A stretch of DNA of 64,000 nt from Rhizophagus irregularis (taxonomy: Eukaryota > Glomeromycota > Glomeromycetes > Glomerales > Glomeraceae): contig NC_089435.1 in assembly GCF_026210795.1 (NCBI RefSeq), forward strand, positions 2,542,001 through 2,606,000, read 5' to 3'. The position numbers and the translations under genes were made by a program. This document shows, piece by piece, positions 1 through 64,000 of this stretch. The number at the start of each line of letters is the position of its first letter. Position 1 is the stretch's first letter. The notes under the pieces are model-generated. The model was not told the DNA's origin, searched no databases, and saw only the letters and a list, made by a program, of their open reading frames with translations.

Positions 1-153
1 CAGAAATGATACAAGATGGTAAGAAAAGAATTTATAAAAAAAAAAATATTGAAACAAAATGCTAATTACTATTTGTTTGGAAAAAGATATTTCCGAAAAT
101 CAAGAAAATCAAAATATTATATGGTAAGTATACTTATTCTGAACACGTATTAG

Positions 154-499
154 TTATTTGCTAATTAGAGATTTACCGTTCAATAGGAATTCTACTTATG
201 AGTTTCCCTTGGAGTCTGGATGGGCGTTAAAAAGCAAGCAAAAATATGGTAAAAAAGGAGGTGGAAAACGTATATCTAAAAGAGTATGGAAACTTTTAGA
301 AGAATATTTTTTGGAAGGGGATGTTGATAAAAGTAAAAGATTTACCGCTACTACTATGCTAGAAAATCTCAGAAATAAAGTTGAAGAAAGAGAGTTGGAT
401 GAAGAAGAAATACCAAAACTACAAACTATTCAAGGCTGGATATCTCGTTATTCAGCACAACATCGCCAAAAAATGGCAGAAATGTCTTTGGTACGTTAG
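154..499 (+). CDS. 3' exon of a lineage-type gene of unknown function
   Basis: The open frame encodes about 113 residues, ending in a TAG at 497-499. The protein is basic and contains a KKGGGKR run (around residues 31-37), then a helical, charged segment (LLEEYFLEGDVDKSKRF) and a terminal GWISRYSAQHRQKMAEM segment. I recall this layout from repeated Rhizophagus proteins, but no function is known to me. There is no ATG at the left edge. The frame is closed by a TGA at 140-142, and a strong donor GTAAGT lies at 124-129, so an intron probably precedes this exon. One fitting model joins an ATG at 59 to an acceptor at 152-153, but that intron would be only 30 nt, so the upstream exon is unresolved. 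It may be the tail of a gene that starts outside the window. Confidence 0.5.
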
Positions 500-1135
500 A
501 AGGGGACCGAGTTCATAATAAAAATAAATAAATTTATAAAGAAATAATAAAATAACATGAAATAATAATATAAAAAACTGTTTGGTAAAAGAATATATAA
601 AAATATTATAAAAATTGTAAAATCTAAAATTTGCCATTATTGAAATCGCAAGTTCAAGTTAGCTTGGAATCAGCCTTTCCCTCAAACTAAAGTTGTTAGA
701 AATATTCATCAAAACATCGATAAAGTAGAAATTAGATAATGTTACGTCATGATGATTATAACAATTAATAAATTGGTTGTGTAACTATGCCTAGTGATCC
801 TTTAATAAATGCGTCAAAAATGCCAATTTTTCATAAAGACTATTTGATCTACAAAAATTTACCCTGATTTAGCATAGTAATTTTCTCCGGTTGTTACACG
901 AATCACGAATTAATTATGGTTATAATATAGTATATATATTTAGAAAAACTTTTGTTATTTTTGATTCAATAAAGATAAAATATTTGTCTTGATAATTTTT
1001 ACATTTGATAGTAATTTTAAATAAAAAAAAAATTTTTTTTTTTGATTTTATAAAATTATTTCATCGGTAATATTGTAGCGAAACGATCGATCACGTGACC
1101 AAAATTCGGCCTAATCACGAGGTGACGATCAATGT
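500..1135. other. Intergenic AT-rich stretch
   Basis: I see no gene here. The stretch holds A/T runs and, near 1091, a TCACGTGA palindrome (E-box-like CACGTG). Nothing in any frame resembles a known family. Confidence 0.5.
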
Positions 1136-1140
1136 TCGAA

Positions 1141-1270
1141 ATGTTGCATATGTTGCATATATGTAACATATCAAATATATGCAACATATCAAATATGTTC
1201 AACATATCAAATATATGCAACATATCAAATATGTTTAATTTATTTAATATATTTAATATATGCAATATGT
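1141..1270. repeat. Minisatellite of ATATGCAACATATCAA-type units
   Basis: About seven degenerate copies of an 18-nt unit built on GCAACATATCAAATAT follow each other. Short open frames on both strands here (NISN and DMLHIF repeats) are by-products of the period being a multiple of three. Confidence 0.8.
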
Positions 1271-1630
1271 TAGATATTTTTAGTCTGGTATTTTTACATA
1301 TATATAGACCTGTAATTAGATCTGTAGTTGAATGAAAAATTGAAGTTCAGTAGAAGAGTTTTCTTAATAAAAATGGTTCTAATGATTATATTGAATAAAC
1401 TGTTGCTTGAATTTAACGAAATATAAATTTGTTATCCTTTATTCGTGTTGGGAGTATATGCCGACGTACAGTGCTATACTACACGTCTGATTGAATTGTT
1501 TATTAAGTGTTTATACAAATAGTTTATTTATTGATTATACCCGCCTACCTATATACCTTCTGTTTACCCTTTTCCATTTGTTTACGTTTGTAAACGCTAA
1601 AGAACTGGCTATAACAATATTTTGGGAGTC

Positions 1631-1685
1631 AGGATCCACGTGAAATCCTTATTTTCCGTAAATAGTAAAGATTCACGTGGATCCT
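1631..1685. repeat. Inverted repeat with paired CACGTG boxes
   Basis: AGGATCCACGTGAAATC at the left and GATTCACGTGGATCCT at the right are reverse complements apart from one base and enclose about 23 nt. It could be a hairpin, the core of a miniature element, or two binding sites for a bHLH factor. Confidence 0.6.
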
Positions 1686-2389
1686 TCCCCACCTCAACGG
1701 ATCTTTGGAATTAAAAAGTTTAAAGAATCCCTAAGGATAGGAAAGAATCCTTAGAGACATTTATTTAATTTTTATTAATAGATTATTTATTGATTTTTAT
1801 TAAAATCTATTTATTAATTTATATATTTAATGTGTATTTATTTATCTCTAATATTATTGTATATATTATGTATTTCTCCAGTTAATAAAAATAAAACAAT
1901 AATTTAATATAAAATACAAAAACAACTAATAAATAAAGTTAAAAAAAAATAATAATTCAAGTTTCACAATGAAACTTATCACTTTTCCTTAATTCTTCTG
2001 TTGATATTCGCCGCTAAGAAAGAGTGATTGGTTATGATCGCGTTGGAACATATTTTTAAATAAAGTTTGATAAGGAATTTCAAATTTATTGTTTACATAA
2101 TACTACCCAGACAACCTAAAAAAAATTAAACATTATTTAACGCTTTTATTAAAAAGGAAACAATTGAAGTTTCGCAATGAAACTTACCTATTATTAAATT
2201 ATTTTCTCTCTAATCGATACCCCAAATCATGGTAAAATGTCAATAGCGTCATCTGATTTTGAAGCAGGAGGGTTATCGATCCTAATTGCTTGCATGGCTT
2301 TTACAATATTCAGGTGATTTCCAATTGAAAAAGTATCAATCTGTTCGTGGATTTTACTAATAGCTGATCTATAGCCAGCGATAGTATTC
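1686..2389. other. AT-rich stretch with possible decayed array units
   Basis: No gene recognised. Two segments near 1960 and 2165 share a GAAGTTTC-GCAATGAAACTTA-like core. They may be decayed ends of the short-exon arrays that follow. Confidence 0.3.
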
Positions 2390-3720
2390 CCCTATTGAAA
2401 CCTACTTGTCTATAAAAAAAAGAAAAAGATTGAAACGTTAATAAACGTTTCATTAAAATAAATAATTCAAATAAGCCTTCACTCACCAAGTTCCCACACG
2501 TCTAAAGAAATCAAAAGAAATGGCCATCTAAAAAGAAAAAAAATCAAATGTTAGTAGATATTTCGCTACAGTAAAATAAAAATTTAAATAATTCATCACC
2601 AGTTTCTAATGCGTTAATGACCCATCCCATCTAAAGAAAAGAAAAAATTGAATTTTTTGTTTTCAATACACTTGTTGAAATAACTTGTAGTGCGTTGTTA
2701 ACAGGTCCGTCTCAAACTCTGTCAACTATAACTAAACGTTAGGGAGTCAATAGCTATAACGTAGTTTATATCAGCAAGACACGCAAAAACACAATACGCA
2801 AAATATAACACAATCACAGTTCGTTTTTAATATAAGAGTTTATTAAATAGTTAATACAAGTTAATCCCTAACTTATACTATCTATTTTCTATCTATCTGA
2901 CACACTGACACACACTTTAACTTAAGAAAAAAATCAAAAGATATTTATATAAAAATAAAATATAAAGAAAATAATATAACTAAAATAAATAAAGTAAATA
3001 AAATAAATGTAATAAATAAAAGAAATAATAAAAATAATAAAAATAACATAAAATAATATAAATAACAAAAATAACAATTGTAACGTTAATCAGATCTACA
3101 AAATTATTTGATTACATAATGATTGATCTACTAATTAATCATCTGATTTTTGAATCTCATGATTTTTACTGCGCCATAATCTTCGTTATCAGCGTGTCTG
3201 ATACTGAAATTAATCTGAAAGATGTCATCTTCGATATCTTTTTTCCTTTGCCGTTATTCTGTAAGTATTTTACGTCCAGAGATACTTAAAAAAGAAACGT
3301 CTAAAAAAAAAATGAAAATGAGCAGTTAGTAATGCTCGTTAATATAAAAAAATCTGAAATAACTTCTTTTTTTGCTTACCGGTATCCAAGTTAAAAAAAC
3401 ACCTAAAAAAGAAAAAAAAATGAACATTTAGTATTTGTCAAAATAAAAAAAATTGAAACAAATTTTTCATGAAACTTACTGGTATCCCACATCAAAAAAA
3501 AATTCCTAAAAAAGAAAAAAAAAATGAACAATTAGCAATGTTCGTTAAAATAAACAAAAGAAAAAAAAATTCTTACTTACCAGTACTTCACGTCCAGAAA
3601 AACTTGAAAACTGCCTAAAAAAAAGAAACAAAATAAACAGTTAATAGTGTTCGTTAATATAAAAAATAAAAAAAAAAATTTTTTCTTACCTTACTTAACG
3701 GTGAGATCCCCCAATTCCCT
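2390..3720 (-). other. Minus-strand array of short exon-like segments
   Basis: Read on the minus strand, segments of about 20-45 nt recur every 90-120 nt. Each is flanked by an acceptor (plus-strand CTAAAAAAG or CTATAAAA just to the right) and a donor (plus-strand CTTAC or CTCAC just to the left). Examples are near 2486-2530, 2600-2632, 3381-3403, 3481-3507 and 3583-3613. Several cores are related, with TTTTCAAGTTTTTCTGGACGT-like text. Introns carry short palindromes such as GAAACGTT-AAT-AAACGTTTC (near 2436). No long reading frame results from joining the segments. This may be a spliced non-coding RNA or a decayed coding gene. Confidence 0.55.
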
Positions 3721-4779
3721 CTGTCATCAATTTACAGAGTTGCCACATCGAACGGGCATTCTCATGGTCGAACGAACGAATAAACGAATGAACGAACAAT
3801 TAAACGAACAAGTAATTAATCAGCGACATAATTAACAAACAACATAATCAACGAACAACATACAACAACATATAACAACAACATTCTTGGTTTACAAAAT
3901 AAATAGCGTTAGTAATATAAAACGTTGAACGATATAAAATAAAATTAACTTCTCTAAATTTTCCCCAAATTATATCCACTTTTACCTTTAATTTCAAACT
4001 TCAATAGCTCTCGCTACGAATTATTACTTTTCAAAACATATATTTAATTCATCTTAAAATTTTCATTTATTTAATTAAAATTAATTAAGCGAACATTAAT
4101 TAAAGTTTAGGGCGAACCTATTACCTTCAATTAATATTAAACTTTACTAACAAATAATTAAATGAAACTTATATTTTTATTGAGTTCTGTGGATGAGAAC
4201 TATGGAATTACCTTGAATTCCGCTCTCTATATATACAATTTTTATGCTACTTTCTATTCTATCTATATACTATCTTTTATGTTCTTTTTACATATTATCT
4301 TTGAACTATCTTTCTAATATACTATCTATATTTTAAATACGCTATCTTTTAATATGCTATCTTTTAATATGCTATCTTTTTATATACGTTCTTAATATAT
4401 TATCTTTTACGTTCCATCTTTATACTATCTTTTTATATTATCTTTTACATTATTTTGTGTTCTTTAATCTTTCTGACATTATTTTATATGTTCTTTTAAT
4501 TCGCTTTATGTGTTTTGCTTATAATCTATCTTTTGTGGCTTATAATTATTCTTTCTTATCGTTCTTATTGTTAAAGATTGCTAAGCCGCAATTGATCGAC
4601 TCTATTTATCCTATTGGTTCTTTGTCAATCATTTGATAAATATTACATCATGTAGATCATTACTCTTCCTAAATGTTTATCCTTTTCGGCTAATTATTTA
4701 TCCATCTACGCCAATCCACGATTAATTTGTTCGTTCTTAATATTTAATAATTACATTTGGTGGTTGAATTTTATCATCT
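3721..4779. other. Non-coding stretch with CTATCTTTT-rich repeats
   Basis: No gene recognised. At about 3765-3880, AACGAACAA-type words recur. At about 4210-4560, degenerate copies of TATACTATCTTTTTA recur. The rest is AT-rich single-copy sequence. Confidence 0.5.
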
Positions 4780-4972
4780 TTTCGTTCTTGATATTTGACC
4801 GTTTACAACGGTCCCACATTAAAAAAGACTCAAAAACCACCTAAAAAAATAAAATGAAGTTAGTAATGCTTATTAATATAAAAAAAAAATTAAAAAAAAA
4901 ATTTTTTTTTTATTTACCAGTCCTACGTCCAAAAAGACTCGAAAAACGCCTAAAAAAGGAAGAGAAATGACA
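4780..4972 (-). other. Two further units of the minus-strand short-exon array
   Basis: Segments near 4812-4844 and 4918-4951 are flanked by minus-strand donor (TTACC or TTTAC) and acceptor (CTAAAAAAA) signals. They share the core that reads GTTTTTCGAGTCTTTTTGG on the minus strand. This is the same repeat family as 2390-3720, separated by about 1 kb. Confidence 0.5.
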
Positions 4973-4977
4973 TCAGT

Positions 4978-5209
4978 AAGTTAGGTCGGCATAAATCATT
5001 GTATTGAAAAGCACTGTAAAATTCGGCGCATTGATCATTGCAATGATTTATGCCAACAAAATACTAAACAATGCACCAATTATTCAGTGCAATGATCATT
5101 GTATTGGAAAGTGCATTGATTACTGTGACATAATTCAGCACCTTGATTAGTGTTAAAAGTTTCAGTGCGAATCTGTGACACAAAATTGCAAAGTTTATTT
5201 ACCTAACTT
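4978..5209. repeat. Miniature inverted-repeat element, 232 bp
   Basis: The ends AAGTTAGGT and ACCTAACTT are perfect 9-bp inverted repeats. The interior repeats the words GCAATGATTTATGCC and CATTGATCATTG. The flanking text CATCAGTAAGTTAGG reappears inverted at about 7545-7562, so a related element end lies there. I could not define a clear target-site duplication. Confidence 0.55.
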
Positions 5210-5369
5210 TAAGTTTATTTTTTATTAAGTTTATTTAGGTATATGGCTTCTTTCTTCGAAGCTGAAGTTTATTTTGCTTCAGTTTCAGTATTATTACTTT
5301 ATGATTTATCTTTTTATTTTTTTTATTGCTCATACTAATTATGTTTTTTTCTTAACATTCAAACATAGA

Positions 5370-5480
5370 AATAACATGAAACTTACCCTTCACATTTCAA
5401 GTCCAAGAAACTGTCTATAAAAGAAAATAAAAATAGAACGTTAATTAACGCTCTTAAAGTAAAAAAAAATTAAAAATCTA
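5370..5480 (-). other. Isolated minus-strand short-exon unit
   Basis: A donor (plus-strand CTTACC at about 5383) and an acceptor (CTATAAAAG at about 5415) bound a segment of about 28 nt, followed by an intron with a GAACGTTAATTAACG palindrome. It belongs to the arrays described for 2390-3720. Confidence 0.45.
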
Positions 5481-5554
5481 AAAAAGTAAGTCTCTTTTTT
5501 ATCCTTTTGTTTCTTTTAATTTTTTTAATTTCCCTTTGTTGATTGCGTTTTTTT

Positions 5555-7255
5555 TTGTAGAAATGGATTGATAATTTGAAAATAGTTCCGATCGGTGGTA
5601 TTACTAGTCATATGACTTATGGCCAAACCGATTTAAATAATCTTTTTTTAAGAGTTTTAAGAAAATTTTTTCTTTTTTATTTTAGGTAGGGAACTCAGAG
5701 TGAAAACGGGATATTAAGGTATTTTTATTAATATTATTTTATTTATCATTATTTTTTTAGGAATGAAATTGACTTTTTCTTTTCATTTAGGAACAGTTCT
5801 TTGGCAGATTTCCTAGACTTTCTGAAAAGATAAGTGTTTTTTTGGAGTGTATGATAGCGTAATGGCATTAGGAAACAATACTAACCCCATTTTTTTTATT
5901 CTTTTAGGTCCTTGAACACTTCTGAACGCTTCCTGGAATACAGATTTGAAGGTAGGCAGGTGTGTGCTGTGTATTGGTGTTAGAAAACAATACTAACGCC
6001 TTTTTTTTATTCTTTTAGATTCTTGGACGCTTCCTGGAATATAGATTCAAAGGTAGATAGGTATATGGTGTATATTTGCATTAGGAAACAATAATAATGC
6101 CTTTTTTTATTATTTTTTTAGGTTATTAGAAGCAAAATTTGCGGTAAGTTTCTTTGAGTGAATGCATGGTAGTTAATGGCGTTATGATAATATTAATACC
6201 TTTTATTTTTTTTAGATCGTTTGTTAGAATTGAACCAACTGGGACTATGACCAAACCATTAACAACAGGTAAAAATGGTAGAATATTTCTATTTTTTTTT
6301 AAAGAAGCGTTATATTAACATTTCTTTGTATTTTGTAGGTTCTTCTGGCTTCCCTTTACCATTGGATTCCTAGTAGGTATTTTGAAGTCAATTTTGATTT
6401 TTTTTTTGAAGTGCTATATTAACACTTTTTCTTTGTATTTTGTAGGTTTCTTTCAGCTTTTGGCATTGGATATTTGGATATCAGGTAGGCTTTAAAGACG
6501 AAAATTTGTTTTTTATTATTTTTTTTGAAGTGTTATACTAACACTTCTTTTATATTTTGTAGATTTCGTTCGGCATTGGATACTGAATACCGAGTATGCT
6601 TTAAAAACGAAATTTTTTTTATTATTTTTTTTTGAAATATTAACTAATACTTCTTATATATTTTGTAGGTTTCTGCTTCAATATTTGGCTGCTCATGTGG
6701 TAAGTTTCTGGAAATTAATTTCAAAATTATTTATTTATTTTTTTTAAAAGAAACGTTTACTAACGTTTCATTTTTTCTTTTTTACTCGGTATAGATTTCA
6801 GCTTTGCATTTAGGTGTTAGATTTTTGGTAAGTTTTGAAGTTATATCATAACTTTAAAACTATTTGTTTTTTTTAAAAGAATCGTTTTATTAACATTTCT
6901 TTTTGTTTTTTCTTGTAAGAGCCAATTTTGAATTTAGCTTAAGTTTGGAAGAAAGCAATTTATTATGACACCATAGTCCCGTTCAGGTGTCTTTTTTAAA
7001 AATTTCAATTTTTTTTTTTTTAATATCAGATAAATTTTTTTATTAAATTTTTTTTATTTTAGGAACGATTCAGCTCGGCAATTTCTTGGAATGGATATTT
7101 CTTGTAAGACTTGTGAGTTTTAGGAAGGATTTTTTTTAAAAATCTTAATGAAAACGTTATTAAATTAATGTTTCTATCTTATTTTATTTTTAGGAACGGT
7201 AGATTTCTTGAAATGGGACTTATCATTATTTACAATAATGTGAGTTTCAGGGGAT
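5555..7255 (+). other. Plus-strand array of about 14 short exon-like segments
   Basis: Segments of 22-70 nt are each preceded by a T-rich tract plus TAG and followed by GTAAG, GTAGG or GTGAG. Clear ones lie near 5689-5719, 5907-5950, 6020-6053, 6122-6143, 6217-6270, 6339-6375, 6446-6484, 6562-6590, 6670-6700, 6796-6828, 7063-7103 and 7194-7239. Two adjacent segments encode related peptides (ERFLEYRF and GRFLEYRF), suggesting exon duplication, but neighbouring segments contain in-frame stops. Introns contain palindromes around a CTAAC or TTAAC word. Spacing is about 100-120 nt. It points in the opposite direction to the arrays on both sides. It is either a decayed coding gene or a spliced RNA. 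Confidence 0.55.
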
Positions 7256-7394
7256 AATTTAAATTAAATATATACTATAATAGACAGTTAGGTATATGAA
7301 AATAAAATAAATACAGTAAAATAAATAAATTAATTAATTAATAAATTAATAAATAAATAGAATAAAATGAAATTAAATAAATAAATTAAATAAA

Positions 7395-7562
7395 AAAATC
7401 TGTGCAATGATTTATGCGATGTAAATAAAACAGTGCGTTGATTGATGCTATTTTTCAACGCGCTGTTCTGTGTTGCCTTCGTAGAATCACATGATTTCAC
7501 GCTGATCTGTGTTGGCATAAAACAATGCGCAGTTTTATGCGCACTTAACTTACTGATGGAAC
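7395..7562. repeat. Inverted relative of the 4978-5209 element
   Basis: The words GCAATGATTTATGC and GGCATAAAACAATGC occur here, and the right end CGCACTTAACTTACTGATG is close to the reverse complement of the left flank of the 4978 element. It may be the other end of a larger element that encloses the plus-strand short-exon array. Confidence 0.4.
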
Positions 7563-7589
7563 AGTTAGTAAATATAAAAAAATGTTGAA

Positions 7590-7745
7590 TTAATTTTTTT
7601 TTACTTACCGAAAGTCTCCATTCAAATACCTGAAAAACCGGATATCTAAAAAGAGGAAAAAGAAATGAAACACTAGTTAACATTTGCATAATGTTTCGTT
7701 GAAATAAACACATATACCACACACTTACATGTATGGAAAAAATGA
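7590..7745 (-). other. Promoter-proximal units of a minus-strand short-exon array
   Basis: On the minus strand a pyrimidine-rich leader ends at a GTAAGTGTG donor (plus-strand CACACTTAC at 7720-7728). An intron with a GTTTC/GAAAC palindrome follows, then an exon of about 35 nt bounded by plus-strand TTACC (7606) and CTAAAAAG (7648). The leader contains no ATG. Confidence 0.45.
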
Positions 7746-7799
7746 GAGACTGGGAAGGGAGAGAGAGAAGAACGTGTATTTGAAAAAAGATCGATAATC

Positions 7800-7850
7800 A
7801 TTAATACTATATATGTGATACACGTGATACATAATCTCCCGATATTAAAT
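7800..7850 (-). promoter_or_regulatory. Conserved block upstream of short-exon array
   Basis: GTGATACACGTGATACATAA followed by TCCCGATATTAAA closely matches sequence at 48992-49036, which sits at the same place relative to the second array. The shared CACGTG/CACATG core and position suggest a common upstream region. Promoter function is inference. Confidence 0.4.
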
Positions 7851-7914
7851 TTACAATTTAATTTAAATCATAATTACAAAAATTCCTTAAAGATTTTATA
7901 CTTAAGAATCTTTA

Positions 7915-7967
7915 AGTGAAACATTACTATTACAATAGAAGTTTAAGGGTATAAGGGTGAACTCTTT
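7915..7967 (+). repeat. Left direct repeat flanking the BACK-TLDc pseudogene
   Basis: This block (AGTGAAACATTACTATTACA, then ATAGAAG, GTAAGGG-type words and GAACT) recurs at 8751-8803 with a handful of substitutions. The two copies enclose the pseudogene. Confidence 0.75.
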
Positions 7968-7975
7968 TATTTTAA

Positions 7976-8740
7976 ATGAGAGAAATTCAAGTATGGGAAC
8001 ATGTGCTAAAATGGGGACTTGCTCAAAGTCCTGAACTTCCTTTTGATATTACAAATATTTCAAAAGAAGATTTCAAAACTTTAAAGAATAATGTACGTCA
8101 ATGTATTCCATTCATCAGATTTCATAATTTGTCTTCTGAAGAATTTTCGGATAAAGTATTACCTTACAGGAAAATTTTACCAAAGGATTTATTATATGAA
8201 GACTTATTAAAATATTTTATGAATCCTAATAAAAAATCAAAACCTCGTATGACGACTGCTATAAATGAATTTATATTAATTCCAAAATTATTACAATTCA
8301 ACATGCCGAATTAATTTCAAAATGGATTGATAGATTAGAAATTACAGATGAGATAGAAAAAGCGTACAAATTCCAATTGTTACTTCATGGATCTCGTGAT
8401 GGGTTTACACATAAAAAATTTCATAAATCTGTGATAATCGACCTCGTACTATAACAATTATCAAAGTGAACAATAGTAATGAAATTCTTGGAGAATATAA
8501 TCTAATTGCGTGGGAATCTAATGAGTCTGATGAATCTGATGATGAATTAGATGAAAAAAATTTTGGTACTACTAAAGATAGCTTTATATTCTCTTTTGAT
8601 AATAGTGTCGATGTTGAAAGTTATATTTTAAGTCGTGTAAAAAGTGAAAAATATGCCATAGTGATCTTGGCCCATCATTTGGTGTCCGTGATCTTGATTT
8701 ATATATCAATCAGTATTACAATAGGGGAGAGTAAGTTTAT
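7976..8740 (+). pseudogene. BACK-TLDc protein pseudogene
   Basis: The first open frame (7976-8314) encodes REIQVWEHVLKWGLAQSPE and a LSSEEFSDKVLPYRKILP segment, typical of the BACK region in fungal BTB-Kelch-TLDc proteins. Near 8300 the frame shifts, and homology resumes as AELISKWIDRLEI and LLLHGSRDGFTHKKFH, the start of a TLDc domain. A second shift near 8432 leads to NNSNEILGEYN and FGTTKDSFIFSFDN, and a third near 8655 leads to GPSFGVRDLDLYI. TLDc domains are associated with oxidation-resistance proteins, and BTB-BACK proteins are usually Cul3 adaptors. The N-terminal BTB domain is missing and at least three frameshifts are present, so this is a dead copy. Confidence 0.85.
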
Positions 8741-8750
8741 TTTATCAATC

Positions 8751-8803
8751 AGTGAAACAGTGCTATTACAATAGAAGCGTAAGGGCGTAAGGGCGAACTT
8801 TTT
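8751..8803 (+). repeat. Right direct repeat flanking the BACK-TLDc pseudogene
   Basis: Second copy of the block at 7915-7967 (AGTGAAACAGTGCTATTACA, ATAGAAG, GTAAGGGCGTAAGGGCGAACT). At about 50 bp it is too long for an ordinary target-site duplication, so the pseudogene may have been duplicated or inserted by recombination between repeats. Confidence 0.75.
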
Positions 8804-9228
8804 GTTAATCAATTAGTTCGTTGATATTGTTTTGCTCATAAAATATGAAAAAATTGAAAAAATTGAAAAATGAAAAATTTCTTTTTCTTACATTTTGATT
8901 TTTTTAAAAAATTTCGAAAGATGATATTTTTCATTTTCTTTTACCGAAGTAGATATAAAATTTATTGTATAAAAGTTTATTTATTAAAATATATATAGAG
9001 AAGCTTATTTATTAACATATATGGAGTTTTATATATTAAAGTTTAAATTATTCGCCTAAATAAACTTAAACAAATAGACTTTTTCTTACATTAAGTTTAA
9101 AAATAAACTTTTATAAACTTTGTTTCTTGATAATAAAATTAGTAATAAAAAAAATAATTTTTTAAATTTCGTAACTCTTCCAATTTTATAAAAAAAAAAC
9201 TTTTTAAATTATTATTTATTTTTTTAAA

Positions 9229-10849
9229 ATGACAAGAGTACGAAAAGAACAAAAAACTACCGTGCAAAATGAAGCAGAAGTCAAAAGTAAATATTTTTAT
9301 ATAAAATTGCAATATAATATTATTACAATTTTTTATTTAGTACTTTTTAATTTAATTAGAAGGTCGTGGAAAAAATGGCGGTGGACGAGGTCGTGGACGA
9401 GGTCGTGGTTCAACTCAAGTGCTAAAGACTGCTGCGGGTAATGTCTTCAGACTTTTTTTTAAAAAAATTAGTAATATCTTTTCTTATTTTAGTAATTTTT
9501 TCTCAATTTCCGATTTGCGTTTACTTTAATTAGGTGATCGTGTCCGGGATAATAAAAAACAAGCGAATAAATGCGACACTCCGATTCAAGAATATGAAGC
9601 TGAAGCTGGTAATTAATTTTTAAATTTACCATTATTTTATTTTTATAATAAATTTCAATATTGAATAATGTATATTATAATTAGATCATGATAGTGAAAA
9701 GCAACCTTCTAAATCAGACCTTAATGTCATTTCTATTTCTGACGATGAGTTAGAACCAGCATTTGATGATACACCCAATGATTTAAGCATTTCTGGGCCT
9801 TTCAAGTTAGATTATAGCACAATTGCGGATAATTCTAAAAAGATTTGTGAAGATGATCGTGAAATAGAAACAGAAAGTGCAACTGCAAGTCGATCGGCTA
9901 AAAGTATGAATAAAAAACGGGTTTTATCCATCAGTTCTACTAAAAATAAGCGTCAACGATCTCAAGAAAATATTACTGATTTGCTTGAAGTCTCGGAAAG
10001 TGATGATGATAAAGGTAATTGCAAACTAATCCTTATGTAGTAACTAATATTACTTATACTAATAAATTCAATTCACTGATGATTATAGAAGATAGAGGTG
10101 ATAGTGATGAATCTGCCGGAAGCTTAGATGAGAAGTATAGTGAAAGATGGAGAAACCAACAAGACTTAACGTTGCATGATACAAGAAAAGGTAATTATTT
10201 CCTAATTATTGTTTATTATTATTATTATTATGTTTATTACGAATACTAATATTTAACAATTTATATAAATATACTTTTAGACAAACCTAAAGCTTTAAAT
10301 GGAATGAAAAATATTTTAGAAGTTTGCCAGTGGCTAATAGAAAGACCGGATGTATTAGTAATGGCAAATCAGATGTACAACGCTATGAATACATCGTTAG
10401 ATTTGCCTCTTGTAAATAACATGATGATACCCACTGCACCAATATCAAAAGCCACTGCAGCTATATCTGCAAATGATGAAAAGGCACTTGCTCGGCTTTG
10501 GCATGAGGAAATTAAATGTCTTTTTCTCAGATGTAGGGCACCTCCAGATGATGCTATTGAAAGTCTCGTAAAGACAATATTTAATTATGACCTCTATAGT
10601 AATAATGCTGAAGAGGTCATTTGCCACTCTAAATGGACTCTAACAGATTTTCGCAGTAAACTTAATAAAAAGATTGATGCAAAGGTCCATGAATTCAGAG
10701 AAATACGAGTAAAAAAAGGAAAAACTACTGCGCCAGCAAGATCAGAAATTGAAGAGTTTATGACCTCCGAAGTTGTTGAGCAGATATTATATAGATATCT
10801 AACAGGCACTGACAAGACTAAGCTTAAAAAATGCGGTACTTTGGAATGA
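9229..10849 (+). CDS. Six-exon gene with RGG-rich N-terminus, unknown function
   Basis: Exons at 9229-9286, 9360-9437, 9534-9608, 9685-10014, 10089-10190 and 10281-10849 all join in phase 1 with GT-AG introns of 73-97 nt, giving 403 residues. The N-terminus has a Gly/Arg box (GRGKNGGGRGRGRGRG) suggestive of nucleic-acid binding. An acidic, serine-rich middle follows (ISISDDELEPAFDD, VSESDDDK) with a basic KNKRQR cluster that could be nuclear. The C-terminal half is a helical domain (around residues 220-403: CQWLIERPDVLVMANQ, LARLWHEEIKCLFLRCRAPP, CHSKWTLTDFRSKL) that I do not assign to a named family. The frame ends at TGA 10847-10849. Without shifting frame, 49 further sense codons follow, so this stop may be premature. 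Confidence 0.75.
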
Positions 10850-10999
10850 CTTGTTCTATTCGTCAGAGAAGTATTTAAAATACACTATACTAAATACGAT
10901 GTCAAAGCTATTAAGGAGCTTGATAACATTACGAAGAATTATAAAGTGCCAAGTAGATCCGGTAAAAACATTGCCATGAAGCTTTCATTAGAATATTGA
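10850..10999 (+). other. In-frame coding-like continuation after TGA
   Basis: Directly after the TGA the same frame stays open for 49 codons (LVLFVREVFKIHYTKYD, then NYKVPSRSGKNIAMKLSLEY) and ends with TGA at 10997-10999. The composition looks like protein, not chance AT-rich sequence. A CGA-to-TGA change would explain the stop. Readthrough or a sequencing error are alternatives. Confidence 0.6.
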
Positions 11000-11133
11000 T
11001 TAATTTATTCTTTATTGTTTGAACTGCGTAATATTATAAAATATACACACGCCCATTTTATATATATTCTTTAACTACTATGTACATTCTTAAAAATTGA
11101 AACAATTGTATTTTATTCTTGAATGGGTTCCCA

Positions 11134-11228
11134 CCTTGTTATGGTTGTGTCACCAGGGGCGCTATGTCAACGGAAACTTAGTACGTTGATCGCTTAAAAA
11201 TCCGCGGCAATCCAATCATAACAAGAGG
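11134..11228. repeat. Short inverted repeat
   Basis: CCTTGTTATGGTTG at the left pairs imperfectly with CAATCATAACAAGAGG at the right. It may be a very small miniature element. Confidence 0.4.
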
Positions 11229-13537
11229 AATTAATATTTATATAAGATATTGTACTATTTGTGTATGTTATAATTAAATTACAATATTTTACAATTATAC
11301 AATTAATAATTTATTATTGATAAAAAAAATTATGTAATCTATTAAAATTTTAATAATTAATAATAAAATGCGTTACTTAATGGTTTGTATACAACTTATC
11401 GCTTCTATATAACAGATATGAAGTGAAATGACAGAATCTATAATTACATGTTTTTTAAAAATAAAAATAATTGTATTTTCAAAAATTAAAACGTATTTTT
11501 CACAATTAAAAAACAATTAAAGTTTCATATTACCTCCATGTAGAAAATATAAAGTAGTGAGGTAGAAACTGGACAGTCGAAACGAAAAAAATGCCACTAG
11601 CGATCGACCCTATAGTCACGTGATGGTCACATGCTAGAAGCGTTAAAGTTGCTAAATCAGAGGTTTCAGCAAAGTTCAAAATATGCAAAAAAAATGGCTA
11701 TTATTCTCAAATGTGAAACTTTACACCTCCTCCGTTTCCAATCAATTTCTCACATTTGTTCCGTTTAGACAATATATTACAGTTAGAACTTGCTCTGTGA
11801 TATAACAAATTTCACAATTTTTTAATATTAAACATATAAAAATTGTTATATCAAAACTTATAAATTCTGATATAATGAAGTTTTCCATTGAACTGAAGGG
11901 TTTATTATATTAAGTTTGTACTGTATTTTTTTTGTACGATTATTTATTTACATATTTACCATCAACTTCATGTGACTATAAAATGTTTTTTAATTACTCA
12001 GCTGATAGACTTACTATTTTTTATTTATCCTGTACTGCAAATACTGATGAAACGATATTGCTGTATATGAAAGACCTTCTTGTCAGGAGATAAAATGATG
12101 TTTGTGCATTTTTCTGGCCTTTATTATCCAGCATATTTTTTTTTTCATCAGTTAAAGAGTTACATGAAGTATTTGGGATGAATATTCTCAATATAAAGGC
12201 GGGATAGACTCCAACTTAGAGAATATAGGTCGTAGACTTCTGGCAACGTGCTCTTCAGAAAAATCCAGGATAACTAACAGTAGCTGTATCCTACTATATA
12301 AAAACTCACTCTTGAGTGGGTATTTTGGAGCTAGTAAACATTAGTCAATATAATATACTCTATAAAACCATTGATACATTTTCCTAATTTCAGAAATTTC
12401 TAAAGTTTTTACGCATATTTTACCTCATTTTACTTCATGTAACCAGTTAATAAACAGGTTAGTAATTTATTAAAAACCTATAACGCTAATGTTATGTAAT
12501 ATTAAAATTTGGAATTATTTCTATTTTGATAAATGTCAAAGACCTACTATGGATAATTGTAGTTCTCATAACCAATAAATTAAAGAGAATATTATTTTGA
12601 TATTATTTTGTATAACTTCTACTGCTTTAAATAATGTTTCTAGTACTGTAAATAACTTTTCTATTTGATTATTTTTGAGTGCTTTAACAATTTCCACCAA
12701 TAATAAAACCATTTCTAAAATTAAAAAAAAAAAAATCAAGTTGAGTAGATCTGAAGAAATTTTGTCTTATTACATTATACTCATGTCTTTTTATATTGTC
12801 TAATAACAAATATCAAAATAATTTCATGTCTTATAGTATTCAGGAAGTTTACACAATAAAGTTGCTCTTTGATTATTTAAAAGTAATAAAGTGGGTGTTT
12901 GGTAAGTTTTATTGCGTATTTCTCTAAAATTTGATATATTAGTGTAATTTTTCTAATTATTTTAATAATAATAATATGCAATTCATATTATGTGAAACAT
13001 TCAAAGTTTATAAAATCAATAAATTGATAGTATCATTTGTAATTTTTTATAATTTCTGTTTAGATATTAGTTAAGCAATATATTAATTACACAACACCAT
13101 ATAAACTGACCAATATAGTTACATACCCATCAATTATGATGACGTCACTTTTATCATTCAACATTTAGCCTACTTTACCGGCAAAACATAAAAATTTTAT
13201 AAAGAAATTATTAAACGACCAAACTGTCAATCTCAATCAGTTCAACAAACGTCTACTTCCAATCTTCCAATAATGATACAAATAACAATAATCGTCATGA
13301 AGAACATGCACAAGAAAACTAATATATAAACACTTCGAAGACAAAGTAGCAGTGGACTACTTATACAACCGCGACAAATGGATTTTACTCATAGAAAACT
13401 TCACTGTAAGAATCCTCGTTGGAAAAATTTTGAGTTTATAAAGTCACGATATAAACTTTTCAAAATTAATAATCGTTATTAGCCAATTATGTGCAGATTC
13501 TGACTCGAACATGTCATGAATGTATGGCGTACCGTAT
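11229..13537. other. Long AT-rich stretch without recognised genes
   Basis: I see no convincing coding sequence. A short stretch near 13330-13430 translates as KHFEDKVAVDYLYNRDKWIL and may be an unidentified gene remnant, but it is closed on both sides by stops. Confidence 0.4.
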
Positions 13538-13545
13538 AATTACAC

Positions 13546-13939
13546 TAGGGATTGGAACCGTCCAAAAAAACCTTAACCGGTTAAAAACCGGTTAACCAAG
13601 GGTCTTAACCGGTTAATAACCGGTTAATATTAAAAATATTTTAAAAACTTTTTTTACTGCAAATTGTACCAATTTTTGATTTTACTTGCATATTTAGTTA
13701 TAGGACGACTATATATCACTAAAATTATTATAAATAAATAGAAAAAAATTCGGCATTAAAACTTCAAGTTTAGGAACACGTGGCCGCAATTTACATATCT
13801 CTGGGCCGCATTATATAAATCTGACTAGGATTATGATAAATATAGTTTTAACCGGTTAACCGATTTTCAAAATCTTTTAACCGGTTAACCGTCTTAACCG
13901 GTTAATTAACCGGTTAACATTAACCGGTTCCAATCCCTA
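13546..13939. mobile_element. Non-autonomous hAT-type miniature element, 394 bp
   Basis: The termini TAGGGATTGGAACC and GGTTCCAATCCCTA are perfect inverted repeats. The element is flanked by a perfect 8-bp target-site duplication, AATTACAC (13538-13545 and 13940-13947). Both features are diagnostic of the hAT superfamily. Subterminal regions are packed with TTAACCGGTTAA palindromes, which could be transposase-binding sites. There is no coding capacity. Confidence 0.92.
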
Positions 13940-14092
13940 AATTACACAACAAGTGACTTGTTATAAAACAACATGTCTTGTTGTTTTTCATGTTAATCAT
14001 ACAATGATTTCCAATTTATCTTTCGGATTCCATATATGGCGTCTTATCGATTATCTGGGTTTTTAAACATATCACACTTTAATAGAAACTTT

Positions 14093-15995
14093 TTTTAACA
14101 GGTGATAATTTTTTTTTTTTTTTTTTTGATAAATAGGAAGGAGATCTCTCGGTTAAGAATTTCCTTTTGAGAATTTTTTCAATAGGAGGATTTGTTTTTA
14201 ATAAAGGATTTCGTTAAAGAATTTTTCTTTAATTGAGAGATAAATAATTTTGCTGAGAATCTTTTTTTTTTTTTTTTCTGATAGAAATTTCAATTTTTTT
14301 TTTAATGGAAAAGATTTTTTTTTTTTTGACAGATCATTTCGTTAGTAAATTTTTTAACAAGGGAGATTTTTTATTTAGAATTTTGGTAAGGAATAGCCGT
14401 TTACAAAAGGTGTTCAGATGCAGGTCACTGTATCGTGGGAAATCACTTGATTTCCCTGATTTTCTCCTTTTTCAAAACTCTGCTTCGTAACAATAAAGAT
14501 TCTCTCGGATTACCAGGTAGATGATATAATTACCATAACTCTACCAGAAAGACTATATCAAGTTAAATATGAAATGATAGTAACGTAAGTATTAATAAAA
14601 TTATTTACATATATACTATAAATTATATACTATATATAAACAGATAACAAAATATTATTCAGAAGAATGTAGACTTGTATCTTGATGAATTGTTCAGGAA
14701 ATGGAAGTTCGAAGTGGCAAGCATATTTCTATTCCTACTCTTTGAAGATTACTAGTTTTATTGTGGAATAACACGAAAAAGAGTTTATATTTCATATTTT
14801 GTATTTTCATATGATTATTTATTTTAGCTGCATAAAATATATAACAAAAGAGCGTAATGAATTACTTCGTAGCGCTTTTATGATACATATAGGTACAATA
14901 TTAATGTGAACAGCTAATTTTCTTAGATGAATAATTTCATGATGGCTTAGAAATTAACACAAGAGTTATAAAAAAAGTGGGACTGTTCGTGGCAAACGTT
15001 ACATATTTTTACTGGCCCTTTCTTTAGATGGCATTATTGCTATGGATATTATTGAAGATGGTTGCACAAAAGTTTTTTGACAAAGTTTTTTATTCGCCAC
15101 ACAATAAATTTAGATAGTCATTAAAATTAGTTATAGGGTATATGTACTTAGTATCCTTATCTCTATGTATTTCTTTTATTTGATTATATAATCTATAATA
15201 TATTATATCCTGTATAAATTTTTAATTAATAAAAAAATGCGTTACTAATTAAAAATATATATATATATTATGCAACATCAAAAAAACCTTCCTTCCTATT
15301 AAAAAAAAGAATTTTTTACCGAAATTCTCAATCATGTAATTTCTATAAAAAGATTCCCAGCAAAATTATTTATCTCCCCATTAAAGAAAAATAATGAAAT
15401 TCTCTATCAAAAACAAACCTCCTATTAAAAAAAATTCTCTAACGAAATTCTCTGCCAAAAAACATTTTCACCTATTAAAAATAACATTCTCAAAAGTAAT
15501 TATTTATAAAGAATAACTCCCTCTTATTAAAAAAAAATTTTTTAATGAAAGTCTTTATCAAAAAAAAAAAATATCCTTTTAAAAAATAATTTTCTAAAAA
15601 AATTATCTATCAAGAAAAAATTCTTCCCTATCAAAAAATTCTCAATGATATTCTCTATCAAAAATAAATCTCTCCTATTAAAAAAATTTTCTAATGAAAT
15701 TATCTGTCAAAAAAATCTCTTTATTAAAAATTCTTTAACGAAATTATCCATCAAAAAAAAAAACTCCTCTATTAAAAGAAATTCTCGCTATCAATAAAAA
15801 AATTCTCTAGCGAAATTTTATGTCAAAAAAAATTCCATCAAAGAAAAGCTTTACCTATATTAAAAAAAAGAATTCTTATCAAAAATTTTATTTTATAAAA
15901 AATCTAATAAAAAAAAGAAAAAAAATTCTTCACGAAAAATTCTAATAAAATTTTAAAACCAAAGACTAAAAAATTTTTTTGTCAACCCGTTCTGA
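14093..15995. repeat. Large degenerate inverted repeat built from ~40-bp units
   Basis: The left part (about 14100-14340) repeats GAGAATTTTTTCAATAGGAGG-like words. The right part (about 15285-15950) repeats the complementary CTCCTATTAAAAAAATTCTC words at roughly 40-50 bp spacing. Together they form a long imperfect foldback around 0.8 kb of other DNA. No gene is recognised in the middle. A transposon-derived foldback is the likeliest explanation. Confidence 0.5.
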
Positions 15996-16165
15996 CGATC
16001 AAAACAGCCAGAATAGAACATGTGATCTTTTTGATACTGTGGTTGATAAAAATCAAATCAATTTTATTATTTGTTATATCATACTGTATGTTAATATAAT
16101 TTCATATACTGCCACCTATTTAATGCTAATATGTAATTGTATTAACTAACTAGAATATGCGATTT

Positions 16166-16187
16166 GCTGGGGGACTTCGTCCCCCAA
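16166..16187. other. Very stable GC-rich hairpin
   Basis: GGGGGACTTCGTCCCCC forms a perfect GC stem closed by a C-TTC-G loop. In such an AT-rich setting it stands out. Function is unknown. Confidence 0.6.
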
Positions 16188-16189
16188 AT

Positions 16190-16675
16190 ATAACATTTAT
16201 AATTAAAAAAATTCTTTGATATAAATAAATTGAATTGTTACTGAATAATAAAATTTTATTATAATTAGACCCTATAAAAAATCATGTTTTAATAAGATTT
16301 ATACAATTTTTTCTTAAAAATAATGTATCTAAACTATATATAAGGATATAGGAAAATGCACAATTCCATATCACAAAAATGCACCATTTGTATGATTGAC
16401 CATAATTTATACTGAATTTATATTGATTTGATCAAAGAAATTACATAATTTGAGCATAAAATTTACAAGAATTGGTCAATGAATTTACTGCTTAAATTAT
16501 AATTATTAATATTAGTTGCATTTATATGAATTTAATTTTAAATAATAATATTTTATTAAATTATTAAATCAAATAGTATCATGTGATTATAATTAGCCAA
16601 TAATATAAATTAATTTTTATAATTTAAAATAATGACATAAGCTGTAATAAGTGTTCTACAGCTACAAAAAAATGA
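16190..16675. other. AT-rich stretch, nothing recognised
   Basis: No open frame, repeat or element boundary is visible up to the start of the 172-bp satellite. Confidence 0.4.
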
Positions 16676-16679
16676 AATC

Positions 16680-17362
16680 TTATGAAAACTAATATTCAAG
16701 TAGTTTCAACTTGCCTGAACAACTTTCAATTAATAAATAAAGTTGATTTCATTTGCCCAAAGTGGAAATATTACGCTATAAATTAAAAAACAGAAAAGAG
16801 AGTTAATATCATCAAGAAAAATGCAATTTTCTCTGAGCACTACACCTACATTCATGAAAATTAATATTCAAGTGGTTTCAACCTGCCTGAACAACTTTTA
16901 TTTAATAAATAAAGTTGATTTCATTTGTCTAAAGTGGAAATATTACGCTCTAAATTAAAAAACAGAAAAGAGAGTTAATATCATCAAGAAAAATGCAATT
17001 TTCTCTAAGCACTACACCTACATTCATGAAAATTAATATTCAAGTTGTTTTAACCTGCCTGAACAACTTTCAATTAATAAATAAAGTTGATTTCATTTGT
17101 CTAAAGTGGAAATATTACGCTCTAAGTTAAAAAAACAGAAAAGAGAGTTAATATCATCAAGAAAAATGCAATTTTCTCTAAGCACTACACCTACATTCAT
17201 GAAAATTAATATTCAAGTAGTTTCAACCTGCCTGAACAACTTTCAATTAATAAATAAAGTTGATTTCATTTGTCTAAAGTGGAAATATTACGCTCTAGAT
17301 TAAAACACAAAAAAGAGAGTTAATATCATCAAGAAAAATGCAATTTTCTCTAAGCACTACAC
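16680..17362. repeat. 172-bp tandem satellite, left block
   Basis: About four copies of a unit of roughly 172 bp containing CAACCTGCCTGAACAACTTT, GGAAATATTACGCTCTAA and GAGAGTTAATATCATCAAG. Copies differ by only a few percent. Short open frames of 68 residues seen in it are products of the repeat. Confidence 0.92.
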
Positions 17363-19445
17363 CCCAATAAAAAGTTTATGTTGGGTTTTTGTAAAAAAAA
17401 CGTAAGATAAGTTAATATAACAAATTTAGTACAATTATGAGCATCCATTTGTACAATATCTGTAATGTTTTCGTATGGTATTTGAAATAAATTTGTTATA
17501 AACATGCATTATTTTTATATAGTATTTGAAAGTAATTTATTATAAATTTGCAATAGACTTGCACTTTATATGGTTTATTCTTCTAAATTTAAAATATAAT
17601 AATCTATTAAACTCGCTTTTTTTTGGCTTGTGCTATTGACCAGAGGTGGCAATGCTGATGTCTGAAATTATGTTTTCAATGTTATTCAAAATTCTAATAT
17701 TGTAGTAGGCTATGTACTTATTATACCAGTAATTTTACAGCTGACATATTCGAAGATTTTGTGATAAACTATCAAGAATAATATACACATGTATAGAATC
17801 CATAAGAGAGGTGCTGGTAGGAGGGTTATCTGTTTGAGAAGGGGAAGCTGTATCAACCAAAGAGTCAGGGTTGGTTTCGGAAGTGATAAAAGTGTTAGTA
17901 ATCGTATTAAGGAGGATGAGGAGCTGTAGAGTTATTGTCAGCATCATAGAGTCATTAGTGCGGGCTCTACATCAAACTTGAAAAGGATATGGAAAATTCT
18001 AGCAAATTAGAACTTTATGAACTAATAAAATTAAACAAATTAAAGCAATTTGTACCTTACCATTATGAACTTCTAACCAATTAAGGGAGTTTGGTTAACT
18101 TTAAAAGGTACAGTTGCTAGAATTGGCTCTTATCCCGCCTAAGTCTCTTAAGGAAATGGTTACTTCTAAGGTTATAGGTATGGAGTTCCGATCCAAAACC
18201 ACATTCTGAAAAAAAAAATTACTTTGGAAAGATGCTTTGATATGAATATAGAGATAAATGTGATTAATCAAAAGTGATTATGAAGATTTTGACATTGAAG
18301 CTGATGATTAATATGAAGTTAAAAATTTTAATAAAATTCATATTAAAACGTGTCTTAAAACATAAGCAATAAAAGTTATAAATAAAATTATTTAAATAGT
18401 ACATACCTCAAAAAAAAATTTTTATATTCATATTGGTGTATCAATTTTCGGATTATGTCATATATGTCGTTATAAAAAATAGAAATTATGGAAGGGATGA
18501 AATGAACCTATGAAAAAGGAAAATGAGATGTGTAAGATATTTAAAAAAATAAAAAAAAAGATGTGTGAAAAGAGAAAGTAAGTCGCATTAAAGGGGAGGA
18601 ATAAAACAAGACGCGTAAAAAAGGGAGGAATAAAACAAGACACGTAAAAAAGGGAGAAATAAAATAAAGACGCGTAAAGTAAGAAGAAATAGAATCAAGA
18701 TGTTTAAAAAGGGGAGGAATAAAATCAAGAAAATCAAGATGCGTAAAAAAAGGAGAAATAAAATAAAGACACGTAAAGAAAGAAGAAATAAATCAAGATA
18801 TTTAAAAAAGGAATAAAATCAAAAAATCAAGACGCATAAAAAAAAGAGAAATAAAATAAAGAAATGTAAAATAAAAAGGGAAAATAAAACAAGATATACA
18901 AATAAGAGAAATAGAGAAATAAACAAAACATGTAAGAAGGGAGAATAGATACTTAAAAAAGATAAAAACGCGTAAAAAAGGAGAATAGAAAGCAGGGAAT
19001 AAGATAACATAAGAAAAAGGAAAGAATAGTATAATGCATAAAAGAATACGGTAATAAGATGCATAAGATGCACAAAGTAAGGGTGATAGAGATGTGTAAA
19101 TAAATATTTGTTATTTACGTACTTCAAATTAAACGAAGTATATCATTACTATTTTAAGTTAAGTATTCCAAGTTTACCGAACTTCAATCTAAAATTGAAG
19201 TAAACAAAATAAAATTTTTTTTAAGAACTTTTTCTTTAACACAAATTTCAAACAAATTTAGAAATCATACAAATTTTGTTTATTAAATGTCATAAATTTT
19301 AATAAATCTTACAATAATTATACGTTTAAACTTTATAAAAAAATAAAAAATGTTTAAATATAACAAATACTATACGAAAATTAGACAATTATTACAAAAA
19401 CTAAACAAAAACCATATGAATTTTATACGAAGACTTTTTACTGGG
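17363..19445. mobile_element. 2.08-kb element inserted in the 172-bp satellite
   Basis: The termini CCCAATAAAAAGT and ACTTTTTACTGGG are inverted repeats with one mismatch. The satellite sequence TACACCTACATT is interrupted with a 3-bp duplication, CAC (17360-17362 and 19446-19448). The interior holds a purine-rich minisatellite (about 18570-19050, GACGCGTAAAAAAGGGAG-like units of about 30 bp) and no transposase. The 3-bp duplication and CCC ends resemble CACTA/EnSpm-type elements, but the superfamily is not settled. Confidence 0.8.
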
Positions 19446-20590
19446 CACCTACATTCATGAAAATTAATATTCAAGTTGTTTTAACCTGCCTGAACAACTT
19501 TCAATTAATAAATAAAGTTGATTTCATTTGTCTAAAGTGGAAATATTACGCTCTAAGTTAAAAAACAGAAAAGAGAGTTAATATCATCAAGAAAAATGCA
19601 ATTTTCTCTGAGCACTACACCTACATTCATGAAAATTAATATTCAAGTAGTTTCAACCTGCCTGAACAACTTTCAATTAATAAATAAAGTTGATTTCATT
19701 TGTCTAAAGTGGAAATATTACGCTCTAAATTAAAAAAACAGAAAAGAGAGTTAATATCATCAAGAAAAATGCAATTTTCTCTAAGCACTACACCTACATT
19801 CATGAAAATTAATGTTCAAGTTGTTTCAACCTGCCTGAACAACTTTCAATTAATAAATAAAGTTGATTTCATTTGTCTAGAGTGGAAATATTACGCTCTA
19901 AATTAAAACACAAAAAAGAGAGTTAATATCATCAAGAAAAATGCAATTTTCTCTAAGCACTACACCTACATTCATGAAAATTAATGTTCAAGTTGTTTCA
20001 ACCTGCCTGAACAACTTTCAATTAATAAATAAAGTTGATTTCATTTGTCTAGAGTGGAAATATTACGCTCTAAATTAAAACACAAAAAAGAGAGTTAATA
20101 TCATCAAGAAAAATGCAATTTTCTCTAAGCACTACATCTACATTCATGAAAATTAATATTCAAATGGTTTCAACCTGCCTGAACAACTTTCAATTAATAA
20201 ATAAAGTTGATTTCATTTGTCTAAAGTCGAAATATTACGCTCTAAGTTAAAAAACAGAAAAGAGAGTTAATATCATCAAGAAAAATGCAATTTTCTATGA
20301 GCACTACACCTACATTCATGAAAATTAATATTCAAGTAGTTTCAACCTGCCTGAACAACTTTCATTTAATAAATAAAGTTGATTTCATTTGCCCAAAGTG
20401 GAAATATTACGCTCTAAATTAAAAAACAGAAAAGAGAGTTAATATCATCAAGAAATGCAATTTTCTCTAAGCACTATACCTATATTCATGAAAATTAATA
20501 GTCAAGTGGTTTCAACATGCCTGAACAACTTTTAATTAATAAATGAAGTTGATTTCATTTGGCCAAAGTGGAGATTATAGTATATTTGGA
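19446..20590. repeat. 172-bp tandem satellite, right block
   Basis: About six and a half further copies of the same unit, continuous with the left block before the 17363-19445 insertion. The last copies diverge and end near 20590. Confidence 0.92.
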
Positions 20591-21186
20591 AAAAGAAGTT
20601 TAATTTAAAAAAATTTTATATAAAAAATAAATGTAATATAAAAATTAAGAACTGAGATGATAAAAATTTGAAAATGACCTGACATAAATTTTTAATTAAT
20701 TTTTTCATTAATTATAAATTCAAGTAGTTTAAAAATAAAAATAGTAAGAAAAAATATTTTTTATGAAATATCACATTATTTTCTAAAAGAAATACACTTA
20801 AATACACTTATAAATTTAATTTGTGATTATGTAATATCCAAATATTTAATCTTACAAATAGAAAAAAATGTAAAAAAATTTATAAAAAAAGAAAAATTTT
20901 TGAAAAAAATTTTCGTCTAACACTTTTTTATTTTGATTATCACAAGATCTACATGATCATCTACACGTTTCAATTTTTTTAACGAAAAAGAAATATATTT
21001 GAATCTATTTTTATTGAAAATCAATAAAGATCAACAAAATCAAATACAAATATAAAACTTATTGTTTGATGCCTCAAGTTAATATGTAGCGAAAGTGGCA
21101 CAAAAATGAATATTTTGTAATTTTATTCTAATGATATCAAAGAAGCAATATTGCAATAACAACGTCTATAGCTATATAGCTATTAC
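20591..21186. other. AT-rich stretch, nothing recognised
   Basis: No gene or repeat recognised. Confidence 0.4.
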
Positions 21187-21243
21187 AATTGCAATTGCAA
21201 TAGCAATAGCAATAGCAATAGCAATAGCAATAGCAATTGCAAT
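21187..21243. repeat. CAATAG/CAATTG microsatellite
   Basis: Seven uninterrupted CAATAG units flanked by CAATTG words lie between TAGCTATATAGCTA palindromes. Confidence 0.85.
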
Positions 21244-21518
21244 TAGCTATATATATAGCTATATAAAATTGATTCAAAAAAGTTCACATTGAGCATTTCC
21301 GAAATTATGAAAAAATGCATGTAGATCGTATGACAAACTACAAATTAAGCGAAAAAGTGAATAAATTTGGAAGATGATCGTCAGAAATTTATCATCCAAA
21401 AGCATACTATCGCTAAATATAAATATTAATGTCATAATCAAATCTTAAATACTAAATCGTAAAAAAAAAATTATTGTGAATTAAATTTCTTGCGAAAGCT
21501 TGTCATGGTCATGATTAG

Positions 21519-21640
21519 GGATAGGAATCGATTCTAATTTTGAGAATCGATTATAGAATCGACTAATCGCGATTAATCGAATCTCAAGATTCGATTTAAA
21601 AATTCAATTTTCGGTTTCGATTAATCGATTCTAATCAATA
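21519..21640. repeat. Terminal fragment of a miniature element with AATCGATT palindromes
   Basis: TAGGGATAGGAATCGATTC resembles the start of the two hAT-type elements in this window (TAGGGATTGG and TAGGGATGGC), and is followed by repeated ATTAATCGA words. No matching right end was found, so it is probably truncated. Confidence 0.5.
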
Positions 21641-21720
21641 TTATGTACTGTACATAAAAATCATGACATTTGGGATGTCACAACATGGTTTTTACATAAA
21701 ATCGAATTTTTTTTATTCTT

Positions 21721-22841
21721 TTAATTCGTGATTCAGATAAGAATGAGTGAGTAATTTTGCGATTCTCAAATGTGGGTGTCCTTACATATGTAAATCCATC
21801 AATTTTCAGCCAAATTGTTTGAAATTTTTGCTGAAAAAACTTTAAGATTGGCTTTATCATATTTAAGTATTTATATAATATTTATAACAACTCTAAATTT
21901 AAAAATAATTTACAAAATAGAAGTAATAAAAAATAAAAAAAAATTAAAAAGAATTTTTTTACAAATTTTTTTAAAAAAAATGCTTGGTTTATATTCAGAA
22001 TATATGTTTTTATGGAGTTTAATCTATTTTTAAACTTTTAAAATTAGTATTTAATTTGTGATTCATGTAAAAATAAGGAGTAAATCACTAATTAAATTTG
22101 AAAAAAACAAAAAAAAACGTGGTTTTGTAATTATCTCGTGATCCAGTAATTCAATTTCAATGAAAATTTTTTTATTGTGTAGCTCTCCAATTTCTCTACG
22201 TAATAAAAAAAAGATTGTTGATATTGGACTAATAGATTGTGAGATAATTGCAAACAATGAGTTTTTTCAGAGGACAGCTGCATTTATCTAATATATTCTG
22301 AAAAAAATCATTTTTGTGATTATCTCACGATCTATTGGTCCAATTTTAAAGATCTTTTTTTTATTTTGTAGAGAGCTTAGAGAGCTACACAATAAAAAAA
22401 TTTTCACTAAAGTTGAATCATTGGATCATAGGATAATCACAACAAATGATTTTTTTATTTACTTAAAATTTAATTAGTGATTTTCTCTATTGGTACATAG
22501 AATACGAATTAAATACTAATTTTAAAAGTTTAAAAATAGATTGCACTTCCCTAAAAACATATATTCTGAATATAAATCAAGAATTTTTTTTAAAAAAATT
22601 CATGAAAAATTTTCTTAATTTATTTTTGATTTCTTATTACGCCTATTATGCAATTATTCTTAAACTTTTGAGCTTTATAAATATTACATTAAATATTCAG
22701 ATATGATAGAGCCAATCTTAAAGTTTTTTCAGTAAAAATTTCAAATGATTTGGCTAAAAATTGATGGATTTATATATGTAAGGACACCCACATTTAGGAT
22801 CGCAAAATTACTCACTCATTCTTATCTGAATTACGAATTAA
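21721..22841. repeat. 1.1-kb long inverted repeat
   Basis: Sequence from 21721 (TTAATTCGTGATTCAGATAA) returns in reverse complement up to 22841 (TTATCTGAATTACGAATTAA). The axis is near 22280. Internal blocks are also paired, for example GTGTAGCTCTCC with GGAGCTACAC-like text. Arms differ by several percent. Open frames here on either strand are not supported as genes. A foldback transposon or an inverted duplication is likely. Confidence 0.85.
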
Positions 22842-23045
22842 TATTTACATCATGATTGTCACTCTTGAAAATGGTCAATTTGGCCTTGAAGTAGCTAATA
22901 ATCATGAATTTTCATTCATTAGGCCAAATCGACCACTTGAAATTTGAATACAAAAAGTTGGTGTGCTAAATATTCAGTGCATATATCTACTGATTAATAG
23001 CAATAATAATTATAAATTCACTATTATCTTATTATAAAAGGTGTG
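22842..23045. other. Short spacer with a GGTCAATTTGGCC / GGCCAAATCGACC pair
   Basis: A small inverted repeat at about 22870-22935 (GGTCAATTTGGCC and GGCCAAATCGACC). No gene is seen. Confidence 0.4.
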
Positions 23046-23049
23046 TTAC

Positions 23050-23805
23050 TTATAAAAACACTGATTACAACCAAAGAATAAATGGATAATTCTAAAACTT
23101 ATATTAATGGATTTGGTTAGGAAAAGTAATATTAGAAGATTACATCAAATATTGTTATGATTATGCAAACTTTACTAATAAGTAATGCATTATTTGGAAA
23201 GGTTATTCATACAAATTATAAAGATTCTAATACTATTATGTAAAATGTCCATTTAATTTAACTATTAATAAAATTGTTAATGTGGTAAATTGTTTATAAT
23301 ATTATAGGTATACACTGTTAATGCTATATTTCAAAATATAGTTAAAATGCAACATGAAGTTGATTATCATGTGGTACCATCCAATTTTATGGAATCCCAA
23401 AAATGGAAGAAAAATATATATTTGTTATGGAGTATACTTGATTATGGATCATTACAATTCTATTTAAAAGAGAATAGTAATAAACTTGGATGGAACATAC
23501 AATAAATATAGATTAGCACTCCAACTTGCAAATGCTGTAAAATTTGTGCATAACAAGTGAACTATTTACTGTGATTTGTAATATAATAATTTATTGTATA
23601 TTTGAATTTTTTTTAATTTGATTACATCAAGCAATAAATTAATATATATCTTCATTTTAGTAAGTACATTTGTACTTGTACATCAAAATAGAATGTAGTT
23701 AGAAGACTTTTGTTTATCAAGAAAAAAAAAAACAACTGATGCATTACATTATAATCCAGCAGATATCCTTGGTGTAGTTTCTTATCAAAATACTTAATAA
23801 TATTA
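23050..23805 (+). pseudogene. Protein kinase pseudogene
   Basis: Across shifting frames the plus strand retains kinase landmarks: a hinge-like VMEYTDYGSLQFYLKEN-type segment (about 23428-23475), then RLALQLANAVKFVHNK (about 23512-23560, alpha-E helix), YCDL replacing HCDL, a remnant of DFxLSR (about 23700-23715) and ADILGVVSYQ (about 23760-23790), matching activation-loop text of fungal kinases. Stops and frameshifts interrupt it repeatedly and the C-lobe is missing. It lies next to, and opposite in strand to, the intact kinase gene. Confidence 0.8.
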
Positions 23806-24222
23806 AAAATAAAAGTCAACAAATATAAATTAAGTACAATCAGCTATTGGAATAAGTATAAAAAATTTTACATTATCATTATAAATGGTTTTATATTATT
23901 ATTTTGAAATAATATATATCTCATAATTGAAAAAGTTATAAAAAAAGATTTATTTAAATTACAAACTAAGAAACTTGTGAAATATTTACTACTCTAGTCT
24001 TAATGTTTAAATAATTCTAAGTATAATAAAAATACATAAGCTAAAAAAAAAGAATTATATAAATTACAAACTAAGAAACTTGTAAAATATTTTACTACTC
24101 TAGCCATAGTGTTTAAATAAATTTAAAAAGAATAAAATAAAAAACAATTTCTTTTGAATGTGTAATATCAAATATCATTTAAAAAAAACTATAAATTTTT
24201 TTTAAAAACAAACAATGATTAG
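23806..24222. other. 3' flank of the kinase gene
   Basis: AT-rich, with a duplicated ~75-bp block (AAATTACAAACTAAGAAACTT near 23956 and 24059). No gene is seen. Confidence 0.4.
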
Positions 24223-27200
24223 TTAATTTTCGTCTGCTTTAATATCTAAATAATTAAATATTAAATAAAATTAATTCACATAAATAATTTGCAAGATTAA
24301 TTCTTTTATATATCATAGTACATACCTAATGACCCCAGACCCTTAATTATATAATCATTCAAATCTTCACTTACTAGCATTTCATTTGCTTTTACACTAG
24401 CTTGTGAATTTTCACTTTCAGGAATTTCATTCAACTTTTTACTAGTATTCTCATCTGAATAATTAAATTAAATTAATTAATTTCATATAAATAATTTGCA
24501 AGATTAATTTTTTATATATTATAGTATATACCTAATGACCTCAAATCTCCTCTAATTACACAATCATTCAAATCTGAATGACTTGCATGATATGCTTGTG
24601 AATTTTCATTTTCAAGAATTTCATTCAATTTTTTACTAGTAAAATCAAGTAAGCGACTTGTAAAACATGCTTTAGGATGAGATTTAGTAGCAAGATTGTT
24701 ATGCCCAATTGGTGCATTTATAAATTCCATAATGTTGCTTTTTAATTCTTCACTGACTTCATTATCATAATGATGGAATTCACGGAAAATCCATGTTGCA
24801 ATAATTTCTGATACTTCTTCTGAAGATGGTCTTTTTAATGGATCTTCATTCCAACATTTTTTCATTAAATCTACATAACATTGTGGAGTATTTTCAATAA
24901 TTTTAGGACGTTCACCTTTACAAATACTTAAGCTAAGTTGAAGATCATGTGCTCTATTATTAAATGGTGGTATTCCAGATGTAAACTCCCACATAATCAT
25001 AGAAAAACTATATATATCACTAGCTGGAGTATAAGATTTGCCTCTTAAAATTTCAGGAGCCATAAATGATATAACACCATAAATATCATATTTTTCCAAA
25101 AACGATTTTACAGGTTGACATAATCCTAAATCACTAATATAAATTTTATCCTTATTCTTATTATCATCATGATTTAAAATATTACCATCATGAAAATCAC
25201 AATGAATAAGATTTTCTTTATGTATCTTACTAAGTCCAGAAATAATTTCATACAACATATATAATTTTTGATTCCAATTATTTTTGACTATACTTGTTAA
25301 ATTTTCTCTTAAATTACCTTTATTTGCATAATCCATTACTACCATATATTTCGATGTATTTGGATCTTTTGTGAATCCATAAAAATTTATAATATTGATT
25401 GAACTTAAAACACTTGTATGATATTCCCACTATAAACAATAATAATAATTTATTAACATAAATAAATTTAAATTTAAATTAAAAATAGAAAATAATATAC
25501 TATCATACTTCTTTCAAAAATTCATTTAAATTTTCATTTAAATTCTTATGACATTTAAGTATTACTTCTCCAACTCCATTTGACCAATTAGCTTTGTATA
25601 TAGTACCAAATCCTCCTTCATTAAGATATTCAACATTTTTAAATTTGTTATAAGGAATCCATTTTAATTCTTTTTTAAGAACAAAATCATCTATAATTGA
25701 ATTTCCACTTTTCCCAAATCTATAAATTTAAATAGTTAATATACTGTAGATTGTATTATAATTTATACAAAATAAATTATTACTTACTCTAAAATTTAAA
25801 TAGGGATTTAATGAAATATAAGTCTTAATTTTTAGATAAATACATATAATAATCTATGACTTACAACTTACCGACTAAAGTAATGGATATTTTTCGAATA
25901 AAAGAATTCAGTTAACAAATAAATATTATATAAAATATATAACAATAGAGACACTTACAAGCTAGATCATAAATAATTTAAGAAATTAGTTAGTTACATT
26001 ATATGTACTAAATATTATAATAATAAGTAATAATAGAATTAAATAAATAACTTACCATCTATAAAATAATTTTTTAAATAAAGAAATTAGTTGGTTTAAA
26101 TTATATGTAAATATTGTAATAATGAGTAATAGTAGAATTAAATAAATAACTTACGAACTATATTATTTAATAATTTTTAAATAAAGAAATTAATTAGTTT
26201 AAATTATATGTAAATATTATAACAATAAGTAATAAAAGAATTAAATAAATAACTTACGAACTATATTATTTAATAATTTTTTAAATAAAGAAATTAATTA
26301 GTTTAAATTATATGTAAATATTATAAATATTACAACAATAAGTAATAATAGAATTAAATAAATAACTTACTATCTATAAAATAATTTTTTAAGTAAAGAA
26401 ATTAATTAGTTTAAATTATATGTAAATATTATAACAATAAGTAATAATAGAATTAAATAAATAACTTACCATCTATAAGATAATTTTTTAAATAAAGAAA
26501 TTAATTAGTTTAAATATTATAACAATAAGTAATAATAAAATTAAATAAATAACTTACACCCTACATTATTTAATAATTTTTTAAATAAAGAAATTAGTTG
26601 GTTTAAATTATATGTAAATATTATAACATAAGTAATATTAGAATTAAATAAATAACTTATGACTTACCAACTAAAATAAATAACAAAATAATTTTTTAAA
26701 TAAAGAAATTAGTTGGTTTAAATTATATGTAAATATTATAACAATAAGTAATAATAGAATTAAATAAATAACTTACCATCTATAAAATAATTTTTTAAAT
26801 AAAGAAATTAATTAGTTTAAATATTATAACAATAAGTAATAATAGAATTAAATAAATAACTTACACCCTATATTATTTAATAATTTTTTAAATAAAGAAA
26901 TTAGTTAGTTTAAATTATATGTAAATATTATAACAATAAGTAATAATAGAATTAAATAAATAACTTACCATCTATAAAATAATTTTTTAAATAAAGAAAT
27001 TAGTTAGTTTAAATTATATGTAAATATTATAACAATAAGTAATAATAGAATTGAATAAATAACTTACACTCTATATTATTTAATAATTTTTTAAATAAAA
27101 AAATTAGTTAGTTTAAATTATATGTAAATATTATAACAATAAGTAATAATAGAATTAAATAAATAACTTACCATCTATAAAATAATTTTTTAAATAAAAA

Positions 27201-30200
27201 AATTAGTTAGTTTAAATTATATGTAAATATTATAACAATAAGTAATAATAGAATTAAATAAATAACTTACCATCTATAAAATAATTTTTTAAATAAAGAA
27301 ATTAGTTAGTTTAAATTATATGTAAATATTATAACAATAAGATAAAATAATTTTTTAAATAAAAAAATTAGTTAGTTTAAATTATATGTAAATATTATAA
27401 CAATAAGTAATAATAGAATTAAATAAATAACTTACCATCTATAAAATAATTTTTTAAATAAAGAAATTAATTAGTTTAAATATTATAACAATAAGTAATA
27501 ATAAAATTAAATAAATAACTTACACCCTATATTATTTAATAATTTTTTAAATAAAGAAATTAGTTAGTTTAAATTATATGTAAATATTATAACAATAAGT
27601 AATAATAGAATTAAATAAATAACTTACTCTCTATATTATTTAATAATTTTTAAATAAAGAAATTAGTTAATTTAAATTATATGCAAATATTATAATAATA
27701 AGTAATAATAGAATTAAATAAATAACTTATGACTTACCAACTAAAAAAATTATAAAATAATTTTTTAAATAAAGAAATTAGTTGGTTTAAATTATATGTA
27801 AATATTATAACAATAAGTAATAATGGAATTAAATAAATAACTTACTCTCTATATTATTTAACAATTTTTTAAATAAAGAAATTAGTTAGTTTAAATTATA
27901 TGTCCCTATAAAAAATAAATGTCCAGAAAATGTCTACGAAAATGTCTGGAAATTGTCCAGAATAAATCTGACATATCCAGAAATTGTCCGGAAAATGTCT
28001 ATTGTTTGCTACAAATTTGATACCTAAAATTTTGACATATCCGGACTTTGTCCAGAATATATCCAGAATTTGTCCAGTATAAAATTTTGGACAAATTCCG
28101 GACAGATAAACCCAGACAAATTCCGGACATAGTAAAAATTCAGATAATTTGAACTGGACAAATTCCGGACATGAAAAAATTCTGGACAAATTCTGGACGC
28201 TACTTCCAAAAAAGGATAAATTAATTTTGTAAAAAAAATGCAAAAATCACAAGACTGACATTCATAACCTCCTTTGTCATACTAATTAAATTTGCTAAGC
28301 AGGCAAAAATACTATATATCTATGATATAAAACTTTAGGTTAAAAGCAATTATAATGATGGCCACCTGTTGATCATCTTTTTGTGAAAATTTTATGAAAA
28401 AATATTTCAGGTCAATTTCCGGACAAATTCTGGACAAAATGAGTGTCCGGAAATGAGTGTGTTTTCGGAACAATTTCTGGACATGGTACCTGGCATTTTC
28501 TGGACATTTTCTGGACAATTATTTAGACAAATTTGCCGGACAATTTCTGGACAATTTCCGGACTCTTATTTTTTATAGGGTGTAAATATTATAACAATAA
28601 GTAATAATAGAATTAAATAAATAACTTATGACTTACCAACTAATAAAATTATAAAATAATTTTTTAAATAAAAAAATTAGTTAGTTTAAATTATATGTAA
28701 ATATTATAACAATAAGTAATAATAGAATTAAATAAATAACTTACTCCCTATATTATTTAATAAATTTTTAAATAAAGAAATTGGTTAGTTTAAATTATAT
28801 GTAAAATAAGAAATAATAGAATTAAATAAATAACTTATGACTTACCGACTAAAAAAATTATAAAATAATTTTTTAAATAAAAAAATTAGTTAGTTTAAAT
28901 TATATGTAAATATTATAACAATAAGTAATAATAGAATTAAATAAATAACTTACTCCCTATATTTTTTAATAATTTTTTAAATAAAGAAATTGGTTAGTTT
29001 AAATTATATGTAAAATAAGTAATAATAGAATTAAATAAATAACTTATGACTTACCAACTAAAAAAATTATAAAATAATTTTTTAAATAAAGAAATTAGTT
29101 AGTTTAAATTATATGTGAATATTATAACAATAAGTAATAGAATTAAATAAATAACTTACTATCTATAAAATAATTTTTTAAATAAAGAAATTAGTTAGTT
29201 TAAATTATATGTAAATATTATAACAATAAGTAGTAATAATAGAATTAAATAAATAACTTACCATCTATAAAATAATTTTTTAAATAAAAAAATTAGGTAG
29301 TTTAAATTATATGTATATATTATAACAATAAGTAATAATAGAATTAAATAAATAACTTACAATCTTTAAAATAATTTTTAAATAAAGAAATTAGTTAGTT
29401 TAAATTATATGTAAATATTATATCAATAAGTAATAATAGAATTAAATAAATAACTTACACCCTATATTATTTAATAATTTTTTTAAATAAAGAAATTAGT
29501 TAGTTTAAATTATATGTGAATATTATAACTAGGGATGGCAACGGTCATGGTCATTAACCGATTATGACCGGCCATGGCTGTGACTGATATTGGTTGGTCA
29601 AGACTTCTGACCGACTGTTTGACTGACCAAATTTTTTTATAAAGAATTTAATAAAAATGTCACGAAAACATTTTTATTAATAATTTAATTAAAAAAAACA
29701 TTTTCGCAAATGTTATTATTTTAACAAAAATGTTGTGAAATGTTTTTATTAATAATTTAATTAAAATAAAGCTTTTTCGCAACATTTTTTTAATTATTTT
29801 AATAGAAACGTTGCAAAAATGTTTTTTATTAATAATTTAATAAAAAAAAAAGTTTTCACACATTTTTTCAATTGCCTTAATAAAAACGCAGAAAAAAAAT
29901 GATCAGCCAAATGGTCAGTCAAACAGTCAGTCAGTCGGTCAAAGGTTCTTGACTGGTCATAACTGACCATTGACCGACCATGACTGACCGTTGCCATCCC
30001 TAATTATAACAATAAGTAATAACAGAATTAAATAAATAACTTACCATCTATAAAATAATTTTTTAAATAAAGAAATTAGTTAGTTTGAATTATATGTAAA
30101 TATTATAACAATAAGTAATAATAGAATTAAATAAATAACTTACTCCCTATATTATTTAATAATTTTTTAAATAAAGAAATTAATTAGTTTAAATTATATG

Positions 30201-33200
30201 TAAATATTATAACAATAAGTAATAATAGAATTAATTAAATAACTTACTCCCTATATTATTTAATAATTTTTTAAATAAAGAAATTAATTAGTTTAAATTA
30301 TATGTAAATATTATAACAATAAGTAATAATAGAATTAAATAAATAACTTACTCCCTATATTATTTAATAATTTTTTAAATAAAGAAATTAGTCAGTTTAA
30401 ATTATATGTAAATATTATAACAATAAGTATTAATAGAATTAAATAAATAACTAACGAGCTATATTATTTAAATAAAAAAATTAGTTAGTTTAAATTATAT
30501 GTAAATATTATGATAATAAGTAATAACAAAATTAAATAAATAACTTACGAACTATATTATTTAATAATTTTTTAAATAAAGAAATTAATTAGTTTAAATT
30601 ATATGTAAATATTATGACAATAAGTAATAATAGAATTAAATAAATAACTTACTCCCTATATTATTTAATAATTTTTTAAATAAAGAAATTAGTTAGTTTA
30701 AATTATATGTAAATATTATAACAATAAGTAATAATAGAATTAAATAAATAACTTACTATCTATAAAATAATTTTTTTAAATAAAGAAATTAGTTAGTTTA
30801 AATTATATGTAAATATTATAACAATAAGTAATAATAGAATTAAATAAATAACTTACCATCTATAAAATAATTTTTTAAATAAAGAAATTAATTAGTTTAA
30901 ATATTATAACAATAAGTAATAATAAAATTAAATAAATAACTTACACCCTATATTATTTAATAATTTTTTAAATAAAGAAATTAATTAGCTTAAATTATAT
31001 GTAAATATTATATCAATAAGTAATAATAGAATTAAATAAATAACTTATGACTTACCAACTAAAATAAATTACAAAATAATTTTTAAATAAAAAAATTAAT
31101 TAGTTTAAATTATATGTAAATATTATAACAATAAGTAATAATAGAATTAAATAAATAACTTACTCCCTATATTATTTAATAATTTTTTAAATAAAGAAAT
31201 TAATTAGTTTAAATTTTGTGTAAATATTATAACAATAGGTAATAATATAATTAAATAAATAACTTACTCCCTATATTAACCCAAAGATAAGATTTTCTGG
31301 TAATTTTTATCTTTAAGGGGAAAAAATTTTAGTCGATCATCCCATTTTGACCAGATTTTCGCCAAAATTTTCCCATTCCATTTTTAAAAATCACCACATG
31401 CACAGTTGCCGTGGATACGAAAAAAATTGCCTTTTTGGTAAAAAAGTCTCCAGTTAATCTTTATATTATTATGTACTTGTACATGTACATGAACATGAAC
31501 ATGAACATGAACATGAACATGTACAGTACATGTACATGTACAGAGAAAGTGAACATTCACTATGGAAACTTTTTGCGCTGAGTTTAACTGTGCTGCTCAA
31601 AAAGAATGTTAACTTGACAGATCATGAAATAGTATGTTGATCATTTTTTATTAAAATGTGAAAAAAAAAAAAATTTTTTTTTTTTAATCAAAAACGTCAA
31701 AAATTTGACGTTTTTGTGATTGAAAAATAAAAAAAAAATTGATTTTTTTTAATCAAAACGTCAGACTTGACGTTTTTGTGATTGAAAAATCAAAAATAAT
31801 TGATTTTTTTAAATCAAAAACGTCAAAATAATTGATTTTTTTAATCAACTTGACGTTTCTGTGATTAAAAAATCAAAAAAAAATGATTTTTTTAATCAAA
31901 AACGTCAGACTTGACATTTCTGTGATTAAAAAATCAAAAAAAAAATGATTTTTTTAATCAAAAACGTCAGACTTGACATTTCTGTGATTAAAAAATCAAA
32001 AAAAAATGATTTTTTTAATCAAAAACGTCAGACTTGACGTTTCTGTGATTAAAAAATCAAAAAAAAAATGATTTTTTTAATCAAAAACGTCAGACTTGAC
32101 GTTTCTGTGATTAAAAAATCAAAAAAAAATGATTTTTTTAATCAAAAACGTCAGACTTGACGTTTCTGTGATTAAAAAATCAAAAAAAAAATGATTTTTT
32201 TAATCAAAAACGTCAGACTTGACGTTTTTGTGATTAAAAAATCAAAAAAAAATGATTTTTTTTAATCAAAAGTCTGATGATTTTGTAATTAAAATCAAAA
32301 AAATTTGATTTTTATTAGCTAAAAACGTAAGACTTGACGTTTTTGTTATTAAAAATCAAGGAAGAATGATTTTTATTAGCTGAAAACGTCAGACTTGACG
32401 TTTTTGTTATTAAAAATCAAGGAAAATGATTTTATTAGCTAAAAACGTCAGACTTGACATTTTTGTTATTAAAAATCAAGAAAATTTGATTTTTATTAGC
32501 TAAAAACGTCAGACTTGACGTTTTTGTTATTAAAAATCAAGAAAATTTGATTTTTATTAGCTAAAAACGTCAGACTTGACGTTTTTGTTATTAAAAATCA
32601 AGAAAATTTGATTTTTATTAGCTAAGAACGTCAGACTTGACGTTTTTGTTATTAAAAATCAAGGAAAAATGATTTTTATTAGCTAAAAACGTCAGACTTG
32701 ACGTTTTTGTTATTAAAAATCAAGGAAAATGATTTTTATTAGCTAAAAACGTCAGACTTGACGTTTTTGTTATTAACAATCAAGGGAAAATGATTTTCAT
32801 TAGCTAAAAACGTCAGACTTGACGTTTTTGTTATTAACAATCAAGGGAAAATGATTTTTATTAGCTAAAAACGTCAGACTTGACGTTTTTGTTATTAAAA
32901 ATCAAGGAAAAATGATTTTTATTAGCTGAAAACGTCAGACTTGACGTTTTTGTTATTAAAAATCAAGGAAATTTGATTTTTATTAGCTGAAAACGTCAGA
33001 CATGACATTTTTGTTATTAAAAATCAAGGAAATTTTGATTTTTATTAGCTAAAAACATCATACTTGACGTTTTTGTTAGCTAAAAATCAAAAAAAATAGT
33101 GTACTTTTGTAAAAGTATACTAATAAATTAATAAAAGATTTTTTTATAACAATAGATTGTGTTTAGTGAGATTTATAAAAAAATTTAATGAGACTTTTTT

Positions 33201-36200
33201 TTAATAATAGTTTGGCATAAAAAAATTTTCTAGGATTTTCTTTTTTAATAATATAATGGTATAGTACAATAGATAGATATAATAAAATTTTCTGGGATTT
33301 ATTTTAATAACAATAGGTATGATAAAATTTTGATTTTTTTTTTAATATTAAACAATAGATTGGTATCATAGTACAATAGATTTATTTAATAAGTTTTTTG
33401 TGATTTTTTTAATAACAATAAATTGGTAATAACAATTATTAACTTATTAAGTTAATAATTGTTTTTTAGTAAAATTTTTTCCAGTAATACTAATACTACT
33501 AATAGGTAATAGATAACTTAATAAACTTTTATAAAATAGATTAAGATATATAAAAAAAATTTGAGATTTTTTTAACAATAGATTGGTACAATGAATAGAT
33601 ATAAAAAAATTTTCTGAATTTTTTTTTTAATAATAGATTGATATAAATATATTTTCTGAACTTTTTTTTTAACAATAGAGTCATTAGATCAATATAAAAA
33701 ATTTTTTGATAACAACAGATTGGTATGTTATAACTTATAATGGATAGATATAAAGAATTTTCTAAGGTTTTTTATTAATACAATAGATCAGTTTCTGGAA
33801 TTTTTTATGACAAATTAATTGGTATAGTACAAAAGATACTAGGTATAAAATTTCTTGGGATTTATTTTAATAACAATAGGTATGATAAAATTTTTGGTGA
33901 CTTTTTTTTAATAATAATAGATTGGTAATAGACAATTATTACTGCGACTAGTAATTATTGAAAACCAATCTGATTTGCCAATTCATTATCAGTTCAGTTT
34001 TTAATGTTTTTGCAACATTTTTTATTGTCTATTACCAATCTATTGTTATTAAAAAAAACACAAAAAATTTTATTAAATCAATCCATTGTACTATACCATC
34101 CATTGTACTATGATACCAATCTATTATTGTTATTAAAAAAAAAATAATCACCAAAAATTTAGCATACCTATTGTTATTAATATAAATCTCAGAAAATTTT
34201 ATTATATCTACTGTATCTATTGTACTATACCATTAAAAAAATCTTGGAAAATTTTTTTATTACTACTTATCAGTAATATTAGTGTTACTGTGAACTATAA
34301 AAAAAATCTTACTAAAAACAATTATTAACTTCAGTTAATAAGTTAATTGTCTATTACCAATATATTGTTATTAAAAAAAAATCATAGAAAATTTTTTTAT
34401 AAATCTCACTAACACAATCTATTGTTATAAAAAAATCTTTTATAAATTTATTAGTATACTTTCAAAACTAAACTCACTCACTATATCCAAAAGTACACTA
34501 GTTATTTAATAATTTTTTAAATAAAGAAATTAATTAGTTTAAATTATATGCAAATATTATAACAATAAGTAATAATAGAATTAAATAAATAACTTACTCC
34601 CTATATTATTTAATAATTTTTTAAATAAAGAAATTAATTAGTTTAAATTATATGTAAATATTATAACAATAAGTAATAATAGAATTAAATAAATAACTTA
34701 CTCCCTATATTATTTAATGATTTTTTAAATAAAGGAATTAGATAGTTTAAATTATATGTAAATATTATAACAATAAGTAATAATAGAATTAAATAAATAA
34801 CTTACCATCTATAAGATAATTTTTTAAATAAAGAAATTAATTAGTTTAAATATTATAACAATAAGTAATAATAAAATTAAATAAATAACTTACACCCTAC
34901 ATTATTTAATAATTTTTTAAATAAAGAAATTAGTTGGTTTAAATTATATGTAAATATTATAACATAAGTAATATTAGAATTAAATAAATAACTTATGACT
35001 TACCAACTAAAATAAATAACAAAATAATTTTTTAAATAAAGAAATTAGTTGGTTTAAATTATATGTAAATATTATAACAATAAGTAATAATAGAATTAAA
35101 TAAATAACTTACCATCTATAAAATAATTTTTTAAATAAAGAAATTAATTAGTTTAAATATTATAACAATAAGTAATAATAGAATTAAATAAATAACTTAC
35201 ACCCTATATTATTTAATAATTTTTTAAATAAAGAAATTAGTTAGTTTAAATTATATGTAAATATTATAACAATAAGTAATAATAGAATTAAATAAATAAC
35301 TTACCATCTATAAAATAATTTTTTAAATAAAGAAATTAGTTAGTTTAAATTATATGTAAATATTATAACAATAAGTAATAATAGAATTGAATAAATAACT
35401 TACACTCTAAATTATTTAATAATTTTTTAAATAAAAAAATTAGTTAGTTTAAATTATATGTAAATATTATAACAATAAGTAATAATAGAATTAAATAAAT
35501 AACTTACCATCTATAAAATAATTTTTTAAATAAAAAAATTAGTTAGTTTAAATTATATGTAAATATTATAACAATAAGTAATAATAGAATTAAATAAATA
35601 ACTTACCATCTATAAAATAATTTTTTAAATAAAGAAATTAGTTAGTTTAAATTATATGTAAATATTATAACAATAAGTAATAATAGAATTAAATAAATAA
35701 CTTACACTCTATATTATTTAATAATTTTTTAAATAAAAAAATTAGTTAGTTTAAATTATATGTAAATATTATAACAATAAGTAATAATAGAATTAAATAA
35801 ATAACTTACCATCTATAAAATAATTTTTTAAATAAAAAAATTAGTTAGTTTAAATTATATGTAAATATTATAACAATAAGTAATAATAGAATTAAATAAA
35901 TAACTTACCATCTATAAAATAATTTTTTAAATAAAGAAATTAATTAGTTTAAATATTATAACAATAAGTAATAATAAAATTAAATAAATAACTTACACCC
36001 TATATTATTTAATAATTTTTTAAATAAAGAAATTAGTTAGTTTAAATTATATGTAAATATTATAACAATAAGTAATAATAGAATTAAATAAATAACTTAT
36101 AACTTACGATCTTTTAAATAAAGAAATTAGTTAGTTTAAATTATATGTAAATATTATAACAATAAGTAATAATAGAATTAAATAAATAACTTACACCCTA

Positions 36201-37095
36201 TATTATTTAATAATTTTTTAAATAAAGAAATTAGTTAAATTATATAAATAATATAAATATAGATATCATATAACTTACACCCTGTAGTATTATTAATTAT
36301 TAATTAGTTAAATATAAAGATAATATAAAAGTATTTACTGTAAATTATATATATTACTTACAATCTAGTAGTTATTTAAATTAAGAATATAATTAGTTGA
36401 ATTATGTAAAATATTAAACAAATAAATATAATATATATATTGTAACTTACCATCTGTAATATAATTAATTATTAAATAGTTATTTAAACAAAGAATTTAG
36501 TTAATTGAATGTTATGTAGAATAAATAATTAAAGGAATAAAGATTTAAATAACTGATAACTTACCAACTACAGTATTATTAATCATTAAATAAATTATTT
36601 AGTTATATGGAATACAATAAAAATAATGAGTAATTCATTATATTAACTTACAAGCTAAATATTTAATATAATTTTTATATAAAATAGTTAGCCTAAATAG
36701 TATTTGAATTGTTTATAAATAAAAATTTAATATTTTAGCTTGTTTGATATACCTTTAGGTTCTCCAGTGCCACTTCCTTCAAATTCCTTGATGCTACTTC
36801 TTTCAAATTCTTCAGTGCCACTTTCTTCAAATTCTTCAATATTTCTGGAAACTAGTTTTATTATATTGGAAAATTTGGTTTAATTATATTTGATTATTTA
36901 TAATTAAGTTTTCTTAATAAATAAAAATCTTAATATTTCAATTTTGTTTTGTATACTATATTTACCTTCAGGTTCTTTGGTATCACACAAAACTAGTTTT
37001 ATTATATTGCAAGTTTGTTTTAATAATTTTGAATAATCCTAATTTATATTACTATTCATGTTATATGCTTTACCTTTACCAATACGTTGGCCCAT
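24223..37095 (-). CDS. Protein kinase gene interrupted by a ~10-kb microexon array
   Basis: My model on the minus strand: exons 37074-37095 (ATG start), 36966-36992, 36753-36851, then 64 three-nt cassettes and one 1-nt cassette between 36654 and 25788, then 25509-25719, 24532-25429, 24326-24454 and 24223-24245 (TAA). The lengths sum to 1602 nt, 533 residues. The kinase domain is complete: glycine loop NEGGFGTIYKA (about 147-157), Lys169 in VILK, catalytic HCDFHDGN with Asp262, DLG with Asp284, MAPE near 307-310, then DIYSFSMIMWEF and a KRPS motif. HCDFH in place of HRDLK marks a non-RD kinase, as in the large Rhizophagus TKL-like families. The kinase domain is certain. The joining of N-terminal exons through the array is inferred from splice sites and frame, and needs transcript evidence. 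An alternative is a separate short upstream gene. Confidence 0.75.
24326..24454 (-). CDS. Duplicated C-terminal tail exon of the kinase
   Basis: This 129-nt exon encodes TSKKLNEIPESENSQAS and DLNDYIIKGLGSL. These match the tail of the preceding exon (TSKKLNEILENENSQAY, DLNDCVIRGDLRSL). The downstream introns are also alike. It is a tandem duplication of tail exon plus intron, phase 1 to phase 1. Confidence 0.85.
25509..25719 (-). CDS. Kinase N-lobe exon
   Basis: A 211-nt exon starting one base before a codon. It encodes FGKSGNSIIDDFVL, then the glycine-rich loop and the ATP-binding lysine, and ends after FLKE at a GTATGA donor. Its reading frame needs two bases from upstream. The phase-1 cassettes deliver only one base, and the 1-nt cassette at 25788 supplies the second. 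Confidence 0.9.
27904..28580. mobile_element. 677-bp CCCTATAAA element inside the intron array
   Basis: Termini CCCTATAAAAAATAA and TTATTTTTTATAGGG are perfect inverted repeats. The array sequence ATATGTAAAT is split with a 3-bp duplication, TGT (27901-27903, 28581-28583). The interior is packed with TCCGGACAAATT and GTCCAGAA words in both orientations. There is no transposase. It is about 95% identical to 38853-39486. Small open frames inside are not genes. Confidence 0.88.
29530..30002. mobile_element. hAT-type miniature element inside the intron array, 473 bp
   Basis: Termini TAGGGATGGCAACGGTCA and TGACCGTTGCCATCCCTA are perfect inverted repeats, and the flanks carry a perfect 8-bp duplication ATTATAAC (29522-29529, 30003-30010). 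Subterminal copies of TGACCGACCA-type words and internal AACATTTTTATTAATAATTT repeats are present. It has no coding capacity. Confidence 0.92.
31675..33090. repeat. 61-bp satellite with a TGACGT palindrome
   Basis: About 23 units. Each carries AACGTCAGACTTGACGTT, a hairpin with 7-bp arms and a GACT loop. Two subfamilies follow each other: one with GATTAAAAAATCAAAAAA spacers (31675-32270), one with TTTTTATTAGCTAAAA spacers (32270-33090). TGACGT is the core of CRE/ATF-type sites, but function is unknown. Confidence 0.88.
33099..34498. mobile_element. 1.4-kb palindromic element with TA flanks
   Basis: GTGTACTTTTG at the left and CAAAAGTACAC at the right are inverted repeats flanked by TA on both sides, as in Tc1/mariner-type miniature elements. 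Long stretches of the arms (ATAACAATAGATTG... against CAATCTATTGTTAT) remain complementary. The axis lies near 33970. There is no transposase. Confidence 0.65.
36753..37095 (-). CDS. N-terminal exons of the kinase gene
   Basis: Exon 1 (37074-37095) encodes MGQRIGK and ends in a GTAAAG donor. Exon 2 (36966-36992, 27 nt) and exon 3 (36753-36851, 99 nt) begin after near-identical AATAAAACTAG acceptors, so the two introns share their 3' ends and probably arose by duplication. Exon 3 encodes three imperfect eight-residue repeats (EEFEESGT, EEFERSSI, KEFEGSGT). Exons 2 and 3 are multiples of three in phase 1-1, so each can be duplicated or skipped without changing the frame. Confidence 0.65.
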
Positions 37096-38384
37096 TGCTA
37101 TAATAATTAAAAAAAAAGAAAAAAAGATATTTACTTTATCTTTTTCAATTAGGAGAATTTTGATAAACGCCTTTTAATAATATCTATGCAAAATACATTA
37201 TGTGCAAAGGTGTTGATCACAAGTACAAGCATTGCATCATTGCATATCATTGCATATATGACAAACAAATTTTGCATAACCAGAATGTATATCAATTATT
37301 ATATAGCCCGCCGTAGTACAAAAAGGCAGAACTACCTGCTACTAAATACAGCCAATCTCTCCACAGTTAATGAAATTTTACCTTAATTGGGAATTTTTTT
37401 TTGGCTCCTTTTTTTAAAAAAATTTTTTTTTTTCAAACCGAAAATTTGTTTTTTCTCATTCTTTTCCGGTTTAGGCTTAATTTTTTTTCCCAAACTTAAA
37501 AATTTTTTTTTTTTATTAAATAATCCTATTGTTTCGGTCTTTTAAAAACCGATTTTTTTTATATTATTTTTTTTCGATCTTTTTTTTTTAGACCGTATTG
37601 TTATTTTTTTAAAAAAATTTTTTTTTTTCATTCTTTTTGGACTGAATTATTGTCCCTTTTTTTCAGAATTTTTTCGGTACTTATTTTTTTTTTCAGGTTC
37701 CTTTTTTTCAGAAATTTCCCTTTTTTATTTTTCTTTTCCCAAAATTTTTTTTGATTTTGTTTTATTATTAAATAAAGAAATATAAATATATTTATCATAC
37801 AAAAATTATTATTTTTTTAAAAAAATCAAGTAACATATAGGAAAATTAACCAACATTGATAGAAAAATTGATTAAGGTTTTTTCAATTAAATTAAACGCT
37901 GGATAAATAGTTTTGATTTTTAAATTCATAAAAATCAAAAAAATTGATATTTTATAATTAGTTAATTGAAGAAATTATTGATTTAATAATAGATTATTAT
38001 AATCAAACCCATATCCGAAATTTTTTAAATAATCACCAGATTTTTGAATAAAGATTTTAATTCAAATGGTTTAGTTAAATTAATAATTTATCGAGTAAAA
38101 TGCGTATCAAATAATAATAATAAATGAAATAAACAGATTCTAATACATTTAATTGTTCAAATATTTTTCCTAAGTTGGTTATAAGTTTAAGATTGACGTA
38201 ATATTAAAATAATAAGAAATAATTATAAAATTTATAATTAATTAACAATAATATTTGTAATATTTTCATAATATCGAAAATACTTTTGATAATTATCTTT
38301 CACAATTTCTTAATTAATTCGAATTTCATTCTACACTCAAACGTCAAATCATTAATATAAATAGCTACATTATTGTAAATATAA
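37096..38384. other. Upstream region of the kinase gene
   Basis: AT-rich, with long T-rich runs at 37390-37760 and no recognised gene. A clear TATA box or other promoter element cannot be chosen among so many AT runs. Confidence 0.4.
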
Positions 38385-40198
38385 TTGGGAATTGCTAAAC
38401 ATCACCTGGGCGATTGTCGCCTGGGTTTTTTTGTTCAAATATGTCACATGATTTACCATATATACAGAGTAAATTTATTAATCGGCTGACGGCTGATTTT
38501 TTCAACTTAGTTAATTTTTGATCGGCTAAACTTAAAATTTTATCTCAAAAGATATTTTAAAAAAAATTTTTTTGCAAACATATTTATTCAAAATAATCTT
38601 ATCTAATGAAATTTTATTTGCAAATATTAAAATTTAAATCACACATTTACGATTTTAAAGAAAAAATCACTATTTATTTTTAATGAAGTGATACTATAAA
38701 AGAAAGATATTAAGTAAATTACAATGATCAAGAAGAAAGATGCTAATAAAAAAATGAAATAACAATGAAGTAATGGAAAGTAATAGAAGATGAAAGGGAG
38801 TAAAAAAGAGTAATATGAATTGATAGGAAACAAAAGGAGTAATAGGACATGACCCTATAAAAAATAAATGTCCGGAAAATGTCTACGAAAATGTCCGGAA
38901 ATTGTCCAGAATAAATCTGGCATGTCCAGAAATTGTCCGGAAAATGTCTATTCTTTGCTACAAATTTGATACCTAAAATTTTGACATATCCGGACTTTGT
39001 CCAGAATATATCCAGAATTTGTCCAGTATAAAATTTTGGACAAATTCCGGACAGATAAACCTGGACAAATTCCGGACATGAAAAAATTCTGGACAAATTC
39101 TGGACGCTACTTCCAAAAAAGGATAAATTAATTTTGTAAAAAATTGCAAAAAGCACAAGACTGACATTCATAACCTTCTTTGTCATACTAATTAAATTTG
39201 CTGAGCAGGCAAAAATACTATATATCTATGATAAAAAACTTTAGGTTAAAAGCAATTATAATGATGGTTACCTGTTGATCATCTTTTGTGCCAAATTTTA
39301 TGAAAAAATATTTCAGGTCAATTTCCGGACAAATTCTGGACAAAATGAGTGTCCGGAAACGAGTGTGTTTTCGGAACAATTTCCGGACATGGTACCTGGC
39401 ATTTTCTGGACATTTTCTGGACAATTATTTAGACAAATTTTCCGGACATATTCTGGACAATTTCCGGACACTTATTTTTTATAGGGTGATGGGAGATGAA
39501 AAGGAGTGATAGGAGGATGAAGAGAAGTGATGGAAGACGAAATGGAGCGATGGGAAGATGAAAAGAAGTGATGGGAAGATGAAGAGGAGTGATGGGAGAC
39601 GAAAAGGGTGATGAGAGACAAAAAAAGTTATGAGAAAATGAAGAGGAGTGGTGGGAGACGAAAAAGAGTTATGAGAGACAAAAAGAAATGATGGGAAGTA
39701 AACAGGAGAGAAAAAGAAATAATGGAAAACGAAAAGATGTAATAGAAAAAAATGAAGTTAGTAAGAAACGAAATATAAGATAGAAACAAAATAAAAAAAA
39801 ATAAATAAATAAAAAAAATATTTTTATTTAATTGTAGAACCGAAAGAACTAAAAGATCTAAAAAAAAATGAAATAAAATTAGTTAAAAATGAAATATGAA
39901 ACAGAAACAAAATAAAAAAAAATAAAAAATAAGAAACGAAATGTAAAGTGAAAAACAACTGAACCTTAATTGCAGAACCGGAAGGACTAAATAATGAAAT
40001 AGAGTTAGTAAGAAACAAAGTGTAAGAATGTAAGTTAGAAATAAAAATAATAGAAAAAAAGAAAAATACCTCGAGACCGAAAGAACCAAGGAAACGAACC
40101 TCGAGCCTATAATTAAAGTAATCATGTGGCCAATCTGGGCAATCAAAAATATTAAATCTGCCGCGTGATCGACCCAGGCGATGTTTTAAAATTCCCAA
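38385..40198. mobile_element. 1.8-kb element with TTGGGAATT termini
   Basis: TTGGGAATTGCTAAACATCA at the left pairs with TGTTTTAAAATTCCCAA at the right, with CCTGGG/CCCAGG just inside. A TATAA pentanucleotide flanks both ends (38380-38384, 40199-40203). The interior carries purine-rich GATGAAAAGGAGTGATGGGA minisatellites, interrupted by a younger element at 38853-39486. No transposase is seen, so the superfamily is unassigned. Confidence 0.7.
38853..39486. mobile_element. Second CCCTATAAA element, 634 bp, nested
   Basis: Same termini and interior as the copy at 27904-28580, shorter by a deletion of about 40 bp. It is flanked by a 3-bp duplication TGA (38850-38852, 39487-39489). It sits inside the minisatellite of the 38385-40198 element, so it is the younger insertion. 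Confidence 0.88.
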
Positions 40199-42790
40199 TA
40201 TAATTTATATCATTCTAATATTGTAATTATAATTTAATACATATTATTTTATTAATTTTTGTTAACTAATTATTACCTATATAAATTCCTAATTATAAAC
40301 AAAAAAAACTCATTGGTTCCGGCTAGTATGATAAAGCTGCACAATTTATATTATATTAACCATAATAAAAAAAATTAGGGTAACATGCGTGGTAATTGGT
40401 ATCGTATTCTTACTATAATATCGTTATTCGTTTTCTCTAACTAATGACTTAAAATTTGAACGAACATTTTTTAACCATAAATGTCTTTTTGGCTTATTAC
40501 ATGACTCTTCTTTTAAATATGAGTTTATAAAAAAGTTATAGTGAAGAGTTGATTATTTATCTAATTGATTAAACTTACATGCTTGTCCAAATTTAGTCTA
40601 TAAATATATATTTATTATTAGTCAGTCCAATGATTTTATTTGAATCATATCATTGCTGACTACTAGAATATGTTAAATATTCATGTAAACAACTAAATAT
40701 ACGTGATTTAAAAAAGTTGCCGATAAAAACGTTAATGTGAAAAATAATTCATGCACATCATATGATTATTATCCTTCTACTACATTTTTATTTTTATTAT
40801 AAAGACAAGCACAGAGGTGTAATTCTTGATGAATGGTGATTTTTCATGTTTTTACTCCAGAAAAATTCAGTTGCCATCCAGTTGTAGTAGGAATTTTTGT
40901 AACGCTAACGGTAAAGTTATCATTTTGGGACGCTGCTATAAAAAGATTTTTTTAACCAAAATTAAATTTTTTTTTTGTTCTCTTCAGTTTTGTTTTAACC
41001 CGTATTTTTTAAAAAAAATTTTCTCTTCCTTTTATTTTTTAAGACCGGAGGATCTTTTTAATAATATTTTAGTTTGACGCTGCAATGTATGGTGAGTGCC
41101 TTATTTTTTCATTTTATTCTCTTTTATTTTTCTTTCTTTTTTTTTTGCTTTACCTTTTAGGTTTGAATCAGTGAATCGAAATAAATTCATTTTGGAATAA
41201 ATAATAAAACTAAAAATTAATTAATATTTTTTAAATAATTTAATTAATTATTTTTTATTTATTTTTGGTTTTTTTAGCTCAATACCTATTTTTATAATCA
41301 TTTTTTTTTTTTATTTTTTTTTCGGCTCAAACCCAAAAACAAAATTAGTTTTTTTTTTATCATATTATATATTTGTTGAATAGCGCTAATAATAAAAATG
41401 ACTTTTTTTGCTACTATTTTTTTTTTTTTACAGACTCGTATTACTTTTAAATATTTTATTTTATATAATTAAAATTTACTACAGCTTATACAGCTTATGT
41501 TAGAGGATGGAGATAACAAAAAAAATTAAAAAAATGATCAATAACAAAAAAAAGGAAAAGCTCATTTTATAGAGCAACATATTAATATAAATTAATCTGT
41601 TGCAACGCAACAAGTTACAGCTAGTAGACTATCTAAATTAAAAAAAAATAAGAGTAAATTCTAAAGTAAAATAAATGTTATTAAATTGTTCTATAGTTAA
41701 TATGATAACGAACCACATGAGATCCATCCAAATAATTGACGTTGCGAAGATAGCCCATACGGGCACGTGTTAAGGATCACGTGTAGCCATTACACTTAAC
41801 GCTAAGCTTTGCTACAAATACTTTTGGTGTGGTTATTACCAATAGTTAAATCGTAAACTATGATAAGCTATAAGAAATAAAATTAACATAGCTAAATAAA
41901 AGAATTAAGCATATTTGGTTAGAAATAATTTAATATTGCTAGAGTTGCCATTCGAACAGGTACACAATGAGTGTGTCAGAAGATTAGGTGAACCGAGCTC
42001 ACCATCAACATCACAAGAGACGTCTTCAACTTCTTCTTCAAAGCAACCTGAGCATCCCTCTGGAGAATTATTTTCAAAAGTCGCCATAAAATCCAAGTAA
42101 ATGCCGAGACCGGCAACGCCATCAACTGTCGAATCTCCTACTATCTCTAGGAAAGTCACACTTACCCTCCCCTATTTTTTCGAAAAGTGTTAATATCATT
42201 AATATGACTATCAATAATATTTACGGCGGAGGATCAGATGAGTAAGATGATTAGGATTTTTTTGTTTCATTAATATATTATGAAATCGATGATGCTAATA
42301 CAAACCTAACTATTATTTTTTTTCATCTCTGTAAAATGCTAAAATATATCTCGCGTATTATTCATTAATATAACTTATAAATACACACGTTTAAAAAATT
42401 CAAAATAAAATTCTTTATCAATATGGTATATTTTACAATTACTCTTTTATCAATTCACCGACTTTAATTACATAATATTAGATATTTTTATTTCACTTTC
42501 TCCCCTTTTATAACCTTGGTGATCCGGTGATGTTCCCAGAGCATCCCCATTTCTTAGTTACTCTTTCCACAAAGGTGTCACCGCCCCTGTAGTGGTTTGT
42601 TTTCAGTTTTAGAATTATTTTCGGTTTTAATGTTAGAATCTACGTAATTTGTACTGTAACCTAGTTCGCTTTGTGAAATAAAAATAAAATTGAATGTCAC
42701 CGGTAGGGAGATGGTGACAAAACGATTTGTTCTTAAAGCCGCATAATTTGTCGTGTTTTTCGTTTCATACAGAGTCGGTATGGTTGAATT
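40199..42790. other. Non-coding stretch with weak open frames
   Basis: No gene could be established. T-rich runs fill about 40960-41460. At 41763-41785 two CACGTGT words lie close together. A proline/serine-rich open frame (EPSSPSTSQETSSTSSSKQPE, about 41990-42060) has protein-like composition but no recognisable relatives or splice context. Confidence 0.35.
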
Positions 42791-42797
42791 TTAGCCA

Positions 42798-43193
42798 TTC
42801 TTCGGTGGAGATTTTTGCGGTGGATCTTATGTCGACCGAGAATTTCTTAAACTTAGTGAATCGACTATAAATCTACTTAGAGAAAATAATTATGGTCTAA
42901 TGCAAATACATGATACAACAATTCTGTAATTTCATTTTACAGGAGATCAAAATGATTTTGATTCTTTTGAATTTAATATTGAAGAAATTTTTCCCGTTTT
43001 AAATCAATATTGCAAAGATGAAATTAAAGAAAAAATGGAAAAATGGATTATTGACATAAATTTTGAAGATTTAAAATCTATGTTTGACCTAAATATTCTT
43101 GTTGGAGGACTTAGTGAATCAAAATATTTTTTCTCACGATCAACCCGTTTTACGCCAAAAAATTTATCAATTACTGCGCTTTATATAGACTAA
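42798..43193 (+). pseudogene. Hsp70-like ATPase pseudogene fragment
   Basis: One frame reads FFGGDFCGGSYVDREFLKL, then INLLRENNYGLMQ, an in-frame TAA at 42931, FTGDQNDFD, DINFEDLKSMFD and finally LVGGLSESKYF before losing similarity. These match the C-terminal ATPase half of the HSPA12-like family, which is numerous in Rhizophagus: GGGSYVDREF follows the phosphate-2 loop, and LVGGFSESKY is the adenosine motif. The stretch between SMFD and LVGG is shortened by a deletion. The N-terminal ATPase half is absent. Confidence 0.7.
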
Positions 43194-44546
43194 ATCATTC
43201 ATATGCTCCAGATCTACAAGTCTTTGATCATCCCCGACTCTAAATATTTTTGGCTATCTTAGAAGGAAAATTGTAAAAATATCATAAAAAAATATAATAA
43301 TAAAATGACGTAGTCAAATCACATGTCCAGACCATAAATCAATTACGTGCCTATATACTGCGGTATAATTTTCTGAAAAAAGACACGCGCTTCGCACGTC
43401 TATTCTTTCAGCTGAATATCAACTGCACCAGGTGATCTATCTCACATGACGAAATTTTCCTCTATGCTTTACCGATACCATCCTGAATAGCATTTCGATC
43501 TCGTAATAGTCACCGTGACCCATTCACCTTTTATAGTGTTCCTTATAGTTTTTTTCTTTATGTTCATGATTGCACATAGGATAGAGTACGGAATTATTAA
43601 AATTAAATCCGTCACCACGTTCATAACTATTCCTTAAAGATAGATAAGTCCAATGATATATTTTCATTTTTCTTCAGTAAGTTAGAAATCGAAAGTCTGG
43701 ATTTGCAATCACCTCTGGTATCTGTACTCATCTTTACATCAGTTAATAAAAAATGACAGAATATTTGAAAACTTTTTAACATTTTCTATAAATGAACATC
43801 TGTACCACTAAAAATGGACGTTAAAACTAACGGTTTATTAACATAAAATGACGTTCAAACTGCGGAGGGTATGCTAATAAATGATTATTGAAAGGACGAA
43901 AATAAAGAAAAAAAATCTTCGAGCGTAAAAGAGTTTGATAGATATAAACAAAAAAATTTTTAAATATTATTTTGATTTTCATACACAGTATATAAGTAAG
44001 ATAAAAAAATTGAAATTTAATACTAAATACAGTATATCATTAATAAGTAATGTAATTAACGAAAAGATTTAATACTAAAATATGTATCATTAGAAATAAT
44101 GCTGTAGTTTTTATAATATTTGTGTAATTTCAATAACCTGTATAACAGTTGTATAGTGCTAATAATCGTCGGCGAAACGTTTATTGCGAAATAATCCTGT
44201 AAGTGAAACGTTTATCGATGAGATAATTGTCGGAGAAATGAACCATTATAATTATTATTTATTCTATTTTGAAAGAATTAAATTTTTTACTCGCAATCGA
44301 AATCACTTTACTCGATCGGCAGGTTTAACTTTTCTACAAATTTCGCGTATATTTATTATTCCGGATGATCCCACCAAAATTAATATGGTACGATGATCCA
44401 ACTGATCCGTGAAAAATTGACAATTCAGCCGATTTTATGCAAATGAACTGTGACACAAATTCATTAAAATTAATTAGAATGAATAAAATGAATAAAAAAA
44501 ATATAAAAATATCAGATATGACTTTGAAATTATATTAATAATTAAA
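43194..44546. other. Intergenic stretch, nothing firmly recognised
   Basis: AT-rich DNA with no supported gene. A 70-codon open frame near 44184-44396 has no recognisable features. Confidence 0.4.
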
Positions 44547-45647
44547 ATGACAATTACAAGAATAATTAGGATAATTTACTTTTCAATATTAATCATAATT
44601 GAATCAATTATTTATTTTATACCTATAATTACAATATGTCTAATATCAAATTTTTTTATCACGTTAATTTGGTACTTGCCGTCAATATATCAATTATATT
44701 CATTTATTTTTACTAAAAAGAAGGTTGATTTAAGAATAAAAATTTATTTATTTTTATTATCACCTTTAATTATAATATTATATATTCCATTTTGTACCAT
44801 AATTTTTATTGGATATATTGTTAATATTACATTAACACGTCGATTAATAACAATTTTTTTGAGACCAGAATATACAATTTATTCATTTTCTTTAACAGCA
44901 TCATTAATTCACTTGTTTTATCAATACTTACATGAAAATGATTCTTCTAATAATTTAAAAGATTCTTTAATAATTGAAATATTCTTAGAAATTATACAAT
45001 TTATAAAAGATTATTGGAATTTTAATTCAATTAAAATTTCAAAAAAAATTCAAAAATGTGAAATAAATATTTTTAAAATTATCTTTTATAAAATAATCAA
45101 TTTTTTCGATTTTATCATAATTTTTTTATTTCTTATTATAATAATTATATTTTGGATAATAATTTCATTAATAATAATAATTATATATTGTTGTATCTCT
45201 TTAACATCTCAAACTTTTCATAAACAACATGATGAATTTTTAAAGAATCGTGAATGTAATTCACTTAAAATTTTTATAAAAGTTTTAATAATTTTAATAT
45301 TTTTACCAATATTTTATTTAATTGGTGTTATTTATGCTTCATTTATTATTATCATTACTTATATATTATTATGGGTTATTACTATTATTGAAGTATTTAT
45401 TACTGTAATTAAAATGTATAATGAAAATGGTTTTCATAATGTTATGAATTATTTTAGAATAATTATTATTAAATTAATCTTATATTTAGAGAATGTAATT
45501 GGAGTAGAATTTGAATCATTAATTTATTCTTGGTTTGAAATTTATATTGATGATTTTGATGAATATTTATTACAAAAAGCAAATGCTATTATGAAGGTTT
45601 TTGAATTTGGTCTAATACTTAATATTTGTTTTATGAAATATCCTTAA
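44547..45647 (+). CDS. Multi-pass membrane protein, unknown family
   Basis: A single uninterrupted frame encodes 366 residues, starting at the ATG after an in-frame TAA (44535-44537). Strongly hydrophobic blocks at about residues 8-48, 66-95, 183-222 and 246-290 predict seven or eight membrane helices. Between them lie short charged loops: KKKVDLRIK near 57-65 and a longer hydrophilic stretch near 129-182. The C-terminal part (EFESLIYSWFEIYIDDFDEYLLQKA) is acidic and amphipathic. The isoleucine-rich composition partly reflects the AT-rich genome. I recognise no transporter signature, and localisation beyond a membrane cannot be told. Confidence 0.75.
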   Translation: MTITRIIRIIYFSILIIIESIIYFIPIITICLISNFFITLIWYLPSIYQLYSFIFTKKKVDLRIKIYLFLLSPLIIILYIPFCTIIFIGYIVNITLTRRLITIFLRPEYTIYSFSLTASLIHLFYQYLHENDSSNNLKDSLIIEIFLEIIQFIKDYWNFNSIKISKKIQKCEINIFKIIFYKIINFFDFIIIFLFLIIIIIFWIIISLIIIIIYCCISLTSQTFHKQHDEFLKNRECNSLKIFIKVLIILIFLPIFYLIGVIYASFIIIITYILLWVITIIEVFITVIKMYNENGFHNVMNYFRIIIIKLILYLENVIGVEFESLIYSWFEIYIDDFDEYLLQKANAIMKVFEFGLILNICFMKYP

Positions 45648-45949
45648 ATGTTATTTAGGCATTTACAATTATTTTAATTATTTCAATTAAAGTAGTTAAA
45701 GTTGAATAATAAAAATTATTATTACTATCTCTTATGATACAATTGAGAGGTCACGTAAATAGTTTAAATTGCCATCAAGTTTACAATTGGTCAGCGATTG
45801 CAGCTCTACACCTGCATATTCTAAAGCTAATGAATATTTTGTTACTAAATACAAAAAAAATAAAAAAAATAAAAAAAATAAGAAAAATAAAATGAAAATA
45901 AAATGAAAGTGTTTAAGAAATAGAAGTTTGTTTGATAATATAAAGCATG
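45648..45949. other. 3' flank of the membrane protein gene
   Basis: Contains an AAAAAAAT-rich low-complexity run at 45850-45905 and no gene. Confidence 0.4.
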
Positions 45950-46420
45950 CCAATACATATTACAAGTAACCAACATAATCATTAGTCCCTTGAAAGTGAT
46001 CTGCAAATATAGTTTTCATAGAAGTATGTATATACTTGTTGAGCAAATGTGGTTTTTCCTTTTCTACAGCAGTGGATCTCCATTTTGAGTTCCAATTTCC
46101 AAATATTGTTTTAAAATTTTTGACAAGATAATGCAAATCTTCAATATTCTTCATCAACTGCTTCATTTAACTTATAGAGTTTTTGATGATTCAATTGTAA
46201 TGAGAAAATGGGTTGTCCATATATAGTCTATACGTGAAGCTATGTTGACATTATTTTGTTTTGCACTGAAGGTAGATTGAGGATTCGTGTCAGTAATATC
46301 ATACAATAAATTAGTAGTATCAAACATCATTGCATTTTCCAAGTATTCAAAGAGACGATGTTTAGGCTTTGCCTTGTAATCTCTTCTTCACAGTTCACAA
46401 ACTTTAATAGAATTCTGAAT
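45950..46420 (-). pseudogene. LINE endonuclease remnant
   Basis: On the minus strand, one segment (about 46200-46390) reads HRLFEYLENAMMFDTTNLLY, then a DTNPQSTF segment and ASRIDYIWTT. The SRIDYIW signature is typical of the apurinic endonuclease domain of non-LTR retrotransposons. A second frame (45960-46166) continues with WRSTAVEKEKPHLLNKYIHTS. The pieces are out of frame with each other and no reverse transcriptase follows, so this is a fragment. Confidence 0.65.
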
Positions 46421-46929
46421 GACCTTGGTTCACCAATACTTTGCAGAAACTTTTAAAATCGAAACCACATCGTAACTATATCAAAACTTTATCATAGAAC
46501 TTATCGTAAAGATTTAATACCATATTGTGACCAAATCTTGATTATAAGTTTATGCGGATCGTACAGTATGTATAAAGTTGATGCAAATTAAGGAAATCGT
46601 CACCTGATTTAACCGGCTCGTGCAAAAATAGTATTGAAATCGAAAACATATAGTAAATGTATATTTAAATTATATTAAATGCATGTTTAAGTTATAGTAA
46701 ACAAATATTAAAGTTGCAGTAAAGTTATAGTTTATTTATTTTAAAATTGATGTACTATAATAAACTTTATTTTAGAAATATTAAATTGTTCTATCCTAAA
46801 TCTAATCATACGAATTATTCTAATCTATAAATAAAACTAAATTGTTCAATAAACATAGATATAAATTTCATATATATAACGTTAAATGTCCTCTTAACTC
46901 TATTAAAAACATTTTTTTCAAAATTTTTT

Positions 46930-48600
46930 TTTTTAAAAAAAATAAAGGTTATTACTTATTAAAATGCTTTTTAAAAAGAAAGTCTTTGAAAGTATTCTGA
47001 AACACACCTCTGGGGTTCCGGTAATAAAGGCGGGCTGGTGTCTTATGAAAAGATGAACAAAAATGTTATTAAAACATCTTTTTAAATTTAGTTTCGAAAT
47101 TATTTTGAAACTCACATTTATCCTTTATAATTCTATCGTGAAGTTTTAAGATTTTCGCTTCTCATTCTATTAATTTTTTGCGAAACAAAGTGATTTCTGA
47201 CATTGTATTACAAGGCCCTAGTCGTTGGTGAAATGATTATCAAGGAAGTAGCCGTTCTCCTTTTTTAATAAAGATAAGTGGTGGACATTTCCTATAATAA
47301 CAATTAATTATTGGATCCCCATATTCCCATAAAGGAGGTGTTAGTTTTATTTGATTTCTTTTAACTTCGGAAGGTATTTTAACGAATCCTTAACGAATCC
47401 TTACTAAGTTTCGTAATGAACTCAATCTTCCAGTAGTCAGGACTTGAATCCTACAAAAAGAAAATAGAGGAACGTCAACAATACGTTTTCTTTTTTTAAG
47501 AAATCAAAAAAAGTAAAGTTTATGTTGAAACTTACTCTGTCTTTTCCGATGACCTAGTTTGCCTGAGTATATAAAAAAGAAAGTTTAAAAATTTTGAAAC
47601 ACTAAACATATGAGCCAGAACCTATATAATAGGAAAAAAACGTTAATAAAATGTTTTTAAGGTCTGCATCTGGAAATAATTTTGAAAACTTCCCGATTCT
47701 TCTGTGTCCAATCTTACGAAAAAAGAAAAAAAAAGACAAAATCCATTTTTTTAAAGGTTCAAATTTTTTTTTTCGAAACTTATCTGTCCTACACGTCTAA
47801 AGAAAAAAGTTGCAATGCTAATGAATGTTTCGTTAAAATAGTTAGCTCAAAGAAAACCTACTCACCAAATTCTCACATGTTTAAAGTAATCCGAAGAAAT
47901 GGCTACTATCTAAAAAAAGGAAACAACCCATTAGAAAACATTTCGTTAAGAGGAACAAATTAACTGATTTTTCACCAAGAATTTACGCGTCCAATGTCTA
48001 ACTATCACCCAAGTCATACTTGAAATATCGAAAGATAGATTATTGAATTCAGTCTTCAATAGTACAAAAGTATCGTATGGAGGGTACTCATCTTTAATCT
48101 AATCAACAGGGACTTTGGTTTAATTCAACTCTCACGATACCCTACGAATCCCTAAGCTTAGAAAAGGTATCTCATCGATATCTAAAAAAAAAAAGAAAAA
48201 CAAAATCATTTAAAAAAAAACCTCCCATTGAAATCTCATCCCCCATCTAGAAAAGTCACCTAAAACAAAAGAATTAAATTCAAAATCATATACCCTGATT
48301 TTCTTTCCCATGTGTCCAGCCCATCTAAAAAAAAAGATAAAATTGAAGTTAATGTACAGTACATTTCGTTAGAATAAATAAACTAAAACAGAGAAAAAAC
48401 TTATTAAAAACGCGTCCAAAGAAACCCGAAAAACTACCTGAAAAGAAATGAACTGTTAGTGACCGTTTGTTAAAATAAATTAAAGAAAAAAAATTTTTTT
48501 CTAAAACTTACGAAATGTCACATAGGAGACCGAGGAGCCGCCTAAAGAAAAAGAAAAAATTGAAATGTTATAACATTTCATTATCATTATAGAATTTGAT
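46930..48600 (-). other. Second minus-strand array of short exon-like segments
   Basis: At least eight segments bounded by minus-strand donors (plus-strand CTTAC, CTCAC or CACAC) and acceptors (plus-strand CTAAA, CTGAA or CTATAT) recur every 90-130 nt, for example near 46993-47040, 47118-47160, 47536-47562, 47864-47911, 48402-48436 and 48511-48540. The one at 47864-47911 closely matches 2486-2530 (CACCAA, TTC, CACA, TTTAAAG, AAGAAATGGC). Introns hold palindromes such as GAAATGTTATAACATTTC (48563-48580). No long open frame results. Confidence 0.5.
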
Positions 48601-48991
48601 TTTTTTTTTCTGGATTCTCTTCAACTTTTTTTTAAATAAAATACGGGAGAAGAAGGAAAGGATGAGGGATGAAAACGAAATTTTTATAAAAAAAAATTTA
48701 AAAATATGGTGGTTAAACAACCGTAAAAAATATATTTTTTTTTTTAAGCAAATTATAAAACAGTTTTTTTAGTAAAAAAAATTTTTTTTTTAAAAAAAAA
48801 GATATAAACAATGAAGGGAAGAAGGAATGAAGAGAAAAATGAAGGAAAGAAATGTGGGGAAATGAAAGGTAAAGGGCGAAAGGAAAGATTTTCGTTGGAA
48901 AAAAAATTTAAAAGTTAAAAATAGTTTATTTTTATATTAATGATCGCTAAGTTAAAAAAAGTTTAGATCAAACTATTAATTATTTTATAAT
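48601..48991. other. Pyrimidine-rich leader of the second array
   Basis: Purine-rich on the plus strand (GAAGGAATGAAGAGAAAAATG at about 48820), so pyrimidine-rich on the transcribed minus strand, like the leader at 7740-7790. Long A/T runs lie between. Confidence 0.4.
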
Positions 48992-49036
48992 GTCCCGTGT
49001 ATCACATGATACATAAGGCTTTTCCCGATGTTAAAA
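48992..49036 (-). promoter_or_regulatory. Conserved upstream block of the second short-exon array
   Basis: GTGTATCACATGATACATAA and TTTTCCCGATGTTAAA match 7806-7850 (GTGATACACGTGATACATAA, TCTCCCGATATTAAA) in sequence, order and position relative to the array. Shared sequence outside the exons argues for a dispersed family with a common 5' region. Confidence 0.45.
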
Positions 49037-49039
49037 ATT

Positions 49040-50590
49040 ATCATACAGAATAAAATTTATATAAAAAATATGAATAAAATAAATTGGCAGATTCATCGCT
49101 ATTGATGTTATTTACCACCTATTCACCACCTATTCACCACCTATTTAATAGCATTTTACAACTTCATAAAAATATGTTATTGACAATTTCACGAGATAAT
49201 TTGATACCATGTCGCCACATGTTGGATAATAGATCGTTATGATTTGATGGCGATTTCTTAACTGCATGGTAACAAATCACAGGTTTCTGCAAAGTATATG
49301 TTTAACAGTTAGGTATCTTGAGGCACAAATGTGAATGAGAACACAGTTATGAAAATAATAAAACAGTGTTAATTTCCAATAATCTTCTAACTCTTGCCAC
49401 TTTGTTTAATATTGTGGAAATGGTAGTGTTCTTTATCCATAGACTATAGTGGATCTCGTCTTGACAGTTTTGATAACCTTACAATCATCATCATTGCTTG
49501 AGACTTGATTGTCTGTCCATTTTTCATCCCTTATTGAGATCATGAGATCACAATATATCTCAAGCTTTTCATGATATTCTAAAAATAATACAAAGTGACA
49601 AAATTGCTATCACCTTAAGATTTCATCAATTACTTGGTTTTTTAATGAAATATCTTACATATTTAGTAAAATGTTTGTTAATACTGTACAAGCCATTTTC
49701 TTTTTGTCTTCAAACTCATTTACAGGCAATTTATTAAGCAATAAGCTGGGATTATTACTTAGTTATGATCCTACAAGAATATGATATTTTCTTATAATTT
49801 GATATAGTATTATTCAAAATGTAAAAACTTATATCTGGGTAAAATAAAAATAAATTCTTTGTAAATATCTAATTAATAATAACATTCCATCTAATTTTTT
49901 ACATTAAGAGTTGTGAACAAAGTATACAAGAACATTCTAAATCCATTCCTGCATTTTGAGCTAGCTGATAAAATTATTATAAATTATTTGTAAAATCTTA
50001 TGATAATAAGAATATTTATACTGGTTATATATCAATCTCTTTAAGAATTCTAATAAAATCTGTAATTATTATTATTTATTTGAAAGTTTAAAAAATTTAT
50101 ATAGATTTTACTTTTATGACTTATATATAAATTTTTTAAAATTAATAATTTTTTGCAATTTTAAACATAAATAAATAAATTAATTAAGGCCCCCTATTAT
50201 TATTAATTTATATCAAATATTGTATTACTTTATATTATTATCAAAACAATAATATGTTTTGAAAAATTGTAGTTTAAGATATATCTGCTCATGTAGAAGA
50301 GGTTTGTTGATTGTAAATTTTGGTTGCCAAATCCCTTTTGATCAGTCAGTTGCTTTTCTAATTGAATTAAATTTTTTATCAGGACTAGTCTGATTATCAT
50401 ATGGTGGAGGATACTGAATGGCATCTTTGGATTGGTCTCATAGAGGAAAATTAATGAATAATGATCTTTACTAATAACACATAAAAACCATTTCATCATT
50501 TACTTAGTTCCAAATATATCAACTATCTTTATAAGATATTATAAGTGTTACTGTCTCCATCTTTTTGGACCTTAGATGATATTATCTTCA
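49040..50590 (-). other. Decayed coding-like DNA, unassigned
   Basis: Minus-strand translation yields isolated protein-like stretches such as EKLEIYCDLMISIRDEKWTD (about 49530-49590) and PPPYDNQTSPDKKFNSI (about 50370-50420), broken by stops. They may belong to the same decayed mobile element as the zinc-knuckle remnant that follows. Confidence 0.3.
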
Positions 50591-50599
50591 TTCCATTTT

Positions 50600-51290
50600 T
50601 TGTAATTAGTATTGGGTTGATGTCTTCATTGTTCATTATTATTGCCTCCTTTAGCTGCATCTGTGTAAGAGGAAGGCTTATTTTTCTTGAACTGATTTAA
50701 GGCTTGAGTTCTATTCAAATATTTAGGTTTGACTTGTCATTCTTTATCGCAGTCTTTAGTGATGTGAGCAGGTGAACCATATGCATGGCAGGCATTTTCA
50801 TCTAAGCTTAACCAAAAAAGTTCATTGCCTTAATATTCATTTCTAAATTTGCTAATGTATACGCTCTGACCTTTTATTTGATTTACAAATTAAAGATTGA
50901 TGACTATCTGACACCCAACAGTCTACACACAACTCCCTATATTCCTTAGGAATATTTGGACAATAAATTATCCAATGACTATCTGAGCAATAAATACAAC
51001 GTATTTTGCTATGCAAGTCAAATAAGATATTTAGAAATTATTTGTCTATTTGGTATAATATAGGACTCTAAATAATACATACACATGACACTTGATTATC
51101 TACTATATGAACCTCAAACTCTTTTTTTTTTAAAAAAATTAAACTTATTTAGCCATATATTTGAGGCATTCTTGAGTTCAAGCTTGACTTTCTTATCCAA
51201 AAACTTATCCAGCTCAAATGATCCCATTCCATAATCTACATCTGTATATTCTTTTTTTTTTTTACTTCACTGCAACTCTTCCTTCTCCTT
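50600..51290 (-). pseudogene. Zinc-knuckle (gag/ORF1-like) remnant of a retroelement
   Basis: Minus-strand text includes CHAYGSPAHITKDCDKE (about 50740-50795), a degraded CCHC knuckle (expected CxxCGSxxHxxKDC). Further upstream it includes CIYCSDSHWIIYCPNIPKEY and CVDCWVSDSHQSLIC (about 50890-51000), which look like two more cysteine/histidine motifs, and DYGMGSFELDKFLDKKVKLE (about 51180-51245). Zinc knuckles of this type are found in the ORF1/gag proteins of retroelements. Frames are broken by several stops. Confidence 0.5.
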
Positions 51291-54200
51291 TAGTAAATTA
51301 TTCTTTGCAATGACAATTTAACTGTAACCTTTCTCAGCTCTTTATTCCACTTATTAAATTGGTAAAGATCCAAATATAAAAATTTTTATGCTCATAAATA
51401 TATTATATTATCATTCTCCATAATAATTATCAGCTTTCCTGAAAATTTCCCTACAACAATTTCCTAATTTTTTTTCATAATAATTTGCCAAATTATATTT
51501 AAATCAACTTTATGTCCCATTTTTTTTCTTTATTCTATAATTAAAGAAATTAAAATCTCATGATTTTATTGAAAAATCTGTATATTAAGTCACATAATTT
51601 AAATATATGGATAGATATTTAGCTTGAATTTGTTACTATCTAAGGTTGCTTCTTGGTTGGATAGTATATTAAGAGATTTGACTCCAAGACTTTTCATATT
51701 TCTATTAATATCCAAAACAAATTTGATAAGGTTTGATTCTTTAACAGAAAGAATTGAAACAGATATAAACATCAATATTATTTACAAAATTTTTTTGAAA
51801 AAAATTTAGTAAAGGATAACTATGTATATTAAAAATGACTTTGAAGTAATAGGAGTATTAGTAATATTAGCTACTAATTTTTATATACTTTCTACATAAT
51901 TATCTATATTACAGTATCCAATTTTAAAGATTGTCTCATAATTGTTCTTGTCATGAAACTATATATACTTTATTTACTAATTCTATGTTATTCTTTAATA
52001 TTCACTGTTAACAATGCTCTTGATTTTTGTTTTCTTGCTGTAGCACCTGAAGTTGTTGTGGATTGTGATTGAGAAGATTTTCTGTCCATTGTTAAACCTT
52101 CTTATTGCTTGTTGTTTATTTTTTAGTCTCTTTTTCTGTTAGCTAATATTTAAATTTCATGTTCAGTAAGAAATTGTTAATTTTAAATTGATATATTAGA
52201 AAAAACTTTCTTTTGTTATTCTGTTGAAGGATATGAGTTTGAAAGATATGTGATTAAATAACAATTTCCTTTTGATAAAGAGTAGTAATTAATAACAGGA
52301 GTATAAGAATTCTGATATCCATCTATAAGATTAAGTTCATATTATTGGAGATAAAATTATAATTTATTCTATATAGTTCAATAATCAATTGTAAAGGAAA
52401 TTTTGCCAGAAATATTTGTATTTTTTTCTTTATCAGTTATAATAACCTTTACATATTAGCATTGGATCTAAAGTTGAGGACTCAGATCTGTTAATCAAAT
52501 GCAAGGGATGCTCATCTTCAAAGTGTGCCATTTTCTAGAGCTGAATTTATACAATACTAGACTTGCCAAACTTATTTAGAACTAAAGTTAAAAGAAAGTC
52601 TATTAGTATGCTAGCCTCCAGAACTTGCTTCCAGTTATCTTGTATAAAGTTCCATATATTTTTCCAGATGGCAAAGTGTCATGATCTTTTAGTTTTTTGA
52701 GATACAAGTAAACTTCTTTTGCACCAGTTCTATAATTTCAGTAGGATGTAATGAATAAGTGTGTAATTAATAAAATAAGGTTCTTCAACAATTGTAAATG
52801 GATATTTTAAATAAAGTGAGTCCAGATATAAAAACTATTGCATTAATTTTTTGAAAGGCACTTAATGACAATTTAATTCTACAATAAGTTTCTAATTTAA
52901 ACTCTGCAAAAAATTATATGCTCTTTTCAATTCAAACTAACTTTTTTCTAAAGCTATCTTCATTTGCATTAATGATTTTTGTGATTCTAATGTAATCCAT
53001 AATTTGTGTTATTCTGAATCATATGCATCATTAAATTCATAATATGGTCCCACCTTTTACTTAGTATAAAATGAAATTATATTTAAATATAAGTTTATAA
53101 ACTATTTTTAGAGATTTCAAATGGTTAATGTCAACTGTTTCATTAATCCAATTTTTGGAATCTTAACCAAATTTCTTATTTTGCAATTATAATAGAAAAA
53201 AATATCCCTTGTTTTTTAAATTGTAAAAATGGTAATGTATAAAATATATTATAGAATGCTTGAAAAGGTTGTTGATGAAGGTGTATCAATAATAATGATA
53301 ATGAATAGCTTTTATCTATACAATTAATAAATTACTTTAATAAATTATTGGGTTATTATAATAATAGAAGCCTAATAATCTATATACCTTTTAACATGAA
53401 GTTAATAAAGGTTAAAGCAGTGTTAAAGCAGTGGATATTTATAATAAATGGGATATTTTTCAGAAATGTTTTTCTGTGCATTTGTGATTGCTATCACATT
53501 ATCAGTGATGAAAGGTTTTTGCTAATGCTAGTATAACATAAAAATGACACCAAACTATTTTTGAAAAATTTTGTACATGAGTGGTTATTGTTTGTTATAA
53601 ATCTTTTTTCAATTTTTAATATTGCCAATTGATACATAAATAGAATGTAACTGACTTTTTCCTAATGTGTCAACATTTGTAGCATCTGAGTATAATATTA
53701 TAGATAAAAGCTTGCAGCCATTTGGAATGAATTTTTCTGCATTTTCCCACCAAATTCCAGTATTTTTCTCACTAAAAAAATATTCTAATGTTAGTACATG
53801 AAAGATTTCCATGTACTAATAAATTTGTTTTCCTTTAGCCAAGCAATCAGATCTTAATTGCCTCCATAAAAATTTGGAAATTCAGCAACCCATCCTTAAT
53901 ATCAAAAAGGATTGTTAATCACTTGCATATTTCCAGCTAGATTATTATTGGTATTTGGTAATGTTTGTGTTAATGTATCAATAGCTGCTCTTAATTGTTA
54001 AAAGTCATTGTTAATTGGGTTGCACCATATTATTATTTGTGATAAGAAGTGCTGGAGTAGGATTATTTAATGTATTATATATAGGGATAATGGTATATAA
54101 TATTGCTGTAAATCCTCTTCAGAAGTTTCTGATGAAATAGGTTTTCAGATTCTGAAAGTGGTGGTTTTGCTAACAAAATTATTTAAAATTAATGAAAATT

Positions 54201-56240
54201 CAAGCTTCTTATTGTTTACATTGTACAAAATAATGAACTATAGACATTTTTTAAATTAAGAGGCTTATAGTCTCTCCTTGGTATGCCATTTTAGAATTAT
54301 TAAGTTTGTAAATTATTTCATCTAATACAATTTTAAAACATATTCACATCATTTTTCCAATGAATCACTTATAACTTTAATAATTTACCTCTGTTGGGTA
54401 ATACTTTAACTTTTGTTGTAAAATATGCTTGTACTTAAATGTTATATAATGTGTAAAAAAATAAAACAAAATAATAAGTCTTCTAATAATTTGAATGTCA
54501 AGCTCATTATCTGTTCTGGAAAGAATTCAAAAATGTTATAAGCTTTCTCTGCTATGATTGCATAATGAGATGTCAATCTTTATAAGAAAGTCATGTACCA
54601 ATTTTTTATTTGTTTAATATTTTGATAATAAAGCAATTGAGAACTCTATGCCTATATTTGATCCATGGAAATGTGTTTATAAAATCTTTTTTAAAACTCA
54701 TAGCTAAAAAAAATATGCCTATGCCAATTAAAGTTGGTGTACCAACTATAATAATTCCTATATATTGTGGGGAGTAAATAGTTCTTTGACATTCATTCTG
54801 ACTATAAGATTTAATAATAGTGCCAAATAACTGATAATATCGATTCCCATCAATATGCCATAGGGCATTAGGACCTGCTACTTTATATTTTTGCTTTGGA
54901 ATTGTCTAGTGATAATTCATAATGCATCAATGCATTGTATTTATTCATGTAAACCATTATGTAAAATTAATAGAGCATCATCAGATACATAGATGATTTC
55001 ATCTGTGAATATTATGATAATCATCAATATTAAGTATAAACATATTCTCAATATTTTGTTACAGTATCTTGATGATTTTCTGAAATCAAGTTTTTTTTGA
55101 TGATTTACTGTCTTTCTTATATTTGCTAATGTATCAATAGAAGACGATGATGCTCCAGAAGTTTGTAAATATGATTGTCCATGGCAATTAGGAAGATCAT
55201 GGCTACAAAGAAGTGTATGTCGCTTCCCTAGATAGTTTTTATAGTCATTCAGTTTGATGACAAATCTGTCAAGATTTTTAATGTCTTGAAGAATAAATTT
55301 TATAAGCAAAAGTTTTAAATATTAATTATTGAAATAAATCTTTAATATTGTGGTAGGCTTGTGAATTTCAATTAGGATTGCCAATAATAGCTTCTACCTT
55401 CTTAAATATTCATAAACTTTTTTTTTCTTCAGGAATCTTAAAGCTTAAATAGTTATAATACTACTTTTGTTATACAAATTAGACATTCATTTTTCACCTC
55501 AATAGGTACAACTATAATAAAAGCTAATTAAGTCTGGTTCAAGTCAATTGGTGCACTATTATTTCTCCTAAAAATTTAACTTTTTGCACCTGAAAATCAT
55601 TTGTAATAAAAGTACCAGTAGATAGGTTGCTTACTTTCTTTACTAAAGTCACTCATATTGTGATTATAGTTTTATAATGGTTAGGGTTTTTGTTAGATTA
55701 TTAGTATATTTGTATACCTTTTTCAATAAAAAGTAAATATAAAACAGATTATTTTTTTTTTCAATAATGTTGATAATAATCTTCATCTATTTCATTTTTT
55801 AAACTGTTTATATCTATTAAACTTGTGAATTATTTCTTCTTCCTGATAGTTTTTTTAAAAATTTAATTTACTAATTATATATTATACAGTACAAGACATT
55901 TTTAAATATATATTTAATTTTGAAAAAAAAAATTCGTAAAATATCAAATTTTAAAAAGATAGTTGTATTTAAACTTATAATATGAATATGTAAGAAAGAG
56001 TTTAAAATAATTCAGAAGGTATAAATACTGTATGCCAATGGTTTTGATATTTGTATATAATTTTGGTGATTCATAATGTAGTTTTTGGAATATTTTGGTG
56101 TTGATATGTTATTATTACAGTCATGTACTATACTATATATATTATACAATATTTAAATAATATCTAGTTCTTGTTCTAAAATATATTCCCATCTTGTCAC
56201 TGCTATTGACAAAAGATGAATATAGGTTTATGCATTAGTA
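51291..56240. other. Long decayed region without intact genes
   Basis: Mostly minus-strand coding-like debris. The longest open piece (54941-55309) includes HDLPNCHGQSYLQTSGASSS but has no family signature. Composition is less extreme in AT than true spacer DNA, consistent with old coding sequence of one or more large mobile elements. I cannot name a protein here. Confidence 0.3.
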
Positions 56241-56246
56241 GTACTT

Positions 56247-56385
56247 CTATCAAGAGTAAAATCGTCCACTTCTTAGTAGACTCTATTGGCCTATCAAGAG
56301 TAGCTTTCGCCACTTCTTATTAGTCTCAATTGGCCTATCGAGAATAGCTTTCACCACTTCTTAGTAGTACTCTATTAGCAGGCCA
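56247..56385. repeat. Three tandem ~45-bp repeats
   Basis: CTATCAAGAGTA, CCACTTCTTAGTAG and CTCTATTGGC recur three times in order with small changes. Confidence 0.75.
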
Positions 56386-56999
56386 TGCTTTTATATCTGT
56401 TGATTTTTTTGGTCATGAGGAACTTTCTTATGGACGACAATAACATCCTGCAATTCATCTAATCCATCATTAGATTTTTTTGATTTTTTTGTAGATTTTT
56501 TATATTTTGAAATTCTTTTTGATGACAATGTGAATGGAAATACAGCACTCTTGATTGAATTTTAACTTCTTGCATTTGGACTTCTCATAAATTTCTTTTG
56601 TTTGTAGTCTACTATAATTTTGAAGGAAAGTATGAAAATTTCAACTTCTAAGCTTTTCATTTGGTCATTGCACCAATTTGATAATTTGTGATATTATTAA
56701 AATAGATCAGGTAAAATGTCTTGTAAACAAGTAAATAATTTAACAAGATATTTAAAAATTCCATCATTGCTAAAACTTGGCTTGGTGAAGCAATTAAAGA
56801 ATAATAACCCACATTGATCTCATATCCACTAAACCAATATAGACTTCCAAACCCATGGTTTATAGAGTAATATTTTGTAGTATGAACAATCAGGTCAGTT
56901 TCTACATCTTTTAGGTAGTTTTAGCTTTTTGTTAGTGTTAGGGTCAGAACATTTATTTCCTGTACCTTTGTATTTTTTTCGTGTATTAAAAAGCAAGTC

Positions 57000-57230
57000 T
57001 TATAGTTGATCATATCTGAAAAGACTTAAACCCTTCACAGGATGGGCTATTGCATCCAATAGTGCATTGTGTTCTAATATGCCGAATGCTTCTGACTAAG
57101 AAAAGGCGTGAAACAATCCATTTTTTTGTTTGTTCAGATAAATTAGGAAGGCGCTGGATAAATAACCTAAGAAGGATATTACGATGACGAGCCAATACTA
57201 GAACCTTCAGCAGCAGAAAGATGTTAAACA
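57000..57230 (-). pseudogene. Minus-strand coding remnant, unassigned
   Basis: A 61-codon frame reads MARHRNILLRLFIQRLPNLSEQTKKW, then SRLFLVRSIRHIRTQC and CNSPSCEGFKSF. It has protein-like composition and lies in the same orientation as the remnants further left, but I do not recognise the family. Confidence 0.3.
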
Positions 57231-58405
57231 GTAGCCAGAGCAGTTCTTTTTCTACTAATATGTAAAAGGATGAAGACTATTATCAATTTAATATTATACT
57301 GTAGTTTTTACCCATATCTTTTTTAATGTAATGTGCAGGAACTTTTGCCAGTTTTTCTTGTGCAAAATATAGACTTGATTCTCCTTCACCATATATTTTC
57401 AATATATTATTGAAAGCATGATCATCTTAAATTATGCTTATGTTTAATATATACTGCAAAGTGTTTACAGCACTTAATTGTTGGCTAAGGACTTTCATCA
57501 TTGTTGCTTCTTGATGAAAAATTCCATAAAAAATTAAAAATTCAAATAACATTATATTATATTCAATGAATTCAATAAAAAATATGAAGAATAATTAAAA
57601 TCTTGATAAATGATTTTAAAATTTAAACAAAATTTTTTAGTATTGACATATTAGGAAAATGTAGGATTTGGAAAAAATTAATAAGAGATATCCTGAATAG
57701 AGATTCTCATTGGTACTTAAAAGATGCAGGATTAAATAGATATGAAATTATATGTTAATCATATATTTTAAGTAAAAAATATACATTGAAGGATTTCAAA
57801 GACATTATTGTTGATTTTTAAAAATTAAGATAATTTACAGATAATTTTAATAGATAATTTTAGTAGATATAATAATTTAATGTAGGATAATTAGTATATT
57901 AATATTAATTAATTTTTATATATAATTTAAATAAAAAAAAAAATATTTTAATAAAGTGAGAAAAGGGGAAAGGGATAAGTGAACAATTGTGAGAAAAGCT
58001 CTATAAATAAGTGTAAACGAGAAAAGCAAAGCCACGTAAAAAAAAATTGTCTTGCAACAATTGGTTAAATTTTTTCGTCTCAGCCCCGAAAAGCCCAAAA
58101 TCTCGTGTACATTTGAAAAAAAGATTATCAGAAATTATTTTATTTCTCGTAACACGACGTGTGTAAAATAACGAATTTATTTAATTTCGTTTGTGATTAG
58201 CATTTTTTTTAACAATTTGAAATAATGTCTTTCACATAAAATTAGCACATTTCAATTTATATTTCTACAGTGGGTTTATCCTACTATCTTTTTTATATAA
58301 AATGTTTACAACTTAATTTTAATAAAAGCGTTCCATATAGGAAAAATTATATTACTAATTAGATTAAAGAAATTAATAAAAGGCGACTCTACAATTTTCA
58401 TTCGC
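57231..58405. other. Spacer downstream of the cyclin gene
   Basis: AT-rich with no recognised gene. A short open frame at 57916-58098 is not supported. Confidence 0.4.
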
Positions 58406-59373
58406 CTAAGTAGATGTTTCATCTCTAAGAGTAGCAGTTGCATAATGATCATCATCGAATATAATTACAACATTAGTTAGAGGATTATCATCACGTAAGC
58501 CATTCTATAAGAAGTGAAAAAAAAAATTAATCTTTTTTAGGGAAGGAATTATCAATAATAAATTTCTTAAAAACTTACATCAACTTTTTTCAATCTGGGA
58601 GGCGTAGGATAAGTATTAAATATATCATTGATGCATTTGTGAACAGCATATACATCACTTTCCATAATTCCCCACAAAGTTGGACCTAATAACGGGTTTT
58701 CATTTACAGGCAATCCAATATATTTATGAGATATATAAAGAACAGAACTTGCAATCTCTTTTGAAGTATAATAAAGACAAAACGGATGATTATAAGTTTG
58801 ACTAATTATTAGGCTTGCCATTCTTATTAAAATAATTTTTTTCTTTTCAGTGATAATAATATCGGATGAATTCTCAAGAAAGTCCACCACATGAATATGT
58901 GGTAAATCAACATCGAAATCGAAACATATTTTTTCCGCTAGAACTTTTTCTTTATTAATGATAATTTTAATCCACTTTGTAAATTCATCAGCATCATAAA
59001 AATTATTATCACGTCGTATTACACGGGCGCAAGCAACGGCAACATAATCAATTATACGAGGATGTTCTGTAGTTTTTGTCGCCAAAAAAGTAGCAGCGGC
59101 CCCAATGTCATGTTGTGTATAATCTTTAAAACTACAACGCATAAAAAATCTATGAAAATAAGTCGTCGCAGTTGCAATCGTTTGATGTTTCAAGCGAAGC
59201 CAAACGCTAATATTTTTAATAAATTGAATACCATCACTCCTCAATTTATTTTCTTCTTCCATAGAAATTCCATCGCAACGAGATGGTGTGAATTTGCCAT
59301 ATTGATTTTTGTCAAATTTCCATTGAGATTTAGAAATGTCGTTCATACTTTTTTTTTGGAATAAAGAGTTCAT
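58406..59373 (-). CDS. Cyclin K/T-like protein
   Basis: Two exons: 58579-59373, ending at a GTAAGT donor, and 58406-58504 with TAG at 58406-58408. The intron is 74 nt and in phase 0. The product is 297 residues. The first cyclin box is clear: WKFDKNQYGKFTPSRCDGIS (about 17-36) is the N-terminal signature of transcriptional cyclins, followed by WLRLKHQTIATATTYFHRFFM (about 57-77) and AAATFLATKTTEHPR. A second, weaker cyclin fold follows from about residue 165. Closest match by eye is cyclin K/T or fungal Ctk2/Pch1, which activate CTD kinases acting on RNA polymerase II in the nucleus. The short acidic tail from exon 2 (IIFDDDHYATATL) has no known role. It is divergently arranged to the calpain gene. 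Confidence 0.9.
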
Positions 59374-60713
59374 GAAAAAAATTTTTTTTTTTTTGTTTAT
59401 ATTCGAATTAATAAAAGATTAGTTTTAAGTTGTTTAAATATTAAAAAGAGATTTTATTAAGTAATTTTTATTTTTAGAAATTATGTTTCGATTATTATTT
59501 TTTTTTTCATATAAAATGGTTTTTTTTTATATTATAGGTGCTGATCAAGAAAAATAAAAAAGAAAGAATTTTAGTAAAAACTTACGTTTAACTTTTATAT
59601 TGGATGTTTGATACTATTCCTTTGATCTTTATTAAGGACATAAATTTCCCGATAAGTAAATCATACAGTGTCAAACTCCGCGAATTATATATAACATGAG
59701 GCAGAAATATGTACGAACCGCAGGAAATTATGAGTCAGTTAACCAATCATTTGAAATATAATGATAAACTTTTACCGTTTTCAAACATTTTACCGTTTTT
59801 AAACATTTTTCTTTTGTTTAAAGTCAAATTCAAAGTAATACACATGATGTAATTATAAGATTTTCTTTGCATTTGTTGCTTTTGTTGCAAAATGTATTCG
59901 GTATTGCCGAACAAACAATTTATTAATTTCCATTTGTGTAACAACATGACTTGTTCCGAAATATAAAATTTATTAGCTTTTCACCAATAAAAAAATATTA
60001 TAAATATTGTCATATAAAGTTCATATATAATAAAACAATGGGATTTTGTATTACAATATTTTAACGGAGTTTGAAACATAATAATTTGAGCTTGTATAAA
60101 TATTAATATAACTCATGTACCGTAGATATTATAATAACGTCATCAAGCCTAAAAATGTACGATATTGATCCCGACAATGTGAGTAAAGATGTGTACATCA
60201 TATGACAATTAGGAGAAAGTATAACAATAATTTATATTGGATAGTACAGAAAAAAAATAAAAGGAAAAGCCGACGCATATCACTCACGTGATAATACTTC
60301 TTCGTTATGAAATTGGTTCTTCTTTAAGGAAATATATTTTTGCCAACTCATTTATTTATTTTTTTTTCTCTTTCTTTATTAAACATTTTTGTAATATCGT
60401 TAATACATATTATTTTTCTTTCTATATAATATATAATGAATTAATTAATTGGTAGAAGAATAAAGAATTTTTCAGCCCCTTTCAGTGCGGTAATAATTAC
60501 GGGACTAACTGCATGTTGTTCCAAATCTGGTTAAATTACTTACTCAATGAAGTAAATCATAAATAATATATAATAAAAAAAAATGTCGATCAAATTTTAT
60601 ATTTTTAGTATTTATAGCGTATATAAATAGTACGTGTATAACCCACCCTTTTTTAAAAATAAATTTAAATAAATCAGTTTTCCTTCTCCCTTTCCTTGTA
60701 AAATTTAAAAATT
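59374..60713. other. Divergent promoter region between cyclin and calpain genes
   Basis: 1.3 kb with no gene. A CACGTGAT word sits near 60288-60295. T-rich tracts fill 60355-60425. Confidence 0.45.
60619..60629 (+). promoter_or_regulatory. Putative TATA box of the calpain gene
   Basis: GTATATAAATAG lies about 90 nt upstream of the ATG and is followed by a pyrimidine-rich stretch (TTTTCCTTCTCCCTTTCCTT at 60678-60697) where transcription could begin. Confidence 0.5.
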
Positions 60714-63023
60714 ATGTCACCAAAGTATCGTAAATTATTTGAACAGAATTATAAAAAAATATTTTTAGAGTATGCAAGAACTGGAAGAAATTTTCAAGAT
60801 GAACATTTTCCAACTAATGATGTTTCGTTATATAAAACTCCAAATAAAAAACATGATCATCATATTGAATGGAAAAGATGTAAAGATTTAACAAATAATC
60901 CTCATTTATTTGTATTTGATAATGAAGGTAAAGGTAAAATTAATACTGATGTAGTTCAAGGTGCTGTTGGAAATTGTTGGTTGGTTAGTGCTATAGGTGT
61001 ACTAGCTGCGCATCCAAAATTATTACATAAAGTTATACCAAAAGCTTCGGATCAAGATTGGAATCATAGTGACGAACCTGGTAAAAAGACGGGAGTTTAT
61101 CATTTTCGTGATACTGGTCGTCATCCTGGTGTATTTAGGTTTAGATTTTATAGGTTTGGTGAATGGGTTGAAGTCGTGGTTGATGATTATTTACCTACTA
61201 GGGATGGTAAATTAATTTACGCTCATTCAAGAAATCCTGATGAAATGTGGGTCTCATTACTTGAAAAAGCTTATGCTAAATTATGTAGATGTTATGAAGC
61301 ATTAGAAGCTGGTACTGCTTCTGACGCTTTGGTCGATTTAACTGGAACAATTCCTGATACAATCGAATTACCTAATACTACCCATTTTGATGATATACCA
61401 AATACTCCTTCTAGTCATTGTAGTTCCATGACCGTAACCGCTAATAAGAATGTAGTAGAACAAATGGGTTTAAAGAATTTTATAATGATGATTATAATAG
61501 CAAATAAAAAGGGTGCATTAATGAGTTGTAATATTAATCCTTTAGAAGGTGAAGCTCAACAAGAACGTTTACCAAATGGTTTGGTAATAGGTCATGCTTA
61601 TGGTATAACTGATATACAACAAATCCAAGAACCATTTTGGAAAAAAAATCGTAAAAATACTATTTTAATACGTTTACATAATCCTTGGGGTGAGATTGAA
61701 TGGAATGGGGCTTGGAGTGATAAATCCGAGGAATGGCAAAATATTAGTAAATCTAAACGTAAAAAAATGGGTTTTAAGATTGCTGATGATGGAGATTTTT
61801 GGATGTCTTTTGATGATTGGATGTTAAATTTTTCAATTTTAATCATTTGTAGACATTTAAATACTTCAATATTTTCATTTGAAAAAAGATGGCATGGTAT
61901 AACATTTAGGGGGGAATGGTCAATAGAAAAATCATTAGCGGGCGGTTGTGTTAATAATAAAAAAACTTTTTATCAAAATCCACAATATCGTATAGTAACT
62001 CATAAACCAACTACTTTAATTATTGGATTAATGCAAGAAGATAAACGTGCTAATATCACGCGTGAAAATCTTACTATAGGTTTCGTTGTATTAAAAGTTG
62101 AAGAGAATAGAAAATATCGTATTCATAAATCAACTTTTGACGTGGCTGGTCGTGTTACTTATATTAATACCAGAGAAGTTACTGCGAGAATTGCATTAAA
62201 AAGTGGTAATTACATTCTCATACCAAGCACTTTTAATTATGGTGATGAAGGACATTATTTTATGAGAATGTTTTCTGGCAATAGGATTAGCATTAAGAGA
62301 TTAGAAAAAGATAAGCCCAAGAAAAAATGGTGGTATCCATTGATTTATTGGGGAAAGAGTTACTTTGTTGGTACGATAAGAATAAAATTATTAAGTGTTA
62401 ATCTAAAAAGATATATAGGAAAAGCGTACATAAAAATCACTTTTGCTGATTTAAATGGTAGAATTAAACAGAGAATAGTTTCTCCTAAATTTATTACTAA
62501 TGATGATGATGATGATGGTGGCGTAACTGATATTCTGACGGAATATACATTTTTTACGAGAGATCCTTCTACTGCTGGTTTGTTATTTCAATTATATCAA
62601 AAGAATACTTTTTCTAAAGACAAATTATTGGGCGAAATGCGTTTATTAACTGATTCTTATTCAAAAGAAGAAAAAGTAAGTAAAATGTGGGAAATAACTA
62701 AAACTTTTACAAAGACTGTCAAAATACCTAAAAGTTATTTAACGAGTAATACAACTACGACGGAAACTGAAGGTGAAGTCTCACTGGACGAATGTGATGA
62801 CGTTGATAAAAAATCGGAAAAAACTGTTACAAGAATTAGCGCCAAAATGAATGGTGATCGTAGCGTTAAAAAAAGTTCACGAAATGATAATAAACGACGA
62901 AAGAGAAATGGAAATGGACATAAGAAAGGTTTAAAAAGTAAAGATTTCGTACCTCAACTTATTGATGCAAATATTGGTGAATTAAAAGTAAGAATAATTT
63001 ATTATCCAGATCTTAATTCTTGA
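60714..63023 (+). CDS. Calpain-type cysteine protease
   Basis: One uninterrupted frame of 769 residues. The papain-like calpain domain spans about 20-380. The catalytic triad is complete: Cys88 in VQGAVGNCWLVSAI, His294 in GHAYGIT and Asn323 in RLHNPWGEIEWNGAWSD. GNCW replaces the usual GDCW. The segment from about 390 to 525 (WHGITFRGEWSIEKSLAGG, NPQYRI, HYFMRMFS) is the beta-sandwich C2-like domain III. Residues about 540-680 look like a further beta-rich domain. A lysine-rich tail (RRKRNGNGHKKGLKSK) follows. There are no EF-hands, so it is not a classical animal-type calpain. The expected role is calcium-linked limited proteolysis. The start is the first ATG after a TATA-like box. The lack of introns is notable beside the intron-rich neighbours. 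Confidence 0.95.
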   Translation: MSPKYRKLFEQNYKKIFLEYARTGRNFQDEHFPTNDVSLYKTPNKKHDHHIEWKRCKDLTNNPHLFVFDNEGKGKINTDVVQGAVGNCWLVSAIGVLAAHPKLLHKVIPKASDQDWNHSDEPGKKTGVYHFRDTGRHPGVFRFRFYRFGEWVEVVVDDYLPTRDGKLIYAHSRNPDEMWVSLLEKAYAKLCRCYEALEAGTASDALVDLTGTIPDTIELPNTTHFDDIPNTPSSHCSSMTVTANKNVVEQMGLKNFIMMIIIANKKGALMSCNINPLEGEAQQERLPNGLVIGHAYGITDIQQIQEPFWKKNRKNTILIRLHNPWGEIEWNGAWSDKSEEWQNISKSKRKKMGFKIADDGDFWMSFDDWMLNFSILIICRHLNTSIFSFEKRWHGITFRGEWSIEKSLAGGCVNNKKTFYQNPQYRIVTHKPTTLIIGLMQEDKRANITRENLTIGFVVLKVEENRKYRIHKSTFDVAGRVTYINTREVTARIALKSGNYILIPSTFNYGDEGHYFMRMFSGNRISIKRLEKDKPKKKWWYPLIYWGKSYFVGTIRIKLLSVNLKRYIGKAYIKITFADLNGRIKQRIVSPKFITNDDDDDGGVTDILTEYTFFTRDPSTAGLLFQLYQKNTFSKDKLLGEMRLLTDSYSKEEKVSKMWEITKTFTKTVKIPKSYLTSNTTTTETEGEVSLDECDDVDKKSEKTVTRISAKMNGDRSVKKSSRNDNKRRKRNGNGHKKGLKSKDFVPQLIDANIGELKVRIIYYPDLNS

Positions 63024-63300
63024 AATTTTTAATAGGACAATAATTTTCAATAGGACAATAAGACACTATTTATTTATAACTTTACTGTTTTATATTTTGT
63101 ATATTATAATTTTTTTTTTATTTAATTTGTGTATACTGTATATATAAGTTAAATTATGATATATAATAATTTAATATTTATTTAAATTTGGGAGAAATAT
63201 TTTTTTAAAAAAAATCTAAAATTTCACGTAATATTTTATTTTGTCGAATGTAATTTAAGTTATTACTAATATTATTATATTGCTCATTAGTCCCAGAGTC
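63024..63300. other. 3' flank of the calpain gene
   Basis: AT-rich spacer with no gene. Confidence 0.4.
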
Positions 63301-63323
63301 CCGGAGCGTGAACGTACCAGCAT

Positions 63324-63411
63324 AGTTATTTCACGGGGAACTGTGGATATCAATGATTTTCACGGCGCAGTCGTGAAAATCATGATATTCCAGTGACTCC
63401 GTGAAATAACT
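63324..63411. repeat. Double inverted repeat (hairpin)
   Basis: AGTTATTTCACGG pairs with CCGTGAAATAACT, and inside it ATGATTTTCACG pairs with CGTGAAAATCAT. The region is GC-richer than its surroundings. It may be a miniature element or a structured RNA segment. Confidence 0.65.
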
Positions 63412-63668
63412 GATTTATCCCACGGTTCCTAGTTAAAATTTGTTTTTTTTTCTTGATATTCTCACGGGTGATGTTTATTTAAAGATAGGTAAAAAGTCTA
63501 TCATTATTAGTCAAAATAATTATATTAAAGGGCTTTATGGTATGGATCCCATGTGATAAATAAATTTAACTAAATTTATATTTTCTTTTCACCAATTAAT
63601 CGTCATATTCGAATATCCGATGTACAACATAAGAATTATAATATTGAATAAATTCAGTAATGTCTTCC
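63412..63668. other. Spacer, nothing recognised
   Basis: No gene or repeat recognised. Confidence 0.35.
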
Positions 63669-63837
63669 TTACTCGCAATTAATTAGTTTCATATTGTATA
63701 CTTTCATGTTGTATGCAGCATTGTAAGGTTTAAGAATTTGATCGCCATGTGTTTGAAAATCCTTTTTGCCAATAACGGTACAACGTTTATTCCATTCTAC
63801 CACAGTCGAAAAATTCTTATCCGAATCTTTTACTAAT
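63669..63837 (-). CDS. Possible internal or terminal exon of a gene leaving the window
   Basis: On the minus strand a TTTAACAG acceptor precedes an open frame of about 56 codons reading LVKDSDKNFSTVVEWNKRC, then GKKDFQTHGDQILKPYN. It ends at TAA (63669-63671), or at an overlapping GTAAGG donor two bases earlier. The composition is protein-like. I cannot assign a family from this fragment. The gene would start to the right of the window. Confidence 0.4.
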
Positions 63838-64000
63838 CTGTTAAATAACCGTGGAAATTAGAATTTTTTCTCGAAAAAATCCTGTGAAGCACGTATTATT
63901 TCTCTTATACTAAATATATAAACGTCATTATTAGCATCTTTATTTTAATTCCGATAAACTAAATTTAAGGTTGTACGTTGCACATGTTATGTAGGATCTT

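Follow-up and report, generated by a model that had tools for sequence, protein, structure and literature searches.

A kinase gene of Rhizophagus irregularis predicted to contain 64 consecutive three-nucleotide exons and one single-nucleotide exon

Organization of the kinase gene

The window, a 64,000-nt stretch of DNA from the mycorrhizal fungus Rhizophagus irregularis (GCF_026210795.1, contig NC_089435.1, positions 2,542,001 to 2,606,000), carries a putative gene for a tyrosine-kinase-like protein on its minus strand. The predicted exons, in gene order, are as follows.

37074–37095, minus strand: exon 1, with the start codon, encoding MGQRIGK plus 1 nt (phase 1); the joined model is stop-free
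36966–36992, minus strand: exon 2, 27 nt, phase 1 on both sides
36753–36851, minus strand: exon 3, 99 nt, Glu-rich (VSRNIEEFEESGTEEFERSSIKEFEGSGTGEPK), its last 1 nt being the start of a codon
34598–36654, minus strand: array block 1, 22 three-nucleotide exons
30045–31270, minus strand: array block 2, 13 three-nucleotide exons
28637–29461, minus strand: array block 3, 9 three-nucleotide exons
25872–27848, minus strand: array block 4, 20 three-nucleotide exons, the last two being CTT and TCG
25788–25788, minus strand: one-nucleotide exon A (TTTTAG-A-GTAAGT), the middle base of a Glu codon formed from three exons (G, A, A)
25509–25719, minus strand: first kinase exon, A followed by FGKSGNSIIDDF...FLKE
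24512–25429, minus strand: main kinase exon, an open frame whose exact 3' end is undetermined, with a PF07714/PF00069 match

In a profile search the main kinase exon (24512–25429) matched PF07714 (PK_Tyr_Ser-Thr) at 5.6e-34, with 118.1 bits against a curated cut-off of 23.1, and PF00069 at 7.7e-33. Joined at 25429, this second kinase exon continues the frame of the first, and translation of the joined exons from the ATG meets no stop before the kinase frame ends. The model contains 9 Cys in all.

The preliminary description had proposed 64 consecutive three-nucleotide microexon candidates, and a unit-by-unit check confirmed 64 AG-NNN-GT units between the Glu-rich exon and the kinase exons (36654 to 25874, minus strand), AG preceding and GT following the triplet in 64/64. 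Their donors are GTAAGT in 63 cases and GTTAGT in one, their acceptors TAG (60), CAG (2) or AAG (2), and CTAAC or CTAAT lies 13–58 nt upstream in 60 of the 64. The pattern [TC]AG-N3-GTAAG was counted 61 times in the minus strand of 25700–36760, where gaps of 1 and 10 nt occurred once each and gaps of 0, 2, 4–9, 11 and 12 nt never; on both strands of the remainder of the window gap 3 was not found, and each other gap occurred 0–4 times. With the looser pattern AG-Nk-GTAAGT, gap 3 occurred 63 times in the array interval, gap 1 six times, and gaps 2 and 10 once each. The introns between triplets measure 80–111 nt, with exceptions of 162, 583, 788 and 3,327 nt.

As had been claimed, outer units with diverged introns also keep the 3-nt gap; the first five units of block 1 (CTT TTG ATG ATT GGT) are diverged, and most complete paralogs have them in the same places. 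The proposal of about 70 introns and a linker of roughly 65 residues rich in Tyr, Asp, Gly and Arg likewise holds as far as DNA sequence without RNA evidence can decide. The bounds first given to the array need correction in one respect: the triplets are real, but the bounding unit at 25788 is a one-nucleotide exon, which had gone unrecognised, and not a triplet. With 64 three-nucleotide exons and one single-nucleotide exon predicted between canonical splice sites, an architecture directly observable in the DNA, the gene would qualify as microexon-rich, its splicing and the inclusion of these exons in mRNA being inferred.

The three-nucleotide rule in the kinase family

The window gene is not unique but one member of a large kinase family, which the preliminary description had missed; 47 distinct loci of this family were sampled from the same genome. 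The array was present in all of the best 30 of 150 listed kinase-exon matches (window included). On the gene strand of the 3.2-kb pieces of these best 30 matches, gap 3 occurred 377 times and gaps 2 and 4–9 never, with two or three cases for each of the gaps 0, 10, 11 and 12; no gap 3 was found on the opposite strand of the same pieces. A genome search with exon 3 gave 50 matches at E <= 10, several of them to one same locus. Exon 3 is entered in phase 1 and leaves 1 nt in 26 of the 28 complete loci, which puts the first base of the triplets at codon position 2.

When the 28 complete loci were parsed with a flat prior on exon lengths of 1–15, 884 of 941 exons were 3 nt long. Among exons with a positive score, 866/917 were of 3 nt on the gene strand, compared with 3/39 in the reverse complement and 1/28 in shuffled sequence. 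Units located by the intron interior alone, with a fixed offset, had AG exactly 3 nt before GT in 401 of the 415 having a GT. A search with the intron core and a shiftable donor, in which gap 3 was preferred when several gaps fitted, gave gap 3 in 584 of 605 units, with donors 2–19 nt from the core; 17 of the 605 had no AG-GT pair recognised by the pattern used, 2 had gap 0, and gap 4 was seen in 1 of 100 listed units. A pure repeat artefact was rejected, since the controls give few 3-nt exons and gap 3 survives indels in the adjacent introns (donor-to-core distance 2–19 nt).

The first automatic parse reached the kinase frame in 22 of the 28 arrays; of the others, four had an extra interior one-nucleotide call and two lacked a call for the one-nucleotide exon, and in L045 a weaker one-nucleotide site was chosen over the usual one. 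In triplets beginning with AG (59/893), the acceptor could also be placed one step downstream, which would leave an exon of 1 nt. Odd-length calls (4, 7, 11, 13 and 14 nt; seven loci) that could not be read as triplets were set aside before translation. In the family the deduced linkers have conserved ends, usually A-[LF]-[DN]-D-W at the start and F-E-F-G-K-S-G-N at the end, and are hypervariable between them.

The one-nucleotide exon and the kinase frame

Exactly one gap-1 unit was found, 70–89 nt before the kinase match, in 30/30 of the best kinase-exon matches (of 150 listed). The strict pattern is present in 26 of the 28 complete loci; in L057 the donor is GTGAGT and in L050 the site is displaced by inserted sequence. 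A search of the genome for the pattern, allowing up to 3 mismatches, gave 94 sites against 0 for the control; at one of the 94 the AG-N1-GT spacing is no longer intact. A listed kinase exon follows on the same strand at 89 of these sites, none is listed at the other 5, and none lies on the opposite strand within 1 kb.

Joining exon 3 directly to the kinase exon leads to a stop after 7–18 codons in 28/28 complete loci, whereas the same join with one added nucleotide leaves the first 205 nt open in 28/28. The one-nucleotide exon is thus needed to enter the kinase frame. This frame logic can be followed in the DNA itself; that a single nucleotide, whose omission breaks the frame, is spliced in as an exon is inferred, as there is no transcript evidence.

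Stop codons at unit junctions

With the phase set by the upstream exon, the codons formed across neighbouring units were examined for stops and compared with shuffled units. Adjacent units formed 1 stop in 877 junctions against 21.7 ± 3.8 after shuffling, and 0 of 1000 shuffles were as low; in the other phases adjacent units gave 147/877 (phase 2) and 10/915 (phase 0). Once two 2-nt calls and a pair of units belonging to inserted DNA had been removed, the cleaned set had 1/851 against 22.3 ± 3.6 (phase 2, 143; phase 0, 6), and 1/829 against 21.4 when runs were cut at introns longer than 140 nt. No depletion was found at lags 2–8 in either junction set; at lag 2 there were 22/839 stops with 20.9 expected (cleaned, 23/809 and 21.5). 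Reversing the unit order produced 27 stops.

Since unit order was partly copied by block duplication, junctions are not independent, and counting distinct junction types is a partial remedy: a stop was found in 1 of 330 types against 15.3 expected, the minimum in 500 shuffles being 7. The 19 held-out loci gave a weaker result, 1/212 against 4.6 ± 1.7, with 28 of 1000 shuffles as low, and lag 3 was low there too (0/152 against 2.9). One adjacent stop lies in L031 and one in the held-out L014; the 64 units of the window have none. Linker composition was left out as evidence of selection because it is fixed by the unit pool.

This depletion is the strongest line of evidence obtained. Its restriction to adjacent units indicates that selection acts on each triplet as joined to its neighbour, from which it is inferred that the triplets are spliced in order and translated.

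Alternative explanations

In animals, recursive (ratchet) splicing uses successive acceptor-donor pairs over a long interval, with zero-length exons of which nothing is left in the mRNA. The array resembles such a system in its many consecutive AG-N3-GT sites within a single long interval, and the preliminary description had allowed for ratchet points removing a 10-kb intron stepwise, without triplets in the mRNA; frame alone would permit a ratchet that loses every triplet and keeps the one-nucleotide exon. However, the array apparently keeps its 3 nt under coding constraint. A discarded ratchet offers no reason for a stop depletion confined to the coding phase and lag 1, removal of the whole array including the one-nucleotide unit would break the kinase frame in 28/28 loci, and the zero-length AG/GT junction of classical sites is not met, gap 0 occurring in only 2 of the 605 core-found units and gap 3 in 584. 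Recursive splicing is therefore very unlikely and, as the sole function of the units, was rejected on the adjacency-specific depletion; this depletion and the frame-restoring one-nucleotide exon favour translated microexons instead, although RNA data are lacking. Nor is it likely that the triplets are translated but often skipped singly, yielding many linker variants per gene, a reading that overlaps with regular inclusion and does not exclude it. Any skip would preserve the frame and uniform units should permit skipping, yet common skipping predicts that stops are absent at lags of at least 2, whereas lag-2 stops are as frequent as expected and at least one is present in 13 of the 28 loci.

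The three insertions in the window array and the lack of transcript data leave some room for a kinase expressed from its own downstream promoter, the array belonging to a separate or decayed transcript, but with no adjacent stop in the 64 units and a compatible exon 3 phase in 26/28 loci we regard this as highly improbable. That a noncoding satellite or mobile repeat came to lie in a kinase intron by chance might be suggested by the near-identical tandem units of about 100 bp and by units common to different loci; it is hardly tenable given the conserved splice signals, the frame logic, the stop depletion and the constant orientation. Besides the same-strand kinase exons at 89 of the 94 one-nucleotide sites, 36 unit places were checked, of which 21 are near a listed kinase exon, always on the same strand, and 15 have none listed; when three of these clusters were fetched, a kinase exon followed in 3/3.

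A spliced retrocopy was also sought as proof at the DNA level. The pattern of the predicted exon-exon junction had 6 matches within 3 mismatches (control, 0), and no intronless spliced copy was found in the genome with this pattern; three matches (one in C14, two in C24) read ...TTTTAGATTTGG, an ordinary acceptor-exon boundary, and the other three look unrelated.

Comparison with known systems

The comparisons below rest on the portions of the cited texts that were available. The bicycle and megacycle genes of aphids form a family that evolves rapidly and has numerous small internal exons, almost all sharing one phase, termed 'phase 2' for a start at codon position 2; bicycle genes average about 17 exons, the microexons of one megacycle gene number more than 100, and bicycle products are secreted effector candidates (PMC9168663). 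The array is alike in that codon position 2 is also where its internal exons begin, given the 1 nt left by exon 3 in 26/28 loci. Bicycle genes do not encode kinases, however, and neither uniform 3-nt exons nor a tandem array of intron plus codon is described for them in those portions (PMC9168663); the CYC motif of bicycle genes is absent from the window model, the only model searched for it. The MEGs of Schistosoma have many short symmetric exons of up to 36 bp, which can be lost without frameshift, and vary their proteins through alternative splicing (PMC8293314). Symmetric exons and protein variation are common to both, but nearly all array exons are 3 nt long and the stop pattern, with stops at lags of at least 2 as frequent as by chance, argues for regular inclusion and for variation between genes.

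Single-nucleotide exons are known from Arabidopsis APC11, between two introns (PMC4674806), from Fusarium CYP621A, where omission breaks the phase and which a 2026 abstract terms the second such case and the first for a fungal gene (PMC12940212), and from the mitochondrial cox1 of placozoans (PMC5436844). These are single genes or orthologs, whereas here 94 candidate sites adjoin 3-nt arrays in one genome. Isolated 3-nt microexons are named singly for Drosophila TnT and mouse Ncam, that of TnT being skipped in some tissue; the array shares the exon size, but no arrays are mentioned for either gene in the text available (PMC8042270). In the open-licence literature searched, including the accessible part of Manley et al. 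2023 (PMC10234402), who report Nanopore RNA-Seq reads, no description of such an array, or of microexons in Rhizophagus, was found.

Proposed architecture and its consequences

It is very probable that the window array comprises 64 translated 3-nt exons, normally included, together with a one-nucleotide exon and short GT-AG introns in a tyrosine-kinase-like gene, although splicing is inferred from selection alone, without data from RNA, cDNA or peptides. Every intron ahead of the kinase exon but the last would be of phase 1, so that each linker residue is encoded by the final base of one triplet together with the first two bases of its successor, and the one-nucleotide exon would supply the base required for the kinase frame. 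Intron definition across introns of about 95 nt may enable the spliceosome to process exons that are below the size needed for exon definition.

With a repeat unit made up of an intron and a single codon, unequal recombination at any point within it would gain or lose whole codons, keeping the frame and leaving introns intact, and since codons are split, a new pairing of neighbours can create a new residue. Unit types common to several genes and the variable array length, L040 and L049 being examples of short arrays, suggest that recombination in introns adds and removes codons without frameshift, a route that is inferred. An intron and its nearest relative are accompanied by the same triplet in 266/745 cases within a locus and in 267/833 between loci, against 7.6% by chance, so sharing is loose. 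The outcome would be a kinase family with a hypervariable linker flanked by conserved ends.

More tentatively, and with somewhat less than an even chance of being right, we propose a genome-wide diversity generator. Interchangeable cassettes of intron plus codon, drawn from a limited pool, would be shuffled and duplicated and would pass between about 100 kinase genes. Recombination would in this way create new segments for recognition or docking that stay in frame; in a fungus whose many nuclei coexist, these might serve to recognise self and non-self or a partner. Because codons are split between neighbouring cassettes, all 20 residues are encoded by this pool; that the linker has a role at all is inferred.

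Should transcripts confirm the model, this would be the longest run of single-codon exons found in the literature searched, with a whole family of one-nucleotide exons compared with the two nuclear and one mitochondrial cases found. It would provide a natural test of the minimum exon size for the spliceosome and a case of fast protein evolution without frameshift risk, through repeats with a conserved intron and a one-codon payload.

Insertions and duplications in the array

The 583-, 788- and 3,327-nt introns contain inserted DNA, and one block of units occurs twice.

31282–34510, no strand assigned: inserted DNA within one array intron, with a 61-bp tandem repeat; bounds approximate
29530–30002, no strand assigned: insertion in an array intron; it has terminal inverted repeats (TAGGGATGGCAAC) and is flanked by a duplication of 8 bp, read by eye; we take it to be hAT-like
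27905–28583, no strand assigned: insertion in an array intron, with many GTCCGGAC-type motifs; bounds approximate
34805–35609, minus strand: nine-unit block
26469–27273, minus strand: second copy of the nine-unit block

The two nine-unit blocks are 99.9% identical over 805 bp and represent a recent duplication within the array.

Structure and reading frame of the array

The genome searched comprises 146,748,485 bases in 32 contigs, and the window (G+C content 24%) corresponds to positions 2542001–2606000 of contig C7. On its minus strand, 64 triplets were found from 36654 to 25874, each preceded by AG and followed by GT; the donor is GTAAGT in 63 of them, and CTAAC or CTAAT lies upstream of 60. 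The count, the AG/GT flanks and the branch-type motifs of the 64 triplet microexon candidates reported for this kinase gene in the preliminary description were confirmed from the sequence. The extent proposed there, 25788–36654, needs one correction: triplets occupy 36654 to 25874, while the unit closing the interval at 25788 has a single nucleotide (TTTTAG-A-GTAAGT). The pattern [TC]AG-N3-GTAAG occurs 61 times in the array interval and nowhere else in the window. When the gap between acceptor AG and donor GT was tested at 0–12 nt, the interval contained one unit with gap 1, one with gap 10 and none with any other gap except 3. A nine-unit block of 805 bp is present twice in the array, with 99.9% identity.

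Three exons precede the array:
37095–37074, minus strand, exon 1, final base the first of a split codon
36992–36966, minus strand, exon 2, final base the first of a split codon
36851–36753, minus strand, exon 3, final base the first of a split codon

The kinase exon at 25719 requires two upstream bases for its frame, and these are exactly supplied by the one base from exon 3, the 64 triplets and the 1-nt exon. The joined model translates without an internal stop from the ATG through the linker, i.e. the array-encoded segment, into both kinase exons, the main one matching PF07714 at 5.6e-34 in a profile search. The predicted linker begins with AFDDWWYRYDEYDEYGYVGYG and ends with DILHAFEFGKSGNS.

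Arrays in the kinase family

A search of this genome with the kinase exon gave 151 matches, of which 150 are listed; scoring was restricted to the top 150 of 4,149 first-look candidates. In the 30 best of the 150 listed matches, the window's own included, [TC]AG-N1-GTAAG occurs exactly once per locus in gene orientation (30/30), starting 70–89 nt upstream of the kinase match, together with 6–15 gap-3 units, nearly all within 1.5 kb upstream. Pooled over the 30 whole pieces, the gene strand contains 2, 30, 0 and 377 units with gaps of 0, 1, 2 and 3, none with gaps of 4–9, and 3, 3 and 2 with gaps of 10, 11 and 12, whereas the opposite strand has no gap 3, 9 of gap 2 and 21 of gap 9.

A search with a 29-base pattern spanning the 1-nt unit gave 94 genome sites at up to 3 mismatches (control, 0); one of them no longer has the AG-N1-GT spacing. 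A listed kinase exon follows on the same strand at 89 of the 94 sites, with none listed at the other 5, and no site has one on the other strand at a distance of up to 1 kb. In this way the sites account for at least 89 of the listed 150. One common unit type has 2,478 sites at up to 2 mismatches (reversed control, 1). With the gap left free at 0–12, the unit pattern gave 1,110 exact matches (control, 0). The gap is 3 in 99 of the 100 matches listed and 4 in the other. This 4-nt-gap unit (C3:4851240–4851267, genome G000) is a candidate frameshifting or dead unit.

Three of the unit clusters without a listed kinase exon nearby were inspected, and all three precede a more diverged one, with one gap-1 unit each. 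The paralogous loci L061, L062 and L063 are more diverged members, in which the kinase exon begins with RF or RI, then ..SGSKI; their upstream arrays also contain one 1-nt unit. L062 and L063 have long C-terminal open frames, coiled-coil-like by eye.

Exon length and frame in complete loci

A further 27 loci were chosen by an exon-3 match near a listed kinase exon; 10 of these and the window gene are among the 30 best, giving 47 distinct loci in all. Parsing of the 27 loci and the window gene used a chain model in which all exon lengths from 1 to 15 nt had equal prior weight. It yielded 941 exons, 884 of them 3 nt and 30 of them 1 nt in length, with a median intron of 96 nt. Exons with positive scores are 3 nt long in 866/917 cases on the gene strand, 3/39 on the reverse complement and 1/28 in shuffled sequence. 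Of the 30 1-nt exons, 26 are the last before the kinase exon; for L045 the model chose a weaker site in place of the usual A. In L051 and L057 the 1-nt exon was missed by the model yet is present. For three of the 4 interior 1-nt calls an AG lying two bases upstream permits a triplet reading (L050 and L036 from their own sequence, L032 by comparison with L002), and in the fourth (L053) the usual acceptor is lost.

To avoid circularity, 605 units were also located by the intron interior (core) alone. GT stands at a fixed offset from the core in 415, and AG exactly 3 nt earlier in 401 of these; by eye, many of the remaining units show a short insertion next to the donor. When the donor was allowed to shift, in a search favouring gap 3 where several gaps fitted, gap 3 was found in 584/605, and 17 fitted nothing. 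The donor-to-core distance varies from 2 to 19 nt (mainly 6 and 13) while gap 3 is kept; indels thus accumulate beside the exon and rarely inside it. Among positional counterparts of the first units, introns vary in length, with mean identities of 0.76–0.88 (14 of 18 canonical loci), and the exon is still 3 nt. Altered donors (GT to TT or AT) occur in L041 near 2285, L047 near 2816 and L042 near 3475 (gene orientation); these units adjoin otherwise normal introns, and a skip would preserve the frame.

In 26/28 loci exon 3 has phase 1 at its entry and contributes 1 nt to the next codon, by an automatic choice guided by composition. By eye, an earlier donor in L057 would also leave 1 nt, and the frame changes inside exon 3 in L051. 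When exon 3 was joined directly to the kinase exon in silico, a stop followed after 7–18 codons in all 28 loci, whereas with one nucleotide added the first 205 nt of the kinase exon are open in 28/28. The first automatic parse gave the correct final frame in 22/28 arrays, odd-length exon calls unreadable as triplets having been left out beforehand.

Stop codons at unit junctions

Under the exon-3 phase, each codon consists of the third base of one unit and the first two of the next. Stops were found at 1/877 adjacent junctions vs 21.7 ± 3.8 with unit order shuffled within runs (0/1000 shuffles as low), and at 147/877 and 10/915 in the other phases. Units two and three apart gave 22/839 (expected 20.9) and 19/802 (20.0), no depletion was seen at lags 4–8 in the complete loci, and reversed unit order gave 27 stops. 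Stop depletion is thus confined to immediate neighbours.

Two 2-nt calls and, in the window, two units belonging to inserted DNA were among these counts. After cleaning and curation of the window, 893 units gave 1/851 adjacent stops vs 22.3 ± 3.6 (lowest shuffle, 13) and 23/809 at lag 2 vs 21.5; with runs cut at introns longer than 140 nt the figure was 1/829 vs 21.4. Junctions are not independent because of block duplication; counting each junction type once, which lessens this without abolishing it, left 1/330 vs 15.3 ± 2.8. In 19 loci outside the main set there was 1 stop in 212 vs 4.6 ± 1.7 (28/1000 shuffles as low), but since lag 3 was also low there (0/152 vs 2.9), this replicate is weak taken alone. 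The simplest reading, inferred from sequence without transcript or peptide data, is that each triplet is retained in the mRNA next to the one that follows it, with skipping too uncommon for selection to purge lag-2 stops.

Variation among arrays

Arrays contain 7–64 triplets in the cleaned parse, the smallest being that of L035, whose 2,552-nt intron may conceal units. Their ends are conserved. The commonest first five triplets are CT[CT], TT[GA], ATG, ATT and GGT, with ATT fourth in 22 and GGT fifth in 20 of the complete loci with more than 10 parsed exons, and the final two are CTT TTG in 19/30 loci. Some changes near the kinase-side end are silent in the split phase, e.g. TTG to TCG, which turns T-TT into T-TC, both Phe. 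Even the closest paralog of the window gene has a different inner array, although the two share 98.1% DNA identity in the kinase exons and 93.9% in exon 3.

Which triplet a unit carries is associated with the acceptor-end sequence of the intron (mutual information 2.12 bits vs 0.94 permuted): TAATATAG is found mostly with GGA/GGT/AGA, TTTAATAG with ATC/ATT, TATTTTAG with TTG and TTTTATAG with ATG. For 217/834 units the intron finds its best match within its own locus, for 127 there is a tie, and for the remainder the match is in another locus. The nearest intron in another locus has a median identity of 96%; for inner units a match at a different array position is the rule (692/732). The nearest intron of another locus carries the same triplet in only 267/833 cases (7.6% expected by chance), which means that intron and triplet are not always inherited together. 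The shared introns, the triplet-acceptor association and the duplicated nine-unit block point to a limited pool of intron-plus-codon cassettes that may have spread by recombination. Amino-acid entropy rises from 3.04 bits in phase 0 to 3.98 bits read across units, i.e. the split phase turns the unit pool into more varied residues. In the pooled predicted linker D, R, F, W, N and Y are abundant, a composition which follows from the unit pool and is not in itself evidence of function; roles in kinase docking, regulation or recognition are guesses. No intronless copy of the array gene was found in the genome.

Comparison with described systems

No such array is described in those portions of the literature on microexons (Rhizophagus, mycorrhizal fungi, 3-nt, consecutive or hypervariable microexons) that were available to us. 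The nearest systems include the aphid bicycle/megacycle genes (PMC9168663), the Schistosoma MEGs (PMC8293314) and isolated 3-nt exons (PMC8042270), as well as the 1-nt exons of Arabidopsis APC11 (PMC4674806), Fusarium CYP621A (PMC12940212) and placozoan mitochondrial cox1 (PMC5436844). As far as the accessible parts of these sources go, none has a repeat unit of an intron plus one split codon, and we therefore rate the gene architecture as new in category; on a stricter view it could be called an extreme variant of microexon-rich genes. The splicing chemistry that the array would use is ordinary.

Other features of the window

The insertion at 29530–30002, in an array intron, has inverted termini (TAGGGATGGCAAC) and is flanked on each side by an 8-bp duplication, GTTATAAT (by eye); we take it to be hAT-like. 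Motifs of the GTCCGGAC/GTCCAGAA type fill 27905–28583, inside an array intron, and ~38743–39470, upstream of the gene; their tandem-repeat rows are similar, and the two are likely copies of one element. The largest insertion of the array includes a 61-bp tandem repeat (31848–33096, 20.6 copies) with ACGTCA/TGACGT motifs. A 172-bp tandem unit is common to two separate arrays, 16682–17363 and 19446–20572 (~95% matches). A region that may be a C-terminal exon is present in two similar copies (by eye) downstream of the kinase exon, at 24300–24660 on the minus strand, which suggests local duplication. Two other genes were identified:
60702–63023, calpain-family protease gene (PF00648, PF01067)
58567–59418, cyclin-like gene (PF00134)
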